Shown here: in pieces, positions 1 through 62,340 of the stretch
How the letters are laid out: each line of letters opens with the position of its first letter
Position numbering within the stretch: the stretch's first letter is position 1
Translations under genes and position numbers: made by a program
Notes under the pieces: generated by a model
Seen by the model: the letters and a program-made list of their open reading frames with translations, nothing else
The model's database searches: none
Told to the model about the DNA's origin: nothing
Assembly: GCA_021804785.1 (NCBI GenBank)
Contig: JAJZGY010000007.1
Span: forward strand, 1 to 62,340
Source: Pseudomonadota bacterium
GTDB lineage: Bacteria; Pseudomonadota; Alphaproteobacteria; Micropepsales; Micropepsaceae
DNA length: 62,340 nucleotides
Direction: 5' to 3'

Positions 1-866
<866 letters not shown>

Positions 867-1048
867 GGTAACAGAGCGCGATTTGGCAAAGCGCATCGAC
901 GGTTTCCATCCGCTCGGTGCCAACGGCCTTGTCTCATTGGCCTGTATCGTTGCTCATGGGACCCACGAGCCTGATACACAGGCGTCAACGATGCCGCCGC
1001 TCCAGCCAGTCATGCCGCTCTGTGAGCTACCTGTGTCGTAAAATCTGA

Positions 1049-1816
1049 TCGATCGATCTAAGAGAGCGCGTCGCGATCGTCACAGGTGCCGGTCGCGGGA
1101 TCGGCCGGGCGAGGGCGCAGGGACCCGCCGGGGCTGGCTGCCGGGTGGTCGCGACAGCAGCCCAGGGTGTGGAGGAACTTTCATCACTTGCTGCGCTATT
1201 TCCTGATCGTGCTCTTGCCCAACGTGCTGATGTTACAGATGTGAACCATTGCGCCCGCTGCATCGACATGGCCCTCGGGAGGTTCGGGCGTCTCGACATT
1301 CTCGTCAACAATGCTGGGCGAGGTATGCGCACCGTGTCGTCGGACTTCATGACTGAGCCAAGCAAATTCTGGCAAACCGACGTCGATGCCTGGCGCAGGC
1401 TCATCGATACCAATGTCAACGGTCCGCTTTTGATGATGCGTGCGTCTACCCCTGTCATGTTGCGCGCTGGCCGGGGCAGGATCATCAATATTTCCATGAA
1501 TTATGAAACCATGCGCCGTAAAGGCTTTTCGCCCTGTGGGACATCCAAGGGGGCGCTCGGGGCGCAGACCGTGATCTGGGCCCTGGATCCGGCTGGAACT
1601 GGGGGCACGGTCAATGCGTTGCTGCTCGGCGGCGCCACCCGAACTGGTATGATTCCATCTGGTGTGCCCGCGTCGCTTGCCGCAAAGCTCCTGGATCCGG
1701 ACATCATGGTAGCGCCCTTGCGGAATCTGGCGTCGTCGTGCTCGGACGGTGTCAGCGAAAGACGCTTTGTTGCAGCTCTTTGGCCGGCCGCTGGGGAGGC
1801 GGGATGGCCAGGATAG
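1049..1816 (+). pseudogene. Short-chain dehydrogenase/reductase, start codon and catalytic Tyr missing
   Basis: The open frame runs from a stop at 1046-1048 and includes a complete Rossmann glycine motif (VAIVTGAGRGIG, about 1070-1105). The NAG motif (ILVNNAGRG) and the usual C-terminal SDGVSERRFVAALW are also present. No ATG, GTG or TTG lies between the upstream stop and the glycine motif; the first usable codon is GTG 1145, which would delete the NAD(P) site. The catalytic YxxxK reads SPCGTSK: the Tyr position is Cys (TGT, one transition from TAT). Known SDR chemistry needs that Tyr, so I infer a decaying or catalytically altered gene. It lies nine bases before the next AKR gene. A sequencing error at the 5' end is the main alternative. 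Confidence 0.6.
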
Positions 1817-1824
1817 GAGGACTC

Positions 1825-2823
1825 ATGATCCCGCGCCGCAAGCTTGGCCGGCTTGGCCCCGACACCTCCGCGATGGGCCTTGGATGCATGGCCATGTCCG
1901 GCGTTTATGGGCGTCTCGACCGTGCCGAGAGCCTTGCGACGGTGCAGGAGGCGGTGGACGCCGGTATCAGCCTGATCGATACCGGTGATTTCTATGGCAT
2001 GGGTCACAATGAAATGCTGCTGGGTGAAGCGTTGCGCGCCGTCGGGCGCGAGCGCGTTCTGCTCAGTGTCAAATTTGGAGCACAGCGTGACCCGTCGGGG
2101 GCGTGGCTCGGCTTCGACGCCAGCCCAGCAGCAGTGAAAACTGCGCTTGCCTACAGTCTCAAGCGGCTGGGCACGGATTATGTCGACATCTATCGTCCGG
2201 CGCGTCTTGACCCACGTGTGCCCATCGAAGACACGGTGGGCGCGATCAGCGAATTGGTGCGGGCGGGCTGGGTTCGCTATATTGGCTTATCCGAAGTGAG
2301 CAGCGAAACGCTGCGGCGTGCGGCCCTCGTCCATCCGATCTGCGATCTGCAAATCGAGTATTCGCTGCTCACCCGGGATATTGAGGCATCGATTCTCCCG
2401 GCCTGTCGTGAACTGGGTATTGGCATTACCGCCTATGGCGTGCTCTCACGCGGGCTGATCGGTGGGGATTGGCATCCCGAAACCACGATGCCGGGCGACT
2501 GGCGGCAGGGAGCACCGCGCTTCAGCGGCGACAACCTCACACATAATCTGCGCCTGCTCGCACCGCTTGAGGAACTGGCAGCGCGGCGGGCGGCCAGTGT
2601 CGCGCAGATCGCGTTTGCCTGGGTACTGAGCCGTGGTCGCGATATCGTACCCTTGCTTGGTGCCAGCCGCCGCGTCACCCTGCACGACGGATTGCGGGCC
2701 CTGCATTTGGATCTAGATGCAGACGAGCTGCGTCTGCTGGATGCCGCGTTTGCAGTCGGTGCTGCAGCCGGTGGGCGTTACCCGGCGCCACAGCTCGATC
2801 ATCTGGACAGCACCCGGGGCTGA
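1825..2823 (+). CDS. Aldo/keto reductase
   Basis: A 332-residue AKR-superfamily oxidoreductase. The start at ATG 1825 is chosen for the AGGAGG at 1815-1820 and because the family N-terminus (PRRKLGRLG) begins there; an in-frame extension to 1738 would overlap the SDR remnant. The barrel motif LGCMAMSG, the Asp/Tyr segment IDTGDFYG, the Lys segment LSVKFGAQ and the C-terminal PLLGASRRVTLHDGL are visible. The usual active-site His is replaced (VDIYRPARLDP), a variant seen in one AKR subgroup. It probably reduces aldehydes or ketones with NADPH in the cytosol. The order AKR, SDR remnant, AKR suggests a former catabolic or detoxification operon. Confidence 0.93.
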   Translation: MIPRRKLGRLGPDTSAMGLGCMAMSGVYGRLDRAESLATVQEAVDAGISLIDTGDFYGMGHNEMLLGEALRAVGRERVLLSVKFGAQRDPSGAWLGFDASPAAVKTALAYSLKRLGTDYVDIYRPARLDPRVPIEDTVGAISELVRAGWVRYIGLSEVSSETLRRAALVHPICDLQIEYSLLTRDIEASILPACRELGIGITAYGVLSRGLIGGDWHPETTMPGDWRQGAPRFSGDNLTHNLRLLAPLEELAARRAASVAQIAFAWVLSRGRDIVPLLGASRRVTLHDGLRALHLDLDADELRLLDAAFAVGAAAGGRYPAPQLDHLDSTRG

Positions 2824-3023
2824 AGCCCGACTTTGCTGCTGCTTTGCGCCTGGGTGATCGTCCGATCTGGGAGATGGGAGTGAGCGCAAGCCTGGTGCGC
2901 TCGCCTTCCCGCTGGAGGTAACCGGTCAGGCGCAGGGTTTGGCTGACTGTTGACCCGGGGTCTTAGGTGAGGGTGTGTCCGTCCGTCGATAGGTTGACAC
3001 CAGAGGGTGCATGCACGGTCGGA

Positions 3024-3707
3024 CTAATAGGTAAGAAAGCCCTTGAGCCGATAAATATGACTACCGAGAGCACGAATGCGCGAATCCCAGACGCGTACCA
3101 TGCTCCAGTCATTATTGGGACTGACGTCGACGACGGGCGCATTGACATTAATACGTCCGTCATTTCCCCAATTGGCCTGGTCAACGCGCACTTCGCGCGA
3201 GGATACGATCTTTTGCACCACGGCAACATGACCCAGGCGCAGGCGGCGGGAACGGGCAAACACCATGACAGCGCCCGGTCGTGGCCGCGTGATTTCATTG
3301 TAGAGCCCGCGGGCCTTGGCCCACCAGGTGCGGGCGTCGCCAAAGAGGTCGAGGCCTGTCATCGCCCGCGCGAAGGTCACGCACTCGTAGCGCTTGCGCG
3401 TCCAGATTACTCTTGGCGTATTGCCGGCATCACGCGCCAGCTTGAGAAGCAGCGGGGCCGCCAGTCCCTGAATGGCACTGTCGGGCTCAGCCAGGCGCGG
3501 CAGTCTCAAGTGCAATTCGTGGGGATTGGAATCGATTGTGACCGACATGATCGGCCGACGGGCACTCGGCGTATTAAGCGACAGATCGCCCGCGAGGCGC
3601 GGCGAAATCACGAGGGGGACGGGTGCTGGGGTGGCCGTGGCCGAGGCCGAGGATAAAAGCCAAAAAACCGCGAGGGCATAGTGCGCAGGACGGGGGGCTC
3701 GGTGCAT
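3024..3707 (-). CDS. Exported CHAP-domain amidase/peptidase
   Basis: A 227-residue protein beginning with a signal peptide (hydrophobic ALAVFWLLSSASATA), so it is probably periplasmic. The C-terminal half is a CHAP domain: Cys in YECVTFARA (about residue 109), His in LRLGHVAVV (about 160) and a polar residue in DQANWGNDG (about 179), the expected triad order. CHAP enzymes cut peptidoglycan peptides or related amides. The start is supported by AAAGGAGCTGG directly before ATG 3707. It has no same-strand partner nearby. A role in cell-wall remodelling is inferred from the family only. Confidence 0.85.
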   Translation of the reverse strand: MHRAPRPAHYALAVFWLLSSASATATPAPVPLVISPRLAGDLSLNTPSARRPIMSVTIDSNPHELHLRLPRLAEPDSAIQGLAAPLLLKLARDAGNTPRVIWTRKRYECVTFARAMTGLDLFGDARTWWAKARGLYNEITRPRPGAVMVFARSRRLRLGHVAVVQKIVSSREVRVDQANWGNDGRINVNAPVVDVSPNNDWSMVRVWDSRIRALGSHIYRLKGFLTY

Positions 3708-3933
3708 TCCAGCTCCTTTCTGTGCAATCGCGGACGCGCAGGATTGATCCTATCTCTGTACTCTATCTCGCTAAAACTGCCAAGGCCATAATGCCGTCAC
3801 GGCTATTTAACGGCCCTATGCTCGCGCCCAAAGCTTACCAAAAGCTTGCGCCCGATCCCGTGCGGTCGGCTTTCGGCTGTGCCTTTCCGCAGACTACCGG
3901 CCAGCCAAAGCCGGTGGCTCGCCTTTGGAGCAG

Positions 3934-3967
3934 AAAAACCCGCCCGTAGCCCTATGGGGGCTGCGGG
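3934..3967 (-). terminator. Rho-independent terminator of the 3988-4458 gene
   Basis: On the minus strand CCCGC and AGCCC pair with GGGCT and GCGGG across a short loop and run into TTTTT, about 20 bases past the stop codon of the upstream gene. Confidence 0.7.
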
Positions 3968-3987
3968 GGGGAGAATGCTTTTTATTT

Positions 3988-4458
3988 TCAGTTGGTTGGT
4001 ATGATCTTGCCGGCCGAGGTAATCGTCAGGTTCTGAGTTTTGCCGGCCTTTACAGCAGTCGCCACAATGTTCATGCCTTTGGGGTGAACCCCGGTGATGT
4101 TGCGATAGCCTGCAGCTTCGAGAAGGTTGAGCGCATGGACTTCCCGCTCACCCGTACTGGCTGCCTTGTGGTGCCATGCCGCCTTGTGCATGGCCGTCTT
4201 GTGCCAACTCTTGTGCCAGCCAGTGTGGGGCACGGTTTTCGCGGTCATTGCTTTGGTAGCCATGGCTTTATGGGCCATGGAGGTGTCTGCGGCCTTTTTT
4301 ACCGTCGCCGCCTTGTTCGCCATCGCCGTTGTCGCCATGGCCTTTGCCTTCATGGCCGAGTGCTGCATCTGGTCCTTCGTCGCCGCAGAGGTTGCGGCCA
4401 GAGCCGTGGCCGAACTCAGCAGAACCGCTGAGGCAACCGCAAGTGCAAGTTTGCCCAT
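3988..4458 (-). CDS. Exported Ala/Lys/Met/His-rich low-complexity protein
   Basis: A 156-residue protein with a signal peptide (LALAVASAVLLSSATALA). About 90 residues of low complexity follow, built from repeated KAM/HKAM/TKAM units (MAHKAMATKAM and similar), then a short folded-looking tail (ALNLLEAAGYRNITGVHPKGMN) that resembles the small PepSY-type fold. The start at 4458 is preferred because AAGGAGG (4465-4471) sits six bases before it; ATG 4461 is the alternative. The tail suggests a periplasmic protein; the His/Met/Lys-rich linker could bind metal or an anionic surface, which is inference. A terminator follows. I recognise no named family. Confidence 0.75.
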   Translation of the reverse strand: MGKLALAVASAVLLSSATALAATSAATKDQMQHSAMKAKAMATTAMANKAATVKKAADTSMAHKAMATKAMTAKTVPHTGWHKSWHKTAMHKAAWHHKAASTGEREVHALNLLEAAGYRNITGVHPKGMNIVATAVKAGKTQNLTITSAGKIIPTN

Positions 4459-4567
4459 CATTATCCTCCTTGTCTCAGGCCGGACCACTCCGACCTGGGT
4501 TGATGAGGAAATGACACACGCAAATGATGGCTCCCTGTCATTTAGATGAATTATATGACATGAACAT

Positions 4568-5848
4568 TTAAGAATTTGCCATCGCCTGCTCGAGATCGGC
4601 AATCAGGTCATCGGCGTGTTCTATCCCGACGGAGAGGCGGATCAGCCCTTGGCCGACGCCAATGGTATTACGGGCGTCCTCGCTCAGGCCGGACAGCACG
4701 GTGGTGGACGGATGGCAGGCGAGTGACTCGGTGCCGCCAAGACTGACGGCAAGCTTGACGATCTTGAGGCGATCGAGAATAGCGAAGGCGCGGGCGCGCG
4801 AGCCAACATCGAATGCCATCAACGTGCCGGGTCCAGAGCACTGCGCCTCATAAATCCGCCTCTGATCGCTGCCGGCTTTGGCAAGAGCCGGAAAATGCAC
4901 AGCCTCGACATCGGCGCGCTGGCAGAGCCAATGCGCGATCTTGGTGGCATTGTCGGCGGCACGCGTCATGCGCAGGATCAGCGTCTCTAGGCTGCGTGTC
5001 AGCATCCAGCAGGAATGCGGATCAAGTGAGGCGCCGAGCAGTGGACGTAGTGCTCTGACCGGAGCCATTGCCCCCTTCGTGCCCAGTACGCCGCCGGCGA
5101 TGAGATCGCTGTGGCCGCCGACATACTTGGTCAGTGAATAGATGGAAAGGTCGGCACCCAAGGCCAGTGGTGACTGGAACAACGGTCCCATCAGGGTGTT
5201 GTCAACGGCAACGATGGGGCGTCGTCCCTGGCGCTTCTCACTGGCGAGCGCGCAGGCAACTGCTGCACCGATATCAGACAGCCCGGTGAGCGGATTGGCC
5301 GGTGTTTCCAGAAAGACAAGTGCAAGCTTGCCGAGCTTTTCCGCCTCGAGGAAGGCGCGTTCAAGGGTCTCCTGACGCGAGGGATCGGAGATGGTGTGTG
5401 AGCGGATGCCAAATTGCGGCAGGATATTGTGGAACAGTGCATCCGTGCCACCGTAAAGCGGCTGACTAAAGAGGATGACATCGCCAGGCCGGCAATGCGC
5501 CAATGCAGAGGTCGTGATCGCGGCCATGCCGCTGGCAAACACCGCTCCACTCTCGGCGTTTTCAAAAACCGCAAGCCTCTCTTCAACGATCTGAGCATTG
5601 GGGTGGTTATAGCGCGCGTAAACCAGCCCACCCGCAGAATCGCTCGTGCCGGCGCTGCGTCCTGTGGCGATATCGAAAAATTCCCGCCCGGCATCGGCAC
5701 TGGGAAAGGTGAAAGTAGAGGTCAGAAATACTGGCGGCTTGACCGAACCTTCCGAGAGCCTGGGATCATAGCCATAGCCTAGCATCAAGGTTTCAGGATG
5801 CAGGGCATGGTTGCCGATTCTCGTCCGGCGATAGCCGTCATTGCTCAT
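4568..5848 (-). CDS. Cys/Met-metabolism PLP enzyme (methionine gamma-lyase / cystathionine gamma-synthase family)
   Basis: A 426-residue fold-type I PLP enzyme. The family start NHALHPETLMLGYGYDP follows ATG 5848 closely; an in-frame extension to 6025 is rejected because it is unlike the family and covers the leader hairpin. Visible motifs are VYARYNHPN, the glycine/Met phosphate segment FASGMAAI, VDNTLMGPL, and the PLP-binding Lys in IYSLTKYVGGHSD (about Lys241). The C-terminal SVGIEHADDLIADLEQA is typical. Members form or cleave C-S bonds of cystathionine, homocysteine or methionine in the cytosol; lyase versus synthase cannot be settled by eye. It is monocistronic, with a structured 5' leader that may regulate it. 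Confidence 0.9.
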   Translation of the reverse strand: MSNDGYRRTRIGNHALHPETLMLGYGYDPRLSEGSVKPPVFLTSTFTFPSADAGREFFDIATGRSAGTSDSAGGLVYARYNHPNAQIVEERLAVFENAESGAVFASGMAAITTSALAHCRPGDVILFSQPLYGGTDALFHNILPQFGIRSHTISDPSRQETLERAFLEAEKLGKLALVFLETPANPLTGLSDIGAAVACALASEKRQGRRPIVAVDNTLMGPLFQSPLALGADLSIYSLTKYVGGHSDLIAGGVLGTKGAMAPVRALRPLLGASLDPHSCWMLTRSLETLILRMTRAADNATKIAHWLCQRADVEAVHFPALAKAGSDQRRIYEAQCSGPGTLMAFDVGSRARAFAILDRLKIVKLAVSLGGTESLACHPSTTVLSGLSEDARNTIGVGQGLIRLSVGIEHADDLIADLEQAMANS

Positions 5849-5867
5849 ATTGATACCTGTGGCTGAA

Positions 5868-5920
5868 TTGGCGGAGCGATGATGCGACTCCGTTCGGCAG
5901 TGCTCCAGCCAGGCCGCCAA
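5868..5920 (-). promoter_or_regulatory. Structured 5' leader of the sulfur amino acid gene
   Basis: In the minus-strand transcript, TTGGCGG (complement of 5914-5920) pairs perfectly with CCGCCAA (complement of 5868-5874), the latter ending 19 bases before the start codon. An inner GGAGC/GCTCC pairing competes for part of the same arm, so two alternative folds are possible. I do not recognise the SAM-I, SAM-II or SAH consensus, so this is only a candidate regulatory RNA. Confidence 0.35.
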
Positions 5921-6245
5921 ATAACAACAAGACGAAAGATCTGGTGAGGGATGTGGAATTGTGTTCTTCAGCTGTGCACGACAAATCTCGCTAAATTGCC
6001 GCTGCCTTGGTGCGAGGCTTTCCAAATGTGGAGAGCTAAAGCCAGTTGCCTGCGCAAATCAGATCGTGGCGTGGTCCGCTTGGGCTCCCCTTAGCAGAGG
6101 CCGGTGATCCTCCTCTTGCGCCAGGGCTGGCCCGCATCCAGGTGCAACGCGAATTCCTCCTTTCAAGTGTCTGAAGGGGATGGACAGGTTCCGGACGATG
6201 TCCTATACCCGCCCACCTTTCGCGCCCCTGTCGAGGCGCGCATGA
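5921..6245. other. Intergenic, no gene seen
   Basis: Sequence between the PLP-enzyme leader and tRNA-fMet. No 5S or 23S rRNA sequence is recognisable upstream of the tRNA, so the initiator tRNA appears solitary here rather than the tail of an rrn operon. Promoters of both neighbours presumably lie inside it. Confidence 0.6.
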
Positions 6246-6322
<77 letters not shown>

Positions 6323-6350
6323 AAATTTTGATAGAAATATCAAACAATTA

Positions 6351-6373
6351 GCCGCCCTCTGGGCGGCTTTTTG
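6351..6373 (+). terminator. Terminator after tRNA-fMet
   Basis: GCCGCCC and GGGCGGC form a seven-pair stem with loop TCT, followed by TTTTTGCTTTT, 28 bases past the tRNA CCA end. Confidence 0.9.
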
Positions 6374-6536
6374 CTTTTGGAATATCGCGACCGAGGCAAG
6401 GCAGGTATAGGTCGTCTTCTGTATCAAATTGCCTACAGAGAACGCCCTCACAATCATGACACCTGCGTCATTAATCTCCTTTACGTTACTGGCAAAGTTC
6501 CGGTATTGAAATATTTGGGGAGTCGTGGGGGTTGAG

Positions 6537-7787
6537 ATGAGTAAGAAATCTCTCAGGTCCATGTCAGTTGGCCTGATCGTGCTGGGTCTCCTCTTCCCTT
6601 GGCGAACCGCCAGAGCAGATCACATTACTCATATCCGCAATCCCTATACCGGGCAGATCTATGCAGTTCGCGTTCGCTCGCCGGGCGAACCAACGGCGTC
6701 AACTCCTTCTGGCAGGCCCGAACCCGTGCGTCGTCAGAAACGGCCGGTGCCCCTTCGCTTCGTCCCGTGGCGGGATCCGGCAGAAAATGCCTTTGACGTC
6801 AACGTCCCGCAGGGCTGGACAGTGCGCGGCGGAACGGTTCGCACAACCCCCGTAGAACCTCACTATGTCGTCCGCGCCTATGCGCCAAATGGCGGCGCCA
6901 TGCTCTTCTGGGATGATCCGCGTCTGCTCGTCCGCGAGGTTCCTAACGCGTATACCAGGAGCCTCGGTTATCTTCCCGGCCAAGTTGTTCCGTCCGCATG
7001 GGGCGGACGACTTCTGCTGGAGCCTTATGAGACAGCAGCCTCAGCTGGTCTCGAATACGCGCGGCAGTTTCTTTGCCGTAATCCTACACGCATCGAAGGC
7101 GGCCGAATTCCCGACCAAAGCCGCGCACTTGCCCAGCGCTTTGGGCCGATTGCTCAGGCCGAAGGCAAGCAAGTTTACGTCGACGCCGGAGAAGTCGCAT
7201 TTCGTTGCGGTGACCGGGTAGGTTACGTCTATGCCATTACGCTTCTTGCCGCACAGCCGGGAGCTCCCGCACAGATCTGGCTCATCTACCGGCTCGCGGG
7301 TTACATGGCCACATCTGCAGATAGCGCCGCTGCCAGCGCTGGCATCAACGAAATGCTCGCGACATTCCGTATGAATCCACAATGGCTCGAAGCACTCGCG
7401 CGTCAATCGAACGATATGGCCGGCAACGTGATCCGCGAATCAAATGCCATTACCCAGACAACAGTCCAGCGAGCACAGGAGCAAAATAAGGAATTGGCAT
7501 CTGAGTACAAGCACTGGCACAAAAACTTCAACCAGAGCTTCAAGGCTATCAATAAAGCAGATTCTGCTATCACCAAAGATGATACCTACAACGGCGGCGG
7601 TTCTGGTCACGACTACAATGCACAGCTTGATACCAAGACCGTGTGCGACGATGTCGGGCACTGCCAGACCGTCCCCGCGACGCATACGTACTATTGGGCT
7701 GATTGCTCCGGTACAATGCATCCTGGCCCGGCATCGGGGGCGCCGCCTTCTGGAGACACAAGCGCTTGCTGGCAGAAGGCGCACTGA
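6537..7787 (+). CDS. Exported protein of unknown function
   Basis: A 416-residue protein, start taken at ATG 6537 because the signal peptide (MSVGLIVLGLLFPWRTARA) begins just after it; GTG 6525 is a four-codon alternative. The region at about residues 65-260 contains FDVNVPQGWTVRGG, a phrase found in uncharacterised exported proteins, and looks like a beta-rich globular domain. Residues 285-345 are Gln/Asn/Lys-rich and probably coiled (QTTVQRAQEQNKELASEYK). The tail has several Cys (VCDDVGHCQTVP, WADCSG) that could form disulfides in the periplasm. I cannot assign a family. It stands alone between tRNA-fMet and the divergent Rieske gene. Confidence 0.75.
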   Translation: MSKKSLRSMSVGLIVLGLLFPWRTARADHITHIRNPYTGQIYAVRVRSPGEPTASTPSGRPEPVRRQKRPVPLRFVPWRDPAENAFDVNVPQGWTVRGGTVRTTPVEPHYVVRAYAPNGGAMLFWDDPRLLVREVPNAYTRSLGYLPGQVVPSAWGGRLLLEPYETAASAGLEYARQFLCRNPTRIEGGRIPDQSRALAQRFGPIAQAEGKQVYVDAGEVAFRCGDRVGYVYAITLLAAQPGAPAQIWLIYRLAGYMATSADSAAASAGINEMLATFRMNPQWLEALARQSNDMAGNVIRESNAITQTTVQRAQEQNKELASEYKHWHKNFNQSFKAINKADSAITKDDTYNGGGSGHDYNAQLDTKTVCDDVGHCQTVPATHTYYWADCSGTMHPGPASGAPPSGDTSACWQKAH

Positions 7788-8027
7788 CCCTAGACACGGA
7801 GCATGGCCAGGACATCAGATGGCCCTTATAGCGCTGACTTTGATTGCGCACTCGCGATGTTCCAGTTTCACGCTCATATCCAAGGCTCATCACGGGATCC
7901 GGACATGGCTGGCATCGTTGGCGAGAAAAAGCTTCTCTCCTGCAATACATTTTTGCTGACATTTCCACGGTCAATCGCGATAGGCATGCGGTTACTCTGG
8001 CAAGGCAAACGCATTGGTGATCGACCC

Positions 8028-8987
8028 TCAGTGCGGCTGGTCTGCTTGGCTTTCGCGCAGTTCGCTATAATAATATTTACGGAACTGGAGTGTGGCGCGG
8101 TCGGTGGCGACGGATTTTTCCAACTGCGCGGGTGGCACTTCGTTCGTGCCTGAGGATTCCACCACATCCTGGTCTTCATCCGCGATACGTCTGTTCATCC
8201 AGGAAAAGAGCAAATTGAGTGGACGGGCACGGGCGAAATCCCGGGATTGGCAGATGATGATGCGTGTCCGGTCATTCTGTTCGGGAATGACAAGCGCATG
8301 GATCCGCAGGTGCTTGCCGGGAATGGGGATATGAAGAGCCATGAGGTTGGGCTTGTAATATTCAAGGAAGGCTCCGCCGTCCCGACCGTCCATGCGTGCT
8401 TTCGCACGCCCTCCGAAATCCGTGTCCTCCCAGGTGATCTCCATTTTGGAGTGTGCCGTCATCTGTTGCCGCAGGGCCTTGCCGATCGAGCGGCGGTGCA
8501 CGAAAGGCAGGTGGGGACTGTCGAGCATGTTTTCCATCGCCCGCGTCCAATGGCACCGCCAGGTGCGCTGCACATAGGTGCGGGCGAGGCCCGGGGCAGA
8601 AAGCCCCTCTGGCACGGAAGGCTCGAAGGGGGCGGGTCCGCTCGCCGTGAACACCCACACGAGGTCTCCGATCACGCGTGTGGGTAAGGCCACTGCAGAT
8701 AATGTCTCACGCTTGGCGTCGGGGTTCAGAGGGACATGACAATTGTTGCCAGTCCGGTCGAACTGCCAGCCGTGAAAGGGACACTCCAGCCGGCCCTCGG
8801 GGGTTAGCCTGCCGTGAGAAAGCGCGGCGCCCCGGTGCGGGCAACGGTCGATCAGGGTGCCGATCTGGCCGTCCTGGTCCCGGAACAGCACCACGGGCTC
8901 GCCCGCAAGCTGTGTCGCTACCGGAACCCCACGAATGCTCCAGGCTGGAAAAACGGGGGTCCAGACCCCAGAAAACCCCTTAAACAT
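8028..8987 (-). CDS. Rieske non-heme iron aromatic-ring oxygenase, alpha-type subunit
   Basis: A 319-residue single-component-like oxygenase. The Rieske [2Fe-2S] ligands appear as CPHRG (about Cys49/His51) and CPFHGW (about Cys69/His72). The mononuclear iron site follows in the ENMLDSPHLPFVH segment (about residues 152-164, with two His and an Asp). Such proteins hydroxylate or O-demethylate aromatic or tetrapyrrole-like substrates using electrons from a separate reductase; no ferredoxin or reductase gene is next to it. The start at 8987 is supported by GAAGGA upstream and by the normal family N-terminus; longer frames add 25 unlikely residues. The substrate is unknown. Confidence 0.9.
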   Translation of the reverse strand: MFKGFSGVWTPVFPAWSIRGVPVATQLAGEPVVLFRDQDGQIGTLIDRCPHRGAALSHGRLTPEGRLECPFHGWQFDRTGNNCHVPLNPDAKRETLSAVALPTRVIGDLVWVFTASGPAPFEPSVPEGLSAPGLARTYVQRTWRCHWTRAMENMLDSPHLPFVHRRSIGKALRQQMTAHSKMEITWEDTDFGGRAKARMDGRDGGAFLEYYKPNLMALHIPIPGKHLRIHALVIPEQNDRTRIIICQSRDFARARPLNLLFSWMNRRIADEDQDVVESSGTNEVPPAQLEKSVATDRATLQFRKYYYSELRESQADQPH

Positions 8988-9356
8988 GACGGTTCCTTCG
9001 CACTGCCCAGCTGCCCCCACTTTACGACCTGCCCGGACTGGCTGGTTGATGATGCGCCGCAAAGACGTCCCTGAAGATGTACAGAACTCACCCCAACGGA
9101 CCTTGTACGCAGTATAGTGAAAACAAGATCAACAGGCGCCGGCACCGCCAGCAAGGCTTGCGTGCCGTCACAGTCCTTCAACCACCAAAGACACGGGCTT
9201 CCCCAGCAGCTGCAGAGCCTGCTATGGAACGGAACCAGTTTTACTTTGCCTTGCTCGAGGACAATCTTCGTCCGGCCTGTCTATCCCCGTTTTAATTTTT
9301 AGTGGGTGCCGATAAAGGCGAGGATTTGTCCCCAGATCGCCAACCAGGATCCTTTT
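8988..9356. other. Divergent intergenic region, no gene seen
   Basis: Separates the Rieske gene from the M16 peptidase gene and must hold both promoters. Short open frames exist in both strands but none has a recognisable start, ribosome site or family. Confidence 0.5.
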
Positions 9357-12047
9357 ATGCGCTCTTTTGCTCCTTCATTTGTCCGGGCCGTTGTGGCCGG
9401 GATTGCCACATTTGCTTTTGCCGGTCTCCTGGCGTCCCCTTCTGCTTGTGCGCATGCAGGCACCAGCAATGTGCTGCGCGCGACACTCAAGAACGGACTC
9501 CGGGTGGTTATCGTACGAGACACCATGGCACCCGTGGTGTCGACCTCGGTCAATTACCTGGTCGGCTCGGACGAGGCACCCAAAGGCTTTCCCGGAATGG
9601 CCCATGCCCAGGAGCACATGATGTTCCGTGGTAGCCCGGGCCTTTCGTCCGCCCAGCTTGCGGAAATCGGCGGCATGATGGGGGGCGACTTTAATGCCGA
9701 CACGCAGGAAGGCGTCACCCAATATTTGTTTACGGTTCCCGCCGACGACATTGATGTGGCGCTGCACATTGATGCCATTCGCATGCGCGGCGTGGATGAC
9801 AGCGCCAAAGACTGGGCGAAGGAACGCGGAGCCATTGAGCAGGAAGTGGCCCGCGACATGTCGAGCCCCGATTATGTGCTCTACAAGAAGCTGCGTGCCG
9901 CAATGTTTGCTGGGACGCCTTATGCGCATGATGCGCTTGGAACCCGTCCATCTTTCAACAAGACTACCGCGGCAATGCTGCATCGCTTCTATGAGCGCTG
10001 GTACGCGCCCAACAATGCAATTCTTGTGATTGTCGGTAATCTTGATCTGAAGCGCACGCTCGCTGAGGTTCGCCGGCTCTACTCCTCGATCCCGGCCAAG
10101 AAGCTTCCGATCCGTCCTGGCTATCGTCCGCGACCGGTCAAAGCGGCCACGTTGACCATGCCAACCGATCAGCCGACCGCCTCTACGATCATCGCGATGC
10201 GCATGCCGGGGCCGTCGAGCCCCGATTTTCCGGCGCTCGAAGTCCTCGCTGACGTGCTGGCGAGCCAGCGCGGGACGCTTTACGCGATGGTACCAGAGGG
10301 CAAGGCGCTACAGACAGGTTTTGAACTCAGCGCCCTGCCCAAAGCGAGCCTTGCCTATGCTGCGGCCTCGTATCCAGCCAACGCCAACGCCGCTGCAATC
10401 AAGCAGCAGATGCTGCAGATTCTGCAGAATATCCGCGAGCATGGCGTGCCACCTGATCTTGTTGCTGCCGCCAAGCTGCAGGAAAAGACCCAGGCAGGGA
10501 TGCAGAAGCAGTCCATCGAAGGACTTGCCTCACTGTGGTCCGAGGCGCTGACGGTCTATCATCTGCCGTCACCAGATGCTGATCTGAAGCGCATCGAGAA
10601 GGTGACGGTCGCTGATGTTGATCGCGTCGCACACAAATATCTTGATCTTTCGCGTGCCATCACGCTTGTGACCACACCGCGTGGCGCAGGAGCCCCTGTT
10701 GTTTCCGGGGGCTTCGGCGGGCAAGAATCGATCGTTCTGCCAAAGGACAAGGCCCCGTCGCTGCCGGCATGGGCGAGTAACGCTCTTGCGCGTCTGCGCG
10801 TGCCGCATTCCACGCTCGCGCCGACTGTGTCGGTGCTACCCAACGGCCTTACGCTCATCGTACAGCCCGAATATGTGAGTGACACGGTCAACGTCTACGG
10901 TCATATCAAGAACCGTCAGCAGACCGAGGCGCCAGCGGACAAGCAGGGCGTTGGAGGCATTCTCGATCAGCTCTTCAATTTTGGTACCAAACACATGAAC
11001 CGCCTGCAGTTCCAGGCGGCACTCGATGCAATCGGTGCCAACGAGAGCGCGGGCTCGGGTTTTGGGCTGAATGTGCCGGTCAAGGAATTCCGTCGTGGTG
11101 TTGCGCTGCTCGCCCAAAATGAGCTGGAACCGGCGTTGCCGCCTGCGATGCTGGCTATCCTGAAAGAAGAAACCGCCCAGGTTCTGGCCCAGCGCGAGCA
11201 CTCGCCGGACTATCTCACTGATGTGGCGATCCGCAAGGCTCTATTCCCGCCTACTGACCCAAGTCTCAAGCTCGCCACACCCAAGACGGTGCTGTCGCTT
11301 ACATTGGATGATGTCAAACACTACTATCACTCAGTATTCCGTCCCGATCTGACCACGATCGTCGTGATGGGACCGGTTACCCCCAACGCAGCGCGCGAGG
11401 TTATCGAACGCTATTTTGACGCGTGGAGGGCGCACGGGCCGAAGCCCCAAACCGAATTGCCGAAGGTGCCGCCAAATCGACCTGCGCGGATCGCGGTTCC
11501 GGATCCTGCGCGTGTCCAGGACAGGGTGATCATGGCCGAAACCGTTGGCCTGACGCGGTCCAATCCAGACTATTACGCGCTTAACCTCGGCAATGCAGTG
11601 CTCGGTGGAGGATTCTACTCCACGCGCCTCAGTATCGATCTGCGCAAGAATGCCGGGCTCGTCTATACCGTCAATTCGGAGCTGGTATCGGGTAAGACCC
11701 GCAGCATCTACCTCATTGCCTATGCGAGCGATCCGCAGAACGTCTCAAAGGCCAGCACGATCGCGACGGAAGATCTGAAGTCCATGCTGACTGCGCCGCC
11801 GTCAGCCGAGGAGCTTCTGCAGGCCAAGGCAATGCTGCTGCGGCAGATCCCGCTCAACGAGGCAAGCTTTGGTGGTATCGCGCAGGAGTTCATCCATCTG
11901 CATGATTTGGAACTTCCTCTGGATGAACCCACGCTTGCAGCGCGGCGCTATATGTCAGTCAGTGCCAAGGATGTTCAGGCGGCATTCCAGAAGTGGCTGC
12001 GTCCTGCCGATATGATCCGGGTCAGTGAGGGGCCTGCCCCCAAGTAG
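9357..12047 (+). CDS. Exported M16 zinc metallopeptidase, two-domain
   Basis: An 896-residue pitrilysin-type protein. A signal peptide (VVAGIATFAFAGLLASPSACA) points to the periplasm. The inverted zinc motif HxxEH is present (GMAHAQEHMMF, about His83-His87), with the downstream Glu in AIEQEVARDM. The second half, from about residue 480, repeats the fold without a zinc motif (TVSVLPNGLTLIV, GGGFYSTRLSIDLRKNAGLVYTV), the usual active/inactive pair forming the peptide chamber. ATG 9357 fits the signal peptide and AGGA at 9346. It is about the length of periplasmic M16 peptidases and is transcribed alone, ending at a terminator at 12084. It probably degrades peptides. Confidence 0.93.
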   Translation: MRSFAPSFVRAVVAGIATFAFAGLLASPSACAHAGTSNVLRATLKNGLRVVIVRDTMAPVVSTSVNYLVGSDEAPKGFPGMAHAQEHMMFRGSPGLSSAQLAEIGGMMGGDFNADTQEGVTQYLFTVPADDIDVALHIDAIRMRGVDDSAKDWAKERGAIEQEVARDMSSPDYVLYKKLRAAMFAGTPYAHDALGTRPSFNKTTAAMLHRFYERWYAPNNAILVIVGNLDLKRTLAEVRRLYSSIPAKKLPIRPGYRPRPVKAATLTMPTDQPTASTIIAMRMPGPSSPDFPALEVLADVLASQRGTLYAMVPEGKALQTGFELSALPKASLAYAAASYPANANAAAIKQQMLQILQNIREHGVPPDLVAAAKLQEKTQAGMQKQSIEGLASLWSEALTVYHLPSPDADLKRIEKVTVADVDRVAHKYLDLSRAITLVTTPRGAGAPVVSGGFGGQESIVLPKDKAPSLPAWASNALARLRVPHSTLAPTVSVLPNGLTLIVQPEYVSDTVNVYGHIKNRQQTEAPADKQGVGGILDQLFNFGTKHMNRLQFQAALDAIGANESAGSGFGLNVPVKEFRRGVALLAQNELEPALPPAMLAILKEETAQVLAQREHSPDYLTDVAIRKALFPPTDPSLKLATPKTVLSLTLDDVKHYYHSVFRPDLTTIVVMGPVTPNAAREVIERYFDAWRAHGPKPQTELPKVPPNRPARIAVPDPARVQDRVIMAETVGLTRSNPDYYALNLGNAVLGGGFYSTRLSIDLRKNAGLVYTVNSELVSGKTRSIYLIAYASDPQNVSKASTIATEDLKSMLTAPPSAEELLQAKAMLLRQIPLNEASFGGIAQEFIHLHDLELPLDEPTLAARRYMSVSAKDVQAAFQKWLRPADMIRVSEGPAPK

Positions 12048-12083
12048 GCGACCTCAGGACGTCATGGCGATATTGTGCGGAGG

Positions 12084-12115
12084 GGGCGCTGAGGTGACTA
12101 ACCTGGCGCCCTTTT
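12084..12115 (+). terminator. Terminator of the M16 gene
   Basis: GGGCGC and GCGCCC enclose a second helix AGGT/ACCT and are followed by TTTT, 36 bases past the M16 stop codon. Confidence 0.75.
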
Positions 12116-12203
12116 CTGTGCCGTCATCCCATCGCATCCATGGACCTGATTGCTTGGCAGTTTCTGGAGCGTCCATGTCTGGTGTCCTTGACCTACGGTC
12201 CTT

Positions 12204-15200
12204 TCAATGGAAGTCCCGACTTTTCGGTATTGCCTCGATATTGCGTGGGTGACGCTGGAGGGGTGCGCTGCGTCTGGCCTCATCGGTTCGTGCAGCACGC
12301 ACCGGGGCATCCAAAAGGCTGTTCAATGTATCGGAGAGATCTGTCATGTGGGTAGCGACGATATGTAGAACCAACCCCTGACGCTGCACGCGTCCACGTA
12401 CTTCGAGTAGTCTTGCGCCCAGAAGTGCATGACGATGGCGCTCAAATATATGAGGCCATACCACGATATTGGTGCTGCCGGTTTCGTCTTCGAGGGTGAG
12501 GAAGATCACACCCCTGGCGGTGCCGGGACGCTGACGCACGAGAACCAGCCCGGCAACCGCAGCGAACTGGCCATCACGCATCTGTAAAAGCTTGGCATGG
12601 GGCACGATGCCTTCGGGCAGCTGTCTGCGCAGCAGTGCCAGGGGGTGATCCTTCAAGGATAGGCGCAAGGAGCGGTAGTCGTGTAGAACTTCTTCACCAA
12701 GTCCCATTTTCGGCAGGGTGACGCCCACTTCGCGCCGCAGCATCTCCGCATCAGCATAGGCAAAAAGTGGTAACTCAGGCAGAGCCTGCCGGCTTTGCAG
12801 AGCTCCGCCATCGAGCCCCTTGACCTCCCACAGGGCATCACGGCGGCTGAGCCCCAGCGATCCAAAACAATCCGCTTCGGCCAGTTGTCGCAAAGCCTCA
12901 CTGCCAAGTCCGGAGACTTGAGCCAGATGACGTAAACCGCGAAAGGGTGTGTGCCGGGCTGCGGCCAAACCGATGGCATCGGTCTCGTGAAAACCCTTGA
13001 TCTGACGAAACCCCAGCCGCACACCACCATCTTCCAGGGTATTGTCCCAGGCGCTCGCATTGACATCGGCAGGGCGCACCATAACCCCATGCTCGCGGGC
13101 ATCACGCACCAGCTGGGCCGGCGCATAAAACCCCATAGGCTGGGCATTGAGTATGGCTGCAAGAAATGCGGCCGGATAATGGGCACGTAAATAGGCAGAG
13201 ACGTAGACAAGCAAGGCAAAGCTCGCTGCATGGCTCATGGGAAAGCCGTAATCCGCAAAACCCTCGATCTGATGAAAGCAGCGGTCGGCAAAATCACGCT
13301 GATAGCCACGCGCCATCATTCCGCCAATGAACTTGTCGCGGAATTTTGGAATGGTGCCGCTACGGCGGAACGCCGCCATTGCCCGCCGTAACTGGTCAGC
13401 TTCGGCCGGAGTAAAGCCGGCCGCGACGATGGCAATCTGCATGGCCTGTTCCTGAAAGAGCGGGACGCCAAGGGTGAACTCCAGCACGGTGCGCAGCTCG
13501 GGACTTGGCAGGTCGATGGGTTCGCGCCCCTCGCGCCGGCGCAAATAGGGATGAACCATGTCACCTTGGATGGGGCCGGGTCGGACGATAGCTACTTCTA
13601 TGACAAGATCATTGAACTCCTTGGGTTTGAGCCGAGGCAGCATTGACATCTGCGCTCGACTTTCCACCTGAAAGACACCAACCGAATCTCCCTTTTGCAG
13701 CATGTCATAGACCCTGGGACATTCGGCCGGCACACTCGCCAGCGTCAGGGCATGTCCATGATGAGCGGCAATAAGGGCAAAGGCCTTGGCAATGCAGGAG
13801 AGCATGCCAAGGGCGAGGATGTCGATTTTCAGGATACCGAGGGCTGACAAATCATCCTTGTCCCATTCGATGAAGGTACGATCCTCCATTGCGGCATTGC
13901 CGATCGGAACAAGCTCCTCAAGCAGGCCACGGGTAATGACAAAGCCCCCGACATGCTGGGATAGGTGGCGTGGAAAGCCATAGAGTTCACGGGCAAGCTG
14001 AAGGACCAGGAAAAGGCGATGCTCCGACGGATCAAGGCCAAGGGCACGCAGATCCTCTTCCCGAATGTCCTTCTTACCCCAGCCATAGAGATTGTTGGCA
14101 AGAGTACTGACCATATCCGGCGACAGGCCGAGCGCCTTGCCAACATCACGAATAGCGCTCTTGCTGCGGTAGGTGATGACGGTTGCTGCCAGACCGGCAC
14201 GATGCCGGCCATATCTCTCGTAGATATACTGTATGACCTCTTCGCGCCGCTCATGCTCGAAATCGACATCAATGTCTGGCGGTTCATCGCGCGCAGCCGA
14301 GATGAAGCGCTCGAACAGAAGATTCATGCGTGCCGGATCAACCGCAGTGATACCAAGCACGTAGCATACCGCTGAATTGGCTGCCGAACCACGTCCCTGA
14401 TAGAGAATCTGCCGGCGTCTGGCAAACTGGGTAATGTCCCATACTGTAAGAAAATAAGGTGCATAGCCAAGTTCGCCGATCAGCCTGAGCTCATAGGCAA
14501 TCTGTGTCTGGACCTTTTCGGGTATCCCATCGGGATAGCGTTCGCAGGCCCCTTCATGAGCAAGTCTGGTCAGAACCTCCTGTGGTGTTCCAGTCCCGCC
14601 GATCGTATCATCAGGATAGTTATAGTGCAGATCGTCAAGCGAGAAGCTGATCCGATCAGCGAAGCTTTGGCTGGCAGCGGCCGCTTGGGGGTAACGTTTG
14701 AACAGCCGGACCATCTCCTTGGGATTTTTCAGATGGCCTTCGGCGTTGGCAAGAAGCCGCTTTCCGGCATCGTCGATGGTGCATTTTTCACGAATGCAGG
14801 TCAGTACGTCGAACAATCGGCGCCGCTCGGGGTTGTGATAGTGCACATCATTGTGAGCAAGAAGTGCAAGGCCAAGCTCATGTGCCAGAGTGTCGGCAGC
14901 AGCGAGGCTGCGTTCAGAACGTGCGCCATAGGTCATGGCAATCCCCAGCCATACCCGCTCGGGTGCAGCTGCTACAAGTTGCGTCGCAGCTTGACGAAAC
15001 CCCGCATATGATGAGGGCAGTGCTGGAACGGCCTTGGCGCTGGCATGATCCACCTTGTCTGGATAGCCGAACGAAGCAAACATGCTGGCGGCGGGCAGGA
15101 GCACGAACAGCTGTCCCTCACTGAATTCGATGATGTCATCGAGGCCAAGATCGCACTGACTTTTGGGTGCCTTGCGATTGCCGCGTGTCAGAAGCCGGCA

Positions 15201-15467
15201 CAATCTTCCATATGCAGCGCGGTCCTGAGGATAGGCAAGGATCTCAAGACCGTCACGGGTCACAAGGCGAACACCGGGCAGCAGGCGGATGCCACAGGTT
15301 TTTGCCATGGTATGGGCGCGCACCACGCCGGCAAAGGAATTGCGATCGGCAATGCCAATGGCCGGAAATTTGAGCTCGGCAGCGCGGGCGACCAGCTCTT
15401 CGGGATGGGAGGCTCCCCGCAGAAACGAAAAATTGCTGGTTACGGCCAATTCCACATAGGCGCTCAC
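12204..15467 (-). CDS. dnaE2: Error-prone DNA polymerase DnaE2 (ImuC)
   Basis: A 1087-residue C-family polymerase. The N-terminal PHP domain begins SNFSFLRGASHPEEL and the catalytic aspartates lie in DIDVDFEHERREE. The C-terminal OB fold carries LTLEDETGSTNIVVWP, and the protein ends HPRNIEAIPKSRDFH, as DnaE2 proteins do. It performs translesion synthesis and damage-induced mutagenesis with ImuA and ImuB. The start is taken as GTG 15467, whose first two bases overlap the ImuB stop (GTGA); CGGAG precedes it, and this implies translational coupling. The frame continues to 15491 but that adds residues unlike the family. It is the last gene of the cassette driven from the LexA box at 17647. Confidence 0.96.
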   Translation of the reverse strand: MSAYVELAVTSNFSFLRGASHPEELVARAAELKFPAIGIADRNSFAGVVRAHTMAKTCGIRLLPGVRLVTRDGLEILAYPQDRAAYGRLCRLLTRGNRKAPKSQCDLGLDDIIEFSEGQLFVLLPAASMFASFGYPDKVDHASAKAVPALPSSYAGFRQAATQLVAAAPERVWLGIAMTYGARSERSLAAADTLAHELGLALLAHNDVHYHNPERRRLFDVLTCIREKCTIDDAGKRLLANAEGHLKNPKEMVRLFKRYPQAAAASQSFADRISFSLDDLHYNYPDDTIGGTGTPQEVLTRLAHEGACERYPDGIPEKVQTQIAYELRLIGELGYAPYFLTVWDITQFARRRQILYQGRGSAANSAVCYVLGITAVDPARMNLLFERFISAARDEPPDIDVDFEHERREEVIQYIYERYGRHRAGLAATVITYRSKSAIRDVGKALGLSPDMVSTLANNLYGWGKKDIREEDLRALGLDPSEHRLFLVLQLARELYGFPRHLSQHVGGFVITRGLLEELVPIGNAAMEDRTFIEWDKDDLSALGILKIDILALGMLSCIAKAFALIAAHHGHALTLASVPAECPRVYDMLQKGDSVGVFQVESRAQMSMLPRLKPKEFNDLVIEVAIVRPGPIQGDMVHPYLRRREGREPIDLPSPELRTVLEFTLGVPLFQEQAMQIAIVAAGFTPAEADQLRRAMAAFRRSGTIPKFRDKFIGGMMARGYQRDFADRCFHQIEGFADYGFPMSHAASFALLVYVSAYLRAHYPAAFLAAILNAQPMGFYAPAQLVRDAREHGVMVRPADVNASAWDNTLEDGGVRLGFRQIKGFHETDAIGLAAARHTPFRGLRHLAQVSGLGSEALRQLAEADCFGSLGLSRRDALWEVKGLDGGALQSRQALPELPLFAYADAEMLRREVGVTLPKMGLGEEVLHDYRSLRLSLKDHPLALLRRQLPEGIVPHAKLLQMRDGQFAAVAGLVLVRQRPGTARGVIFLTLEDETGSTNIVVWPHIFERHRHALLGARLLEVRGRVQRQGLVLHIVATHMTDLSDTLNSLLDAPVRAARTDEARRSAPLQRHPRNIEAIPKSRDFH

Positions 15468-16981
15468 GCAAATACTCCGTGTACGAACCAACGCGGTGGA
15501 CGAGACGCGCCATAAAGGCCGTCGCGATACATCCAGAACTTGTGGCCTGACTGGTCTTCAACGAGATAGTAGTCGCGGGTTGGACTTTCTCCGTTCCGCC
15601 ACCATTGTGGTGCGATACGTTCAGGTCCTTCAGCGCACTCGGTGCGGTAATGCAGGCCGCGCCATTTGAACTGAAGCGGCGGACCTTCGGGCAGCAGTGC
15701 CAGGACTTCCGCCGGTTCGGCGCGGGGCAGCAGCAACAGGGGCCGCAGGCCGCAATCCCCCCATATGCCCGGTGCTCCAGCCGGCTTCAGGACCATGGCC
15801 CGTTCCGGGCTATGCGTGTCGCGGCAATAGGCGCGTAGCACATTGTCGGAGCCCAGCCGGCTCGTCAGCCGGTCGATTAGCCGGGTAAGACGAGTTGCAT
15901 CCGCAGTGGTCTGGGCGAGGCCAGCCTGGAGAGGCTCGAGGGGCTGGCCGAGCGTGACATCAAGCCGGGCGGCTTCAAAGCCGAATCCGGGATCAAAGGC
16001 CTCGGTGAGTGCATCAAGTTTGAGGGCGAAGAGTTTGATGATGTGAGCAGGATCGCGGCTCGCCGATGCAAGGCGCAGGGCGATACGCAGGACCTGACCG
16101 TCGACACGAAACAGGTTCAGGCTGAGGGCTCTGGCCCCGAGGCCGGCCCGTTCAAGCAAGGGCATGAGATCCTGGGCCAGAGCGGCAGCCAGCTTAAGCA
16201 CATGATCCTGGTCGCGGATGGGGTCAGCGAGGATCGCCGAAACCCGTGCCGGGGCATGCGGCAGTATGGGTGAAAAGCTTTCTCCCACGCGTCCCAGGGC
16301 TTGATCCAGACGCAGCAGCAGTTCCTCGCCGAAGCGTGCAGCGAGGGGCGCGCGTGGCAGGTCCATGACATCGGCGATGCGCGTCAATCCTAGATGGCGC
16401 AGTGTGGCAACGGTTTGTGTGCCGATGCGCAAGGCGACAACAGGCAGAGCGCGGAGCGCCTGGGTCTGGGTTGTGCTGTCGACAATGATCTGCGCTTTGA
16501 CACCATGGCGGCAAAGGGCATGTGCCGCCCCGATACTGTCGGCCATCGCCAGCCTGACGCTTAATCCGAGCTGTGCCAGAGCCGCAGCCATGCTGTGAAG
16601 CATAGCGGGTTCACCGCCAAACAGATGGGCGCAACCGGTCATGTCGAACGTCAGGCCAGCTGCGCCATCTTCGATTTCAGGCCAGGGTGCGACATAGGGC
16701 GAAAACCGTGTGCACCACAGGTTGAGCTTGCGCAGCCTGGTTTGTTCCTGTGCGCGATTGACAGGGGTGGTGATGAGCTTGGGCACACGTGCGCGCGCAT
16801 CGCTGAGCAGTTGGCCAGCGTAGAGACCAAACTGTTTGGCGACGGGACAGGGAGCATCGAGATACCAGCCACCGCTGGTCTGCCTCACCAGCGCAAATGG
16901 TTCAGGCGGCGAACAGGCCTGAGCCTTGTTCCGGTACTCGATGCTGAACGCCGGCAGGAAGGCGCAGACATAGCGTGGCAT
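15464..16981 (-). CDS. imuB: ImuB, Y-family polymerase-like mutasome adaptor
   Basis: A 505-residue protein starting MPRYVCAFLPAFSIEYRNK. It has the Y-family fold (LTFDMTGCAHLFGGEP, then the thumb/little-finger part LTRIADVMDLPRAPLAARFGEELLLRLDQALG) but lacks the acidic catalytic pair of true Pol IV. It ends with the ImuB C-terminal region (FKWRGLHYRTECAEGPERIAPQWW). ImuB connects ImuA and DnaE2 to the beta clamp. The ORF overlaps the end of imuA by 80 bases and its stop overlaps the dnaE2 start, a tight three-gene operon. The start is favoured because the first residues match the family; a later start would delete the first strand. Confidence 0.94.
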   Translation of the reverse strand: MPRYVCAFLPAFSIEYRNKAQACSPPEPFALVRQTSGGWYLDAPCPVAKQFGLYAGQLLSDARARVPKLITTPVNRAQEQTRLRKLNLWCTRFSPYVAPWPEIEDGAAGLTFDMTGCAHLFGGEPAMLHSMAAALAQLGLSVRLAMADSIGAAHALCRHGVKAQIIVDSTTQTQALRALPVVALRIGTQTVATLRHLGLTRIADVMDLPRAPLAARFGEELLLRLDQALGRVGESFSPILPHAPARVSAILADPIRDQDHVLKLAAALAQDLMPLLERAGLGARALSLNLFRVDGQVLRIALRLASASRDPAHIIKLFALKLDALTEAFDPGFGFEAARLDVTLGQPLEPLQAGLAQTTADATRLTRLIDRLTSRLGSDNVLRAYCRDTHSPERAMVLKPAGAPGIWGDCGLRPLLLLPRAEPAEVLALLPEGPPLQFKWRGLHYRTECAEGPERIAPQWWRNGESPTRDYYLVEDQSGHKFWMYRDGLYGASRPPRWFVHGVFA

Positions 16982-17636
16982 GATCCCATTCCACTACCCA
17001 GGCACCAGGCTTGCCCGCGCGCACTCGCTCCAGTGCGACGGCAAACCGAGGGGCTGCCAGAAACCCAAGACTGTCATTTGCGGCCCGGTGCGACTGGACG
17101 CGCCAGCGCGTGACGGCCGCACTCGCCTCATGATCTTGAGGCGCGCGCAGAAGAAAGAGTGGTGTCGCTCCAGCCTCTGCTGCCAATTGCAGCCGCCGAC
17201 TTGCTGTCAAATCCAGGCCGGTGGGCCGGGTCCCGATCACTGCACCCACTGCACCTGCGCGCAAAACCTCTTCCAGCGCCCATAACTGCTCCTGGGTGTT
17301 GGCGCAGCGCAGAAAGAAAATGGCACCAGGGTCAACCCCAAAAGCCTTCAGCCCTGGACCATAAGGCAGGCCAAAATCACTATGGCGCGGGAGCACCCAG
17401 ACCAGGGGCTGGCTCCCGGCTGCGATCGTCACCAGCGCCAGCAGAAACCCGATGGCCGCAGGGGTGGCCGCATGTTCTGCCGCAGCTACCTCATGCAGGG
17501 CGCCCTGAACCAGGCCGCCGTGCAGGCAGTCATCAATTGCTGCGCAGCCCAGGGGATGACGCACACGCTCGGATTGCGTCACCAACGGCGCAATCAGCCG
17601 CTGCGCCGCGGCGAGCTTCGCCCGGCGATCTTCCAT
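16902..17636 (-). CDS. imuA: ImuA, RecA-like mutasome protein
   Basis: A 244-residue protein of the ImuA family, related to RecA/SulA. Visible are HPLGCAAIDDCLHGGLVQGALHEVAAAEH (in two blocks) and the C-terminal WVVEWDHATLCLRLPAG. The classic Walker A Lys/Thr of RecA is not present in the expected loop, as in other ImuA proteins. It works with ImuB and DnaE2 in induced mutagenesis. It is the first gene of the operon; its ATG lies ten bases after the LexA box, so LexA would block initiation directly. Confidence 0.93.
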   Translation of the reverse strand: MEDRRAKLAAAQRLIAPLVTQSERVRHPLGCAAIDDCLHGGLVQGALHEVAAAEHAATPAAIGFLLALVTIAAGSQPLVWVLPRHSDFGLPYGPGLKAFGVDPGAIFFLRCANTQEQLWALEEVLRAGAVGAVIGTRPTGLDLTASRRLQLAAEAGATPLFLLRAPQDHEASAAVTRWRVQSHRAANDSLGFLAAPRFAVALERVRAGKPGAWVVEWDHATLCLRLPAGVQHRVPEQGSGLFAA

Positions 17637-17646
17637 TGCCCACTCC

Positions 17647-17661
17647 GTTCACTTTTCGTTC
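17647..17661 (-). promoter_or_regulatory. LexA-binding site (SOS box) of imuA-imuB-dnaE2
   Basis: Perfect alphaproteobacterial SOS box GTTC-N7-GTTC (GTTCACTTTTCGTTC), ten bases before the imuA start. It implies DNA-damage induction of the whole cassette. Confidence 0.92.
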
Positions 17662-17694
17662 TAACAGCATCACGGCCGGAGCGCTGAGTCAACC

Positions 17695-18849
17695 TTAGCC
17701 CAACCAGGGAGATGGGCCTCCACCATAGGCATCGATGGCGGTAAACAGCGCACGTACCGCATGGCGCTCGTCGTGACTAAGTTCGGGGCGCCAGATGTCA
17801 AACAGCAGAATGACCCGGGTCTGGTCGCTGTTATTCCAGGCTTCGTGCTCAATTGTGTCATCGAAAACCCAGGCTTTGCCTTCGCGCCAGGCGCGTACGT
17901 CATTGCCGACACGAAAGCCGCAGCCTTCGGGCACGATCAGCGGCAGATGACAGATCAGCCTTGTATTGACGAAGCCATGGTGGGCCGGAATACGGGTCTT
18001 GCCCCTCAGCAGAGAAAACAGTGCGGTCGGGGTGCGGGATTCAATATGAGGCATGGGCAGCTGCGACAGCACGGCCATGGTCTTGGGGCAGCGTGCAGCA
18101 TTCTTCTCCTGCAGCACTCCGCTTTTCCAGAAATAGAAGGCGCTCCAGTTCGGATTGTCGCGCAAACCACGCTGAGCGTTGAAGGGACGATTAGGGTCAC
18201 CCTCCACATAAGGCACGAAGGCTCCATCCTCTTCCAGGACGGTCAGCAGCTCCGCGCGGATGTCGGTGGTAGCGGCTTCAACCTGATCGAGCCATTCGAA
18301 CTGCGCACTGGGATAGAATTGCAGCTGTGGCAGGCCAGGAAAATAATAGAATTGAGGGGCCTGCAGGTAGATCTTCTTCTTGCCGAACATCAGATCGAGT
18401 GAGAGCCTAAAACGATCGGGCTCGTCCGCATTCAGATGACCGGCCATCGCTGTACGCAAGTGCGCCTCATAGGCTGCCTCGTAACGCTTCAGCGTGTTCT
18501 GGGCACGGGTCAGGGCATCGATGAGATCTGCCGGCAGGGCGCTGCCACGGCCTGCTGCCTTCAGCGCCGCGTCGTAGAAGCTCACGGCGCCGCGGCTGTC
18601 CCCCTTGCGATCGAGAATGTCGCCGCGCAGCAGCAGGGCCCGCAAATTATAGGGATCACGGGCCAATGCCTTGTCCAGTGCATCGCAGGCTATCTGCCAG
18701 TCATCAAGCCTGTCACAGGCCATGGCCAGGCCAAGCAGTGTTGCGCTGTCCTGGGCCCCAGCCGCGATCGCGTCTTCAAACGCCTTGCGTGCGGCATGGG
18801 CATCACCGCGGCGCAGCGCCTCCATCCCCGATAGGCCTGTGCCCGACAC
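17695..18849 (-). CDS. TPR-containing aspartyl/asparaginyl beta-hydroxylase-like protein
   Basis: A 384-residue protein. Residues 1-140 form tetratricopeptide-like repeats (GLSGMEALRRGDAHAARKAF, ALARDPYNLRALLLRGDIL). The C-terminal half is an Asp/Arg hydroxylase domain with the conserved FYFWKSG, the first His in IPAHHGFVNTRLICHLPL and the second in FDDTIEHEAWNNS. These are the two His of the 2-oxoglutarate/Fe(II) site. Members hydroxylate Asp or Asn side chains, or lipid-type substrates. GTG 18849 is chosen because GGGGAG stands five bases before it; TTG 18912 and ATG 18825 are alternatives. It follows the esterase-like gene closely on the same strand. Confidence 0.85.
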   Translation of the reverse strand: MSGTGLSGMEALRRGDAHAARKAFEDAIAAGAQDSATLLGLAMACDRLDDWQIACDALDKALARDPYNLRALLLRGDILDRKGDSRGAVSFYDAALKAAGRGSALPADLIDALTRAQNTLKRYEAAYEAHLRTAMAGHLNADEPDRFRLSLDLMFGKKKIYLQAPQFYYFPGLPQLQFYPSAQFEWLDQVEAATTDIRAELLTVLEEDGAFVPYVEGDPNRPFNAQRGLRDNPNWSAFYFWKSGVLQEKNAARCPKTMAVLSQLPMPHIESRTPTALFSLLRGKTRIPAHHGFVNTRLICHLPLIVPEGCGFRVGNDVRAWREGKAWVFDDTIEHEAWNNSDQTRVILLFDIWRPELSHDERHAVRALFTAIDAYGGGPSPWLG

Positions 18850-18908
18850 CGCTGCTCCCCCATGAAGGCCGTGGATGGAAGCAATGAAAACGGCGAAGTT
18901 GTCGCTGG

Positions 18909-20129
18909 TCAATCCCCCGCGAAGGACGAATAGACCAGGGTCCGCAGCTCCTTGCGTATCGGATAGCTGGACGAGGGCAGGAACTGGGTCATGAACACCA
19001 CAGCGATCTCGTCGAGGGGATCGATCCAAAACGCGGTGGAGGCCGCGCCTCCCCAGAAATATTCTCCGGCATTTCCCAGGGTCATGGCCTTGGGCCGATT
19101 GATGACCGAGCAGAAACCAAGGCCGAAGCCGAGACCCTCATTGCCGGCTTCGGAAAACAGCGAACGGGACACCTCCATCAGCTCCCTGCCTCCGGGAAGA
19201 TGATTGGCGGTCATCAGCGTGATGGTCTTCGGACTGATGAAGTAATGGCCGTTGAAGCTGCCGCCGTTCAGAAGCATGTGGCAGAATTTCAGGTAGTCGG
19301 CGGCTGTACCGACGAGACCGCCACCCCCGGACACAAGAATGGGCGGAGCGAGATATTTGCTTTTGGCCGGATCGTCCTGCAGCACAACCTTGCCCTTGGC
19401 ATCGAAGGCATAACAGGCGGCAAAGCGTTCGGCCTTTTGCCCTGGTACAGTGAAAGCCGTGTCTTCCATGCCCAGAGGGCCGAGGATGCGCTGCTGCAGG
19501 AAATCCTCGAACGGCAGGCCGGAAATCTTGCCCACGAGATAACCAAGGACATCGGTCGATACCGAATAATTCCAGGCTTCGCCCGGTGAAAATTCGAGAG
19601 GAATGTGGGCAAGGGCCGCGATCATGGAGTTGAGCGACTGGGGCGTGCCTTCTATGTTGCCGATGCCCAGCTCGCGATATGCCGCATCCACATTGGTGCG
19701 TTGCTGAAAGCCGTAGGTAAGTCCCGAGGTGTGGCGTAGCAGATCAATCATCCGCATGGGCGAGGAGGTTCTGCGCGTCTGAAAGGCGCCAGGCAAACCG
19801 GCCACATACACACCAAGATCGCGCCATTCGGGAATGAATCGGTGCACCGGATCATCCAGCGCCACAAGTCCGTCCTCGACCAGCATCATGAACGCAACCG
19901 AAGTAATGGGCTTGGTCATCGAGTAGATACGGAAGATCGTGTCCTCCCGCATCGGCTTGGAGCGCTCACGGTCCATCTGTCCGACCACCGAGGTATGCAC
20001 GATGCGGCCCTGATGGGAGACAAGCGTCACGGTGCCAGCGAGGCGGCCGCTGTCGACATAACGTTGCTGCAAAAAGCCATCCAGCCGGGACAGGCGGGAT
20101 CTGATAAGTGAATGCGGGCGCTGGGCCAT
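18909..20129 (-). CDS. Serine hydrolase of the beta-lactamase/class C family (esterase-like)
   Basis: A 406-residue protein with the penicillin-binding fold: SxxK in IYSMTKPITS, a Tyr motif in EAWNYSVSTDV, and a Gly-rich third motif GGAASTAFWIDP in place of KTG. These are the features of class C-like esterases and lactone or carnitine hydrolases rather than true resistance enzymes. There is no signal peptide, so it is probably cytosolic. ATG 20129 is preferred, with GGAGAG upstream. It is divergent from the acyl-CoA dehydrogenase and fatty acyl ligase genes, which may hint at an ester or acyl substrate. Confidence 0.9.
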   Translation of the reverse strand: MAQRPHSLIRSRLSRLDGFLQQRYVDSGRLAGTVTLVSHQGRIVHTSVVGQMDRERSKPMREDTIFRIYSMTKPITSVAFMMLVEDGLVALDDPVHRFIPEWRDLGVYVAGLPGAFQTRRTSSPMRMIDLLRHTSGLTYGFQQRTNVDAAYRELGIGNIEGTPQSLNSMIAALAHIPLEFSPGEAWNYSVSTDVLGYLVGKISGLPFEDFLQQRILGPLGMEDTAFTVPGQKAERFAACYAFDAKGKVVLQDDPAKSKYLAPPILVSGGGGLVGTAADYLKFCHMLLNGGSFNGHYFISPKTITLMTANHLPGGRELMEVSRSLFSEAGNEGLGFGLGFCSVINRPKAMTLGNAGEYFWGGAASTAFWIDPLDEIAVVFMTQFLPSSSYPIRKELRTLVYSSFAGD

Positions 20130-20232
20130 GACGAGATCTCTCCATATTTTGGCTGCCACTGTAGCCCATCGTCGAGGTTTGAAAAGACCGTGCCGATGGC
20201 CTTAAGCTTGGGCGCAAAACAGCGAGGCCGAC

Positions 20233-21561
20233 ATGGCATGGGATTTTGAAACCGAACCGGAGTTTCAGGGAAAGCTCGACTGGATCGAGCGGTTTCTCGA
20301 TGAAGAGGTCGAGCCTTTGGTGCATCTCGATATCTGGCGCGCCGGCCCTGGCTCCAGGGCCTACGAGCAGGCGATCCGGCCCTTACAGAAGAAAGTACGT
20401 GAACAGGGTCTTTGGGCCTGTCACCTGGGCCCTGAACTGGGCGGGCAAGGTTACGGCCAAGTGAAGCTTGCGCTCATGAATGAGCGGCTGGGTCGGGTCA
20501 GTCTCGCCCCCGTCGTCTTTGGCTGCCAGGCCCCTGATACCGGCAATGCCGAGATCATTGCCCATTTCGGCACCGATGAGCAGAAGCGCAAATATCTGTG
20601 GCCATTGCTCAACAACGAAATCACCAGTGGCTATTCGATGACCGAACCGCAAGGCGGTTCTGATCCGCTCGCGTTCCAGACCACCGCCGAGCTCGACGGC
20701 GAGCACTGGGTCATCAATGGTGAAAAATGGTTCACCAGCGGCGCCCGCCATGCCGAGGTCTTTGTCGTATATGCGCTGACCGATCCGGACCATCCGGACC
20801 CCTATCGCCGCATGTCCATGTTCCTCGTGCCCCGCCGGAGCGCTGGTGTCGAAGTGGTACGATATGTTGGCGTCGGCGAGACGAGCCGCGGCTCCGAAGG
20901 CTATATGCGGTACACCAATGTGCGCGTTTCTAAGGATGCGCTTTTGGGCGAACGTGGCGGAGCCTTTGTCATCGGCCAGACCCGCCTTGGTGGCGGACGC
21001 GTGCATCACGCCATGCGCACGGTTGGTCAGTGCAAGAAGGCGCTGGATCTGATGTGTCGGCGCGCAGTGTCGCGGGCCACGCGCGGCAATGGCCGCATCG
21101 GCGATTATCAGATGGTTCAGGAGCAGATTGCCGACAGCTGGATCGAGCTTGAGATGTTCCGCCTGCTGGTGCTGCAGACCGCCTGGAAGATTGACAAGTA
21201 CAAGGATTATCGCAAGGTCCGCAAGGATATCGCCGCGGTGAAGGTGGCGATGCCCAAGGTCTACAGTGAGATTGTCAAGCGCGCGATGCATATCCATGGC
21301 GCGCTCGGGGTCTCAAATGAGATGCCGTTCGCTTCGATGCTCATCGGCTCGATGGTCATGGGCATCGCCGATGGCCCGACCGAAGTGCACAAGGTCACGC
21401 TGGCCAGGCAGGTACTGCGGGACTTCAAGCCCGATCCGGGACTTTTCCCTGCCTACACCCTGCCCAATATGCGTGCTGCCGCCCAGGCCCGCTTTCCTGA
21501 CCTTGCCGAAGAAATTCGCGCTGACTGGGCGGCGCGCGCGGCCACCATCGATGCGCTGTGA
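20233..21561 (+). CDS. Acyl-CoA dehydrogenase family protein (ACAD10/11-like)
   Basis: A 442-residue flavoprotein. It shows the FAD/substrate segments GYSMTEPQGGSDP and INGEKWFTSGARHAEV, then the C-terminal helix bundle with MHIHGALGVSNEMPFASM and the catalytic acid region ADGPTEVHKVTLARQ. These signatures match the ACAD subgroup that includes ACAD10/11-type proteins. It would oxidise an acyl-CoA to the 2-enoyl-CoA and pass electrons to ETF. An adenylate-forming ligase follows 133 bases downstream on the same strand, so the pair can activate and then dehydrogenate a fatty or branched acid. Confidence 0.93.
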   Translation: MAWDFETEPEFQGKLDWIERFLDEEVEPLVHLDIWRAGPGSRAYEQAIRPLQKKVREQGLWACHLGPELGGQGYGQVKLALMNERLGRVSLAPVVFGCQAPDTGNAEIIAHFGTDEQKRKYLWPLLNNEITSGYSMTEPQGGSDPLAFQTTAELDGEHWVINGEKWFTSGARHAEVFVVYALTDPDHPDPYRRMSMFLVPRRSAGVEVVRYVGVGETSRGSEGYMRYTNVRVSKDALLGERGGAFVIGQTRLGGGRVHHAMRTVGQCKKALDLMCRRAVSRATRGNGRIGDYQMVQEQIADSWIELEMFRLLVLQTAWKIDKYKDYRKVRKDIAAVKVAMPKVYSEIVKRAMHIHGALGVSNEMPFASMLIGSMVMGIADGPTEVHKVTLARQVLRDFKPDPGLFPAYTLPNMRAAAQARFPDLAEEIRADWAARAATIDAL

Positions 21562-21694
21562 TCGGTGGCAAGGGCCATCTTGTTGCTGCGGCCTGCCCGC
21601 GCGGGACAGCGCGTGATGCCGCTTGATTTTTTGTCACCGGGGTGAAGGATGGGGTACTGCCATCTCAACCCCAGAACACGCTCACGGACGCACG

Positions 21695-23440
21695 ATGACC
21701 CTGCCCGCCAATTTTCCTGTCGTTTCCCTCGCCCAGGCCCACGCGCTGCTGACACAGCCGGGCTCCAAGCTCGAGATGGAAGAAGTCATGATCCGCGGTG
21801 TGTGCACCCGCGTATGGAAGCACTCTCCGCCGAGCTTGCGCGAGGCCGTCGCCTATAGCCGCCAGTTCGCGGCGCGCGATTTTCTCGTCTACGAAAACGA
21901 TCGCGTGACCTATGAAAGCTTCTACCGTGCCACGATGCGCTTCGCCCATGAGCTCGTCCGCCGCGGTGTGAAGAAGGGCGACAGGGTTGCGCTGATCATG
22001 CGCAATCTTCCCGAATGGCCTGTTGTCTTCTACGGCGCCACCATCATTGGGGCCATCCTGACGCCCTTGAACGCCTGGTGGACCGGACCCGAACTCGAAT
22101 ACGGTCTGGTTGATTCCGGCTCCAAGATTGCCGTGGTTGATGCCGAACGTCTCGAGCGGATCAGCGAGCATCTTGTCAATTGCCCTGATCTGGAATGCAT
22201 CTTCGTCAGCCGCTACGACGATGATCTGCCGCAAACCAATGTCGAACGGCTGGAGGATGTGCTGGGTACGGTCAATGATTGGCACAAGCTTCCCGAGCTT
22301 GACATGCCCGACGTTGCGATTGCCCCCGATGATGACTGCACCATTCTCTATACGTCAGGTACAACCGGACGACCCAAGGGAGCGCTTGGGACCCACCGCA
22401 ACATGCTTTCCAACATCTTTGCTTCGGCGGCGGCTGGTGCACGCTCCTTTGTTCGCCGTGGCGAGGTGCCGCCGCAAATCGATCCACTCGAGGCCCCACA
22501 GCGCACCGGGTTGCTTTCGGTGCCATTTTTCCATGCTACTGGCTGCTTTGCGGTAATGAACCCCACGCTGTTCACTGGCGGCAAGCTGGTCCTGATGCGC
22601 AAATGGGATCCGGAAATTGCCATGCAGCTGATCGAGCGCGAGAAGGTCAATTCCGCCGGCGGCGTGCCGACCATCGCCTGGCAGCTGATCGAACATCCCG
22701 CCCGCTCGAAATATGACCTCTCCTCACTGGAAATGGTGTCCTATGGCGGTGCGCCCTCTGCGCCTGAACTGGTACGCAAGATCGTCGAGAGCTTCCCCAA
22801 ATCCCAGCCTGGCAACGGGTGGGGCATGACCGAAACCAGCGCAACCTGCACCTCGCATGTCGGCGAGGATTATGAACTTCGACCAGACAGCTGCGGCCCC
22901 GCCGCGCCGGCGTGCGATCTGAAGATCGTAGGCCCCAATGGAGAAACCCTGCCTCCTGGTGAAGTGGGCGAGCTGTGGGCGCGGGGGCCCAACATCGTCA
23001 AGGGGTACTGGAACAAACCCGAGGCAACGGCCGAGACCTTTGTCGATGGCTGGGTCAAGACCGGTGATCTCGCGCGCCTCGATGACGAAGGGTTCTGCTA
23101 CATCATAGATCGTGCCAAGGACATGCTGATCCGTGGTGGTGAGAACATTTACTGCATCGAAGTCGAGAACGTGCTTTACGAGCATCCGGCGGTGATGGAC
23201 GCAGCACTGGTTGGCATTCCACACAAGACTCTGGGCGAAGAACCCGCGGCCGTCGTTCATCTAAAGCCCGGGCTTCACACTACCGAAGCGGAGCTGCGCA
23301 GCTTCGTAGCGGGCAAGCTTGCTGCCTTTAAGGTGCCAGTGAAGGTGGTTTTCTGGCCGGAAACCCTGCCGCGCAATGCCAACGGCAAGATCCTGAAGCG
23401 GGACCTCAAGAAAATCTTCGTCGGCGAGCCTAACGCCTAG
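21695..23440 (+). CDS. Adenylate-forming acyl-CoA ligase
   Basis: A 581-residue ANL-superfamily enzyme. Motifs in order are TILYTSGTTGRPKGAL (phosphate loop), GNGWGMTETSAT, KTGDLARLDDEGFCYIIDRA, DMLIRGGENIY and the C-terminal catalytic Lys in NANGKILKRDL. It converts a carboxylic acid, ATP and CoA to acyl-CoA; long-chain or branched acids are likely given the adjacent acyl-CoA dehydrogenase. ATG 21695 is taken as the start because the frame upstream to 21623 has no family similarity. It sits in a probable two-gene unit with the dehydrogenase at 20233. Confidence 0.93.
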   Translation: MTLPANFPVVSLAQAHALLTQPGSKLEMEEVMIRGVCTRVWKHSPPSLREAVAYSRQFAARDFLVYENDRVTYESFYRATMRFAHELVRRGVKKGDRVALIMRNLPEWPVVFYGATIIGAILTPLNAWWTGPELEYGLVDSGSKIAVVDAERLERISEHLVNCPDLECIFVSRYDDDLPQTNVERLEDVLGTVNDWHKLPELDMPDVAIAPDDDCTILYTSGTTGRPKGALGTHRNMLSNIFASAAAGARSFVRRGEVPPQIDPLEAPQRTGLLSVPFFHATGCFAVMNPTLFTGGKLVLMRKWDPEIAMQLIEREKVNSAGGVPTIAWQLIEHPARSKYDLSSLEMVSYGGAPSAPELVRKIVESFPKSQPGNGWGMTETSATCTSHVGEDYELRPDSCGPAAPACDLKIVGPNGETLPPGEVGELWARGPNIVKGYWNKPEATAETFVDGWVKTGDLARLDDEGFCYIIDRAKDMLIRGGENIYCIEVENVLYEHPAVMDAALVGIPHKTLGEEPAAVVHLKPGLHTTEAELRSFVAGKLAAFKVPVKVVFWPETLPRNANGKILKRDLKKIFVGEPNA

Positions 23441-23634
23441 CGTTCGTTGCGCGTGCTTCGAAGGGCGGTGCCCCTCAGCGGTGGGGACAGAGTGTTTTAC
23501 TCCTCTGAGGCTCCGGCGGCGGCTCCTGTCCGCCGGTGCCAGCAGGAGAAGGGTGCCCCGCCGTCACGGCACCGCGCCTATGGCTCCTTCCGCTCCCGTA
23601 CCCCGCAAGGTGTTCGCGCCGCTCCGGCGTCGCG

Positions 23635-25377
23635 TCAATGTACGACCAATGCCCGTGATTGCTCGTCCACTGTCTTCGTTGCGCTCTCAGGGATCCTGGC
23701 ATTTGCGCTCCGCTCGGTGAGCTGAGGTCCGAGCGGGCCATAGTCGAAGTCCGCCGTTACCGGACCCAGTTTGCGTAAGCCTTCAGGCGCGTCGAGTGGA
23801 TCAAGATGTATTTCGATGAGAGATAGCCTGTCGGAAGCCTCTGCCTCTGTGAGTGCATGAGCCAGTTCGCCCTCGGTTCTCACCTGCGCAATGAAGCAGC
23901 TGCGGTTAGGGGCAAACACAGATGGCAACTGCGAGTAGCTCCAGTTGGCGATATCGTTATAGGGTGCGTTCATACCAAGAATATACCGTTCGATCGTGTA
24001 GCCGCGGTTATTGAGCAGGAAGATGATGGGTTTTAGATCGAGCCGCAGGATCGTCGAAAGCTCCTGGGCGGTCAGCTGGAACGAGCCATCGCCAATAAAG
24101 AGCAGATGGCGACGGTCGGGCTTTGCCAGCGCCGTTCCGAGGATTGCAGGCAGACTGTAACCGATCGATGCCCAGATGTTTGCGGCAACATAATCGACTC
24201 CGGACGGCAGGCGCATCTGACCGAGGCCGATATTGGAGGTCCCGTTTTCGGCGATCACCACATCGTCCTCCTTGATGAAACAAGCAAGTTGTGGCCACAG
24301 CCGTTCCTGCTGCAACGGTGCATCCTCAAGCAGCTTCCAGTCACTGCTGTTCTGCCGCCCTCTGGTGGCGACCGGACGTGGTTCGATTTGTGCAACAAAC
24401 CGCTCGAGCAGTGCCGCAGCGCCAACGTTATCGTAAACGCGATTTTGGATGACGACATGATCACCGTGCAATTCAACGGTTGCGGCAGCTGGTAGCGACT
24501 GGGTGAACAGGCTGGAATTGGTCTCGATAAAGCGCGGCGCAGTGACAATCAGGCAATCCGAACTCTCGATCCGATGGCGGACGGAGGCTTCGGAGCCTTC
24601 GCCCTTGTAGGCGCCAAGCCATAATGGATGGGTCTCATCCAGAACGCATTTGCCTGTGATTAGACTGGCAAAGGGAATCTGTGCTTTTTCCACAAGCGCC
24701 TTCAAGGGCGCCGTCATGGCAAAGCGTGCCGCGTCGGAATCAACCAGCAGCGCCGGTCTCTTGGCCTGGGACCATAACGTGAGAAGGTGTTGCAGCGCGG
24801 TGTTGAAGGGTTCCGGATTACCGGAAAAGGCGAGCTCAAGGCGCCGTTGCGGCTTGCGGACCAGCTGGTGGGAGACGTCCGAAGGAAGCTGGATGTAGAC
24901 GGGCTTCATTTCGCGCAGGCAGGCGGTGAGTACCCGGTCGATCTCTGCGAGCGCATTCTCCGCCGTCAGGCGGGTTTGTGCGACGGTGAACTGCCGAAAG
25001 CAGTTCATCATATTGTCGTAGTTGCCATCTGCCAACGTGTGATGCAGGCAGAGGCCCTCTTCCATTGCATGCAGAGGTGGTGCTCCGGTGATGCAGACGA
25101 CAGGCACGTGCTCGGCACAGGCTCCGGCGACACCGCAGATAGCGCTCAGCTCCCCAACGCCATAGGTGGTCAGAATCGCGCCAATGCCATTCAGGCGGGC
25201 ATAGCCATCGGCTGCATAGGCTGCATTCAGTTCGTTGCAGGTACCGATGAATGTGATGCCAGTCGTGCTTCCGACCTGTTCGAGGAACTGCAGGTTGAAG
25301 TCCCCGGGAACGCCAAATATGTGCCCGACACCCAAATCGCTCAGCCGACCGAGGAGTAACTCTCCGATGGTGATCAT
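23635..25377 (-). CDS. Thiamine-diphosphate 2-keto acid decarboxylase (indolepyruvate/phenylpyruvate/pyruvate type)
   Basis: A 580-residue TPP enzyme. The N-terminal Glu segment (CNELNAAYAADGYAR) is followed by the His-His motif (LCLHHTLADG) that separates pyruvate/indolepyruvate decarboxylases from acetolactate synthases. The TPP/Mg site begins IGDGSFQLTAQELS and ends FLLNNRGYT. It would decarboxylate a 2-keto acid from amino acid transamination to an aldehyde. ATG 25377 is chosen from the family N-terminus (MITIGELLLGRLSDLGV); an upstream frame to 25455 is unlikely. The divergent Lrp/AsnC gene, which senses amino acids, probably controls it. Confidence 0.92.
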   Translation of the reverse strand: MITIGELLLGRLSDLGVGHIFGVPGDFNLQFLEQVGSTTGITFIGTCNELNAAYAADGYARLNGIGAILTTYGVGELSAICGVAGACAEHVPVVCITGAPPLHAMEEGLCLHHTLADGNYDNMMNCFRQFTVAQTRLTAENALAEIDRVLTACLREMKPVYIQLPSDVSHQLVRKPQRRLELAFSGNPEPFNTALQHLLTLWSQAKRPALLVDSDAARFAMTAPLKALVEKAQIPFASLITGKCVLDETHPLWLGAYKGEGSEASVRHRIESSDCLIVTAPRFIETNSSLFTQSLPAAATVELHGDHVVIQNRVYDNVGAAALLERFVAQIEPRPVATRGRQNSSDWKLLEDAPLQQERLWPQLACFIKEDDVVIAENGTSNIGLGQMRLPSGVDYVAANIWASIGYSLPAILGTALAKPDRRHLLFIGDGSFQLTAQELSTILRLDLKPIIFLLNNRGYTIERYILGMNAPYNDIANWSYSQLPSVFAPNRSCFIAQVRTEGELAHALTEAEASDRLSLIEIHLDPLDAPEGLRKLGPVTADFDYGPLGPQLTERSANARIPESATKTVDEQSRALVVH

Positions 25378-25480
25378 GATCAATTGCCCTATCCCGTTAC
25401 CTATGCCGGCCATGCGATCCCATACTGAGATCAATTCCGCACAAAGGGCTTGCATTTTTAGGGGGATTTACCCCATATCG

Positions 25481-25515
25481 TGCAATATTCACGCATAAAT
25501 AGGTGAATTATCGCA
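25481..25515. promoter_or_regulatory. Candidate Lrp-family operator between the decarboxylase and lrp genes
   Basis: An imperfect dyad: TGCAATATTCAC at 25481-25492 faces GTGAATTATCGCA at 25503-25515, with a perfect ATTCAC/GTGAAT core. It abuts the start of the regulator gene, a good place for autoregulation and control of the divergent decarboxylase. Confidence 0.45.
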
Positions 25516-25992
25516 ATGTCCGAGCATCCAGATGCCTTTGACCTGAAGATCATGCAGGAGCTTCAGAGAGACGGTCGCCAGACAAATAACGAGTTGGCGG
25601 CGCGGATCGCGCTGTCACCGTCACAGTGTTCGCGGCGCCGCAGCTGTCTTGAGGAGGAGGGTTACATCCGTGGCTATCACGCGCGGATCGATCACGGCAA
25701 GCTCGGACTGGGACTGCTATGCATCATTTCGGTGACGCTTTCGACCCACAACCAGCATAGTGCCAGGCGGTTTGGACGGTTTGTGAGCAAGCTGCCGGAG
25801 GTGCTGGAGGCCTATGCTCTCACCGGTGACATGGACTACTATCTCAAGGTGATGACACGCGATCTGAGAGATTTGTCGCGCTTTGTGAGCGATATTCTTC
25901 TGCCTCACGCGACGGTGCAGCATGTCAAGACGTCGATTGTGCTAGATACTCTGAAAGAAGCTTCCGATTATCCGGTCTCCGTGCGGGGATGA
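25516..25992 (+). CDS. Lrp/AsnC-family transcriptional regulator
   Basis: A 158-residue regulator. The N-terminal helix-turn-helix is DLKIMQELQRDGRQTNNEL with ALSPSQCSRRRSCLEEEGYI; the C-terminal RAM domain follows (LCIISVTLSTHNQ, GDMDYYLKVMTRDLRDL), where effector amino acids bind. Length and layout are normal. It is divergent from the 2-keto acid decarboxylase with 138 bases between the starts, and the dyad at 25481 lies in that gap. It is probably the local regulator, responding to an aromatic or branched amino acid; the ligand is inferred. Confidence 0.94.
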   Translation: MSEHPDAFDLKIMQELQRDGRQTNNELAARIALSPSQCSRRRSCLEEEGYIRGYHARIDHGKLGLGLLCIISVTLSTHNQHSARRFGRFVSKLPEVLEAYALTGDMDYYLKVMTRDLRDLSRFVSDILLPHATVQHVKTSIVLDTLKEASDYPVSVRG

Positions 25993-26045
25993 TGGAGCTT
26001 GAGGGTCTGCTCCCTGGAATTCCCGCCTGACGGGGGGAGGCATCA

Positions 26046-27320
26046 TCACATTGCAAAAATTCCCATGAGAAACGGCTTGGCATAAAGATCGGCGACCTCA
26101 CTTGGCACTGCGCCTGGTACCGCCAGTTCGATCGAGGCGGCGGCACTCAAGGCTGCATGCAGCGACTGGGCTGCCAGCACCGGATCAACGGGACGGACTG
26201 CGCCCTCTGCGGCAGCATCGGAAATCATGGCCGCGAAGCGGTCGGTAGCCCGGGTCCAGCGGGCTACCATGTCGTTGCGGATGGGTTCGGGCAGGGCTGA
26301 CAGCGCTCCCCCACGCAGCAGTGGGCCCTGTTCGGATACCTGATACTGGGCAAGCGTAGCGGCTGCCGCGCACAGGCGCGCCCAGCCGTCTCCTTGCGCC
26401 AGCATTGCCGCGGACTGAATGCGGCGAATGGCTTCGAAGGTGTGTTCAAAGCAGGCAACGACGAGATCATCCTTAGCCTCGTTGTGGTGATAGAACGAGC
26501 CCTTGGTGACATGAAGATGAGCTGAGATCTTTTCCACCGAGGCACCACGGTAGCCGTGCAGATTGATAAGCTTGGTAGCGGCGACGAGAAAGGTTTCGCG
26601 CTGACGGGCGCCAGGCTCCTCTGGGGAGGCAAGCACGTCCTGGAGCACAAGCGGTCGCCATGCAGCGCCCTCCGGCGCAAGGCCAAGGGTGAGGATGTCA
26701 TAAAGGCGGGCGGCGATACGCGGGTAATCCTCGACGTGGTAGCGCGGCAGCCAGGCGACCGACCACAAAATCTGCTCCATAAGGGCGTGTGTGCGAGCAT
26801 TGGCGGCGTTGCGCGGCAGCACCAGGCCGGGTCCCTGGAAGAGGGTGCGGATGCGTCGGAACAATGCGTTGTAAGGTTCGGAGACAATGCTGAGATAAGG
26901 TTCCTTGAGCGCCCGTATATCGCTGAACATGGCGATCTGCGGCTCTTCGCCTTCGCGGATGCGCCGATTGCTTTCGAGATAAAGCTCGAGAAAGCGCCGG
27001 AGCCGGGCCTTGGGATCGCTGGAGACGAATGCTGCAACGGCCAGCCTGTCAAACCATTCGATGCCACGCAGAAAACAGGCAACCGCAAGGTCTTCTTTCT
27101 TCTTGAAGTAATAGGTCACTGAGGTGGTAGAGAGGTCAACGGCGGCTGCCACATCGGCCAGCGTCATACCTTTGACGCCGCGCCGGTTGAGGATGACGGT
27201 TGCAGCCGAAATGATGGCGTCCTTCTTGCGAGCAAAGCGGGGGCTGGCGCGGGAAGCCGGACCCTGCTCTTGGTCTTGGGGCCGAACCTCAAGATGCGGC
27301 GGCGTCGCGTTGGCGCTCAT
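26046..27320 (-). CDS. Tandem TetR-family regulator with two DNA-binding domains
   Basis: A 424-residue protein, about twice normal TetR length. Two TetR N-terminal heads are visible. The first (about residues 31-77) contains TLADVAAAVDLSTTSVTYYF; the second (about 240-288) contains SVEKISAHLHVTKGSFYHHN. Each is followed by its own alpha-helical ligand domain. It is a single frame with no stop, so it is a true fusion. ATG 27320 fits better than the frame to 27383, which runs into the transporter gene. It lies 25 bases after the GPH transporter on the same strand, so it may regulate transport or the lipid genes nearby. Confidence 0.92.
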   Translation of the reverse strand: MSANATPPHLEVRPQDQEQGPASRASPRFARKKDAIISAATVILNRRGVKGMTLADVAAAVDLSTTSVTYYFKKKEDLAVACFLRGIEWFDRLAVAAFVSSDPKARLRRFLELYLESNRRIREGEEPQIAMFSDIRALKEPYLSIVSEPYNALFRRIRTLFQGPGLVLPRNAANARTHALMEQILWSVAWLPRYHVEDYPRIAARLYDILTLGLAPEGAAWRPLVLQDVLASPEEPGARQRETFLVAATKLINLHGYRGASVEKISAHLHVTKGSFYHHNEAKDDLVVACFEHTFEAIRRIQSAAMLAQGDGWARLCAAAATLAQYQVSEQGPLLRGGALSALPEPIRNDMVARWTRATDRFAAMISDAAAEGAVRPVDPVLAAQSLHAALSAAASIELAVPGAVPSEVADLYAKPFLMGIFAM

Positions 27321-27345
27321 GCGGTCCTCCCAGCCCCGGACTTTC

Positions 27346-28821
27346 CTAAGGGTCAAGATCCGCTGAGTTGGCCTTAGCTGCAAGCTCCGTTTGGCCGCTC
27401 AGGGCATGCAAATTTTCACTATGGTGCTCGCGATCGATGGGAAACCGGCCAAGAATGGCAAAACCTGCCGTATAAAGCGCGGATACCGTGCACAAATAGA
27501 CGACAACAAAGCGTACCACCACCGCCTCTGGCACGGCGCCGGGGATCGCGTGGGAGGGAAAGCCAACCGCCCACAAGAGGATCCCTGAGCCCAGCAGGCC
27601 CAGGCCCGAGACGGCTTTTTGCAGAAAGCTGTTGCCGGCAAAGAGTAACCCCTCAGCTCGCCGTCCGGTGGTGCGCTCGCTGTGCTCAACGACGTCGGCG
27701 ATCATCGCCCCCACCATGATCGATGGCCCGATGGTGAGCGCCGAGCCAACGGTGCTGGCGGCAAAGAGCAGGGGAAGCTGAAGCGGAGAGCCGTTCGGCA
27801 CAAAAGCGCCAAAGAGCGCCAGCACCAGGGGCGTCATCATGATGAGCCCGCCGATCGTGAACATGACGATCGCGGCGAGTTTCTTGCCGAATTTGCGCGA
27901 CAGCGGCGGGGAAATCGCGAAGGCAATCGCAACTGCCAGGAACACGGCAAAGGAGAGAATGCCCAGCTGGATGCTGCTGAGGCGCCAGAAAAAGGTATTG
28001 ATGTAGAATGTAAGGCCAAACACCAAACCGGTCGCCAGGCTGGTCAGAAGGATCGATGCCATCAAGATCAGGAAGGGGCGGTTGGCGAGCGTTTCAACCA
28101 TCTGCCGGCTATAGGCGCGCAAGGATTGGCGCCGGATCTGCGGCTTGCGAAAGAGCGGGATGAAGCGATGGGTGCCGTAAGCTGAGATCAGGATGGCCAC
28201 AAACATCACGATGGCGGCAATCCAGCCATAACTGTGGTAGCCGGCCTCATTGAGCTGCCCCACTTTATGGGTGGCATCGGGCTTGAGCAGGACCAGATAG
28301 GCCAAGGCAAGCATGGTCATGCCGCCATACCAGCCGAAAAACACCCGGTAGGCCATAAATGAGGTGCGTTCGTCATAATCCTCGGTGAGTTCGGGCACCA
28401 AAGCCGAGCTCGGGATTTCGTAAAAAGTGATGAAGGTGCGGGTAATGATGGCACAGACGATCAGCCAGACAAAAAGCCAGGGCTTGGAGAGCGCCGGAGG
28501 GTTCCACAGGAGCAGATAGCTGAGCGCCACCGGCAATGCGCTTGCATACATCAGCGGGTGCCGTCGGCCCCAGCGCGTATGGAGATTGTCAGAAAGATGG
28601 CCGACAAAAGGATCGAGGAACGCGTCAAAGATGAGGGCAAATCCCAGTGCTGCGCCCACCCATTGCGGAGGCAGGCCGAGGACAAGGTTGTAGAACGGCA
28701 GAAGAATGGTCTGAAAGCCGTTGTCCTTGACGCCAAAGGCGACGGAACCGAAGCCAAAAAACAGTTTGGTCCTAACGGAGGTCAGCTCCGAGGGCTGCGG
28801 TTCGCGTCGCGCCTTGGGCAT
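27346..28821 (-). CDS. GPH-type (melibiose permease-like) sugar/cation symporter of the MFS
   Basis: A 491-residue membrane protein with about twelve hydrophobic segments. The signature FDAFLDPFVGHLSDNLHTRWGRRHP near the N-terminus (here in short: DAFLDPFVGHLSD and RWGRRHP) is the conserved loop of GPH transporters. The second half contains MVGAMIADVVEHSERTTGRR, the second family loop. It imports a glycoside or related polar compound with a cation across the inner membrane. ATG 28821 follows the family start. It is upstream of the tandem TetR gene in the same unit. Confidence 0.92.
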   Translation of the reverse strand: MPKARREPQPSELTSVRTKLFFGFGSVAFGVKDNGFQTILLPFYNLVLGLPPQWVGAALGFALIFDAFLDPFVGHLSDNLHTRWGRRHPLMYASALPVALSYLLLWNPPALSKPWLFVWLIVCAIITRTFITFYEIPSSALVPELTEDYDERTSFMAYRVFFGWYGGMTMLALAYLVLLKPDATHKVGQLNEAGYHSYGWIAAIVMFVAILISAYGTHRFIPLFRKPQIRRQSLRAYSRQMVETLANRPFLILMASILLTSLATGLVFGLTFYINTFFWRLSSIQLGILSFAVFLAVAIAFAISPPLSRKFGKKLAAIVMFTIGGLIMMTPLVLALFGAFVPNGSPLQLPLLFAASTVGSALTIGPSIMVGAMIADVVEHSERTTGRRAEGLLFAGNSFLQKAVSGLGLLGSGILLWAVGFPSHAIPGAVPEAVVVRFVVVYLCTVSALYTAGFAILGRFPIDREHHSENLHALSGQTELAAKANSADLDP

Positions 28822-29022
28822 GGATCTGTCTCTGAGGCCACGCGGCGCAAAGACAGCCGCGCCAGCATGTTCCGGCAGCTTGCTGTGTAAGGTCAAGGCG
28901 GACGTCAAGAGGCACCAGGAGCGTTGTTCGGACGTACGATGTTGCGGCGACGTTCGCGCGCTGCGCGTATAGTGATAAGACGAATCAGTGGTGTGAGAGG
29001 GCGGGGCAGAACGGGAGGAAGC

Positions 29023-30294
29023 TTGGACCGCAAAGCCTGGTTGGCCATATCTTCAGGGCTTGTCGCAGGGGCCTTCGTGTCCGTGTGGGCGGGGACGTTG
29101 GCGCCGTGGCTCAGTCTTGGCCTCGCCCTGCTTTGTGCCCTGGCAGCTGCCCTCGCAGGCCGCCGTGCACGCCTGGAGCGGGCTGCAAGCGCTCCAAAGG
29201 CAAGTCTTGAGCAGGCTCAACCCGCTGCCGCCCGCGATATCCTTGAGCATCTGGCGGCGCCAGTGCTGTTGATCGACGCCAGCGGGCGGGTCGTCCTCGC
29301 CAATCGGGCGATGCGCGCGGTGATCGGTCTTGATGCGGAGAAAAAACCCGTTGCGGCCGTGTTGCGGACCCCCTCGGTGCTCGAGGCGGTGGAACGCACG
29401 CGGATATCGGGGGAACCCAGTTCGATCGCCTTTACCGTTCACGTTCCGGTCGAGCGTCATTACGAAGCCCATGTTGCCCGCGTTGGTAATCAGCCGCCAC
29501 TGACGGCATTGTTACTCTACGATCTTACTGCGGTGCGGCGCGCCGAAGAGGCGCGCGCCGACTTTGTCGCCAATGCCAGCCATGAGCTGCGCACCCCCCT
29601 GGCTGCGGTTTCCGGGTTCATCGACACCCTGAAGGGCCACGCCAAGGATGATGCCGAGGCGCGCGAGAAGTTTCTCGAGATCATGAGCGTTGAGGCCGGG
29701 CGCATGCGCCGGCTGATCGACGATCTGTTGTCACTGACCCGCATCGAGCAGAACGAGCATGTGCCGCCCTCTGGACGGGTCGATCTTGAAAGCGTGGTTC
29801 GTGACGCGGCAGCGGCACTGTCACCGCTGGCAGCCGCCGACAACGTCGAGGTCAGCATTGAGGCACCCGCGGCGCTGCCTGCGGTGACAGGTCAGCGTGA
29901 CGAGCTGATCCAGCTGTTCCAGAATCTGATCCACAATGCGATCAAGTATGGTCGTCGTGGCGGCCACGTCTGGCTGACCCTTTCCACCGCGGCTGGCCAG
30001 AGCCGGCGCGGCTCCGGGGCCATGGTTACGGTCAGCGTGAAGGATGATGGCGAGGGCATCCCCCGGGAGGCGATCCCCCGCCTCACCGAGCGGTTCTACC
30101 GGGTCGATGTCAAACGCAGCCGTGAACGCGGTGGCACGGGCCTTGGTCTGGCCATCGTCAAGCATATAGTCAGTCGGCACCAGGGCCGCCTCACCATCGA
30201 AAGCCAGCCGGGCCAGGGGTCGAATTTTACGGTGATGCTGCCAGCCGCTCCTGCCGAGCAGGCGGGAACGCCGGCCGTCACAGAAGCTTTATAA
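29023..30294 (+). CDS. phoR: PhoR-type sensor histidine kinase
   Basis: A 423-residue kinase. Two N-terminal transmembrane segments (LAISSGLVAGAFVSVW and WLSLGLALLCALAAALAG) precede a PAS-like domain (APVLLIDASGRVVLANRAM). Then come the phospho-acceptor H box (FVANASHELRTPLAAV), the N box (FQNLIHNAIKYG), and G boxes (VKDDGEGIP, GGTGLGLAIVKHI). The start is taken as TTG 29023, preceded by GGGAGG; ATG 28924 would put 33 basic residues before the first membrane helix. It is followed by phoU and phoB, so it is the phosphate-starvation sensor. Confidence 0.92.
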   Translation: MDRKAWLAISSGLVAGAFVSVWAGTLAPWLSLGLALLCALAAALAGRRARLERAASAPKASLEQAQPAAARDILEHLAAPVLLIDASGRVVLANRAMRAVIGLDAEKKPVAAVLRTPSVLEAVERTRISGEPSSIAFTVHVPVERHYEAHVARVGNQPPLTALLLYDLTAVRRAEEARADFVANASHELRTPLAAVSGFIDTLKGHAKDDAEAREKFLEIMSVEAGRMRRLIDDLLSLTRIEQNEHVPPSGRVDLESVVRDAAAALSPLAAADNVEVSIEAPAALPAVTGQRDELIQLFQNLIHNAIKYGRRGGHVWLTLSTAAGQSRRGSGAMVTVSVKDDGEGIPREAIPRLTERFYRVDVKRSRERGGTGLGLAIVKHIVSRHQGRLTIESQPGQGSNFTVMLPAAPAEQAGTPAVTEAL

Positions 30295-30368
30295 AAATGT
30301 TGCAATGGCGTGGCCTTGGGCGCGTAGCTATCCAGGGAGCCGGGACGATGATCCCGGACAGGAGCATC

Positions 30369-31088
30369 ATGAGCGAACACACTGTAAAAGCCTTTACCGA
30401 ACAGCTCGAGGGTCTTGCGGCCACGGTGGCGCAGATGGGAGGACTGGTTGAATCCCAGCTCGCTGATGCGATCGATGCCATCTCCCGCCGCGATACGCAG
30501 CTTGCCGACCGGGCGATCAGCCAGGACCCGAAGGTCGATCTCCTGCAGCAGGAGATCGAGGACCGGGCGCTCAAGCTCCTCGCCTTGCGCCAGCCCATGG
30601 CAGTTGATCTGCGCGAAACCTTGGCCGCGATCAAGATTGCCAGCGAACTAGAACGTATCGGCGATCTCGCAAAGAATGTTTCCAAGCGCGCCCTGGTACT
30701 CAATCGCGAGCCACCCATCCGCCTCACGCAAAGCCTCGCCCGTATGGGCAGGGCGACGTTGTCCCAGCTCAAGCTGGTGCTTGATGCCTACAGCGACCGT
30801 GACTCCGAAGGTGCCGTCACGGTGTGGCGCAACGATGGCGATATCGATGAGATCTACAACAGCCTCTTTCGCGAGCTTCTCACCTATATGATGGAAGATC
30901 CGCGTACCATCGGCCTTTGTACCCATCTGCTGTTTGTGGCCAAGAATATCGAACGCGCGGGTGATCACGCCACGAACATCGCCGAGACCGTCTATCACAT
31001 GGTCAAGGGCGGACACCTTTCGATCGATCGCCCCAAAATGGATGTTACCAGCACGACGACCGTGCCATTCGAACGTGAGCAGCCATGA
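30369..31088 (+). CDS. phoU: Phosphate signalling complex protein PhoU
   Basis: A 239-residue protein made of two PhoU three-helix repeats. Each carries the metal-binding E/D-rich motif: ASELERIGDLAKNVSKRA (about residues 95-112) and KNIERAGDHATNIAETVY (about 195-212). PhoU restrains PhoR when phosphate is plentiful. ATG 30369 is supported by ACAGGAG eight bases upstream. Its stop overlaps the phoB start (ATGA). The usual pstSCAB genes are not between phoR and phoU. Confidence 0.95.
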   Translation: MSEHTVKAFTEQLEGLAATVAQMGGLVESQLADAIDAISRRDTQLADRAISQDPKVDLLQQEIEDRALKLLALRQPMAVDLRETLAAIKIASELERIGDLAKNVSKRALVLNREPPIRLTQSLARMGRATLSQLKLVLDAYSDRDSEGAVTVWRNDGDIDEIYNSLFRELLTYMMEDPRTIGLCTHLLFVAKNIERAGDHATNIAETVYHMVKGGHLSIDRPKMDVTSTTTVPFEREQP

Positions 31089-31795
31089 CGTTAAAGCCGA
31101 CTGTCCTTGTCGTTGAAGATGAAGCCGCACTCGTAACTCTGTTGCACTACAATCTGGAGCGGGAAGGCTACCGCGTACTTGAAGCCAGGGATGGTGAAGA
31201 AGCTTTACTGGTAGCCAATGAAGAGCGTCCCGACGTGGTTGTGCTCGACTGGATGCTACCGCAACTGTCCGGGATCGAGGTCTGTCGCCGCCTGCGCACC
31301 AAGCAGGATACCCGCAACATTCCGATCCTGATGCTGACGGCGCGCGGTGAGGAGAGCGATCGCATTCGTGGGCTGGATACCGGCGCCGACGACTATATCA
31401 CCAAGCCCTTCTCGATGACCGAACTGCTGGCCCGGTTGCGGGCTGTTATGCGCCGCATCCGTCCGGGTCTTGCCGAAGATGTTGTACGCATCGGCGATAT
31501 TGAAATGGATCGGGCGGCCCATCGTGTGCGCCGCCATGGCCACGATATTCATCTGGGACCGACCGAGTTCAAATTGCTCGATCACCTGCTGCAGCATCCC
31601 GGGCGCGTCTTCAGCCGTGAACAGCTACTTGATGCGGTATGGGGCTCAGATGTCTATGTCGAGGCCCGGACTGTCGACGTCCATGTTGGCCGCCTGCGCA
31701 AGGCGCTCAACATCGAAGGAGTTCGTGATCCCATTCGTACCGTGCGCTCGGCGGGATATGCTCTTGATGACGCCTTCGTCAAAGAGGCAGTCTGA
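31085..31795 (+). CDS. phoB: Phosphate regulon response regulator PhoB
   Basis: A 236-residue OmpR-type response regulator. Acidic pocket VVEDEAA, phospho-acceptor Asp in VVLDWMLPQLSG (about residue 54), Thr in MLTARG and Lys in DYITKPFS are present. A C-terminal winged helix follows (VFSREQLLDAVWG, RTVDVHVGRLRKAL). It activates phosphate-starvation genes when phosphorylated by PhoR. It overlaps phoU by four bases, so the three genes are co-expressed. No clear PHO box was found in front of phoR. Confidence 0.96.
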   Translation: MTLKPTVLVVEDEAALVTLLHYNLEREGYRVLEARDGEEALLVANEERPDVVVLDWMLPQLSGIEVCRRLRTKQDTRNIPILMLTARGEESDRIRGLDTGADDYITKPFSMTELLARLRAVMRRIRPGLAEDVVRIGDIEMDRAAHRVRRHGHDIHLGPTEFKLLDHLLQHPGRVFSREQLLDAVWGSDVYVEARTVDVHVGRLRKALNIEGVRDPIRTVRSAGYALDDAFVKEAV

Positions 31796-31963
31796 ACAGA
31801 GGATGCTGGACTGACGCGCGCTGAGCCGATCACGCGCCGCCCAATGGGTGCCATGTCTCCGTAAAAGCCGAGTGGATTGCCCTCCTGGGTGGGGGTGACT
31901 ATCGTCGCCATCATATTGGCGATCTTGCGCCAGCTGGTGCTGACAGGCTCTGCGGGCAGAACG

Positions 31964-32884
31964 ATGTCCATCACGGATTTGAATGATCTGAGGCTGCTTG
32001 TCGCGGTGGTGACCCATGGGGGCTTCTCGGCGGCAGGACGGGCACTGGGGGTGCCCAAATCGCGCATCAGTCGACGGATCCGGGCGCTTGAGGATGAACT
32101 TGGAGTGCGCCTGCTCGAGCGCTCAACCCGCCGCTTTGCCGTCACCGAACTTGGCCAGGACGTCTATCATCATGCGCGTGCCGCGCTTGCCGAAGCCGAC
32201 ACCATAGAGGCAGCGGCAAGCCGGTTGAAGACCGAACCTCAGGGCCTCGTGCGCATCTCCTGCCCGGCCGGTGTCGATCGGCTGCTTGCTGTCGCTTTGC
32301 CGGGTTTCCTGCAGCGCCTGCCCAAATTGCGCGTGCAGATGATCGTCACCAACCGTCGTATCAATCTCATTGAAGACGGGATTGATGTAGCGGTGCGGGT
32401 GCGTGAGCGCCTGGATAGCGATGCCGGACTCCAGCTCAAGATCATCGGACGTACAAAGTCGCGGCTGATGGCAAGTCCCGGGCTTCTGGAACGACTGGGT
32501 ACACCGCAGAGCCTGGTCGATCTGCAGCGCTTTCCCACGCTTGGATTTACCGAAGTCCCCGGCACTGATCGCTGGATCCTGGTGAGGGATGACGGGCACA
32601 AAGAGGAGTTTGTCCACGAGCCCCGTCTTGCGGCGACCGATTTTGCCATACTGCGTCAGGCAACGATGGATGGGGTCGGGGTAGGCTTTCTGCCGGAGCT
32701 GCAGTTTCGCGGTGCACTGTCGCAGGGGCGCCTGATCCACATCCTGCCGCAATGGGGCTCACACGAAGCCACCATGCATCTTGTCTTCATCTCACGACGC
32801 GGCCTGCTGCCGAGCGTAAGGGCGGTCATCGATTTTTTGGCCGATACCCTCGATGTCCGCTCGGCAGCCTGGAGTGCACCTTGA
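31964..32884 (+). CDS. LysR-family transcriptional regulator
   Basis: A 306-residue regulator. The N-terminal winged helix is DLRLLVAVVTHGGFSAAGRA with GVPKSRISRRIRALEDEL; the C-terminal periplasmic-binding-like effector domain follows (VRISCPAGVDRLL, GIDVAVRVRERLDS, GVGFLPELQF). ATG 31964 is the family start; an upstream extension to 31877 encodes an unlikely hydrophobic stretch. No divergent target gene sits next to it; it lies tail to tail with gcrA. The signal and targets are unknown. Confidence 0.92.
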   Translation: MSITDLNDLRLLVAVVTHGGFSAAGRALGVPKSRISRRIRALEDELGVRLLERSTRRFAVTELGQDVYHHARAALAEADTIEAAASRLKTEPQGLVRISCPAGVDRLLAVALPGFLQRLPKLRVQMIVTNRRINLIEDGIDVAVRVRERLDSDAGLQLKIIGRTKSRLMASPGLLERLGTPQSLVDLQRFPTLGFTEVPGTDRWILVRDDGHKEEFVHEPRLAATDFAILRQATMDGVGVGFLPELQFRGALSQGRLIHILPQWGSHEATMHLVFISRRGLLPSVRAVIDFLADTLDVRSAAWSAP

Positions 32885-32901
32885 GCTGTCTTGGGCTCGC
32901 T

Positions 32902-33351
32902 TCAGCTCGCCATCCGGCCCTTGTCACGCTCACGACGCTGTTGTGGCTGGTAGGCCTTGCGCGCATGCGCTTCGCAGTAGGGGGAGCCGTTCTTCGGTTT
33001 GCGGCCACAGAAGTGAAACTCGTTTTCACTGGGATCGCCGATTGGCCATTTGCACATGCGATCATTGATCGTCAGCACGGTTGCAAAGCTGCCGTCATCG
33101 AGGATCACGGGCTCTTCTTCCACGACCGGTGCCGCCGGGGTCTGAGCACGAACCGTCACCTTGGGCGCTGTCGGCAGGCGTGGACGCTCGGCGCGGGCCG
33201 GTGTTGCCCGCCCGGCCAGACCCAGACGATGGACCTTGCCAATTACGGCGTTTCGGGTCACCCCGCCCAATACCCGCGCAATCTGACTGGCCGAAAGCCC
33301 CTCGGTCCATAACGACCGAAGCTGCTCGACCCGCTCGTCTGTCCACCCCAT
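32902..33351 (-). CDS. gcrA: Cell cycle regulator GcrA
   Basis: A 149-residue GcrA homologue. The N-terminal DNA-binding part is GWTDERVEQLRSLWTEGLSA with GVTRNAVIGKVHRLGLAG; the C-terminal part with the Cys/His cluster CKWPIGDP, FHFCGRK and PYCEAHARKAY binds sigma-70 RNA polymerase in the family. GcrA is a sigma70 cofactor at GANTC sites methylated by CcrM in alphaproteobacteria. The start is placed at ATG 33351, where the conserved MGWTDERV begins. A DnaA-box-like sequence and a GANTC site lie upstream. The divergent argD-argF-hslO order is common in the class. Confidence 0.96.
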   Translation of the reverse strand: MGWTDERVEQLRSLWTEGLSASQIARVLGGVTRNAVIGKVHRLGLAGRATPARAERPRLPTAPKVTVRAQTPAAPVVEEEPVILDDGSFATVLTINDRMCKWPIGDPSENEFHFCGRKPKNGSPYCEAHARKAYQPQQRRERDKGRMAS

Positions 33352-33401
33352 GCTGCGCCTCCCTGGCTCTGCCACAAGATATGGTGCACACTACGATGCG
33401 C

Positions 33402-33451
33402 TTAACAAGGAATACCCGTTAACCCCAATAGCTTGTCCACAATAACGATTC
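33402..33451 (-). promoter_or_regulatory. Candidate cell-cycle control region of gcrA
   Basis: Three signals sit 50-100 bases before gcrA: two TTAA half-sites (33402-33405 and 33419-33422, spacing 13, so not a canonical CtrA box), TTGTCCACA at 33433 (one mismatch to a DnaA box), and GATTC at 33447 (a CcrM GANTC site). DnaA activation and CtrA repression of gcrA are known in Caulobacter. Confidence 0.45.
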
Positions 33452-33602
33452 TGTGGGAACCCCACCCAATGCAGCAGGTTTTGTAAACCCAGGGGGGCAG
33501 CGTTCGGGCTGGCCTTCCCGACTGGGAAGGTCATAGGTGGGAACTTTGCAGCTGAATTGGTGAAATCCGTTGCGCCGCCACAGCGATCGGAGCGATAAGC
33601 GC

Positions 33603-33627
33603 AAAGCCGGGCCATGTGCCCGGCTTT
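33603..33627 (+). promoter_or_regulatory. Perfect ten-pair hairpin in the argD leader
   Basis: AAAGCCGGGC (33603-33612) and GCCCGGCTTT (33618-33627) pair perfectly around loop CATGT, and the following bases are T-rich (TTTGTCGTTT). It lies 40 bases before the argD start. It could be an attenuator of arg genes or the terminator of a short RNA from the gcrA-argD gap. Confidence 0.5.
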
Positions 33628-33667
33628 GTCGTTTGCGCCAACAGATGAGACATGAAGGAGAACTGCT

Positions 33668-34846
33668 TTGTTTCCGTATCTGCTGCCAACCTATAGTCGG
33701 GCGGACCTTGCATTCGTCCGCGGCGAGGGCCCTTACCTCTTCGCCGAGGACGGTAGCCGATATCTCGATTTCGCAGCAGGGATTGCCGTCAATGCGCTGG
33801 GCCATGCCCATCCCCATCTGGTCGCCGCGCTGTGCGACCAGGCTGGCAAGCTCTGGCATACCTCCAATCTCTATCGGGTACCCGGCCAGGAGAAACTGGC
33901 ACGTCGCCTGGTTGAAAACAGCTTTGCCGACACAGTGTTTTTCACCAATTCCGGGGTGGAAGCGATTGAATGCTCCGTCAAGATGGCGCGGCGCCATCAC
34001 TTCGTGAACGGTGCGCCGGAGCGCTTTCGGATTGTCAGTTTTGAAGGGGCCTTTCATGGTCGTACCCTTGCCGGCATTGCCGCGGGCGGCCAGGCCAAAT
34101 ATCTCGAAGGCTTTGGCCCCAAGGTTGAGGGCTTTGACCAGATCGCCGTCGGTGACATGGCCGCGCTCAAGGCTCTCGATACCGCGCAGACTGCGGCACT
34201 GCTGATTGAGCCGGTTCAGGGTGAGGGGGGGCTTCGGACCGTTCCGGCCGAGTTTCTCCGTCATCTGCGCCGCCTGTGCGATGACACCGGAATGCTGCTC
34301 ATCTTCGATGAAGTCCAGACCGGCGTAGGGCGCACGGGCAAGCTCTTCGCCTATGAATGGACGGACATCACACCGGATATCATGGCCATTGCCAAAGGCA
34401 TTGGTGGCGGTTTTCCGGTCGGCGCCTGCCTGGCAAAGGCGGAGGCGGCCGACGGCATGACCGCTGGCGTGCACGGCAGCACGTTTGCCGGCAATCCGCT
34501 GGCGATGGCGGTCGGCAATGCCGTGCTCGACATCGTGCTTGAGGACGGCTTTTTGGAGCATGTGCGCAGTATTGCCTCCTATACCCGCCAGCAGCTTGCC
34601 GGCTTGATAGAGACCCATCCCAAGGTGTTCGCGGAATTGCGTGGTGAAGGTCTGATGATCGGACTGAAGCTCAAATTGCCCAATACCGAATTCGTTGCGA
34701 CTTTGCGCAGGCATCATATGCTGAGCGTCGGCGCGGGGGATAATGTGGTACGCCTGTTGCCGCCACTGACCATTACCGAAGAGCAGGTGCGAGAGGCGAT
34801 CGCGGCGCTTGAGGCCGCCGCCAGTGACATGGAGAGCCAGGCGTGA
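33668..34846 (+). CDS. argD: Acetylornithine aminotransferase ArgD
   Basis: A 392-residue class III PLP aminotransferase. It begins at TTG 33668 with AAGGAG seven bases upstream. Visible are [32 protein letters not shown], the cofactor Asp in [16 protein letters not shown] and the PLP Lys in [14 protein letters not shown]. It transfers an amino group from glutamate to N-acetylglutamate semialdehyde in arginine synthesis, and can double as a succinyldiaminopimelate aminotransferase. Its stop overlaps the argF GTG start (GTGA). Confidence 0.95.
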
Positions 34847-35790
34847 ACGCGCTGACCCGCACGGCCGAGGGGCCGAAGCATTTTTTGGATCTGTCGGACT
34901 TTGACGTCGAGAGCCTGCGGGCAATTCTCGATGATGCGCGCGCGCGCAAAGCGGCACGGGCGGAACTGCCGAAGGGTGCCTTAGATCCCCACGCACCACT
35001 CGCTGGACGCATTCTCGCGCTTATTTTCGACAAGCAGTCCACGCGAACCCGCATCTCCTTTGATGTCGGCATGCGTCAGCTGGGCGGAACCACAATCATG
35101 CTCTCGGGCAAGGACATGCAGCTGGCACGCGAGGAGACCATCGCTGATACTGCGCGGGTGCTCTCCCGGTACGTCGACGCCGTGATGATCCGGCTGCTTG
35201 ATCACGAGATGGTCCGCGAACTGGCAGAGCATGCGAGCGTGCCGGTGATCAACGGACTGACGCGGATCTCCCATCCCTGTCAGGTCATGGCGGATGTGAT
35301 GACGTTTGAAGAGCATCGTGGACCGATCAAGGGTGCCACCATTGCCTGGAGCGGGGATGCAAACAACGTGCTGACCTCGTGGGTGCATGCTGCGGCCCGC
35401 TTTGGATTCAAGCTGCGGGTCGCTTCTCCCAAAGAGCTGAGTGCCAAAGAGGCGTTACGTGCCTGGGCGGCTGGCGCCGGTGCCGACGTGGAATTTGGCG
35501 ATGATCCGGACAAAGCGGTCACGGGCGCCGATTGTGTCGTCTCTGACGCCTGGGTGTCGATGGGCGATGCGGACATGACCAAGCGTCACAACTTGCTCAA
35601 GGCCTATCAGGTTAATGCCAGGCTGATGGCTAAGGCCGACAAGGATGCGATTTTCATGCACTGCCTGCCGGCACATCGCGGCGAAGAGGTTACCGATGAG
35701 GTGATCGATGGTCCGCAAAGTGTGGTCTTCGATGAAGCCGAGAACCGCTTGCATGCGCAGAAGTCCATTTTGGTCTGGTGCCTGAGTTGA
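34843..35790 (+). CDS. argF: Ornithine carbamoyltransferase ArgF
   Basis: A 315-residue enzyme. The carbamoyl-phosphate loop STRTRISFD (about residues 66-74), the [11 protein letters not shown] segment, and the ornithine-binding [11 protein letters not shown] near the C-terminus are all present. It condenses ornithine and carbamoyl phosphate to citrulline. GTG 34843 overlaps the argD stop by four bases, which couples their translation. The length is standard. It is followed by hslO 88 bases downstream. Confidence 0.96.
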
Positions 35791-35878
35791 AAGGCCAAAC
35801 GCCTTCGGGCGTCAAGCTGATCGCGCCCGGGCCGCTCAGCTTGAATTGGGCCGTGGGCTCGCCATATAGCACTTTGTC

Positions 35879-36805
35879 ATGACCCAGACCCCGTACCGGC
35901 CGGCTCCGGCCGCGGATTTTATGCTTTCCTTTGACCTTGCCAATGCCGGCGTGCGCGGCCGTCTTGTGCGCCTGTCCGGGGTTTCCGCGCGGGCGCTCTC
36001 AGCCCATGCCTTGCCCGATGCAGCCAATCGCACACTGGGAGAGACTCTGGCGTTGTCGGCGCTGCTCGGCTCAAGCCTCAAGCTTGATGGACGGCTGACA
36101 GTACAAACGCAGTCCGATGGTCCGCTTGATCTGGTCGCTGCTGACTATTACGGCGCCGAGCCCGGCGTGCGCGCCGCCGGGGTGCGCGCCTATGCCCGTC
36201 TCGATAGGGCGCGGTTCGACGCGCTAAACGGGAGCATGCCGGATTTTGCCCAGCAGGCCGGTCGGGGTGCCCTCGCGATTACCATCGAGCCGCGACGAGA
36301 CGGCAAGACCTACCAGGGCATTGTGATGCTCGAGCCGTCTGGCATTGCCCAAAGTGCCGAGAACTATTTCGCCCAGTCAGAGCAGTTGGCAACGCGCATC
36401 CGTCTGGCAGCTGTACCCGTGCTTGAACCGGGAAGGCCGGTGCATTGGCGTGCAGCCGGGCTCCTCCTGCAGGCCATACCCGAGAAGCGTCAAACTGAGG
36501 ATGACTGGCTGCGGTTGGGTATGATTTTGGACACACTCGAGGATTTCGAACTCATCGACGTGGAGCTGTCTGCCGAAAGCCTGCTGTGGCGCCTCTTCAA
36601 CGAGGACGAAGTGCGTGTGCATCCCTCCGAGTCAATCGAGTTTCGCTGCGATTGCCAGACCGAGCGCATCATCTCGGTGCTGCGCGCTTATGAGTCGGGT
36701 GAGCGTGATGGTCTTGCCGACGCAGACGGGATCATCCGTGCCAAATGCGAGTTTTGTGCACGGGTGCATGAGGTTCACCCGCATGATTTGCAAGACCTGA
36801 ACTGA
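35879..36805 (+). CDS. hslO: Redox-regulated chaperone Hsp33
   Basis: A 308-residue Hsp33. The C-terminal redox switch has the zinc Cys pattern CxC (FRCDCQ, Cys257/Cys259) and CxxC (KCEFC, Cys290/Cys293). Oxidation releases zinc and activates chaperone holdase function against peroxide and heat damage. The N-terminal fold is typical (ETLALSALLGSSLKLDGRLTVQ in two halves). It lies after argD-argF in the same direction and ends four bases before the convergent DUF2189 gene. Confidence 0.95.
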   Translation: MTQTPYRPAPAADFMLSFDLANAGVRGRLVRLSGVSARALSAHALPDAANRTLGETLALSALLGSSLKLDGRLTVQTQSDGPLDLVAADYYGAEPGVRAAGVRAYARLDRARFDALNGSMPDFAQQAGRGALAITIEPRRDGKTYQGIVMLEPSGIAQSAENYFAQSEQLATRIRLAAVPVLEPGRPVHWRAAGLLLQAIPEKRQTEDDWLRLGMILDTLEDFELIDVELSAESLLWRLFNEDEVRVHPSESIEFRCDCQTERIISVLRAYESGERDGLADADGIIRAKCEFCARVHEVHPHDLQDLN

Positions 36806-36808
36806 CGC

Positions 36809-37681
36809 TTACCCGGTCAGTTGCCGATAAAGGTGCCAGGTTCCGTGACCGAGAACCGGCAGCACCACAACCAGCCCGAGAAAGAAGGGCAGGGTGCCAA
36901 GGATCAGCGAGCCCGCCACAGTGAGGCCCCACAGCGCCAACGGCACTGGATTGAGCGCTACGGCGCGGAACGATGCGACGAGGGCGTTTTCCAATCCGAT
37001 GCGACCATTATCGATCAGCATGGGAAAGGATAAGACGCCAAGACAGAGCGCGAGCAGGGCAAAGAGAAAGCCGACGCCGCAGCCGATGCCGATGAGCGCA
37101 TAACCGCTGGGTGTCGTGAACACTGCCGTGACAAAGCGCTGCGCGCTATCAGCCGTAGCGGGGTTCATGGTCAGACGAAAGATGAGATAGGCCGCAGCGA
37201 GCCAGACAAGAAACTCGAAGATGAGGAGTGTGCCGAGGATCACAATGGCGGTAAAACCCTCTTCGCGGGTCACCGCAAAGGCGTTGGTCCAGCTCTCCGG
37301 GGCGCCCTGCTCGCGCCGTTTGCTCATCTCATAAAGCCCGACCCCAAAGAGCGGGCCGAGAATGGCAAAGCCGCTCGCCAGGGGAAACAGCATGGGCAGA
37401 AGCCCCTGCCCCAGGGTCAGTCGGGCGATCACCAGTCCTGCCACAACATAAACCAAGCAAAGCACCACAACGTCAGTACGATAGGCAGCAAAATCCTCGC
37501 AGCCCTTCCTCAGCGCGACAAAGAGATCGGTGACGGTGATCTTGTGGATGACTGGAGCGGTGACATGGGCGTGCACCTGCTCGCCTTGCAGTGCGTTGAG
37601 GGCGGTACCAAAATTACGGCCCATCTGCACCAGAGCGGCGCCACTCCATTCGATGGGATTGCGGATGTGTGAAACGCTCAT
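36809..37681 (-). CDS. DUF2189-type integral membrane protein
   Basis: A 290-residue inner-membrane protein with about six hydrophobic segments (VVVLCLVYVVAGLVIA, LLPMLFPLASGFAILGPL, VILGTLLIFEFLVWLAAAYL and others). The loop GVGLYEMSKRREQGAP, preceded by a cytosolic N-terminal part (ITVTDLFVALRKGCEDF), is characteristic of DUF2189. The function of the family is unknown. ATG 37681 is used because the frame extends to 37879 only by reading through a very long inverted repeat before the P450 gene. It is convergent with hslO and divergent from the P450. Confidence 0.88.
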   Translation of the reverse strand: MSVSHIRNPIEWSGAALVQMGRNFGTALNALQGEQVHAHVTAPVIHKITVTDLFVALRKGCEDFAAYRTDVVVLCLVYVVAGLVIARLTLGQGLLPMLFPLASGFAILGPLFGVGLYEMSKRREQGAPESWTNAFAVTREEGFTAIVILGTLLIFEFLVWLAAAYLIFRLTMNPATADSAQRFVTAVFTTPSGYALIGIGCGVGFLFALLALCLGVLSFPMLIDNGRIGLENALVASFRAVALNPVPLALWGLTVAGSLILGTLPFFLGLVVVLPVLGHGTWHLYRQLTG

Positions 37682-37841
37682 GAGCGGCCTCCCGACTATT
37701 CGGCCTGGCCCGCCTGGGTAGCGGAGCAGCCCGCGCACCTTCGATATCGTCCAGCCTATACCTATTTTGTTGCAGTACCAGCCGGTCGAACTGCAAACAC
37801 GTCTTGTTGCGGCGCAAAATGGACTGGCGATTGGCAAGCTA

Positions 37842-37874
37842 CCGATACCATGACATTCTGTCATGGTATCGGTT
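37842..37874. promoter_or_regulatory. 33-bp perfect inverted repeat upstream of CYP153
   Basis: ACCGATACCATGACA (37842-37856) and TGTCATGGTATCGGT (37860-37874) are exact reverse complements around TTC. The right arm ends 19 bases before the P450 start. The length and symmetry match a TetR-type or similar operator; it lacks a T run, so a terminator is less likely. Confidence 0.7.
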
Positions 37875-37893
37875 CCCATAGAGGAGGTTCGTG

Positions 37894-39141
37894 ATGAGCA
37901 GTGTCGCGCGTTCGCTTGAGGAACAGTCCGTTCAGGATGCCTGGGGCATGCCGCTCGAGAAGATCAATGTTGCGGACGCACTGCTGTTCAAGAACGACGC
38001 GATGTGGCCTTATTTCGAGCGGCTACGTAAGGAGGACCCGGTACATTACTGCCCTGAACACGAGTTTGGTCCCTACTGGTCGATCACCAAGTACAACGAC
38101 ATCATGAAGGTGGACAGCAACCATCAGGTGTTTTCCTCCGAGCCTGCGATCACCATTGTCGATCCCATGGACGACTTTAAGCTGCCCATGTTCATCGCGA
38201 TGGACCCGCCCAAGCACGATGCCCAGCGCAAAGTTGTGACGCCGGCGGTCTCGCCCATGAATCTGGAACGCCTGGAACCAGTCATTCGGGAGCGCGCCGG
38301 CCGCATTCTGGATTCGCTGCCACGCGGTGAAGAGTTCGACTGGGTGGACAAGGTCTCAATCGAGCTCACCACGATGACGCTGGCGACGCTGTTCGATTTT
38401 CCCTGGGAGCAACGGCGCAAGCTGACCTATTGGTCGGACATTGCAACGGCCAATCCCAAGTCATCGAGTTTTATCAGCCATGAGCATCGCCGGGCCCAGC
38501 TGATGGAATGCGTTGATTATTTCACGCACTTGTGGAATGAGCGTGTCAATGCCGAACCCAAAAGCGATCTGATTTCCATGCTGGCCCATGGCGAATCAAC
38601 CCGCAACATGGATCGCATGGAATATCTGGGAAACCTCGTGCTTTTGATCGTCGGCGGCAATGATACAACCCGCAACACGATTACCGGCAGCGTGCTCGCA
38701 CTCAATCAGAACCCGGATCAATATGCCAAGCTGCGCGCCAATCCTGATCTGATCCCCTCGATGGTGTCGGAAACCATTCGCTGGCAGACCCCGCTCGCCC
38801 ATATGCGGCGAAGCGCCACCCAGGACATCGAATTTGGTGGCAAGCTGATCCGCAAGGGAGACAAGGTGGTGATGTGGTATGTCTCAGGCAACCGCGATGA
38901 GGAAGTGATCGAAAATCCCAACGCCTACATCATCGACCGCCCGCGTCCGCGACAACATTTGTCCTTCGGCTTCGGTATTCACCGTTGCGTAGGAAATCGG
39001 CTTGCCGAACTGCAGTTGCGTGTGATCTGGGAAGAAATCATGGCGCGCTTCCCGCGGGTCGAAGTGGTCGGCGAGCCTGTGCGTGTCGCCTCCAGCTTTG
39101 TCAAAGGCTACGAGCACCTGCCGGTACGTATTCCAAACTAG
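37894..39141 (+). CDS. Cytochrome P450, CYP153 type (alkane/fatty acid terminal hydroxylase)
   Basis: A 415-residue P450. The I-helix GGNDTTRNT (about 254-262), ExxR in SETIRW (about 293-296) and the heme Cys in FGFGIHRCVGNRL (about Cys365) are intact. The phrases MTLATLFDFPWEQRRKL and QTPLAHMRRSAT are typical of CYP153, which hydroxylates the end carbon of alkanes, alcohols or fatty acids using ferredoxin and a reductase. Neither redox partner is adjacent. ATG 37894 is chosen with GAGGAGG (37881-37887) six bases upstream; GTG 37891 is too close. The repeat at 37842 is a likely operator. Confidence 0.92.
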   Translation: MSSVARSLEEQSVQDAWGMPLEKINVADALLFKNDAMWPYFERLRKEDPVHYCPEHEFGPYWSITKYNDIMKVDSNHQVFSSEPAITIVDPMDDFKLPMFIAMDPPKHDAQRKVVTPAVSPMNLERLEPVIRERAGRILDSLPRGEEFDWVDKVSIELTTMTLATLFDFPWEQRRKLTYWSDIATANPKSSSFISHEHRRAQLMECVDYFTHLWNERVNAEPKSDLISMLAHGESTRNMDRMEYLGNLVLLIVGGNDTTRNTITGSVLALNQNPDQYAKLRANPDLIPSMVSETIRWQTPLAHMRRSATQDIEFGGKLIRKGDKVVMWYVSGNRDEEVIENPNAYIIDRPRPRQHLSFGFGIHRCVGNRLAELQLRVIWEEIMARFPRVEVVGEPVRVASSFVKGYEHLPVRIPN

Positions 39142-39429
39142 GGCGTGGGAATTTCCGCCTGCCGTGGGCCGGAGGCGCCTGAGGCCGGGGCCATCGTCTT
39201 TGGGCTCAAGCCCGGCGCGGTCCTGGCCCGCGGCAGGCACGAGGTATCTTGAGTAATTCGCATTTCTGCCCTTCTGTCGCCGAAAAGCCTTGCCAAAATC
39301 TCCCATGAGATGTGCCTATCCCGAGCTGTGGTCGGGGCTGCCTCCGTCCGCAGCTTGGGCTATGGTGTCAGGAGGCCGCAATGATCCTTGCCCTTAGTCC
39401 CCTAAAGCTGCCCAGAGGAGCCCTTCCTG

Positions 39430-40065
39430 TTGTTTAACCACATCGTTCACACGCTTCTGGGATTCATCACCAGCCATGCTGATCTGGCGCTTCCCACGGT
39501 GTTCTTTGTCACCTTTGGGGAATCATTTGCCTTCGTCAGTCTGTTTTTTCCCGGAACAACCGTGATTCTGGCCTGTGGCGCTCTGATTGCCGCCCACGCT
39601 CTGCCGGCGTGGCCGGTCCTCATGGGGGGCATAGCCGGTGCGATTCTGGGGGATTCCTGTTCTTACTGGCTGGGGCGCCGCTATGGCCATCTGACCGAGG
39701 CGGTCTGGCCTTTTACCCGCCACCCCGAAATGTTGACACGCGGCTATGAGTTTTTTGGCCGCCATGGCACCAAGAGCATCTTTTTGGGACGTTTTCTGGG
39801 GCCATTTCGGGCGGTACTGCCATTGCTGGCGGGCATCACCAAGATGCCGTCGGCGCGCTTCTGGTTCGCCAATGTGACCTCCGCGGTCGTCTGGGTCCCC
39901 GCACTCTTGGCCCCCGGCGTCCTGGCCGGATATGGGCTGTCAATGCTGGGAACGCATCGGGACTGGATGGTGGCCGCCGGGCTTGCCATCACCCTCAGCC
40001 TGGCCGCGGCTGTGGTCCTCCTCCGGCGGCGCAACTATCTGCGTGGTCTCAAGCTCGATGCCTGA
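39430..40065 (+). CDS. DedA-family membrane protein
   Basis: A 211-residue SNARE-associated/DedA protein. Five or six membrane segments are visible, with the conserved GAIAGAILGDSCSYWLGRRYG-like region (ILGDSCSYWLGRRYG) and FLGRFLGPFRAVLPLLAG (GRF.GPxR). DedA proteins support membrane homeostasis and have been linked to lipid-carrier flipping and drug tolerance. The start is TTG 39430 with AGAGGAG about nine bases upstream. Its end overlaps the convergent small membrane gene by 31 bases. Confidence 0.93.
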   Translation: MFNHIVHTLLGFITSHADLALPTVFFVTFGESFAFVSLFFPGTTVILACGALIAAHALPAWPVLMGGIAGAILGDSCSYWLGRRYGHLTEAVWPFTRHPEMLTRGYEFFGRHGTKSIFLGRFLGPFRAVLPLLAGITKMPSARFWFANVTSAVVWVPALLAPGVLAGYGLSMLGTHRDWMVAAGLAITLSLAAAVVLLRRRNYLRGLKLDA

Positions 40066-40325
40066 GAAGGGTTCTGGCTCGCGCTCTTTGGCCTATCGTC
40101 GGGGTGGGGGCGTTGGCGCTGCTGCAGAAAGTAGATCAGACGCAGCACGATCCACAGTGGGACCGCGACAGTGCCGATCACATAGAGCGTATACTTGACC
40201 GCATCGCTGCCCATGCCGACAGCGCCCATCATGCCCGTACCAATCATCAGAATTACGAATAGCGCTGCCGCGGAGAGAGCGATCAGTCCTGCCACCCAAA
40301 GCACAGTCTTCTCGGCCCAAGTCAT
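40035..40325 (-). CDS. Small inner-membrane protein, function unknown
   Basis: A 96-residue protein with two hydrophobic helices (TVLWVAGLIALSAAALFVILMIG and YTLYVIGTVAVPLWIVLRLIY, each shown by its core) and a Pro/Arg/Ser-rich cytosolic tail. The start at ATG 40325 has GGAGGGGG just before it. It overlaps the convergent dedA gene by 31 bases at their 3' ends. I recognise no named family. A role in the envelope is the only inference. Confidence 0.7.
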   Translation of the reverse strand: MTWAEKTVLWVAGLIALSAAALFVILMIGTGMMGAVGMGSDAVKYTLYVIGTVAVPLWIVLRLIYFLQQRQRPHPDDRPKSASQNPSQASSLRPRR

Positions 40326-40561
40326 GCCCCCTCCATTTCTGTTACGCGCGCGGCCGTACCTTGGTTTGAGGCCACCGGGACGGTAGTCTTCAAGGATCGA
40401 CGGAAGGTAACGCTCCCCGGCGCCTCGACTGTTCACAATCATGAAACACAGGAGAGAAGTCCACAGGAAATATCACCTTTTGTTGATGAGAATGAAGCCG
40501 AATGGAAGTTTAGTTTCATGTTTGATGCGCTATGCGCGCGCTCTCATACAAGGACCCACCC

Positions 40562-42724
40562 ATGTCTCTTCGTTGTACGCAAACCTTGAGCCTGGCAGCA
40601 CTGCTCATGCTGGGCGCGAGCGTGAGCATAAGCACTCCAGCCGCTGCGGCCGCGAGCAATCCCTTCGCCCAGCCCAGTCCACTGCCTTTTCAGGCGCCGG
40701 ATTTTTCTAAGATCAAGAACAGCGATTATCTGCCAGCCTTCGAAGAAGGGATGAAACGCCAACGTGCGGAGATCGTGAGTATTGCCAATGATCCCGCTCC
40801 GCCCACTTTCGACAATACGCTCGTGGCGATGGAAAAATCGGGGCGCATGCTCGATCGCGTATTGGAGACTTTCTTTGGCGTCGACCAGGCTGACAGCGAC
40901 GCCACGCTTAATCGCGTGCAGGCGGATGTTGCTCCGCAACTGGCAGCGCAAGAGGACGCAATCTATCTGAACTCGAAGCTCTTCGCGCGCGTCAAGGCGA
41001 TTTATAGCCAGCGCGCACGTCTCAAACTGGATCCAGAAAGCCGCCAGCTGCTCAGGGTCTACTATCGGCAATTCGTTCACGACGGGGCCAACCTGTCACC
41101 CGCCGACAAGCAGAAGCTGAAGAAGCTCAACGAGCGCGAAGCAACGCTTGAGACTGAGTTCCAGCAGAAGTTGGTCGCGGCCACCAAGGCTGGAGCCTAT
41201 GTCACCTCCAATGTCGCCGATCTTGCCGGTCTAAGCAAAACCCAGATCGATGCCGCGGCGGCGGCTGCCAAGGCGCATGGCCTAAAAGGAAAATGGCTGA
41301 TCCCGCTGCAGAATACCACGCAGCAGCCGGTCATGGCCGAGCTGACCAATCGCGCAGTGCGCAAGAAAATTTTTGAGAATTCGTGGATGCGCGCCGAACG
41401 CGGCGATGCCAACGACACGCGAAAGGTGATCGCAGAGCTCGCCAAGCTGCGGGCGGTGAAGGCCAAGCTGCTGGGCTATCCGAGTTATGCCGATTATGAG
41501 CTTTATGATCAGATGGCCAAGACGCCCCAGAATGTTCAGCGCTTTTTGGGACAGTTGATTGGACCAGCAGCTGCCAGGGCCGCGTCCGAAGCCCAAGAAA
41601 TCCAGGCCATGATCAAAAAGGATGGGCAGACCTTCAAGCTTGAGCCCTGGGATTGGGAATATTACTCGGAGCAGGTGCGCAAGGCCAAATACAACATCGA
41701 TTCGCGTGAATTGCGGCCCTACTTTGAACTCAATCGCGTACTGAAGGATGGTGTCTTCTATGCCGCCCATGAGCTCTATGGCGTCACCTTCAAGGAGCGT
41801 CATGATCTCCCAGTCTATCAGAAGGACGTGCGAGTATTTGAGGTGTTTGACAATAACGGCAAGCCTCTCGGGCTGATCTACTTCGACTATTTCAAGCGCG
41901 ACAACAAGGAAGGCGGAGCCTGGATGAGCAACTTCGTCCAGCAGTCCAAACTCCTTGGCACAAAGGCTGTGGTTTACAACGTGGCCAATTTCACCAAGCC
42001 GGCCCCCGGCCAACCGGCTCTGCTCAGCTTTGATGATGTCACCACGATGTTTCATGAGTTCGGCCATGCCTTGAACAGCCTGTTTGCCGATCAGGAATAT
42101 GAGACATTGTCCGGCACCAACACCGCGCGCGACTGGGTCGAGTTCCCGTCGCAATTCAATGAGCACTGGGCGCTCTATCCCAAAGTGCTTGAGCACTATG
42201 CAGTCAACTACAAAACCGGAAAGCCAATCCCAGAAACGCTGGTTGAAAAGCTGCGGCACTCCCAAAGCTGGAACCAGGGCTATGATCTTGGAGAGCTTCT
42301 GGCGGCCTCTGAACTTGACATGGCCTGGCATACGCTGCCTGCCAGTGCGCCATTGCAGAATGTTGATGCCTTTGAAACCAAGGCGCTGGCAGAGAGCCAC
42401 ACCAACTTCCCGGATGTGCCGCCCCGCTATCGCTCAACCTATTTCTTGCATATCTGGGCCAATGGCTATGCTGCAGGCTACTATGCCTACCAATGGACGG
42501 CGATGCTGGACGATGATGCCTATTCCTGGATGCTGCACCATGGGGGGATGACACGGGCCAACGGACAACGTTACCGCGATCTGATTCTCGCCAAGGGCCA
42601 CAGCGAGGGCTACAACGCGATGTTCCGTTCGTTCTACGGCAGGGCTCCCGATATCAAGCCCATGCTCAAGGACCTGGGCGTGACTTCGGACCGGGCGCGT
42701 AAGCGGTCAAAGGCGAAGCACTGA
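40562..42724 (+). CDS. Exported M3-family oligopeptidase (dipeptidyl carboxypeptidase Dcp-like)
   Basis: A 720-residue thimet-type peptidase with a signal peptide (LAALLMLGASVSISTPAAA), hence periplasmic. The zinc motif HEFGH is clear (TTMFHEFGHALNSLF, near nt 42050), followed by the third ligand region and GTNTARDWVEFPSQFNEHW. The Tyr-rich substrate loop YFLHIWANGYAAGYYAY matches Dcp enzymes, which remove dipeptides from C-termini. ATG 40562 has AAGGA upstream and fits the signal peptide; ATG 40532 is an alternative. A hairpin at 42749 ends the transcript. Confidence 0.93.
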   Translation: MSLRCTQTLSLAALLMLGASVSISTPAAAAASNPFAQPSPLPFQAPDFSKIKNSDYLPAFEEGMKRQRAEIVSIANDPAPPTFDNTLVAMEKSGRMLDRVLETFFGVDQADSDATLNRVQADVAPQLAAQEDAIYLNSKLFARVKAIYSQRARLKLDPESRQLLRVYYRQFVHDGANLSPADKQKLKKLNEREATLETEFQQKLVAATKAGAYVTSNVADLAGLSKTQIDAAAAAAKAHGLKGKWLIPLQNTTQQPVMAELTNRAVRKKIFENSWMRAERGDANDTRKVIAELAKLRAVKAKLLGYPSYADYELYDQMAKTPQNVQRFLGQLIGPAAARAASEAQEIQAMIKKDGQTFKLEPWDWEYYSEQVRKAKYNIDSRELRPYFELNRVLKDGVFYAAHELYGVTFKERHDLPVYQKDVRVFEVFDNNGKPLGLIYFDYFKRDNKEGGAWMSNFVQQSKLLGTKAVVYNVANFTKPAPGQPALLSFDDVTTMFHEFGHALNSLFADQEYETLSGTNTARDWVEFPSQFNEHWALYPKVLEHYAVNYKTGKPIPETLVEKLRHSQSWNQGYDLGELLAASELDMAWHTLPASAPLQNVDAFETKALAESHTNFPDVPPRYRSTYFLHIWANGYAAGYYAYQWTAMLDDDAYSWMLHHGGMTRANGQRYRDLILAKGHSEGYNAMFRSFYGRAPDIKPMLKDLGVTSDRARKRSKAKH

Positions 42725-42748
42725 CTATCTCAGCTTAAGAATCAAATA

Positions 42749-42780
42749 GGGGGGCGTGGAGCGTCCCCCACTCTTCTTTC
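42749..42780 (+). terminator. Probable terminator after the M3 peptidase gene
   Basis: GGGGGGCG and CGTCCCCC form an eight-pair stem with one G-U pair and loop TGGAG, followed by a T-rich stretch (CTCTTCTTTC), 25 bases after the stop. Confidence 0.55.
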
Positions 42781-42911
42781 GGGGGGCTGGCGAGTAGGTT
42801 TCCGCCGCCGGGGCGGAGTGGCCCCACGTGGCACGGGGAGAAAGATCCCTCGTTTAGACGGCTATTGACCCGCGCCCGGCTGTTCGTCATAACCGCGGCC
42901 TCACTTGGAGT

Positions 42912-42986
42912 GCGGGCGTAGCTCAGGGGTAGAGCATAACCTTGCCAAGGTTAGGGTCGCGCGTTCGATTCGCGTCGCCCGCTCCA
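42912..42986 (+). tRNA. tRNA-Gly (GCC)
   Basis: A 75-base tRNA with encoded CCA. Acceptor GCGGGCG pairs with CGCCCGC, discriminator T, anticodon GCC at 42944-42946 in loop TTGCCAA, and T loop GTTCGATTC. It marks the left edge of the accessory region: a conjugation-gene remnant begins 445 bases downstream. Confidence 0.97.
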
Positions 42987-43431
42987 AATGTTATCTTTTA
43001 ATTTCAGTTAGTTAAGTGACGCCGCCTCTTGCGGTGGGGGCTATTTTGTATCATCCCGGAAGCTTGGCGGAAGCATATGATCTCCCCGTCTGGAGCTGCT
43101 CCACTGCTGTCCAGGGGGTTGGACCAATTTTCCGAACTGAGAAGGGTACCCTGGTTTCAAAAAGCGAAAAGTGCTCCGCTGTTTTGCGGCTGTTGTATTT
43201 TCTGTCAGGGACCGCGAACAGTTTTGGGGTGTTCCAACGTTTTCAATCGCAGCCTTGACCATCGTTTCTGGTCGCTATTCTCCAATGCCAATCATGGCAC
43301 GGCTGTTACCGGCGCAGCTTGACGAAATCGTGTTGTTGCCCGGGAGGACGATTTTGGTCTTCGTAATCCTAAATTCTCGTCCAATGTGATCGTACATATT
43401 AGCCACTAGAGAGGCGTCTTGCGGGACTCAC
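42987..43431. other. Gap behind tRNA-Gly, no gene seen
   Basis: 445 bases with lower GC than the core. Short open frames exist but have no ribosome site or recognisable family. By position this is where an integrase would be expected if the tRNA is an attachment site; none is recognisable. Confidence 0.5.
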
Positions 43432-43599
43432 ATGACTATCAATCCCTGGTTTGAATCCATTACCCGTGGTGCGCGCATGCTGCGCGCGGCGCTGGGGCCG
43501 ACGATTTCAGCTTATCTGGAGGACCCGAGGGTCACAGAGGTGATGCTGAACCCCGACGGTCGCTTATGGATCGATCGGATTTCCAGCGGGCTCGATTAG
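43432..43599 (+). pseudogene. trbB: Truncated trbB (conjugative transfer ATPase), N-terminal 55 codons
   Basis: ATG 43432 opens a 55-codon frame reading MLRAALGPTISAYLEDPRV and VTEVMLNPDGRLWIDRISSG, the N-terminal domain of TrbB/VirB11-type conjugation ATPases. The frame stops right after SGLD, where the family continues for more than 250 residues with the Walker motifs. No remaining part is visible downstream. It is a stump left by deletion or insertion in a former conjugative element. Confidence 0.8.
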
Positions 43600-43646
43600 C
43601 GAGCCGCTTCTCCTGCGGGGTGACCTCGCGAGTTGGCCCATAGCGT

Positions 43647-44867
43647 TCAGCCCCACAAAGACGACAAGGGCGCCGCGGCCAGCTTGTCGCCGAAGGGCAC
43701 GAGATCCGTGCTGTCGTAGAGCACGACGCCAAAGGCAAATCGGTCCTTGCACGCCTCCGCCAATGTACGCAGGCCGGTGAAGTCGCCGGATTTCACCGTG
43801 GCCGCGGCCTTCACCTCGATGCCGACGATCATGCCGTCGTCGCGCTCCAAAACGATGTCCACCTCGTGCATTTGCTGGTCGCGGAAATGATACGGCGTCA
43901 GCCGCAGGTCCGAGCCGGTCATGAGCTTCAGCACCTCGGAGAACACGAAGCTCTCCAGCAGCGCGCCGAACGCCCCGCGATTCGCCTTCACACGATTGAA
44001 GCTCAATCCGCGCGTTGTGGCGAGCAGCCCGGAATCGAGAAAATGCAGTTTCGGCGTCTTGGTGATCCGCTTCAGCGCGTTCGTGTACCAAGGCTGCAAT
44101 GTCGAAACGAGGAACACCTGTTCGAGCAGCGTGACGTAGCGCTGCCCGGTCTTGTGGCTGACGTTGATGCTGCCGCCGAACTGCGAGTAGTTGACCAATT
44201 GCCCGGAGTGCTCCGCCACGAGGCGGACGAACTTCGGCAGCTCCGTCAGTTTCTCAATGTCAGCGATATCCCGAAGGTCGCGGGTGAGGACCGAGGTCAG
44301 ATAGGATCGTGCCCAATCCTGGCGCCGCCGCTCGCTGTCGCGGCTGATCGCTTCGGGAAAGCCGCCGACGAGCACGAGCTTGGCGAGATCGTCACCGACG
44401 ATTGCCGCCTGGTCGCCCTGCAGTTTGCCGTCGAACAGGCGTTCCAGGAATCGCGGCGTCGTGCCTGTTATCTCGGCGCGAGCCAGTGGCAGCATGTGGA
44501 TGGTTTCCATCCGCCCGGCCAGGCTGTCGGAGACACGCGGCAGCGTGAGGATGTTCGCGGAGCCGGTTAGCAGGAAGCGGCCCGGGCGATAATCCTCGTC
44601 CACGGTCTTCTTTATTGCCAGCAACAGGTCTGGCGCGCGCTGGATCTCATCGATGATCGCCTGGTCCAATCCGCGAATGAAGCCCACCGGGTCGGACTGT
44701 GCGGCATCGAGCGTCGTCTGATCGTCGAGGGTGATGTAAGTCCGCCCGGCCTCTCCCATCTTCCGCACCAGCGTGGTCTTGCCGGCGCGGCGCGGACCGA
44801 CGATCAGCACCACCGGGGTGTCTGAAAGGGCTTCCTCCGCCCGCCGCTCGACAAATCGCTCGTACAT
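43647..44867 (-). CDS. AAA ATPase with C-terminal DUF4143 domain
   Basis: A 406-residue protein. Walker A GPRRAGKTT (about 24-32), Walker B AIIDEIQRAP, and the sensor segment LLTGSANI belong to the AAA_14 ATPase domain. The C-terminal DUF4143 nuclease-like part has LETFVFSEVLK-like LLESFVFSEVLKLM, HFRDQQMHEVDIVLE and GIEVKAAATVKSGDFTGL, resembling a restriction-endonuclease fold with Asp-Glu-Lys. Such proteins are frequent cargo of genomic islands; their role is unsettled. ATG 44867 is preferred over 44906. It stands alone between the trbB stump and the tRNA-Tyr remnant. Confidence 0.9.
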   Translation of the reverse strand: MYERFVERRAEEALSDTPVVLIVGPRRAGKTTLVRKMGEAGRTYITLDDQTTLDAAQSDPVGFIRGLDQAIIDEIQRAPDLLLAIKKTVDEDYRPGRFLLTGSANILTLPRVSDSLAGRMETIHMLPLARAEITGTTPRFLERLFDGKLQGDQAAIVGDDLAKLVLVGGFPEAISRDSERRRQDWARSYLTSVLTRDLRDIADIEKLTELPKFVRLVAEHSGQLVNYSQFGGSINVSHKTGQRYVTLLEQVFLVSTLQPWYTNALKRITKTPKLHFLDSGLLATTRGLSFNRVKANRGAFGALLESFVFSEVLKLMTGSDLRLTPYHFRDQQMHEVDIVLERDDGMIVGIEVKAAATVKSGDFTGLRTLAEACKDRFAFGVVLYDSTDLVPFGDKLAAAPLSSLWG

Positions 44868-45210
44868 GCCGATTCCATGGTCCCGAAAATTGGAACTATG
44901 GACCATGATAATTGGAAGTCAATGGCATGTTGGTTGGGATCAGGTCAGCCGCTTGATTCGAGGCGGAAGGCCTCCGCCAGCCGGTGCCCAGTGACCGGGC
45001 CCTTCGTTTCTGCCGGGCCTCCCGAAGAGCCCCTGAACGAGAGTGCAGACCCGGCTTATTGATGATCGACAGGTGACGAGCCCGAATTCTTGTCGATGTC
45101 ACGCTGCCGCCAATGTGTCGCGAGCGTCGTTCCTACGTAAGCGCGCGCTTACGAAGTTCCAGACGCTTAATGCCAGACACGGCGTAAACGTGCCCACTCA
45201 CGGACTTACG
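44868..45210. other. Gap upstream of the ATPase gene, no gene seen
   Basis: About 340 bases with a GC-rich hairpin GGCGGA/TCCGCC near 44964-44980 and the 18-bp palindrome at 45136. No coding frame with support. Confidence 0.5.
45136..45153. repeat. 18-bp perfect palindrome
   Basis: CGTAAGCGCGCGCTTACG is its own reverse complement. It lies 58 bases from the CCA end of the tRNA-Tyr remnant, in a non-coding gap; it could be a protein-binding or recombination site. Confidence 0.6.
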
Positions 45211-45287
45211 TGGCGGAGGGGGAGGATGCGAACCTTCGTAGACTAAATGTCGTCAGATTTACAGTCTGCCAATGGCCCCTGGGCACT
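45211..45287 (-). pseudogene. tRNA-Tyr remnant (3' two-thirds)
   Basis: On the minus strand the anticodon arm CAGACTGTAAATCTG (GTA anticodon), a long variable region, a T loop GTTCGCATC and an end CCCCTCCGCCA are recognisable, and weak D-arm similarity extends to 45287. The 5' acceptor strand (expected GGAGGGG) is absent and the T stem has a mismatch, so it is not a working tRNA. Such 3' fragments are typical attachment-site leftovers of integrated elements. Confidence 0.6.
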
Positions 45288-45929
45288 AGTAATGGCAGTC
45301 GAAATGCCAAAGTGCGCAGACATGCTCGACTTCGAAGCTGCGGATCTCGCGGGTTGCCAAGCGGTCTCTCCGCTGCCAGCGCGTTCACGGTCAAGCGCTC
45401 TATCTCCCTCCGCCGCTCAACCCAACAAATTCGCTGCCTCGCCTTAAAGCGCTCTCAACGGCGCGTCCAACCCGCCCGCATCATTGCATAGTCACTCTGA
45501 CGTCGCGCTCATCAGGTCGAGGAGCGACGCGTGCACTTCAAAAACAGAAGCAACTGCAATGCCAAAACCCGCGATCACTGCTGTGGGCCGCGCGGTATGA
45601 TATCCCCAAAATCGCCCCGCACTTCAGTTCAACGGCGAAGAACCCCACGATGGAGGAGGAGTCCAGGTAACTGTTACGCTCCAGGATTACGCGATCTAGA
45701 ATATACAGGGTCAAGTTTGGGCAAAAGAACAGGCAAAACAAAGCACTGAACTATTTTGCAACGATACTTCATCGTTGAACTGCTGAAGGCTTGTTTGTTG
45801 ATACTATTTCACCAATATGTTACTTAATTAAACGCGAGATTATCGGTGGTGGGGGCGTCGCGTCACCAACGTTTTTGACATCTCCAATCTATTGGTTTCC
45901 CCACGGGAGATGCAGATAGGGAGGTTGAT
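45288..45929. other. Gap before the exported-protein cluster, no gene seen
   Basis: About 640 bases, becoming AT-rich towards the right (45700-45900), consistent with a promoter for the cluster starting at 45930. It contains the hairpin CAACGAT/ATCGTTG at 45759-45777. No supported coding frame. Confidence 0.5.
45759..45777. repeat. Seven-pair inverted repeat upstream of the exported-protein cluster
   Basis: CAACGAT and ATCGTTG are exact complements around ACTTC, 153 bases before the first gene of the cluster. No T run follows on either side, so an operator is as likely as a terminator. Confidence 0.45.
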
Positions 45930-46886
45930 GTGTACCCTGGACGTTACAACTGGGGGCGCTACGCCCTGATTGTCGGTCTGACGTTCACGTTGCTCGCGTT
46001 GCTCGCTCCGACGGCGCGAGCAGATCCGGACGCCGATGGCTGTCACGACAGTTCCCTGATTACCCGTTATCCCGGATCATACATCGTCCGTTGTTTCCAT
46101 ACGGAATTTGACCAATTTATTTTGCCGCTAGGGCCAGTTGTCGCCAATAACAAGCTGGCGAAGAGCAAGAAGATCCAGGGTAAGATTACGCGTATCATGT
46201 ATGTTGCCCCCGATCTGGTCTCGCCTCTCGAGATTTGGAAAAACTACGAAAATGCCATCAAGAACGCGGGCTTCACGGTTCTGTTCAAATGCCAAAGTGA
46301 TGCCTGCCAAAACGGCGACTGGGACGTCAATCTTTTCCAGGATCAGGAAGACCCCTGGTACAACTACGGCGGCTACCAGTATCAACTCTCTGCCGAACGG
46401 TCGGGTCCAAACGGGACGGTCTACATCAGCCTGCACATGACCAACAAACCCGTCCAGACAACGCTGGACATTATTGAACCGCATGCAATGAAAACTGGTT
46501 TAGTGCAGGTAAACGCGGCCGCGATGTCCGCCGCTCTTGCGCAGAGCGGGCACATTGCACTCTACGGTATCTACTTTGACACCGGGAAAGCCGATCTCAA
46601 ACCTGCCTCCGATGCAACGCTACAGGAAATCGGCGCCTTGCTGAAGCAGCAGCCGGCGCTCAAGCTGTACGTCGTCGGCGACACCGACAATGTGGGCAGC
46701 TTCCTATCCAACATGAATCTTTCTAGCCGTCGGGCGGCTGCGGTGGTGGCCGCGTTGACCGGACGCTATGGAATTGACTCGCGGCGCTTGAAGGCGGTCG
46801 GCATCGGCCCGGTCGATCCAGTAAGCACCAATCAAACGCCGGAAGGCCGGAGCCGGAACCGGAGAGTTGAGCTGGTCGAGCAATAG
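45930..46886 (+). CDS. Exported DUF4892-like/OmpA-domain protein
   Basis: A 318-residue protein with a signal peptide (YALIVGLTFTLLALLAPTARA). Residues about 40-200 resemble the DUF4892 region found before OmpA domains (YENAIKNAGFTVLFKCQ). The C-terminal OmpA domain is complete: GIYFDTGKADLKPAS, VVGDTDNVGSFLSNM (peptidoglycan-binding Asp), NLSSRRAAAVVAAL and EGRSRNRRVELVEQ (Arg). It would attach non-covalently to peptidoglycan. GTG 45930 has GGGAGG seven bases upstream. It leads a run of five exported-protein genes and is the likely cell-wall anchor of whatever they build. Confidence 0.88.
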   Translation: MYPGRYNWGRYALIVGLTFTLLALLAPTARADPDADGCHDSSLITRYPGSYIVRCFHTEFDQFILPLGPVVANNKLAKSKKIQGKITRIMYVAPDLVSPLEIWKNYENAIKNAGFTVLFKCQSDACQNGDWDVNLFQDQEDPWYNYGGYQYQLSAERSGPNGTVYISLHMTNKPVQTTLDIIEPHAMKTGLVQVNAAAMSAALAQSGHIALYGIYFDTGKADLKPASDATLQEIGALLKQQPALKLYVVGDTDNVGSFLSNMNLSSRRAAAVVAALTGRYGIDSRRLKAVGIGPVDPVSTNQTPEGRSRNRRVELVEQ

Positions 46887-46988
46887 CTGAAACGTCAGCG
46901 GGGGCCAGAAGATGATTGAGCCGCTCCCCCAAGGTCACAGGGCCTTGCTGCCGATTGCTCGTAGTGCTGTGCGCTCGGGGATGCGACC

Positions 46989-48134
46989 ATGAACGCGCGT
47001 AGGGTTTTTCATGGTTTACCACCAGTAGCAGCTCTTGCCGCTGTGTTTTTCCTTATCGCACCGTCGGTCAATGCGGGCGCACCCGGCACCGCGCATGGCA
47101 TCGATACGACCACGTTGTCCAGCGCGCTGGCAAACGCTCTCGGTGGACTGGCGAACGTCAAGAAAATTCATACTCTGCATTTCGAATTTATGGTGCTGTC
47201 CTTTCGCGCCGCACCATGGAACAGCGTGCAAACCTTCCAGGGGGCCATGCACCTGGCGGGAGAAGAGTGGTTAAATTCGGACGGTGACGATCGTGTTGAA
47301 ATGCGCTCGACTGCCATGCAGGCGCCGCCAAGCCTGGAGATTTTGGAGTCAGGACAGCAGAGCGTCTCGGTACGCATTGCGGTTACCGATTCGACACGAT
47401 ACGTGCCAGTCAGCAGGGCCCGCAAGTGCGCGGGCCCGTCAACAACCGCGCTTTGCGTGAACGTACCGGAATTGTACTTCGACAAGGTCAGTCCCACCAT
47501 TCCGCCCCACGCCGGTCTGTTTGCCCAGGAAGCGAATTTCTCCGGAACGATGCGCGAGAGCGATACATGCGGTGGAATTGCCGGGATCACTCCGATTTCC
47601 GACAAGGGTACTCAATTCGCCATCACCGTGAGGTCTCTCCATGTCGGAAATTGCGTTGTCCGCATTTCGTCGAACACGCCTCAAGGATGGATGCTCGTCG
47701 GAGGGCAAGGCTCTCCGAGCGGAAATTCGACTGGACAGTTGCAAGGTCCGGACCTGGAGCGTGAAATTTCGCACGACTACTGGACGACGTTTGCATATCT
47801 GACGTCGTCAAGTCTCCCCGGGAAAGTGGTTTACAAGCCGCAAAAAGGGGCGGCCGAATATTTGCTGGAGATGGATCCAGAAGGTGGAGAACCGATCAAG
47901 GCATACCTCAATCAGAAAACGTTCCTGCCAGACAAGGTCCAGGTCGGGGATGACCCAAACAAAATGGTGATTGTGCCTAAAGACTGGCGTTCCGTCAGCG
48001 GTGTGCGATTCCCGTTCGACATGACCGTGGAGCTTTTCGACTCGCAGATGGTACTCCACTACACCTTCACAAATATCCAGGTGAACGAGAACCCGCCGAA
48101 AGATGCCTTTAAACAGCCCACGCCTACACTTTGA
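46989..48134 (+). CDS. Exported protein with LolA-like C-terminal region
   Basis: A 381-residue protein with a signal peptide (ALAAVFFLIAPSVNA). The last 110 residues read YLLEMDPEGGEPIKAYLNQ, DWRSVSGVRFPFDMTVEL and TNIQVNENPPKDAFKQP, the beta-strand pattern of LolA/outer-membrane lipoprotein-sorting-like proteins. The middle has four Cys that could pair (KCAGPS, LCVN, DTCGG, GNCVV). Second gene of the five-gene exported cluster, 102 bases after the OmpA-type gene. A periplasmic carrier or binding role is inferred from the fold only. Confidence 0.72.
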   Translation: MNARRVFHGLPPVAALAAVFFLIAPSVNAGAPGTAHGIDTTTLSSALANALGGLANVKKIHTLHFEFMVLSFRAAPWNSVQTFQGAMHLAGEEWLNSDGDDRVEMRSTAMQAPPSLEILESGQQSVSVRIAVTDSTRYVPVSRARKCAGPSTTALCVNVPELYFDKVSPTIPPHAGLFAQEANFSGTMRESDTCGGIAGITPISDKGTQFAITVRSLHVGNCVVRISSNTPQGWMLVGGQGSPSGNSTGQLQGPDLEREISHDYWTTFAYLTSSSLPGKVVYKPQKGAAEYLLEMDPEGGEPIKAYLNQKTFLPDKVQVGDDPNKMVIVPKDWRSVSGVRFPFDMTVELFDSQMVLHYTFTNIQVNENPPKDAFKQPTPTL

Positions 48135-48154
48135 AACGCAGAGGAGAGATGCTC

Positions 48155-49465
48155 ATGAGGTACGTTGCTTGCTGCCTCCTGTTGGCGTTCCTTTCGCCAG
48201 CGCTGATGGCGCAGACGCTTCCGGATACCGACGGATTCGTCGGCGCGTATGTCGAGGGAAACGTCGCGGGTGGCGACACTGGAAAGCCGCTGGTTGGCGC
48301 CAAGATCGATGTCATCGGAGCAAAGGTATCAAAGACCGGTGTGAGGGCCAATTCCGGCTGCGGGGCCGGCTTTGCCATGTCTGCTGCCAACGGAAATTTT
48401 TCCGTGGGCGTCGGGCAAAACAACAAGTGTGTCGATAAAAAGCATCCTATCAACGGAAAATATTACGTTTCGGTGTCAAAGCGCGGTTATCTCCCTCAGC
48501 AGAAATTCATCGACTTCGGCACGCAGAGGACCAACGTCATCGGCTCGCTGACTTTTCGCCTCGATCCCGCCCACGCCAGCATTCAGGGCCAAGTTGTTGG
48601 ACCGGATGGAAAAGGTCTACCTTATGCGTACGCATGGCTGATGAAAGATCCCTTTGCCATGGTCATGCAACCGCCGAAGGGGCATTCCCTTCCATTGTAC
48701 AGTGAATTGCCAATGGTGCGGGCGGACGGCAACGGAAAATTCAACATCCCGGTTTCGCCTGGCAACTATGTTGTGCTGGCGGGGAAGGCGGGATACGAAT
48801 TGGTGACCAAAACCGTCGATTCCTTCGCGCAGCAGGTATATCAGCGAATGGCGGCGAATCCCTACTTGCCGCCGCAGACGCGTGCGAAGTTGGGAGCGAT
48901 GAACCAGCCACAGTTGGGTGTTCATGTCAGTGTGGCCACCGATGGGATCGCGAGCGCCCATCTCGCGATGGTGAAGGCGTCGCCGACGGCCGTGCCGCCC
49001 GGGACGATGAAGCAGCCAAAATTCAGGCCGTTCAAAATAGTTCTTGCCGGACAAGCCCGCTCTTCGCCCAACAACGTCCTGTTCTTCGTCTCGCAGGCTC
49101 CAGGTGGATCGGAGAATGGCTCGGTGGCACTGGGCATCGTGCGCACTACAACGCTACTCGGTACGGGAAAGATCGATCCGGCGCGCGTTACGTCCCTCAA
49201 TTTTCTGCAATACGGTTATCCGGGCGAGGTTGGGTGTCGCCACCGGCCTGGACACTTCAACAATGACTCTTGGTCCTTTTTTTGCGAAGATCCGGTACTC
49301 TCATTTACCGACCCGACGGCCAAACCCGGTACGGCCTATTACTATTACATTGTCGAGGGCGCGCCGTATGGGATCGGCCCGGGCGGAACATCCAATCTCA
49401 TGCAATCTGGCACGCCATACTCGAACGGCGTGCAGATAGTGACTCAGGGAGAGAGGATGCCATGA
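48155..49465 (+). CDS. Exported protein with carboxypeptidase-regulatory (Ig-like) repeats
   Basis: A 436-residue protein with signal peptide (YVACCLLLAFLSPALMAQ). Two regions look like carboxypeptidase-regulatory beta-sandwiches: GNVAGGDTGKPLVGAKIDV and ASIQGQVVGPDGKGLPYAYAW (shortened), ending VSPGNYVVLAGKAGYE. The C-terminal part ends in a Tyr/Gly-rich strand (GTAYYYYIVEGAPYGIGPGG). ATG 48155 is chosen with GAGGAG seven bases upstream. Its stop overlaps the next start (ATGA), so the genes are coupled. No named family beyond the sandwich fold. Confidence 0.75.
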   Translation: MRYVACCLLLAFLSPALMAQTLPDTDGFVGAYVEGNVAGGDTGKPLVGAKIDVIGAKVSKTGVRANSGCGAGFAMSAANGNFSVGVGQNNKCVDKKHPINGKYYVSVSKRGYLPQQKFIDFGTQRTNVIGSLTFRLDPAHASIQGQVVGPDGKGLPYAYAWLMKDPFAMVMQPPKGHSLPLYSELPMVRADGNGKFNIPVSPGNYVVLAGKAGYELVTKTVDSFAQQVYQRMAANPYLPPQTRAKLGAMNQPQLGVHVSVATDGIASAHLAMVKASPTAVPPGTMKQPKFRPFKIVLAGQARSSPNNVLFFVSQAPGGSENGSVALGIVRTTTLLGTGKIDPARVTSLNFLQYGYPGEVGCRHRPGHFNNDSWSFFCEDPVLSFTDPTAKPGTAYYYYIVEGAPYGIGPGGTSNLMQSGTPYSNGVQIVTQGERMP

Positions 49466-49893
49466 GGCGCGCTCTCCTGATAGCGCTTATCGCCGGTGCG
49501 GCACTTTCATCGACGGTAAGCGCGGAACCGCTGGATCCGTGCACGCTCCTGACGCAAGCGCAAGTGTCGCAAGCCTTCGGGGAGACTGCAATGCCCGCAC
49601 AGCGGCAGCAGAGTGCACCGGGTCATCCGATCTGTGCATGGCTCAACGCTTCGCAATCGAAAACACTATATGTGATGATCGCATCCCGGAAAACGATGCC
49701 CCCTCCGTGGTGGAAGACGGCTGTTCCGGTCAAGGGTATCGGCGACAAGGCGCTATGGTCGTCCGGATGGATATACGTGCGGAAGCACACCAATCGCGTT
49801 GCGATCGAATTAATTCTGTCGCCAGACAGCGAGAAACGCATGGATCCGCAATTGCTCTGGCTCGCAAAGCAAGTTGTTGCGCGCGTGCCATAA
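49462..49893 (+). CDS. Small exported protein, DUF3558-like
   Basis: A 143-residue protein with signal peptide (LLIALIAGAALSSTVSA). The mature start DPCTLLTQAQVSQAFGE, with a Cys pair (DPC and HPICAW) and LYVMIASRK, resembles DUF3558-type small exported proteins, whose function is unknown. ATG 49462 overlaps the stop of the upstream gene by four bases, implying translational coupling. Fourth gene of the exported cluster; the next starts 22 bases downstream. Confidence 0.75.
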   Translation: MRRALLIALIAGAALSSTVSAEPLDPCTLLTQAQVSQAFGETAMPAQRQQSAPGHPICAWLNASQSKTLYVMIASRKTMPPPWWKTAVPVKGIGDKALWSSGWIYVRKHTNRVAIELILSPDSEKRMDPQLLWLAKQVVARVP

Positions 49894-49915
49894 GGCATAT
49901 TTTAGAGAAGTCATG

Positions 49916-50563
49916 ATGCGTAATCTGTTGGCGCCAATCTACGTCCTGCTAGTCCTACTCGCTGCGTTCGTGAGCACTCAAGCGCGTGCCGTGATGCCAC
50001 CGCATGGCCCCTATGCCAGGGATTGCCACCCCGACAGTGTCCGCGCCGTCGTGCACGGAGGCGTAACGATAGCGTTCGATTGCTTCAGCAGTGATGGGGA
50101 CGGCGCCATGTATGGATCGCGCATCCGGATTTCTCCGAACGAGGAGCGTTACTCGACCGGCGTCGCAACGTCGGCAGCGCTGAACATCTTCATTTCGGCA
50201 GATGCCGGCTGCCCCGCGCTGCATGATGGCAGTACCATGGCGTTGAACAGCCCATGCCTCCTGATCGAGGAAGCTGGCAGGTTGCCGGCCAATGGCCTGG
50301 CATTCGCGAGTACGTGCAAATTTAAGTCCAGGTCGCCGATGTTGAAGCTCTTTCCGCCGGAGTGCAGCATGGGAATGAGGGCTGACGATACGTCGGGATT
50401 GATTACATTCACCCATTGGTCCACGCAACGGGGCGGGCAGATCGCATTCACGTTTTCGCCACATGCGCGGTTAACGGAGTTTGTTTCAAACCCCGGAGCC
50501 GGGCATGGCGAATCGGAGGTCGCCATGCAGATATCAGGTTCTGCGATTGTCACCCTGGATTGA
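49916..50563 (+). CDS. Exported Cys-containing protein of unknown function
   Basis: A 215-residue protein with signal peptide (APIYVLLVLLAAFVSTQARA). The mature part has six Cys (ARDCHP, AFDCFS, AGCPAL, SPCLLI, STCKFK, PECSMG), an even number compatible with three disulfides in the periplasm. ATG 49916 has AGAGAAG seven bases upstream; ATG 49913 is equally possible. Last gene of the exported cluster; an IS21 remnant begins 36 bases later, so the cluster may have been longer. No family recognised. Confidence 0.7.
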   Translation: MRNLLAPIYVLLVLLAAFVSTQARAVMPPHGPYARDCHPDSVRAVVHGGVTIAFDCFSSDGDGAMYGSRIRISPNEERYSTGVATSAALNIFISADAGCPALHDGSTMALNSPCLLIEEAGRLPANGLAFASTCKFKSRSPMLKLFPPECSMGMRADDTSGLITFTHWSTQRGGQIAFTFSPHARLTEFVSNPGAGHGESEVAMQISGSAIVTLD

Positions 50564-50599
50564 ATTCTTAGCTGAAGCGATCACGTCATCGTCCTGAAC

Positions 50600-51136
50600 G
50601 TGTACGGAAAGTGGTTTCCACACGCATGGTCGAAGAACGGTTCGGCGTCCGGGGAGCGGGTGGCTGCCATTGCCGGCGCCTGGAAGGAGGAGTGTAGACG
50701 GCTGCAGCAGACCGCCGGGCGTGGCACCTTCGTGCCGCTGTCTTTTGCGCCTGGCGAAGCGTTTCAGTTTGATTGGAGCGAGGATTTTGCGGTCATTGGC
50801 AGCACCCGCGTCAAGCTGCAGGTGGCGCATACCAAACTTTGTTACAGCCGCGCGTTCATCGTCCGCGCCTATCTGCTGCAGACACACGAGATGCTATTCG
50901 ACGCGCACACCCACGCCTTCCGGGCCCTTGGCGGCGTGCCGCGGCGGGGTATTTACGACAATATGAGCACCGCCGTGGACAAGGTCGGCGTGCAGGCCAT
51001 CGAACAGCACAGAAAGCGCGTGCGCTTCTTCTCCACCGTTGAACTGGTCAACGCCCTGGAGCAGGAAAAGGCGCAAGGGCGGAGCGGGCAGATCGCCGCC
51101 CGCTTGATCCATGTCGATCTCGTCATCCTCGATTAA
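50600..51136 (+). mobile_element. IS21-family remnant: in-frame istA-istB deletion fusion
   Basis: The 178-codon frame begins inside IstA (FVPLSFAPGEAFQFDWSED, SRAFIVRAYLLQTHEM, GGVPRRGIYDNM), carrying the first two catalytic Asp (in FDW and YDN). Near nt 50987 it switches without losing frame into the middle of IstB (VQAIEQHRKRVRFFSTVEL, IAARLIHVDLVILD) and stops. IstA's C-terminus with the catalytic Glu and IstB's N- and C-termini are gone, so it cannot transpose. Known IS21 elements encode separate IstA and IstB. Confidence 0.85.
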
Positions 51137-51759
51137 TGTGCAGTGCGCAGAGATGCGGAGTGGCGCCACCATTTGCCGCAACTGCGCGACTTTCCAACGA
51201 TATCACTCCACATAACTGTTCCTATAAGCGGCGTAACCAGCCCACCAGGCCGCCGTCATGCCCGATGATCACCTTGCCGCCTGCAGACCGGCAATGACAG
51301 CTTCAGATTCAAAAGCAGCGCAGTGCAGAAAACCCCAAAGCGGAAGGAGAAAGTCTACCCTTGACCTCATCATGAGATCCAAACCATAACCAAGAGGCGG
51401 CTCAAATTTCGATGGAATGTCCGGGTCACTTCTCAGTGGAAATCAACAGCCCCACGTTGGTCTGGGTTTCGTGTAGTACGTATTTGACGCCTTTTCTGGC
51501 GGCTTCGAGAACGTGCGGAATGTCAAATCTCTCGATGAAGTGGATGATTTCATTACAATCAGCCATTCCTCCACGAACCATCCTTCCGCAGAGCGCGCCG
51601 CTAGTGACGTCGGGCACCGGAGGGCCACTGAAACCAGCGAGGCTTGAAAAGTCGGTATTCGCGAACTTTGCAATAGCTCGGCGTAATGTCGGATCTGACT
51701 TATGCGGCCGTCATCAGTGAATTCAAGCATGCATTCCGCCATATGTATATCCGGAGGGT
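51137..51759. other. Gap between IS remnants, no gene recognised
   Basis: About 620 bases between IS21 and IS630 debris. A 63-codon minus-strand frame (51426-51617, containing IIHFIERFDIPHVLEAARKG) and an overlapping frame with a SnoaL-like phrase (MAECMLEFTDDGRISQI, about 51700-51760) hint at a broken gene, but neither is convincing. Confidence 0.4.
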
Positions 51760-52200
51760 CTAGTTGTGTGATTCTAACGCATGTTTCGCGCGAGCGACTT
51801 TTTTGAGGATTTCGCCGGCGGATTTGATCCACACGATGGGTTTTGGCTCGGCATTGTGATTGTCAAGGTATTCCACGATGGCGGTTTCGAGTTCGGCGAC
51901 GCTTTTGAATACGCCGCGTCGGATACGCTTTTCGGTGATCAGACCGAAGAAGGGCTCGACCTGATTGAGCCAGGACGCCGAGGTGGGCGTGAAGTGCATG
52001 CGGAACCTCGGATGTTTGGCCAACCATGCTTTGACAGTGGGGTGCTTGTGGGTGGTGTAATTGTCGGCGATCAGGTGCAGGTCGAGCGCCTTGGGCGTGG
52101 CCCGGTCGATGGCCCTCAGGAACTTGAGCCATTCCTGGTGACGATGGCGCGGCATGCATGGCCCGATGACGGTGGTTTTGTTGACGGCGGCCGTGACGGC
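51760..52200 (-). mobile_element. IS630-family transposase remnant (C-terminal part)
   Basis: The frame 51760-52155 reads MPRHRHQEWLKFLRAIDRAT, LHLIADNYTTHKHPTV, HFTPTSASWLNQVEPFF, RRGVFKSVAELETAI and PIVWIKSAGEILKKVARA, the second half of an IS630-type DDE transposase with its second Asp (ADNY) and Glu. Similarity continues upstream in the frame to about 52200 (TTVIGPCM), where the sequence breaks just before the 3' end of the Fic gene. The N-terminal HTH half is missing. Confidence 0.82.
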
Positions 52201-52257
52201 GGTGGTGGTCGGGGGATGGCGACGATGTTGTTGATGTCGTCGTCGATGATGGCGGCG

Positions 52258-53748
52258 CTATTTCGCGGGCCAGGTCCGCCAGTCGACGCGCAACTTGGCG
52301 TCCTCGCCTTCCGCAAATGCATTGTTTTTTTCCAGTATGGCTTGTGCGCTGTGCAGGTCGCGCCAGTCGATGCCGTGCGTGTAGCGCTGCGCCACATCGA
52401 GCATGCGGATCAGGGGCGCCGTCTCACCATTCTGAGAGAACGCCTTAAGCGGACCCAGATAGTCGGTGCGGAACGCGGTCGGCACGATGATGCGTTCCTG
52501 GCCCGCCGCCACAAGCTCGGCGTTCATCATGATCCGGCCAATCCGGCCATTGCCGTCGGCAAAGGGATGCACTTCGCTGACCAGTATCATCATGAAGGCA
52601 GCCTTCTGAAACGGGTCGGCCAGCCCTTCCAGAAACTCGAAGCCCTTTTCCAGCGTTCCGATCACCAGCTCCGGGGGCACGAATACCGTCATGCCGGCCT
52701 GATTGAATTTGGTCTTGAAGCTGCCCGGGTTCGTGTTCGGCCGAGCTTCCATGATGACCGCGTGACGCCACCGCAGGAAGTCTATGAACTCCGTAATGTC
52801 CTTGGGCGTGCGTTGCATTTCGCCCTGATCCGAGACGATACGAAACGTGCCCAGCACATCATGCGCATCTTCCGGACGTTCGGCGGGGATGACGCCGTTG
52901 AAGATGATGTCTTCGGCTTCCTTGACACTGAATTCTGTGCCTTCGATGAAGTTCGAGAAGTAAGCCTCGAAAAAGGCGAGCGTGCCGTTGGCGTCCGGGT
53001 CGCGCTCTCGCGCGGGCCGGTCGGGCGAGATGTTTTCGCGCAAAGCGCGGAACAGAGTTTCGAACAGACGCACCCGATCCGGATCGAAGGGTTGCCCGGC
53101 AGCGCGTGCCTTGCCCGCATTGCTCTGCATCTTCACGTCGTGCGTGCCGAGTAAGGTGCCAATGAGCGCGCTCAGGTCTTCGTATTCTTTCTGCAGACCG
53201 AGCCGAGGCGCGATCGCGCGCGCGTCGTTGCGCAGCTTGTTGACTGCATCCTCGCCCTGGCGGCGGATGAGTGCGTCCAGGCGTGTTTCGAGTTCGGCGC
53301 GCGTGAGCGTGCGCGGGGTCCGGTTGTCGCGCGCGCGCGACGCGCGCATGTTTTCCAGATAGGCGCGCGGCACCGACGACAGGCGCGCGCCGCCCACGAA
53401 GGGCTTGTCGCTGTCGAGCGGCCCTGGGCCTTTGCGCGGCCGGAACGTCACGCCGGGCAGTTCGGTGTCGCGCTTCTTGTTTGAGATCAGGAACACCGAG
53501 CCGTCTTCGGCCGGTTGGCTCTCCAGTGCCGTGCGGTCGGCGATCAGGGCGTCCGGATAATAGCCCGCAATCAGTCGCGACCAGTTGCGGCGGACCAGCT
53601 TGGCGGGATCCTCCTTGAGGTTGCGGCTGTAGAGCCGGGAGGCGAGCCGACGCAGTTGGCCGCGCTCCACCGCGTCCGACACCAGCTTGGAAATCGCGGT
53701 ATCGGAGACGAAAATCTCAGGGAGGTTGGCGACGGAAAATTCGGGCAT
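52258..53748 (-). CDS. Fic protein with N-terminal winged-helix (AbiEi-like) domain
   Basis: A 496-residue protein. Residues 1-130 look like the AbiEi/antitoxin-4 type winged helix (FVSDTAISKLVSDAVERGQL, ADRTALESQPAEDGSVFL). The Fic domain follows, with core motif HPFADGNGRIGR (394-405) and an inhibitory helix motif SNFIEG (265-270, S/TxxxE G/N), so it is a self-inhibited class II Fic AMPylator. ATG 53748 has AAGGAG seven bases upstream. Its promoter has a TTTAAG/CTTAAA array (53768-53876) that the winged helix could bind. It would AMPylate a cellular protein; target unknown. Confidence 0.92.
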   Translation of the reverse strand: MPEFSVANLPEIFVSDTAISKLVSDAVERGQLRRLASRLYSRNLKEDPAKLVRRNWSRLIAGYYPDALIADRTALESQPAEDGSVFLISNKKRDTELPGVTFRPRKGPGPLDSDKPFVGGARLSSVPRAYLENMRASRARDNRTPRTLTRAELETRLDALIRRQGEDAVNKLRNDARAIAPRLGLQKEYEDLSALIGTLLGTHDVKMQSNAGKARAAGQPFDPDRVRLFETLFRALRENISPDRPARERDPDANGTLAFFEAYFSNFIEGTEFSVKEAEDIIFNGVIPAERPEDAHDVLGTFRIVSDQGEMQRTPKDITEFIDFLRWRHAVIMEARPNTNPGSFKTKFNQAGMTVFVPPELVIGTLEKGFEFLEGLADPFQKAAFMMILVSEVHPFADGNGRIGRIMMNAELVAAGQERIIVPTAFRTDYLGPLKAFSQNGETAPLIRMLDVAQRYTHGIDWRDLHSAQAILEKNNAFAEGEDAKLRVDWRTWPAK

Positions 53749-53767
53749 TAAGCGCTCCTTCTGGACC

Positions 53768-53876
53768 ACCTTAAAGAAAATGTGATGTTTAAGGTACTTA
53801 AAATCCGAATAAACGGGATTTAAGATGTGGCATATTGGAAATAACCTGACTGGATGCCGAAATTTAGGTGTTTAAG
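53768..53876 (-). promoter_or_regulatory. TTTAAG/CTTAAA repeat array in front of the winged-helix Fic gene
   Basis: CTTAAA at 53770 and 53797 and TTTAAG at 53788, 53819 and 53871; the pair 53788-53802 is a perfect dyad (TTTAAG-GTA-CTTAAA), and the copies at 53768 and 53788 share the longer TTTAAGGT. A second dyad AAATCC/GGATTT spans 53801-53821. Likely the autoregulatory operator; binding by the gene's own winged helix is inference. Confidence 0.55.
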
Positions 53877-53986
53877 GGTGCAAGATCCAGAAAAGTTGGG
53901 ATTTGAGGCGGCAGACTCTCACCCAGACTCCTAATATACCTAAGCCCTACGTCTCAGTCTGAGGCTCCTTTGGGAGACTGGATGAG

Positions 53987-54136
53987 GGCCGTGTGCCCCC
54001 GCCGCTGGCACAGCCAGGCCTTCGTGCCTGGCCACTGCCGACGGGTCTGTCCGACGACGACCTGGAGCTGCTGTTGTTTCCGGCGGCGCCAGGTATTGGC
54101 GATGACGAGCGGCCGGTTCCGGATTGGTCACAGGTT
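53987..54136 (+). mobile_element. IS21-family istA N-terminal remnant
   Basis: The frame contains WPLPTGLSDDDLELLLFP and ERPVPDWSQV, the linker behind the N-terminal HTH of IstA. Upstream of about 54020 the match shifts frame, and downstream it ends at SQV, exactly where a tRNA-like 3' end begins (54130). The piece belongs to the region missing from the IS21 remnant at 50600, although the two may be different copies. Confidence 0.65.
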
Positions 54137-54157
54137 CAATCCCTATCGTCCTCTCCA
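54130..54157 (+). repeat. tRNA-like 3' end (possible attachment-site scar)
   Basis: ACAGG-TTCAATC-CCTAT forms a T arm with one mismatch and is followed by CGTCCTC-T-CCA, an acceptor strand with discriminator and CCA. No D or anticodon arm precedes it; instead istA sequence runs up to it. The overlap with istA codons leaves chance as an alternative. Confidence 0.35.
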
Positions 54158-54388
54158 ATTTTTGTCAAGTAAATCAAGTCGTTATGACTTGTCCACCGGT
54201 TGGCGGCTCTTCGCTTTTCACGCTTACATTTTCCAGCCCGAAATAATGTAAGCACTGCGTAAGTAGTTGAGAGAAGAGGCGGGGCGGTTCCAGCGTGTTT
54301 GGGCGGGCATCCTCGCCCTGTCGTGCTCCCAACTGCCTGCGCCTGTGGGTACAATGTCATGCCGGCAGCCTTGAACTAGCCCCACTCG

Positions 54389-54420
54389 CTATTAATATAT
54401 ATGTCGATATACTTTAATAG
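54389..54420 (+). promoter_or_regulatory. AT-rich promoter with inverted repeat before the second fic gene
   Basis: CTATTAA (54389-54395) and TTAATAG (54414-54420) are exact complements flanking an AT-rich core, 26 bases before the GTG start. The product has a C-terminal winged helix, so autoregulation is plausible. Confidence 0.45.
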
Positions 54421-54446
54421 TTGTAAGATTAATTAAAGGATCTCTT

Positions 54447-55622
54447 GTGACGAGCGGAGAGAACCAAAGGCTCGGGGCACATGTTGAAACGAGCGCGGGA
54501 GGCGAGCGCGTGCGCGCCTATGTGCCTGCCCCGCTGCCGCCAAATCCGCCGCTCGAACTCGGACGGTTCATGCAGGTCTACGAACGTGCCATCGCCGCGG
54601 TCGGGCGCCTCGACGGCGTGACGACGATCCTGCCTTCCACGCCTTTGTTCCTCTACATGTACGTCCGCAAGGAGGCCCTGCTGTCCTCTCAGATCGAGGG
54701 GACGCAATCCTCGCTGTCGGATCTGCTGCTGTTCGAAAATCACGAGGCGCCGACGGCCCTTCTCGACGACGTCACCGAGGTCTCGAACTACGTTGCGGCG
54801 ACCCTGCATGGTGTCTCCCGGATGCGGGGCGGATTTCCCCTGTCGCTCCGGCTGATCCGCGAAATGCACGCCATCCTGCTCAAGTCGGGACGGGGCGCTG
54901 CAAAGCAACCGGGCGAGTTTCGCCACTCGCAGAACTGGATCGGCGGGACCCGGCCCGGCAACGCGCTGTTCGTGCCGCCGCCGCCGAACCGGCTGGACGA
55001 ATGCCTCGATGCGCTCGAGCGCTTCCTGCACAGCGAGGATGCGGCGCTGCCCCCGCTCATCCGGGCGGGCCTGGCCCACGTCCAGTTCGAGACGATTCAC
55101 CCTTTTCTCGACGGCAACGGGCGCCTGGGTCGGCTGCTCATCACGCTGATCCTGTGCGAGGCGGGGGTGCTGCGCGAGCCGATCCTCTATCTCAGCCTGT
55201 TCCTGAAATCCCGGCGCGACGACTATTACCGGCTTCTGCAGGAGGTCCGCCAGGCTGGGACGTGGGAGACCTGGATGGAGTTCTTTCTGACCGGCGTCGC
55301 GGAGACCGCCGAACAGGCCGCTGCGACAGCGCGTGATCTGATCGCCATGTTCGGTGCTCACCGACTTGAGATCGCCGGCCTCGGCCGCGCGGCCCCATCC
55401 GCGCTCCGAGTCCACGAATTGATGCAGGCTAGCCCGATCGTCACCATCCAGACTGTTTCCGAGAAACTCGCCGTTTCGTTCCCGACCGCCAGCACGGCGC
55501 TGGATAACCTCGCCAAGATCAACATCGTGCGCGAGACCACGGGACGGCGACGCGGCCGGATTTACGCCTATTCCGACTATCTGGCCTTGCTCGAGCGCGG
55601 CACCGGCCCACTACCGATATGA
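54447..55622 (+). CDS. Fic protein with C-terminal winged-helix domain
   Basis: A 391-residue Fic protein of the common bacterial layout: Fic N-terminal domain (LELGRFMQVYERAIAAVGRL), inhibitory helix SSQIEG (80-85), Fic core HPFLDGNGRLGR (218-229) and a C-terminal winged helix (VSEKLAVSFPTASTALDNLA). It probably AMPylates a target and may repress its own promoter. GTG 54447 has AAGGATC upstream. It lies 700 bases from the other fic gene, on the opposite strand, with a different domain order, so they are not recent duplicates. Confidence 0.92.
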   Translation: MTSGENQRLGAHVETSAGGERVRAYVPAPLPPNPPLELGRFMQVYERAIAAVGRLDGVTTILPSTPLFLYMYVRKEALLSSQIEGTQSSLSDLLLFENHEAPTALLDDVTEVSNYVAATLHGVSRMRGGFPLSLRLIREMHAILLKSGRGAAKQPGEFRHSQNWIGGTRPGNALFVPPPPNRLDECLDALERFLHSEDAALPPLIRAGLAHVQFETIHPFLDGNGRLGRLLITLILCEAGVLREPILYLSLFLKSRRDDYYRLLQEVRQAGTWETWMEFFLTGVAETAEQAAATARDLIAMFGAHRLEIAGLGRAAPSALRVHELMQASPIVTIQTVSEKLAVSFPTASTALDNLAKINIVRETTGRRRGRIYAYSDYLALLERGTGPLPI

Positions 55623-55979
55623 AAGGTTGAGACTTTTGTCCCCGGGCCGCCGCGTACCGAATATCCTGGCTTTGGACCCATCGATTTGCCCGCAATAAGA
55701 TTTACAGGGATCTCCCAGACGCGGAGCTAGGTCGCTCGTGAGGATACGGCGCGTCACGGGTGGCGATCCGCCTCGGCTTCAAAATGAATCGTTGGACATT
55801 TCAATTTGTCTCACATGAGGCACCAGGTGGCGTCCACCTGCCTGATGGGCCAAGGATGAACCAGGTGTTGGCGTCTTCCACCGGAAGCGGGAACGGAATC
55901 GCATCCGGGACTGACACAGGTGGCCGCGATGTCCAGGCTTGGCTGGCGTAGGTACGGTTTCTGTGTCACTTGGAAACTG
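55623..55979. other. Gap, no gene seen
   Basis: About 360 bases between the second fic gene and the convergent hydrolase. Short frames only; nothing with a ribosome site or recognisable family. Confidence 0.5.
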
Positions 55980-56756
55980 TTACTTGTCAGCGTGTGTGCC
56001 GATCCAGCGCAGGATCCAGTTTGCGACTTCAATGTTGTTGGTGTCCTGCATCATCATGTGTGTGTTGCCGTGGATGCCAACCAGAGGCAGTTGGATCAAG
56101 TCGACCTTTCCGCCTTCCTTGTTCGCTGCCGCGGCAAAGGATTGGCAAGCCTTGAGCCGCGGCGCCCAAATCGGCGAGGCTTGGATAAAATCACCCCAGA
56201 CAATAAGAACTGGAATGTGCAGATAGGGGCGCAGGTCGCCTCGGGCGTCCGGTTCGATTGCCACAATAGCGGCAATTCCCTTGGTGCTGAGTTTGGCTGT
56301 TTGGAAAGGGTAAATGCCAAACTTGGAGTGTGAAACCAACACGGTACGGGCCAACTGCACCGCGCCGATGGGAAATTTCATGCCGGCAAAGCGGGGGCCA
56401 AAGCGGAACAATACCCACGCCTGCTCATGGCTGGCGGCAAAGACTTTGGGCAGATCCGAGCGTGGTTTGAGGCTCAGCCTAAAGGCATTGATCGCATCGA
56501 TGCGGGCTCCTGAGCGACCACGGCCGGCCTGGTCAACAACATAGGTCGGATAGCCCCCGCGCACGAAATACTGTGCCCAACCCATGCGGCCATGGGGTGA
56601 CGTGCCCCAGGTGGCCCCGCTCAAACAGCAGCCGTGAATCAAGACTAAAGACAATGGCTTTGCGTCGAGAGGGACCGGGTACTGCACGTACATCTGGTCG
56701 ACTATGATCGTGCCCGACGCGTCCGCTGGCGGGGCGGAGGACTGCAAGGCGATCAT
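55980..56756 (-). CDS. Alpha/beta hydrolase, shortened
   Basis: A 258-residue alpha/beta-hydrolase. The oxyanion strand VLIHGCCLSGATWGTSP, the segment PTYVVDQAGRGRSG, the nucleophile region VLVSHSKFGIYPF, the acid strand IPVLIVWGDFI, and the catalytic His in VGIHGNTHMMMQDTNN are visible. Between SHEQAWVLFRFGPRFAG and the nucleophile elbow, relatives have about 40-50 more residues, so an internal in-frame deletion is likely. No signal peptide or ribosome site is clear at 56756, so the 5' end may also be lost. Activity is doubtful. Confidence 0.7.
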   Translation of the reverse strand: MIALQSSAPPADASGTIIVDQMYVQYPVPLDAKPLSLVLIHGCCLSGATWGTSPHGRMGWAQYFVRGGYPTYVVDQAGRGRSGARIDAINAFRLSLKPRSDLPKVFAASHEQAWVLFRFGPRFAGMKFPIGAVQLARTVLVSHSKFGIYPFQTAKLSTKGIAAIVAIEPDARGDLRPYLHIPVLIVWGDFIQASPIWAPRLKACQSFAAAANKEGGKVDLIQLPLVGIHGNTHMMMQDTNNIEVANWILRWIGTHADK

Positions 56757-57325
56757 AGATCAGGGTGACTTTCGTTCTCCGGCGCGTGTGCTCATTGTTT
56801 TCCGGGGGCAGCAGTGGGGGCATGGAGCCGGGGCTTCTTCTCAGCGCGACCTGCGATGGCACACCCGTTCGTGACGGGCGCGTTGGCGGTGCGCGGTGCC
56901 ACCGGTTGCAAGTTGGGCTCTGTTCTGCCAGTGCCAGCCGCTTTCCGCATTTCTCGCGCAGATCACCGGTTTGGCAGCTGTTGCGGTACCAATCGCAGAA
57001 ATCATCAAAGGCAAAGCGATAGCCCGGCAGGGGATCAAGACCAGCACGATGGCTGGCGCACTGCCCCTCAGGATAAGAGAAAACGCCGTCCAGCTCCGCC
57101 ACGCTATGGGCAGACCTGCACCATCTGCTCGGCAATGGTGGCGCCGCCTTGCTGAATTTCAGACAGCGCCGCGCGTCATTGCTCTGTGGAAGAGGTAATT
57201 CTAGGTAACATGGATGGTGATCAGAAAGGCGCAATAAGTCGCCCTCCGGCTCACGCACACCCCGGACGCAGGCCGGTCAGCCACCGGCTATAGGTCCAGG
57301 CGTAAAAGAAAAGCCGACCGCTGCC
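56757..57325. other. Gap, no gene recognised
   Basis: About 570 bases. A long minus-strand frame (to 57258) exists but its composition (Arg/Pro/Ser/Cys-rich) looks like antisense of GC-rich DNA, with no family match. It may hold the lost 5' part of the hydrolase gene. Confidence 0.45.
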
Positions 57326-57643
57326 TTACGGCGCCGAGCTCCGGCGCAGTCCGTCGAGGAAAAATTTGAGCCCGCCGATAACGATGAGCCCACCGACGAA
57401 CGCCATGATGGTTAAGACATGCGGCAGTGATGCCGGGAACATCGCCATCACGCGGTTGAAATGGCCGGTGGAGGTCAAGAGCGCCGGCCCCATCAGCTGC
57501 AGCCCCAACAGCATAACCATGAGGCCGAACATGTGCTGTGGCTCGGACGGGACCTGGCGCCGCTCATAGACGCCTGACCTGCGCCAAAGACGAGAGCTCG
57601 TTGAATAGCCAGGGAAATAATACGCATTGCGGACGCTACGCAT
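57326..57643 (-). CDS. Small membrane protein, function unknown
   Basis: A 105-residue protein with a basic, Tyr-rich N-terminal 30 residues and two membrane helices (MFGLMVMLLGLQLMGPALL and VLTIMAFVGGLIVIGGLKFF). The start at ATG 57643 has GGGAGG five bases upstream, which supports it as a real gene. It lies downstream of the LysR gene on the same strand, 116 bases away. No family recognised. Confidence 0.6.
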   Translation of the reverse strand: MRSVRNAYYFPGYSTSSRLWRRSGVYERRQVPSEPQHMFGLMVMLLGLQLMGPALLTSTGHFNRVMAMFPASLPHVLTIMAFVGGLIVIGGLKFFLDGLRRSSAP

Positions 57644-57759
57644 AAATCCTCCCATGAACTTTTATCGTTCTTGGGACAAAACCTAGCACAAAATGTCGCA
57701 CGTGCACGACCTTTTGTCGCAGATTCGATAAAAATCGACTCCAAGCCGCGGCAAGATCC

Positions 57760-58665
57760 TTATGGCCGGTTCGACGACCTGAGGAATTCGATGAAGGCGC
57801 GCAGGGGTGGGGGAACCAGCGTTCGGCTGGAGTAATAGAGAAACGGTCCGGAAAAGCGCTGCCACCAGGGCTCCAGGACCGGTTCCAGCGTTCCGTTGGT
57901 AAAATGTGGGCGGAGCCAGTCCTCAAAGATGTAAACGATACCGCAGCCGGCCACTGCCATGTCGATGGCAAGGTCGGTGGTTCGCCCCGCACGGGTCACC
58001 AGCTGTCCAGTGGGCTCGATCCGGACTGTTTCGCCGTCGCGATCGAACTCCCATGGGGCCAGGGCCCCTTGGCTGGTTCGATACCCAAGACAGGCGTGAC
58101 CCAGCAGGTCTCGTGGATGTTGTGGCCGGCCGCGGCGGGTGAGATAGGCTGGCGATGCTGCAGCCGCGAAACGCTGCTCGCGTGGTCCGATTGGGACGGC
58201 GATCATGTCCTGCTCCAGTCGTTCGTCATACCGGATGCCGGCGTCGTAGCCGGCTGCCAGCACGTCGACGAAGCTGTCCTCGGCCGTGACCTCCAATCTA
58301 ATGTCAGGATAGGCCGCGACGAAACCCGGCAGGATGGCCGGCAGTACCAGACGGGCGACGCTCACAGGAACGTTCAATCGCAGCGTCCCGGCCGGCCGGT
58401 CACGCAACTCCCCAAGCGAGTCCAACGCTGCGTCCACTTCACGTAATGCTGGGCCCAGCCTTTGCAGAAGTCGCTGACCGGCTTCCGTTGGCGCAACGCT
58501 CCGCGTCGTACGGTGCAGCAAGCGAACGCCAATGCGCGACTCAAGCCGGCGCACTGCATCGCTCAGTGCCGAGGCGCTGGCCCCACTGGCGCGGGCACCA
58601 TCCCGGAAGCCGCCTTCACGGGCCACCAGCACAAAGGCACTAAGGTCGGCAAGATTGGTTTTCAT
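57760..58665 (-). CDS. LysR-family transcriptional regulator
   Basis: A 301-residue regulator. The winged helix is DLSAFVLVAREGGFRDGARA with GASASALSDAVRRLESRIGV; the effector domain follows (LRLNVPVSVARLVLPAIL, AGYDAGIRYDERLEQDMIAV). ATG 58665 is the family start; the frame to 58728 adds unlikely residues. It is divergent from an aldo/keto reductase with 95 bases between the starts, the classic arrangement in which a LysR protein activates its neighbour. The dyad at 58666 is a candidate binding site. Confidence 0.93.
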   Translation of the reverse strand: MKTNLADLSAFVLVAREGGFRDGARASGASASALSDAVRRLESRIGVRLLHRTTRSVAPTEAGQRLLQRLGPALREVDAALDSLGELRDRPAGTLRLNVPVSVARLVLPAILPGFVAAYPDIRLEVTAEDSFVDVLAAGYDAGIRYDERLEQDMIAVPIGPREQRFAAAASPAYLTRRGRPQHPRDLLGHACLGYRTSQGALAPWEFDRDGETVRIEPTGQLVTRAGRTTDLAIDMAVAGCGIVYIFEDWLRPHFTNGTLEPVLEPWWQRFSGPFLYYSSRTLVPPPLRAFIEFLRSSNRP

Positions 58666-58696
58666 TATCCGGATTTTCGTACAACCTGTTCGGATA
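58666..58696. promoter_or_regulatory. Candidate LysR operator in the divergent promoter
   Basis: TATCCG (58666-58671) and CGGATA (58691-58696) are exact complements 19 bases apart, between the divergent lysR and aldo/keto reductase starts. Confidence 0.35.
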
Positions 58697-58760
58697 TTAG
58701 TCAGTTGTCGGACGGCTGTCCTGTGCAAATCTCCATACCCTAATGACAGGAGGTTTCTCT

Positions 58761-59654
58761 ATGCGGCAGACATCGCAGACCCGCGACTTCGTCCTCGGCG
58801 GCCGGCGGATACGGCGGCTCGGCTACGGCGCCATGCAACTGGCGGGGCCGGGGGTCTTCGGTCCGCCCAAAGACCGGGGCGCCGCCATCGCCGTTCTGCG
58901 CCATGCCGTGGCAAGCGGCGTCAACCACATTGATACCAGCGACTTCTATGGCCCGCACGTCACCAACGAGATCATTCGCGAGGCCCTCTCACCCTATCCT
59001 GATGATCTCATCATCATCACAAAAATCGGCGCGCGACGTGGCAGCGATGGGGCATGGCTTCCTGCCTTGTCGGCGGCGGAGCTGAAAGGCGCCGTGCACG
59101 ACAATCTGCGTCATCTTGGTCTCGACACGCTGGAGGTGGTCAATCTGCGGGCCATGTTCGATCCCCACGGACCTGCCGAAGGTTCACTCGAAGCGCCACT
59201 CGCGGTCCTCGCTGAACTCCAGCGCCAGGGTCTCGTACGCCAGATCGGGCTCAGCAATGTGACACCGGCCCAAATTGCCGAGGCGCGACGTATCTGTGAC
59301 ATCGTCTGCATCCAGAACCACTACAATGTGGTGCATCGTACGGATGACGCGCTAATTGATGAATTGGGTCGTGCGGGTATTGCCTATGTGCCGTTCTTTC
59401 CGCTCGGTGGCTTTGCCCCGCTGCAGTCCCAACGCCTCTTTGATGCTGCACAACAATTGGGGAAACCGCCCATGCAGGTTGCGCTTGCGTGGTTGCTGCG
59501 TCGCGCCTCGAACATACTTGTCATCCCAGGTACGTCCTCGGTTTCCCACCTGAAGGAAAATCTCGGCGCCGCCAACCTAACACTGCCGGATGAGATCGCC
59601 GTTGCTCTCGACGGCATCACGCACGCAGTTATTAAACCCTCCACAACGATATGA
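58761..59654 (+). CDS. Aldo/keto reductase (YdbC-like)
   Basis: A 297-residue AKR. Visible are RRLGYGAMQLAGPGVFGPP, the Asp/Tyr segment HIDTSDFYGPH, the Lys segment IITKIGARR and the C-terminal IPGTSSVSHLKENLGAANL. The usual active-site His segment is replaced (VVNLRAMFDP), as in the YdbC group, which includes pyridoxal reductases. ATG 58761 has ACAGGAGG seven bases upstream. It is divergent from a LysR regulator that probably controls it. The substrate is unknown. Confidence 0.92.
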   Translation: MRQTSQTRDFVLGGRRIRRLGYGAMQLAGPGVFGPPKDRGAAIAVLRHAVASGVNHIDTSDFYGPHVTNEIIREALSPYPDDLIIITKIGARRGSDGAWLPALSAAELKGAVHDNLRHLGLDTLEVVNLRAMFDPHGPAEGSLEAPLAVLAELQRQGLVRQIGLSNVTPAQIAEARRICDIVCIQNHYNVVHRTDDALIDELGRAGIAYVPFFPLGGFAPLQSQRLFDAAQQLGKPPMQVALAWLLRRASNILVIPGTSSVSHLKENLGAANLTLPDEIAVALDGITHAVIKPSTTI

Positions 59655-59698
59655 ACTACTCTGTTGACGAAAGAGGCCTGAAGTGATTCGCTTTTGGC

Positions 59699-60625
59699 AT
59701 GAGAAAGGACGATGTCCGCAAACTGGATCATGCCACGCTGGAAGCGATGCGCATCCGAGCGGTGCGCAGCGTGCAGGCTGGGGAGCGTTGAAGGCGAAGC
59801 CGCTTTTGGGCTGGCCGTGCAAACTGGATGGGCGCGCCATGCAATGGGTTTACGCACGGTGACGCAGAAGAGTCCGTTGCAGTTGAAGTTCGCGTTTGCG
59901 TTGTGGAGGCGAGATGGTGGCAAAGCTGATCGCGGACAGGTTCGGCGTCACGTTGAATGCCAATTCGGTTGGCCGGCTGCTGACGCAACTCGGCATCACC
60001 CGCCAGAAGCCTTTGCACCGTGCACGGGAGTGCGACAGGGCTCTGGTCGAGCAATGGCTCAAGAAGGAGCATCCGAAGATCAAAGCCCTGGCGCAGGGTG
60101 AAAAGGCCGAGATTTTCTTCGGCGACGCCGCCCATATGCGTTCCCACCATCACGCAGGGCGTACTTGGGGCAAGAAGGGTGAACGAAACCACGGGTGCAC
60201 GCCATCCCCTGAGCCTGATCTCGGCAATCAGCGCGCGCGGCCAGATGCGGTTCATGATCAAGCAAGCAGGCGGGGTCATTGCTGCGGTATTCAGCGAACT
60301 TTTGAAGCGCCTGTTCGTCGGCGCAAACCGCCCGGTCTTTCTAGTCGTCGATCGCGGACCTGCCCACATTTCCGAGAAGACCAGAGCTTTTGTCGACAGC
60401 CTGAACGGCAGACTGCGGCTGTTTTATCTTCCGCCCTACTCGCCCGACCGCAATCCCGATGAACTGGTCTGGAAGCACCACGAAGCCGATACTGTCGGCC
60501 GCATGGCGGTCACCGGCAAAGCAGATTTCAACGCCAAGGTCCGCGCTTCCACGCGCCAGTTGCAGAACGATCCGGATAAAATCCGCTCCTTCTACCCAAA
60601 GCCATCCCTCAGATATGCCGCGTGA
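59699..60625 (+). mobile_element. IS630-family transposase, broken by frameshifts and a deletion
   Basis: The N-terminal start [19 protein letters not shown] runs from ATG 59699 to a stop at about 59791, cutting into the HTH. The middle continues in another frame (AKLIADRFGVTLNANSVG, LVEQWLKKEHPKIKAL, IFFGDAAHMRSH) and the end in a third (LVVDRGPAHISEKTRA, LFYLPPYSPDRNPDELVW). At least two frameshifts and a deletion of most of the N-terminal domain make it inactive. It is a different lineage from the IS630 piece at 51760. Confidence 0.88.
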
Positions 60626-60970
60626 ATGTGCATCTATTTATGAACGGATTAATGGTACGCCGGCCTGAGTCATTCCCGCTAAGCCTGCACGCTCTGTTTG
60701 GCATGGGCAGCGGCCGCATTCCGAAATGTATTTGAGCGTGGTGGAATCCAGTCGTTTCTAACCTCCGATATACTCAGTCGGGAGGAAATCCGATACTCCA
60801 TATCTCCCGCAGAAAATTGTCGTTTACACTCTTTTCCATAAGTGCACGAGCCGTCATCCTTTGTTGCTCCTGCGCGCCGAAGCCGCTCGAACCGCCGACT
60901 GAAAATGCGTATGTGGAGCCAAGTCAGTGCTTGCTGGGTGTAGAAATGTGTTCACACGAATGAGTATGAA
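60626..60970. other. Gap, no gene seen
   Basis: About 345 bases between the IS630 remnant and the YjbR gene; probably the right border of the accessory region. No inverted terminal repeat was identified by eye. Confidence 0.45.
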
Positions 60971-61333
60971 ATGACCTATGAGGAATTCAACAGCTTCTGC
61001 CGCGCACTACCTGCCACTACTTATGTCATTCAGTGGGGTGGGGCACATGTGTGGAAGGTTGGTGGAAAGGTGTTTTCGATCGGCGGCAGGCAGAACGATC
61101 AGCCGAGTTTTACTTTCAAGGTGAGCGATGTGGCCTATGAAATGCTCAAGGAACAGGCGGGTTTGCGTCCGGCCCCCTACCTGGCCTCGCGGGGTATGAA
61201 ATGGATCCAGCATTACGCCAAGCCCGGATTGAGCGATAACGAGCTACGCGATTACATCCGCCGGTCGCACGTCATCGTCGCGCTGGGACTGTCGAAAAAG
61301 CGACGGGCAGAACTTGGTCTTTTGAGTAAATAA
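60971..61333 (+). CDS. MmcQ/YjbR-family protein
   Basis: A 120-residue protein with the YjbR/CyaY-like fold: TYEEFNSFCRALPATT, HVWKVGGKVFSIGG, LASRGMKWIQHYAKPGLS and LRDYIRRSHVIVALGLSKK match the family along its length. Members are small cytosolic proteins annotated as DNA-binding; the biological role is unclear. The start at ATG 60971 gives the family N-terminus. It is monocistronic. Confidence 0.9.
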   Translation: MTYEEFNSFCRALPATTYVIQWGGAHVWKVGGKVFSIGGRQNDQPSFTFKVSDVAYEMLKEQAGLRPAPYLASRGMKWIQHYAKPGLSDNELRDYIRRSHVIVALGLSKKRRAELGLLSK

Positions 61334-61755
61334 TACACGGCAGATCTGAGACGCAGGCGTCGTGGAAGTGGCGGCGGAGATTTCCAGTTTTGGTAGACCG
61401 GCCCTGAACGCCAAGGTCGGTGATGTACAAGACGCCCATTGCCGGGATCTTGAGCGCCGCTTTGGGGGGACGGTCTTGGTCTGCCTCCTTACACGGGCGA
61501 TCCAAAGGCCGAACCAGGCATGGCCCGCAGAACAGCTTCCGAGCTTCACTGTCTCGCATTCAGGTTCCGCCGACGACGTGAGCCCGAAGGCATATGCCGC
61601 TATTGCAATTTGGCGCGATTTGCCCCGACAGTCTCTTGATCGGCAGGCCATCGCACATCGCATGTGTGGCGATAAAGGCAGAGTTTGCAGTAACGAGCTG
61701 AACGGATTGTTTCGGGCCTTGTCTGGATGCATGGGCGCGATCCCCGGGAGGCAAG
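61334..61755. other. Gap, no gene recognised
   Basis: About 420 bases. Open frames run on both strands (plus 61362-61790, minus 61244-61732) but none has a recognisable domain or ribosome site; they overlap each other and real genes. Confidence 0.45.
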
Positions 61756-62220
61756 ATGGGGAGAAACCCTGTGGCAGCGTTGAGTGCTGACGAGCTTTCG
61801 GAGCTCATCCGCGATGGCGTGCCGCTGGTCGGCGGCATGGGGGTTGTCGTCGAGACCGTGGGCGAGGGCACTGTACGTCTCCGATTACCCTATCGTGACG
61901 AATTCGTTCGGCCCGGCGGGACACTCACCGGTCCGGCATTATTCGCCCTCGCCGATGTAGCGCTCTACGGCGCGGTACTGAGCCTGATCGGCCGCGTGGA
62001 GCTCGCCGTCACGACCAGCATGACCGTCAACTTCCTCCGTCGTCCTGCTCCAATGGCAGTGGTAGCAGAGGCGCGCATTCTGAAGCTCGGAAAGCGGCTC
62101 GCCTATGGTGAGGTGCTGCTGTGGTCCCAATGTGAAAGCGAGCCAGTGGCCCATGTCACTGGTACCTATTCGATTCCGCCCCATGATCAGGTCGTACTGA
62201 CGGCATCGTTCATCGGGTGA
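61756..62220 (+). CDS. PaaI-type hotdog thioesterase
   Basis: A 154-residue hotdog-fold protein. The family signature appears as RPGGTLTGPALFALADVALYGAVLS, here in two blocks (PGGTLTGPALFALAD and ALYGAVLS), with the catalytic acidic residue in ALADVALY. It is followed by TTSMTVNFLRRPAPMAVVAEAR. It would hydrolyse an acyl-CoA, often an aryl-acyl-CoA or a stalled intermediate. ATG 61756 has GGGAGG four bases upstream. It is the last gene in the window. Confidence 0.93.
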   Translation: MGRNPVAALSADELSELIRDGVPLVGGMGVVVETVGEGTVRLRLPYRDEFVRPGGTLTGPALFALADVALYGAVLSLIGRVELAVTTSMTVNFLRRPAPMAVVAEARILKLGKRLAYGEVLLWSQCESEPVAHVTGTYSIPPHDQVVLTASFIG

Positions 62221-62340
62221 CTGTAGTCCGAGATGTCACCCGCGAAGCTGCGGGAGCATGTCTCCAGCACAACAAAGTAGCAATTGTGGCTTCCGTGTCA
62301 TCTGGAGGTGCGGTGAGGACGTCAGGTGCAGCCAGCGCGT

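Follow-up and report, generated by a model that had tools for sequence, protein, structure and literature searches.

One described protein that resembles the first gene product of the locus reported here is PA1624 of Pseudomonas aeruginosa, which its published account presents as a periplasmic protein with a Mog1p/PsbP-like N-terminal domain (DUF4892) and an OmpA-like C-terminal domain (PMC7716261). In that account, the OmpA-like domain is described as being without glycan-binding motifs, and the protein as having no known function (PMC7716261). Gene sets that encode exported proteins only, with neither an enzyme nor a transporter among them, are hard to annotate and are mostly left hypothetical. 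Here we describe a set of this kind in a stretch of 62,340 nucleotides from an alphaproteobacterial genome of the family Micropepsaceae (assembly GCA_021804785.1, contig JAJZGY010000007.1), referred to below as the window. A first-pass annotation of the window had matched the set to no known system, and a literature search likewise found no described system with this gene set. The five genes of the stretch are as follows.

45930-46886, forward strand: P1, exported DUF4892-OmpA protein of 318 residues with a GTG start and matches to OmpA and DUF4892
46989-48134, forward strand: P2, exported orphan of 381 residues with 4 mature cysteines and no Pfam, NCBIfam, PHROGs or PADLOC family
48155-49465, forward strand: P3, exported protein of 436 residues with a CarboxypepD_reg domain and 4 mature cysteines
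49462-49893, forward strand: P4, small exported DUF3558-like protein of 143 residues with 2 mature cysteines
49913-50563, forward strand: P5, exported orphan of 216 residues with 6 mature cysteines, a neighbour of the recurring set

The open reading frames were found as the first-pass annotation had given them, as five same-strand genes at 45930-50563, the later ATG being chosen as the start of P3, P4 and P5. The three tight junctions it had listed are a gap of 20 bases between P2 and P3, an overlap of 4 bases (ATGA) in which the start of P4 lies over the stop of P3, and a gap of 19 bases between P4 and P5; P1 and P2 are separated by 102 bases. As far as can be judged from gene layout, this spacing favours a single transcript for P2 to P5, and a promoter may lie inside the 102-base gap. 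Purine-rich stretches, judged by eye, lie upstream of the starts of P1, P3 and P4. Sites resembling promoters or terminators occur no more often than in shuffled sequence. Signal peptides, previously claimed for each protein, were scored by a simple in-house rule, and all five N-termini pass it. Applied to the 51 non-overlapping open reading frames of at least 120 residues in the window, the rule passes 16, including P1, P2, P3 and P5 (P4 is displaced from this list by another frame), which corresponds to a background pass rate of 12/47 among the other frames. Mature P1 to P5 contain 4, 4, 4, 2 and 6 cysteines, respectively, so that the number is even in all five and P5 is indeed the six-cysteine protein described before; no enzyme, transporter or regulator was recognized among the five by Pfam and NCBIfam, again in line with the earlier description. 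The five genes have 57.0% GC, compared with 59.3% for the window.

A scan of genome contigs for P3, performed with short exact peptide patterns and therefore detecting close relatives only, returned one relative, located on a contig of 4,066 bases (JAJZCS010000218.1, referred to as L006) of the metagenome-assembled genome Proteobacteria bacterium JA3.bin20. L006 begins inside gene 1 and covers neither its DUF4892 half nor the upstream side; it encodes the C-terminal 101 residues of P1 followed by complete P2, P3 and P4, which is the order of the window. The spacing is likewise similar, with 85 bases between P1 and P2, 21 between P2 and P3 and the same ATGA overlap between P3 and P4, and the L006 partners of P2, P3 and P4 retain each mature cysteine. 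The window and L006 proteins share 83% identity for P1 (over 101 residues), 68% for P2, 77% for P3 and 77% for P4. Estimates of dN/dS by the NG86 method were 0.086/1.176 for the P1 piece, 0.198/1.332 for P2, 0.144/1.255 for P3 and 0.15/1.281 for P4, and YN00 agrees for P2, P3 and P4 (P3 0.151/0.989). Across genes 1-4, dN amounts to 0.07-0.15 of dS, with dS at about 1-1.4 and synonymous sites near saturation; judged from these ratios, genes 1-4 are under purifying selection. Since the gene order recurs elsewhere with low dN/dS, genes 1-4 are together by more than chance, and they very probably constitute a cassette under joint selection, with two known occurrences only, the window and JA3.bin20.

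The fifth gene is not part of this pattern. Downstream of P4, L006 carries a Yip1 gene instead of P5 (the GC content is 55.5% for the set and 66.2% for the Yip1 flank), and a search of the whole JA3.bin20 genome with P5 gave no match at E<=0.1. As P5 is missing from JA3.bin20, the supported unit is genes 1-4, and we regard P5 as a local addition to these genes or a neighbour of them. P5 matches no Pfam, NCBIfam, PHROGs or PADLOC family, and its structure predicted from the single sequence is unusable (mean pLDDT 39.2). The earlier grouping of all five genes stands for genes 1-4, which are conserved together in the same order in JA3.bin20, and is not borne out for gene 5.

P1 had been described as an OmpA-type anchor with a DUF4892-like front. 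Its OmpA domain (PF00691) is matched with an E-value of 1.5e-19 and 70.6 bits against a cut-off of 27.2, whereas DUF4892 (PF16234) reaches an E-value of 3.8e-5 and 23.7 bits, under the curated cut-off of 28.8; in a full-length relative from the congener G002, DUF4892 scores above the cut-off. Of 60 congeneric genomes, two are picked up with the DUF4892 model: the window's own and G002, the latter with two copies. Among the 25 of 38 NCBIfam matches that were listed, OmpA-type names fall to P1 only, with scores below their cut-offs. Residues 213-315 match the periplasmic domain of PA0833 (PDB 6jfw, 4e-16) and YiaD (2k1s, 7.8e-20). OmpA proteins bind peptidoglycan through a conserved aspartate and arginine of the OmpA domain, and in P1 Asp253 and Arg268 are invariant across 14 aligned relatives. 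In its OmpA part, P1 shares 83% identity with the JA3.bin20 partner and at most 51% with the other matches listed, which indicates that P1 here travels with the cassette. Zorya was considered as an identity for the locus and rejected, as P1 matches the ZorB/MotB models of PADLOC in its OmpA domain only and no ZorA model was matched among eight proteins.

The other three members of the unit are orphans as far as the searches reached. P2 had been called LolA-like, a label whose only footing is a marginal match to a domain not covered by any model; no LolA-type Pfam or NCBIfam profile was found at E<=1, so no profile backs the label. Pfam gave no match to P2 at E<=1 at all, NCBIfam returned one unrelated weak match, and P2 to P5 found nothing in PHROGs and nothing in PADLOC. 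When 100 genomes including its own were searched with the single P2 sequence, three matched. One is its own genome, one has the match in a frame with three stops, and the third is the congener G028 (L015), where residues 278-365 of P2 show 31% identity (E-value 2.8e-4 per genome, 100 genomes searched; hhalign 91.9%). This match is an open frame ahead of a retropepsin-like/PDZ protease domain and represents a marginal lead; the N-terminal domain of the G028 protein has itself no Pfam or PDB match. A P2 profile matched 3 of 398 genomes of the phylum, its own and two frames with stops, and the weak matches in G060, G379 and G080 were discarded as noise, their frames, like that of the P3 match in G069, containing 2-6 stops each. 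The set is missing in the other congeners searched with P2, of which 59 were listed, and is therefore dispensable. The structure predicted for P2 from a two-row alignment is unusable (mean pLDDT 29.1), and neither P2 nor P5 matches a PDB sequence at E<=5.

For P3, the carboxypeptidase-regulatory-like assignment made earlier was borne out: CarboxypepD_reg (PF13620) matches a partial stretch with an E-value of 8.2e-8 and 32.9 bits against a cut-off of 32.3, and the L006 partner with 8.3e-12 and 45.7 bits. No repeat relation was detected between the first and second parts of P3. P4, previously termed DUF3558-like, does match DUF3558 (PF12079) with an E-value of 4.4e-8 over model positions 37-96 of 173, but its 33.7 bits fall just short of the cut-off of 34.1; the L006 partner reaches 29.0 bits against the same cut-off (model positions 39-96 of 173). 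The single P3 sequence matched 2 of 100 genomes, its own and, in G069, a frame with six stops that was set aside as noise, and the P4 profile matched 1 of 385 genomes of the class, its own. Comparing profiles revealed no relation between P4 and the P1 family (0.4%), P3 and P4 match PDB sequences at chance level only, and no P3 or P4 relatives outside JA3.bin20 were found in genome, plasmid and viral-contig searches. Plasmids and viral contigs searched with P2, P3, P4 and P5 gave no match.

The explanation we consider best, and to which we assign about even confidence as a whole, is that genes 1-4 are a rare horizontally transferred cassette encoding a wall-tethered envelope complex. P1 to P4 would all be periplasmic after export and probably carry disulfide bonds; the OmpA domain of P1 would hold peptidoglycan and present the N-terminal DUF4892 domain, and P2, P3 with its carboxypeptidase-regulatory-like beta domain, and P4 would assemble with or near P1. 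Such a complex could bind a ligand or stabilise the envelope and thereby confer a niche-dependent benefit, presumably from co-transcribed genes. A joint envelope function of the four proteins is somewhat favoured in our judgement, while ligand binding by P2 specifically appears unlikely.

The four genes might instead have been gathered by transfer and be selected separately, encoding independent exported accessory proteins with roles, for example, in adhesion, ligand binding or stress. A search of 385 genomes of the class with P1 at E<=1e-8 matched 148, mostly through the OmpA domain alone, and near-full-length relatives, defined as one-piece matches starting at residue 27 or before and ending at residue 316 or beyond, occur in nine other genomes from eight families with 34-42% identity. 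In none of 12 neighbourhoods, reaching about 5-8 kb to either side of these nine relatives, one partial relative (G193) and two in G002, was any of P2 to P5 found, so a DUF4892-OmpA protein can do without them. This solitary occurrence of P1 relatives, together with the lack of P5 in the second genome and the 102 bases between P1 and P2, speaks for separate roles; however, order, spacing and the ATGA overlap have been kept despite saturated dS (about 1-1.4) and different flanks, and we consider independent proteins a rather unlikely account.

Whether the cassette has crossed family borders depends on the host of L006. The DnaE2 piece of JA3.bin20 is 53, 54 and 56% identical to that of the congeners G020, G027 and G002, which stand for the window in this comparison (the window genome's own DnaE2 was left out) and which share 75-79% identity among themselves; it is 59-61% identical to DnaE2 of G060 and G086, from two other families. 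At E<=1e-20, neither the window's genome nor any of the four congeners listed matches the L006 Yip1 gene, for which 5 of 385 genomes of the class give matches of 34-42% identity. By these comparisons JA3.bin20 seems to belong to another family than the window's organism, which suggests transfer. L006 might, on the other hand, be a binning or assembly artefact derived from a close relative, in which case the set would be a genus-level accessory operon and not a cross-family one. The contig is a short one of 4 kb with a coverage of 2.4, and GC3 differs between its Yip1 gene (0.85) and the DnaE2 gene of the bin (0.55), so that the binning of L006 is uncertain. Against a close relative speak a Yip1 gene unmatched at that threshold in the window's own genome and the listed congeners and synonymous sites near saturation between the window and L006, and even with misbinning the four genes recur jointly beside new flanks. 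An artefact of this kind is thus improbable in our view.

The putatively transferred cassette lies in a variable region of the window, whose other relevant features are the following.

42912-42986, forward strand: tRNA-Gly (gcc), bounding the variable region on the left (ARAGORN, Rfam)
43647-44906: AAA/DUF4143 protein of PDC-S01 type (Pfam; PADLOC 562.8 bits)
50600-51136, forward strand: IS21-type remnant (IstB_IS21, Pfam 7.7e-7)
51760-52155, reverse strand: transposase fragment (DDE_3, Pfam 4.1e-13)
54447-55622: SoFic, full-length match (PADLOC 396.5 bits)

DNA similarity to G020 (85 and 83%, 28241-42988) ends two bases past the tRNA-Gly gene, and similarity to G005 (79%) ends at 42986, the end of the tRNA, so that both congener regions holding this tRNA (2/2) break at this point; another three congener regions match the M3 peptidase gene only, have no tRNA there and are uninformative on the junction. 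The end of synteny with G020 and G005 at tRNA-Gly places the set in a variable region, and similarity to G020 returns in patches at 57340-57742, 60980-61321 and 61760-62186. The tRNA-Gly end is not repeated as an exact 14-base match on the remainder of the contig, and none of the 20 island open reading frames submitted to Pfam matched an integrase family, which leaves an integrated element unproven. The mobile-element debris previously placed around the set was confirmed on its right side (IstB_IS21 and DDE_3), while on its left lie the AAA/DUF4143 gene and tRNA-Gly; the related suggestion of transferable cargo agrees with the variable region at the tRNA and with recurrence in one apparently unrelated genome, but for four genes, not five.

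Two Fic genes were identified in the region. With defence-like genes (SoFic, PDC-S01-type) nearby, the cassette could be read as a mobile envelope module of an undescribed kind, which would act in the periplasm to change the outer envelope and, for instance, counter membrane stress, DNA entry or the adsorption of phages, a reading to which we give little credence. PDC-S01 is a candidate system only. An envelope-based defence or counter-stress module, acting on phage adsorption, DNA entry or membrane damage, is very unlikely: a full-length SoFic and a PDC-S01-type AAA/DUF4143 protein do share the tRNA-Gly region, but neighbourhood is weak evidence, P2 to P5 have no PADLOC match, and the ZorB/MotB matches of P1 are confined to its OmpA domain.

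The cassette, with its compact four-gene order, strong selection and apparently unrelated hosts, offers a defined unit for finding partners of DUF4892-OmpA proteins; what is new about it is the combination of genes and the orphan families rather than any proven function. Compared with known proteins, P3 and P4 resemble the CarboxypepD_reg and DUF3558 families, respectively, at the domain level, although P4 differs from DUF3558 members in lying just under the cut-off and covering part of the model only. P2 resembles the N-terminal unmodelled domain of the G028 protease protein (31% over residues 278-365) but has no protease or PDZ domain. P1 is like PA0833, an OmpA C-like peptidoglycan-binding protein according to its published account (PMC5974059), in its OmpA domain (6jfw, 4e-16), and unlike it in that the match is limited to this domain and the front of P1 is DUF4892-like. 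The part of the PA1624 account consulted mentions no partners resembling P2 to P4 (PMC7716261). As far as that account describes it, PA1624 shares with P1 the exported DUF4892-like front followed by an OmpA-type domain, and P1 differs from it in matching OmpA in full and in having the Asp/Arg pair invariant.

Synteny of the window with two congeners ends at a tRNA-Gly(gcc) gene, beyond which the protein genes listed below it are found.

42912-42986 (+), tRNA-Gly(gcc)
43647-44906 (-), AAA_14/DUF4143 protein
52258-53769 (-), second Fic-domain protein, 503 aa
54447-55622 (+), Fic_N/Fic protein

In the congener G020 different genes lie beyond this tRNA-Gly, so that it looks like a variable site within the genus.

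In the congener G028, a retropepsin-like protease with a PDZ domain (locus L015, 4879-7032 (-)) has at its N-terminus a domain that no Pfam model matches, and sequence comparison revealed weak similarity between this domain and the C-terminal part of P2, the exported orphan protein of the cassette. Where the cassette recurs, in JA3.bin20, it is adjoined by a Yip1-domain gene (L006, contig JAJZCS010000218.1, 3439-4065 (+)) with a GC3 of 0.85, far above that of the cassette (about 0.6).

The AAA_14/DUF4143 gene is located immediately inside the tRNA-Gly junction, and its product was strongly matched by the PADLOC model PDC-S01, a candidate defence family (562.8 bits). The two Fic-domain proteins are encoded near each other; the PADLOC SoFic model matched the 503-aa protein only partially (61.3 bits) and the Fic_N/Fic protein across almost its entire length (396.5 bits).
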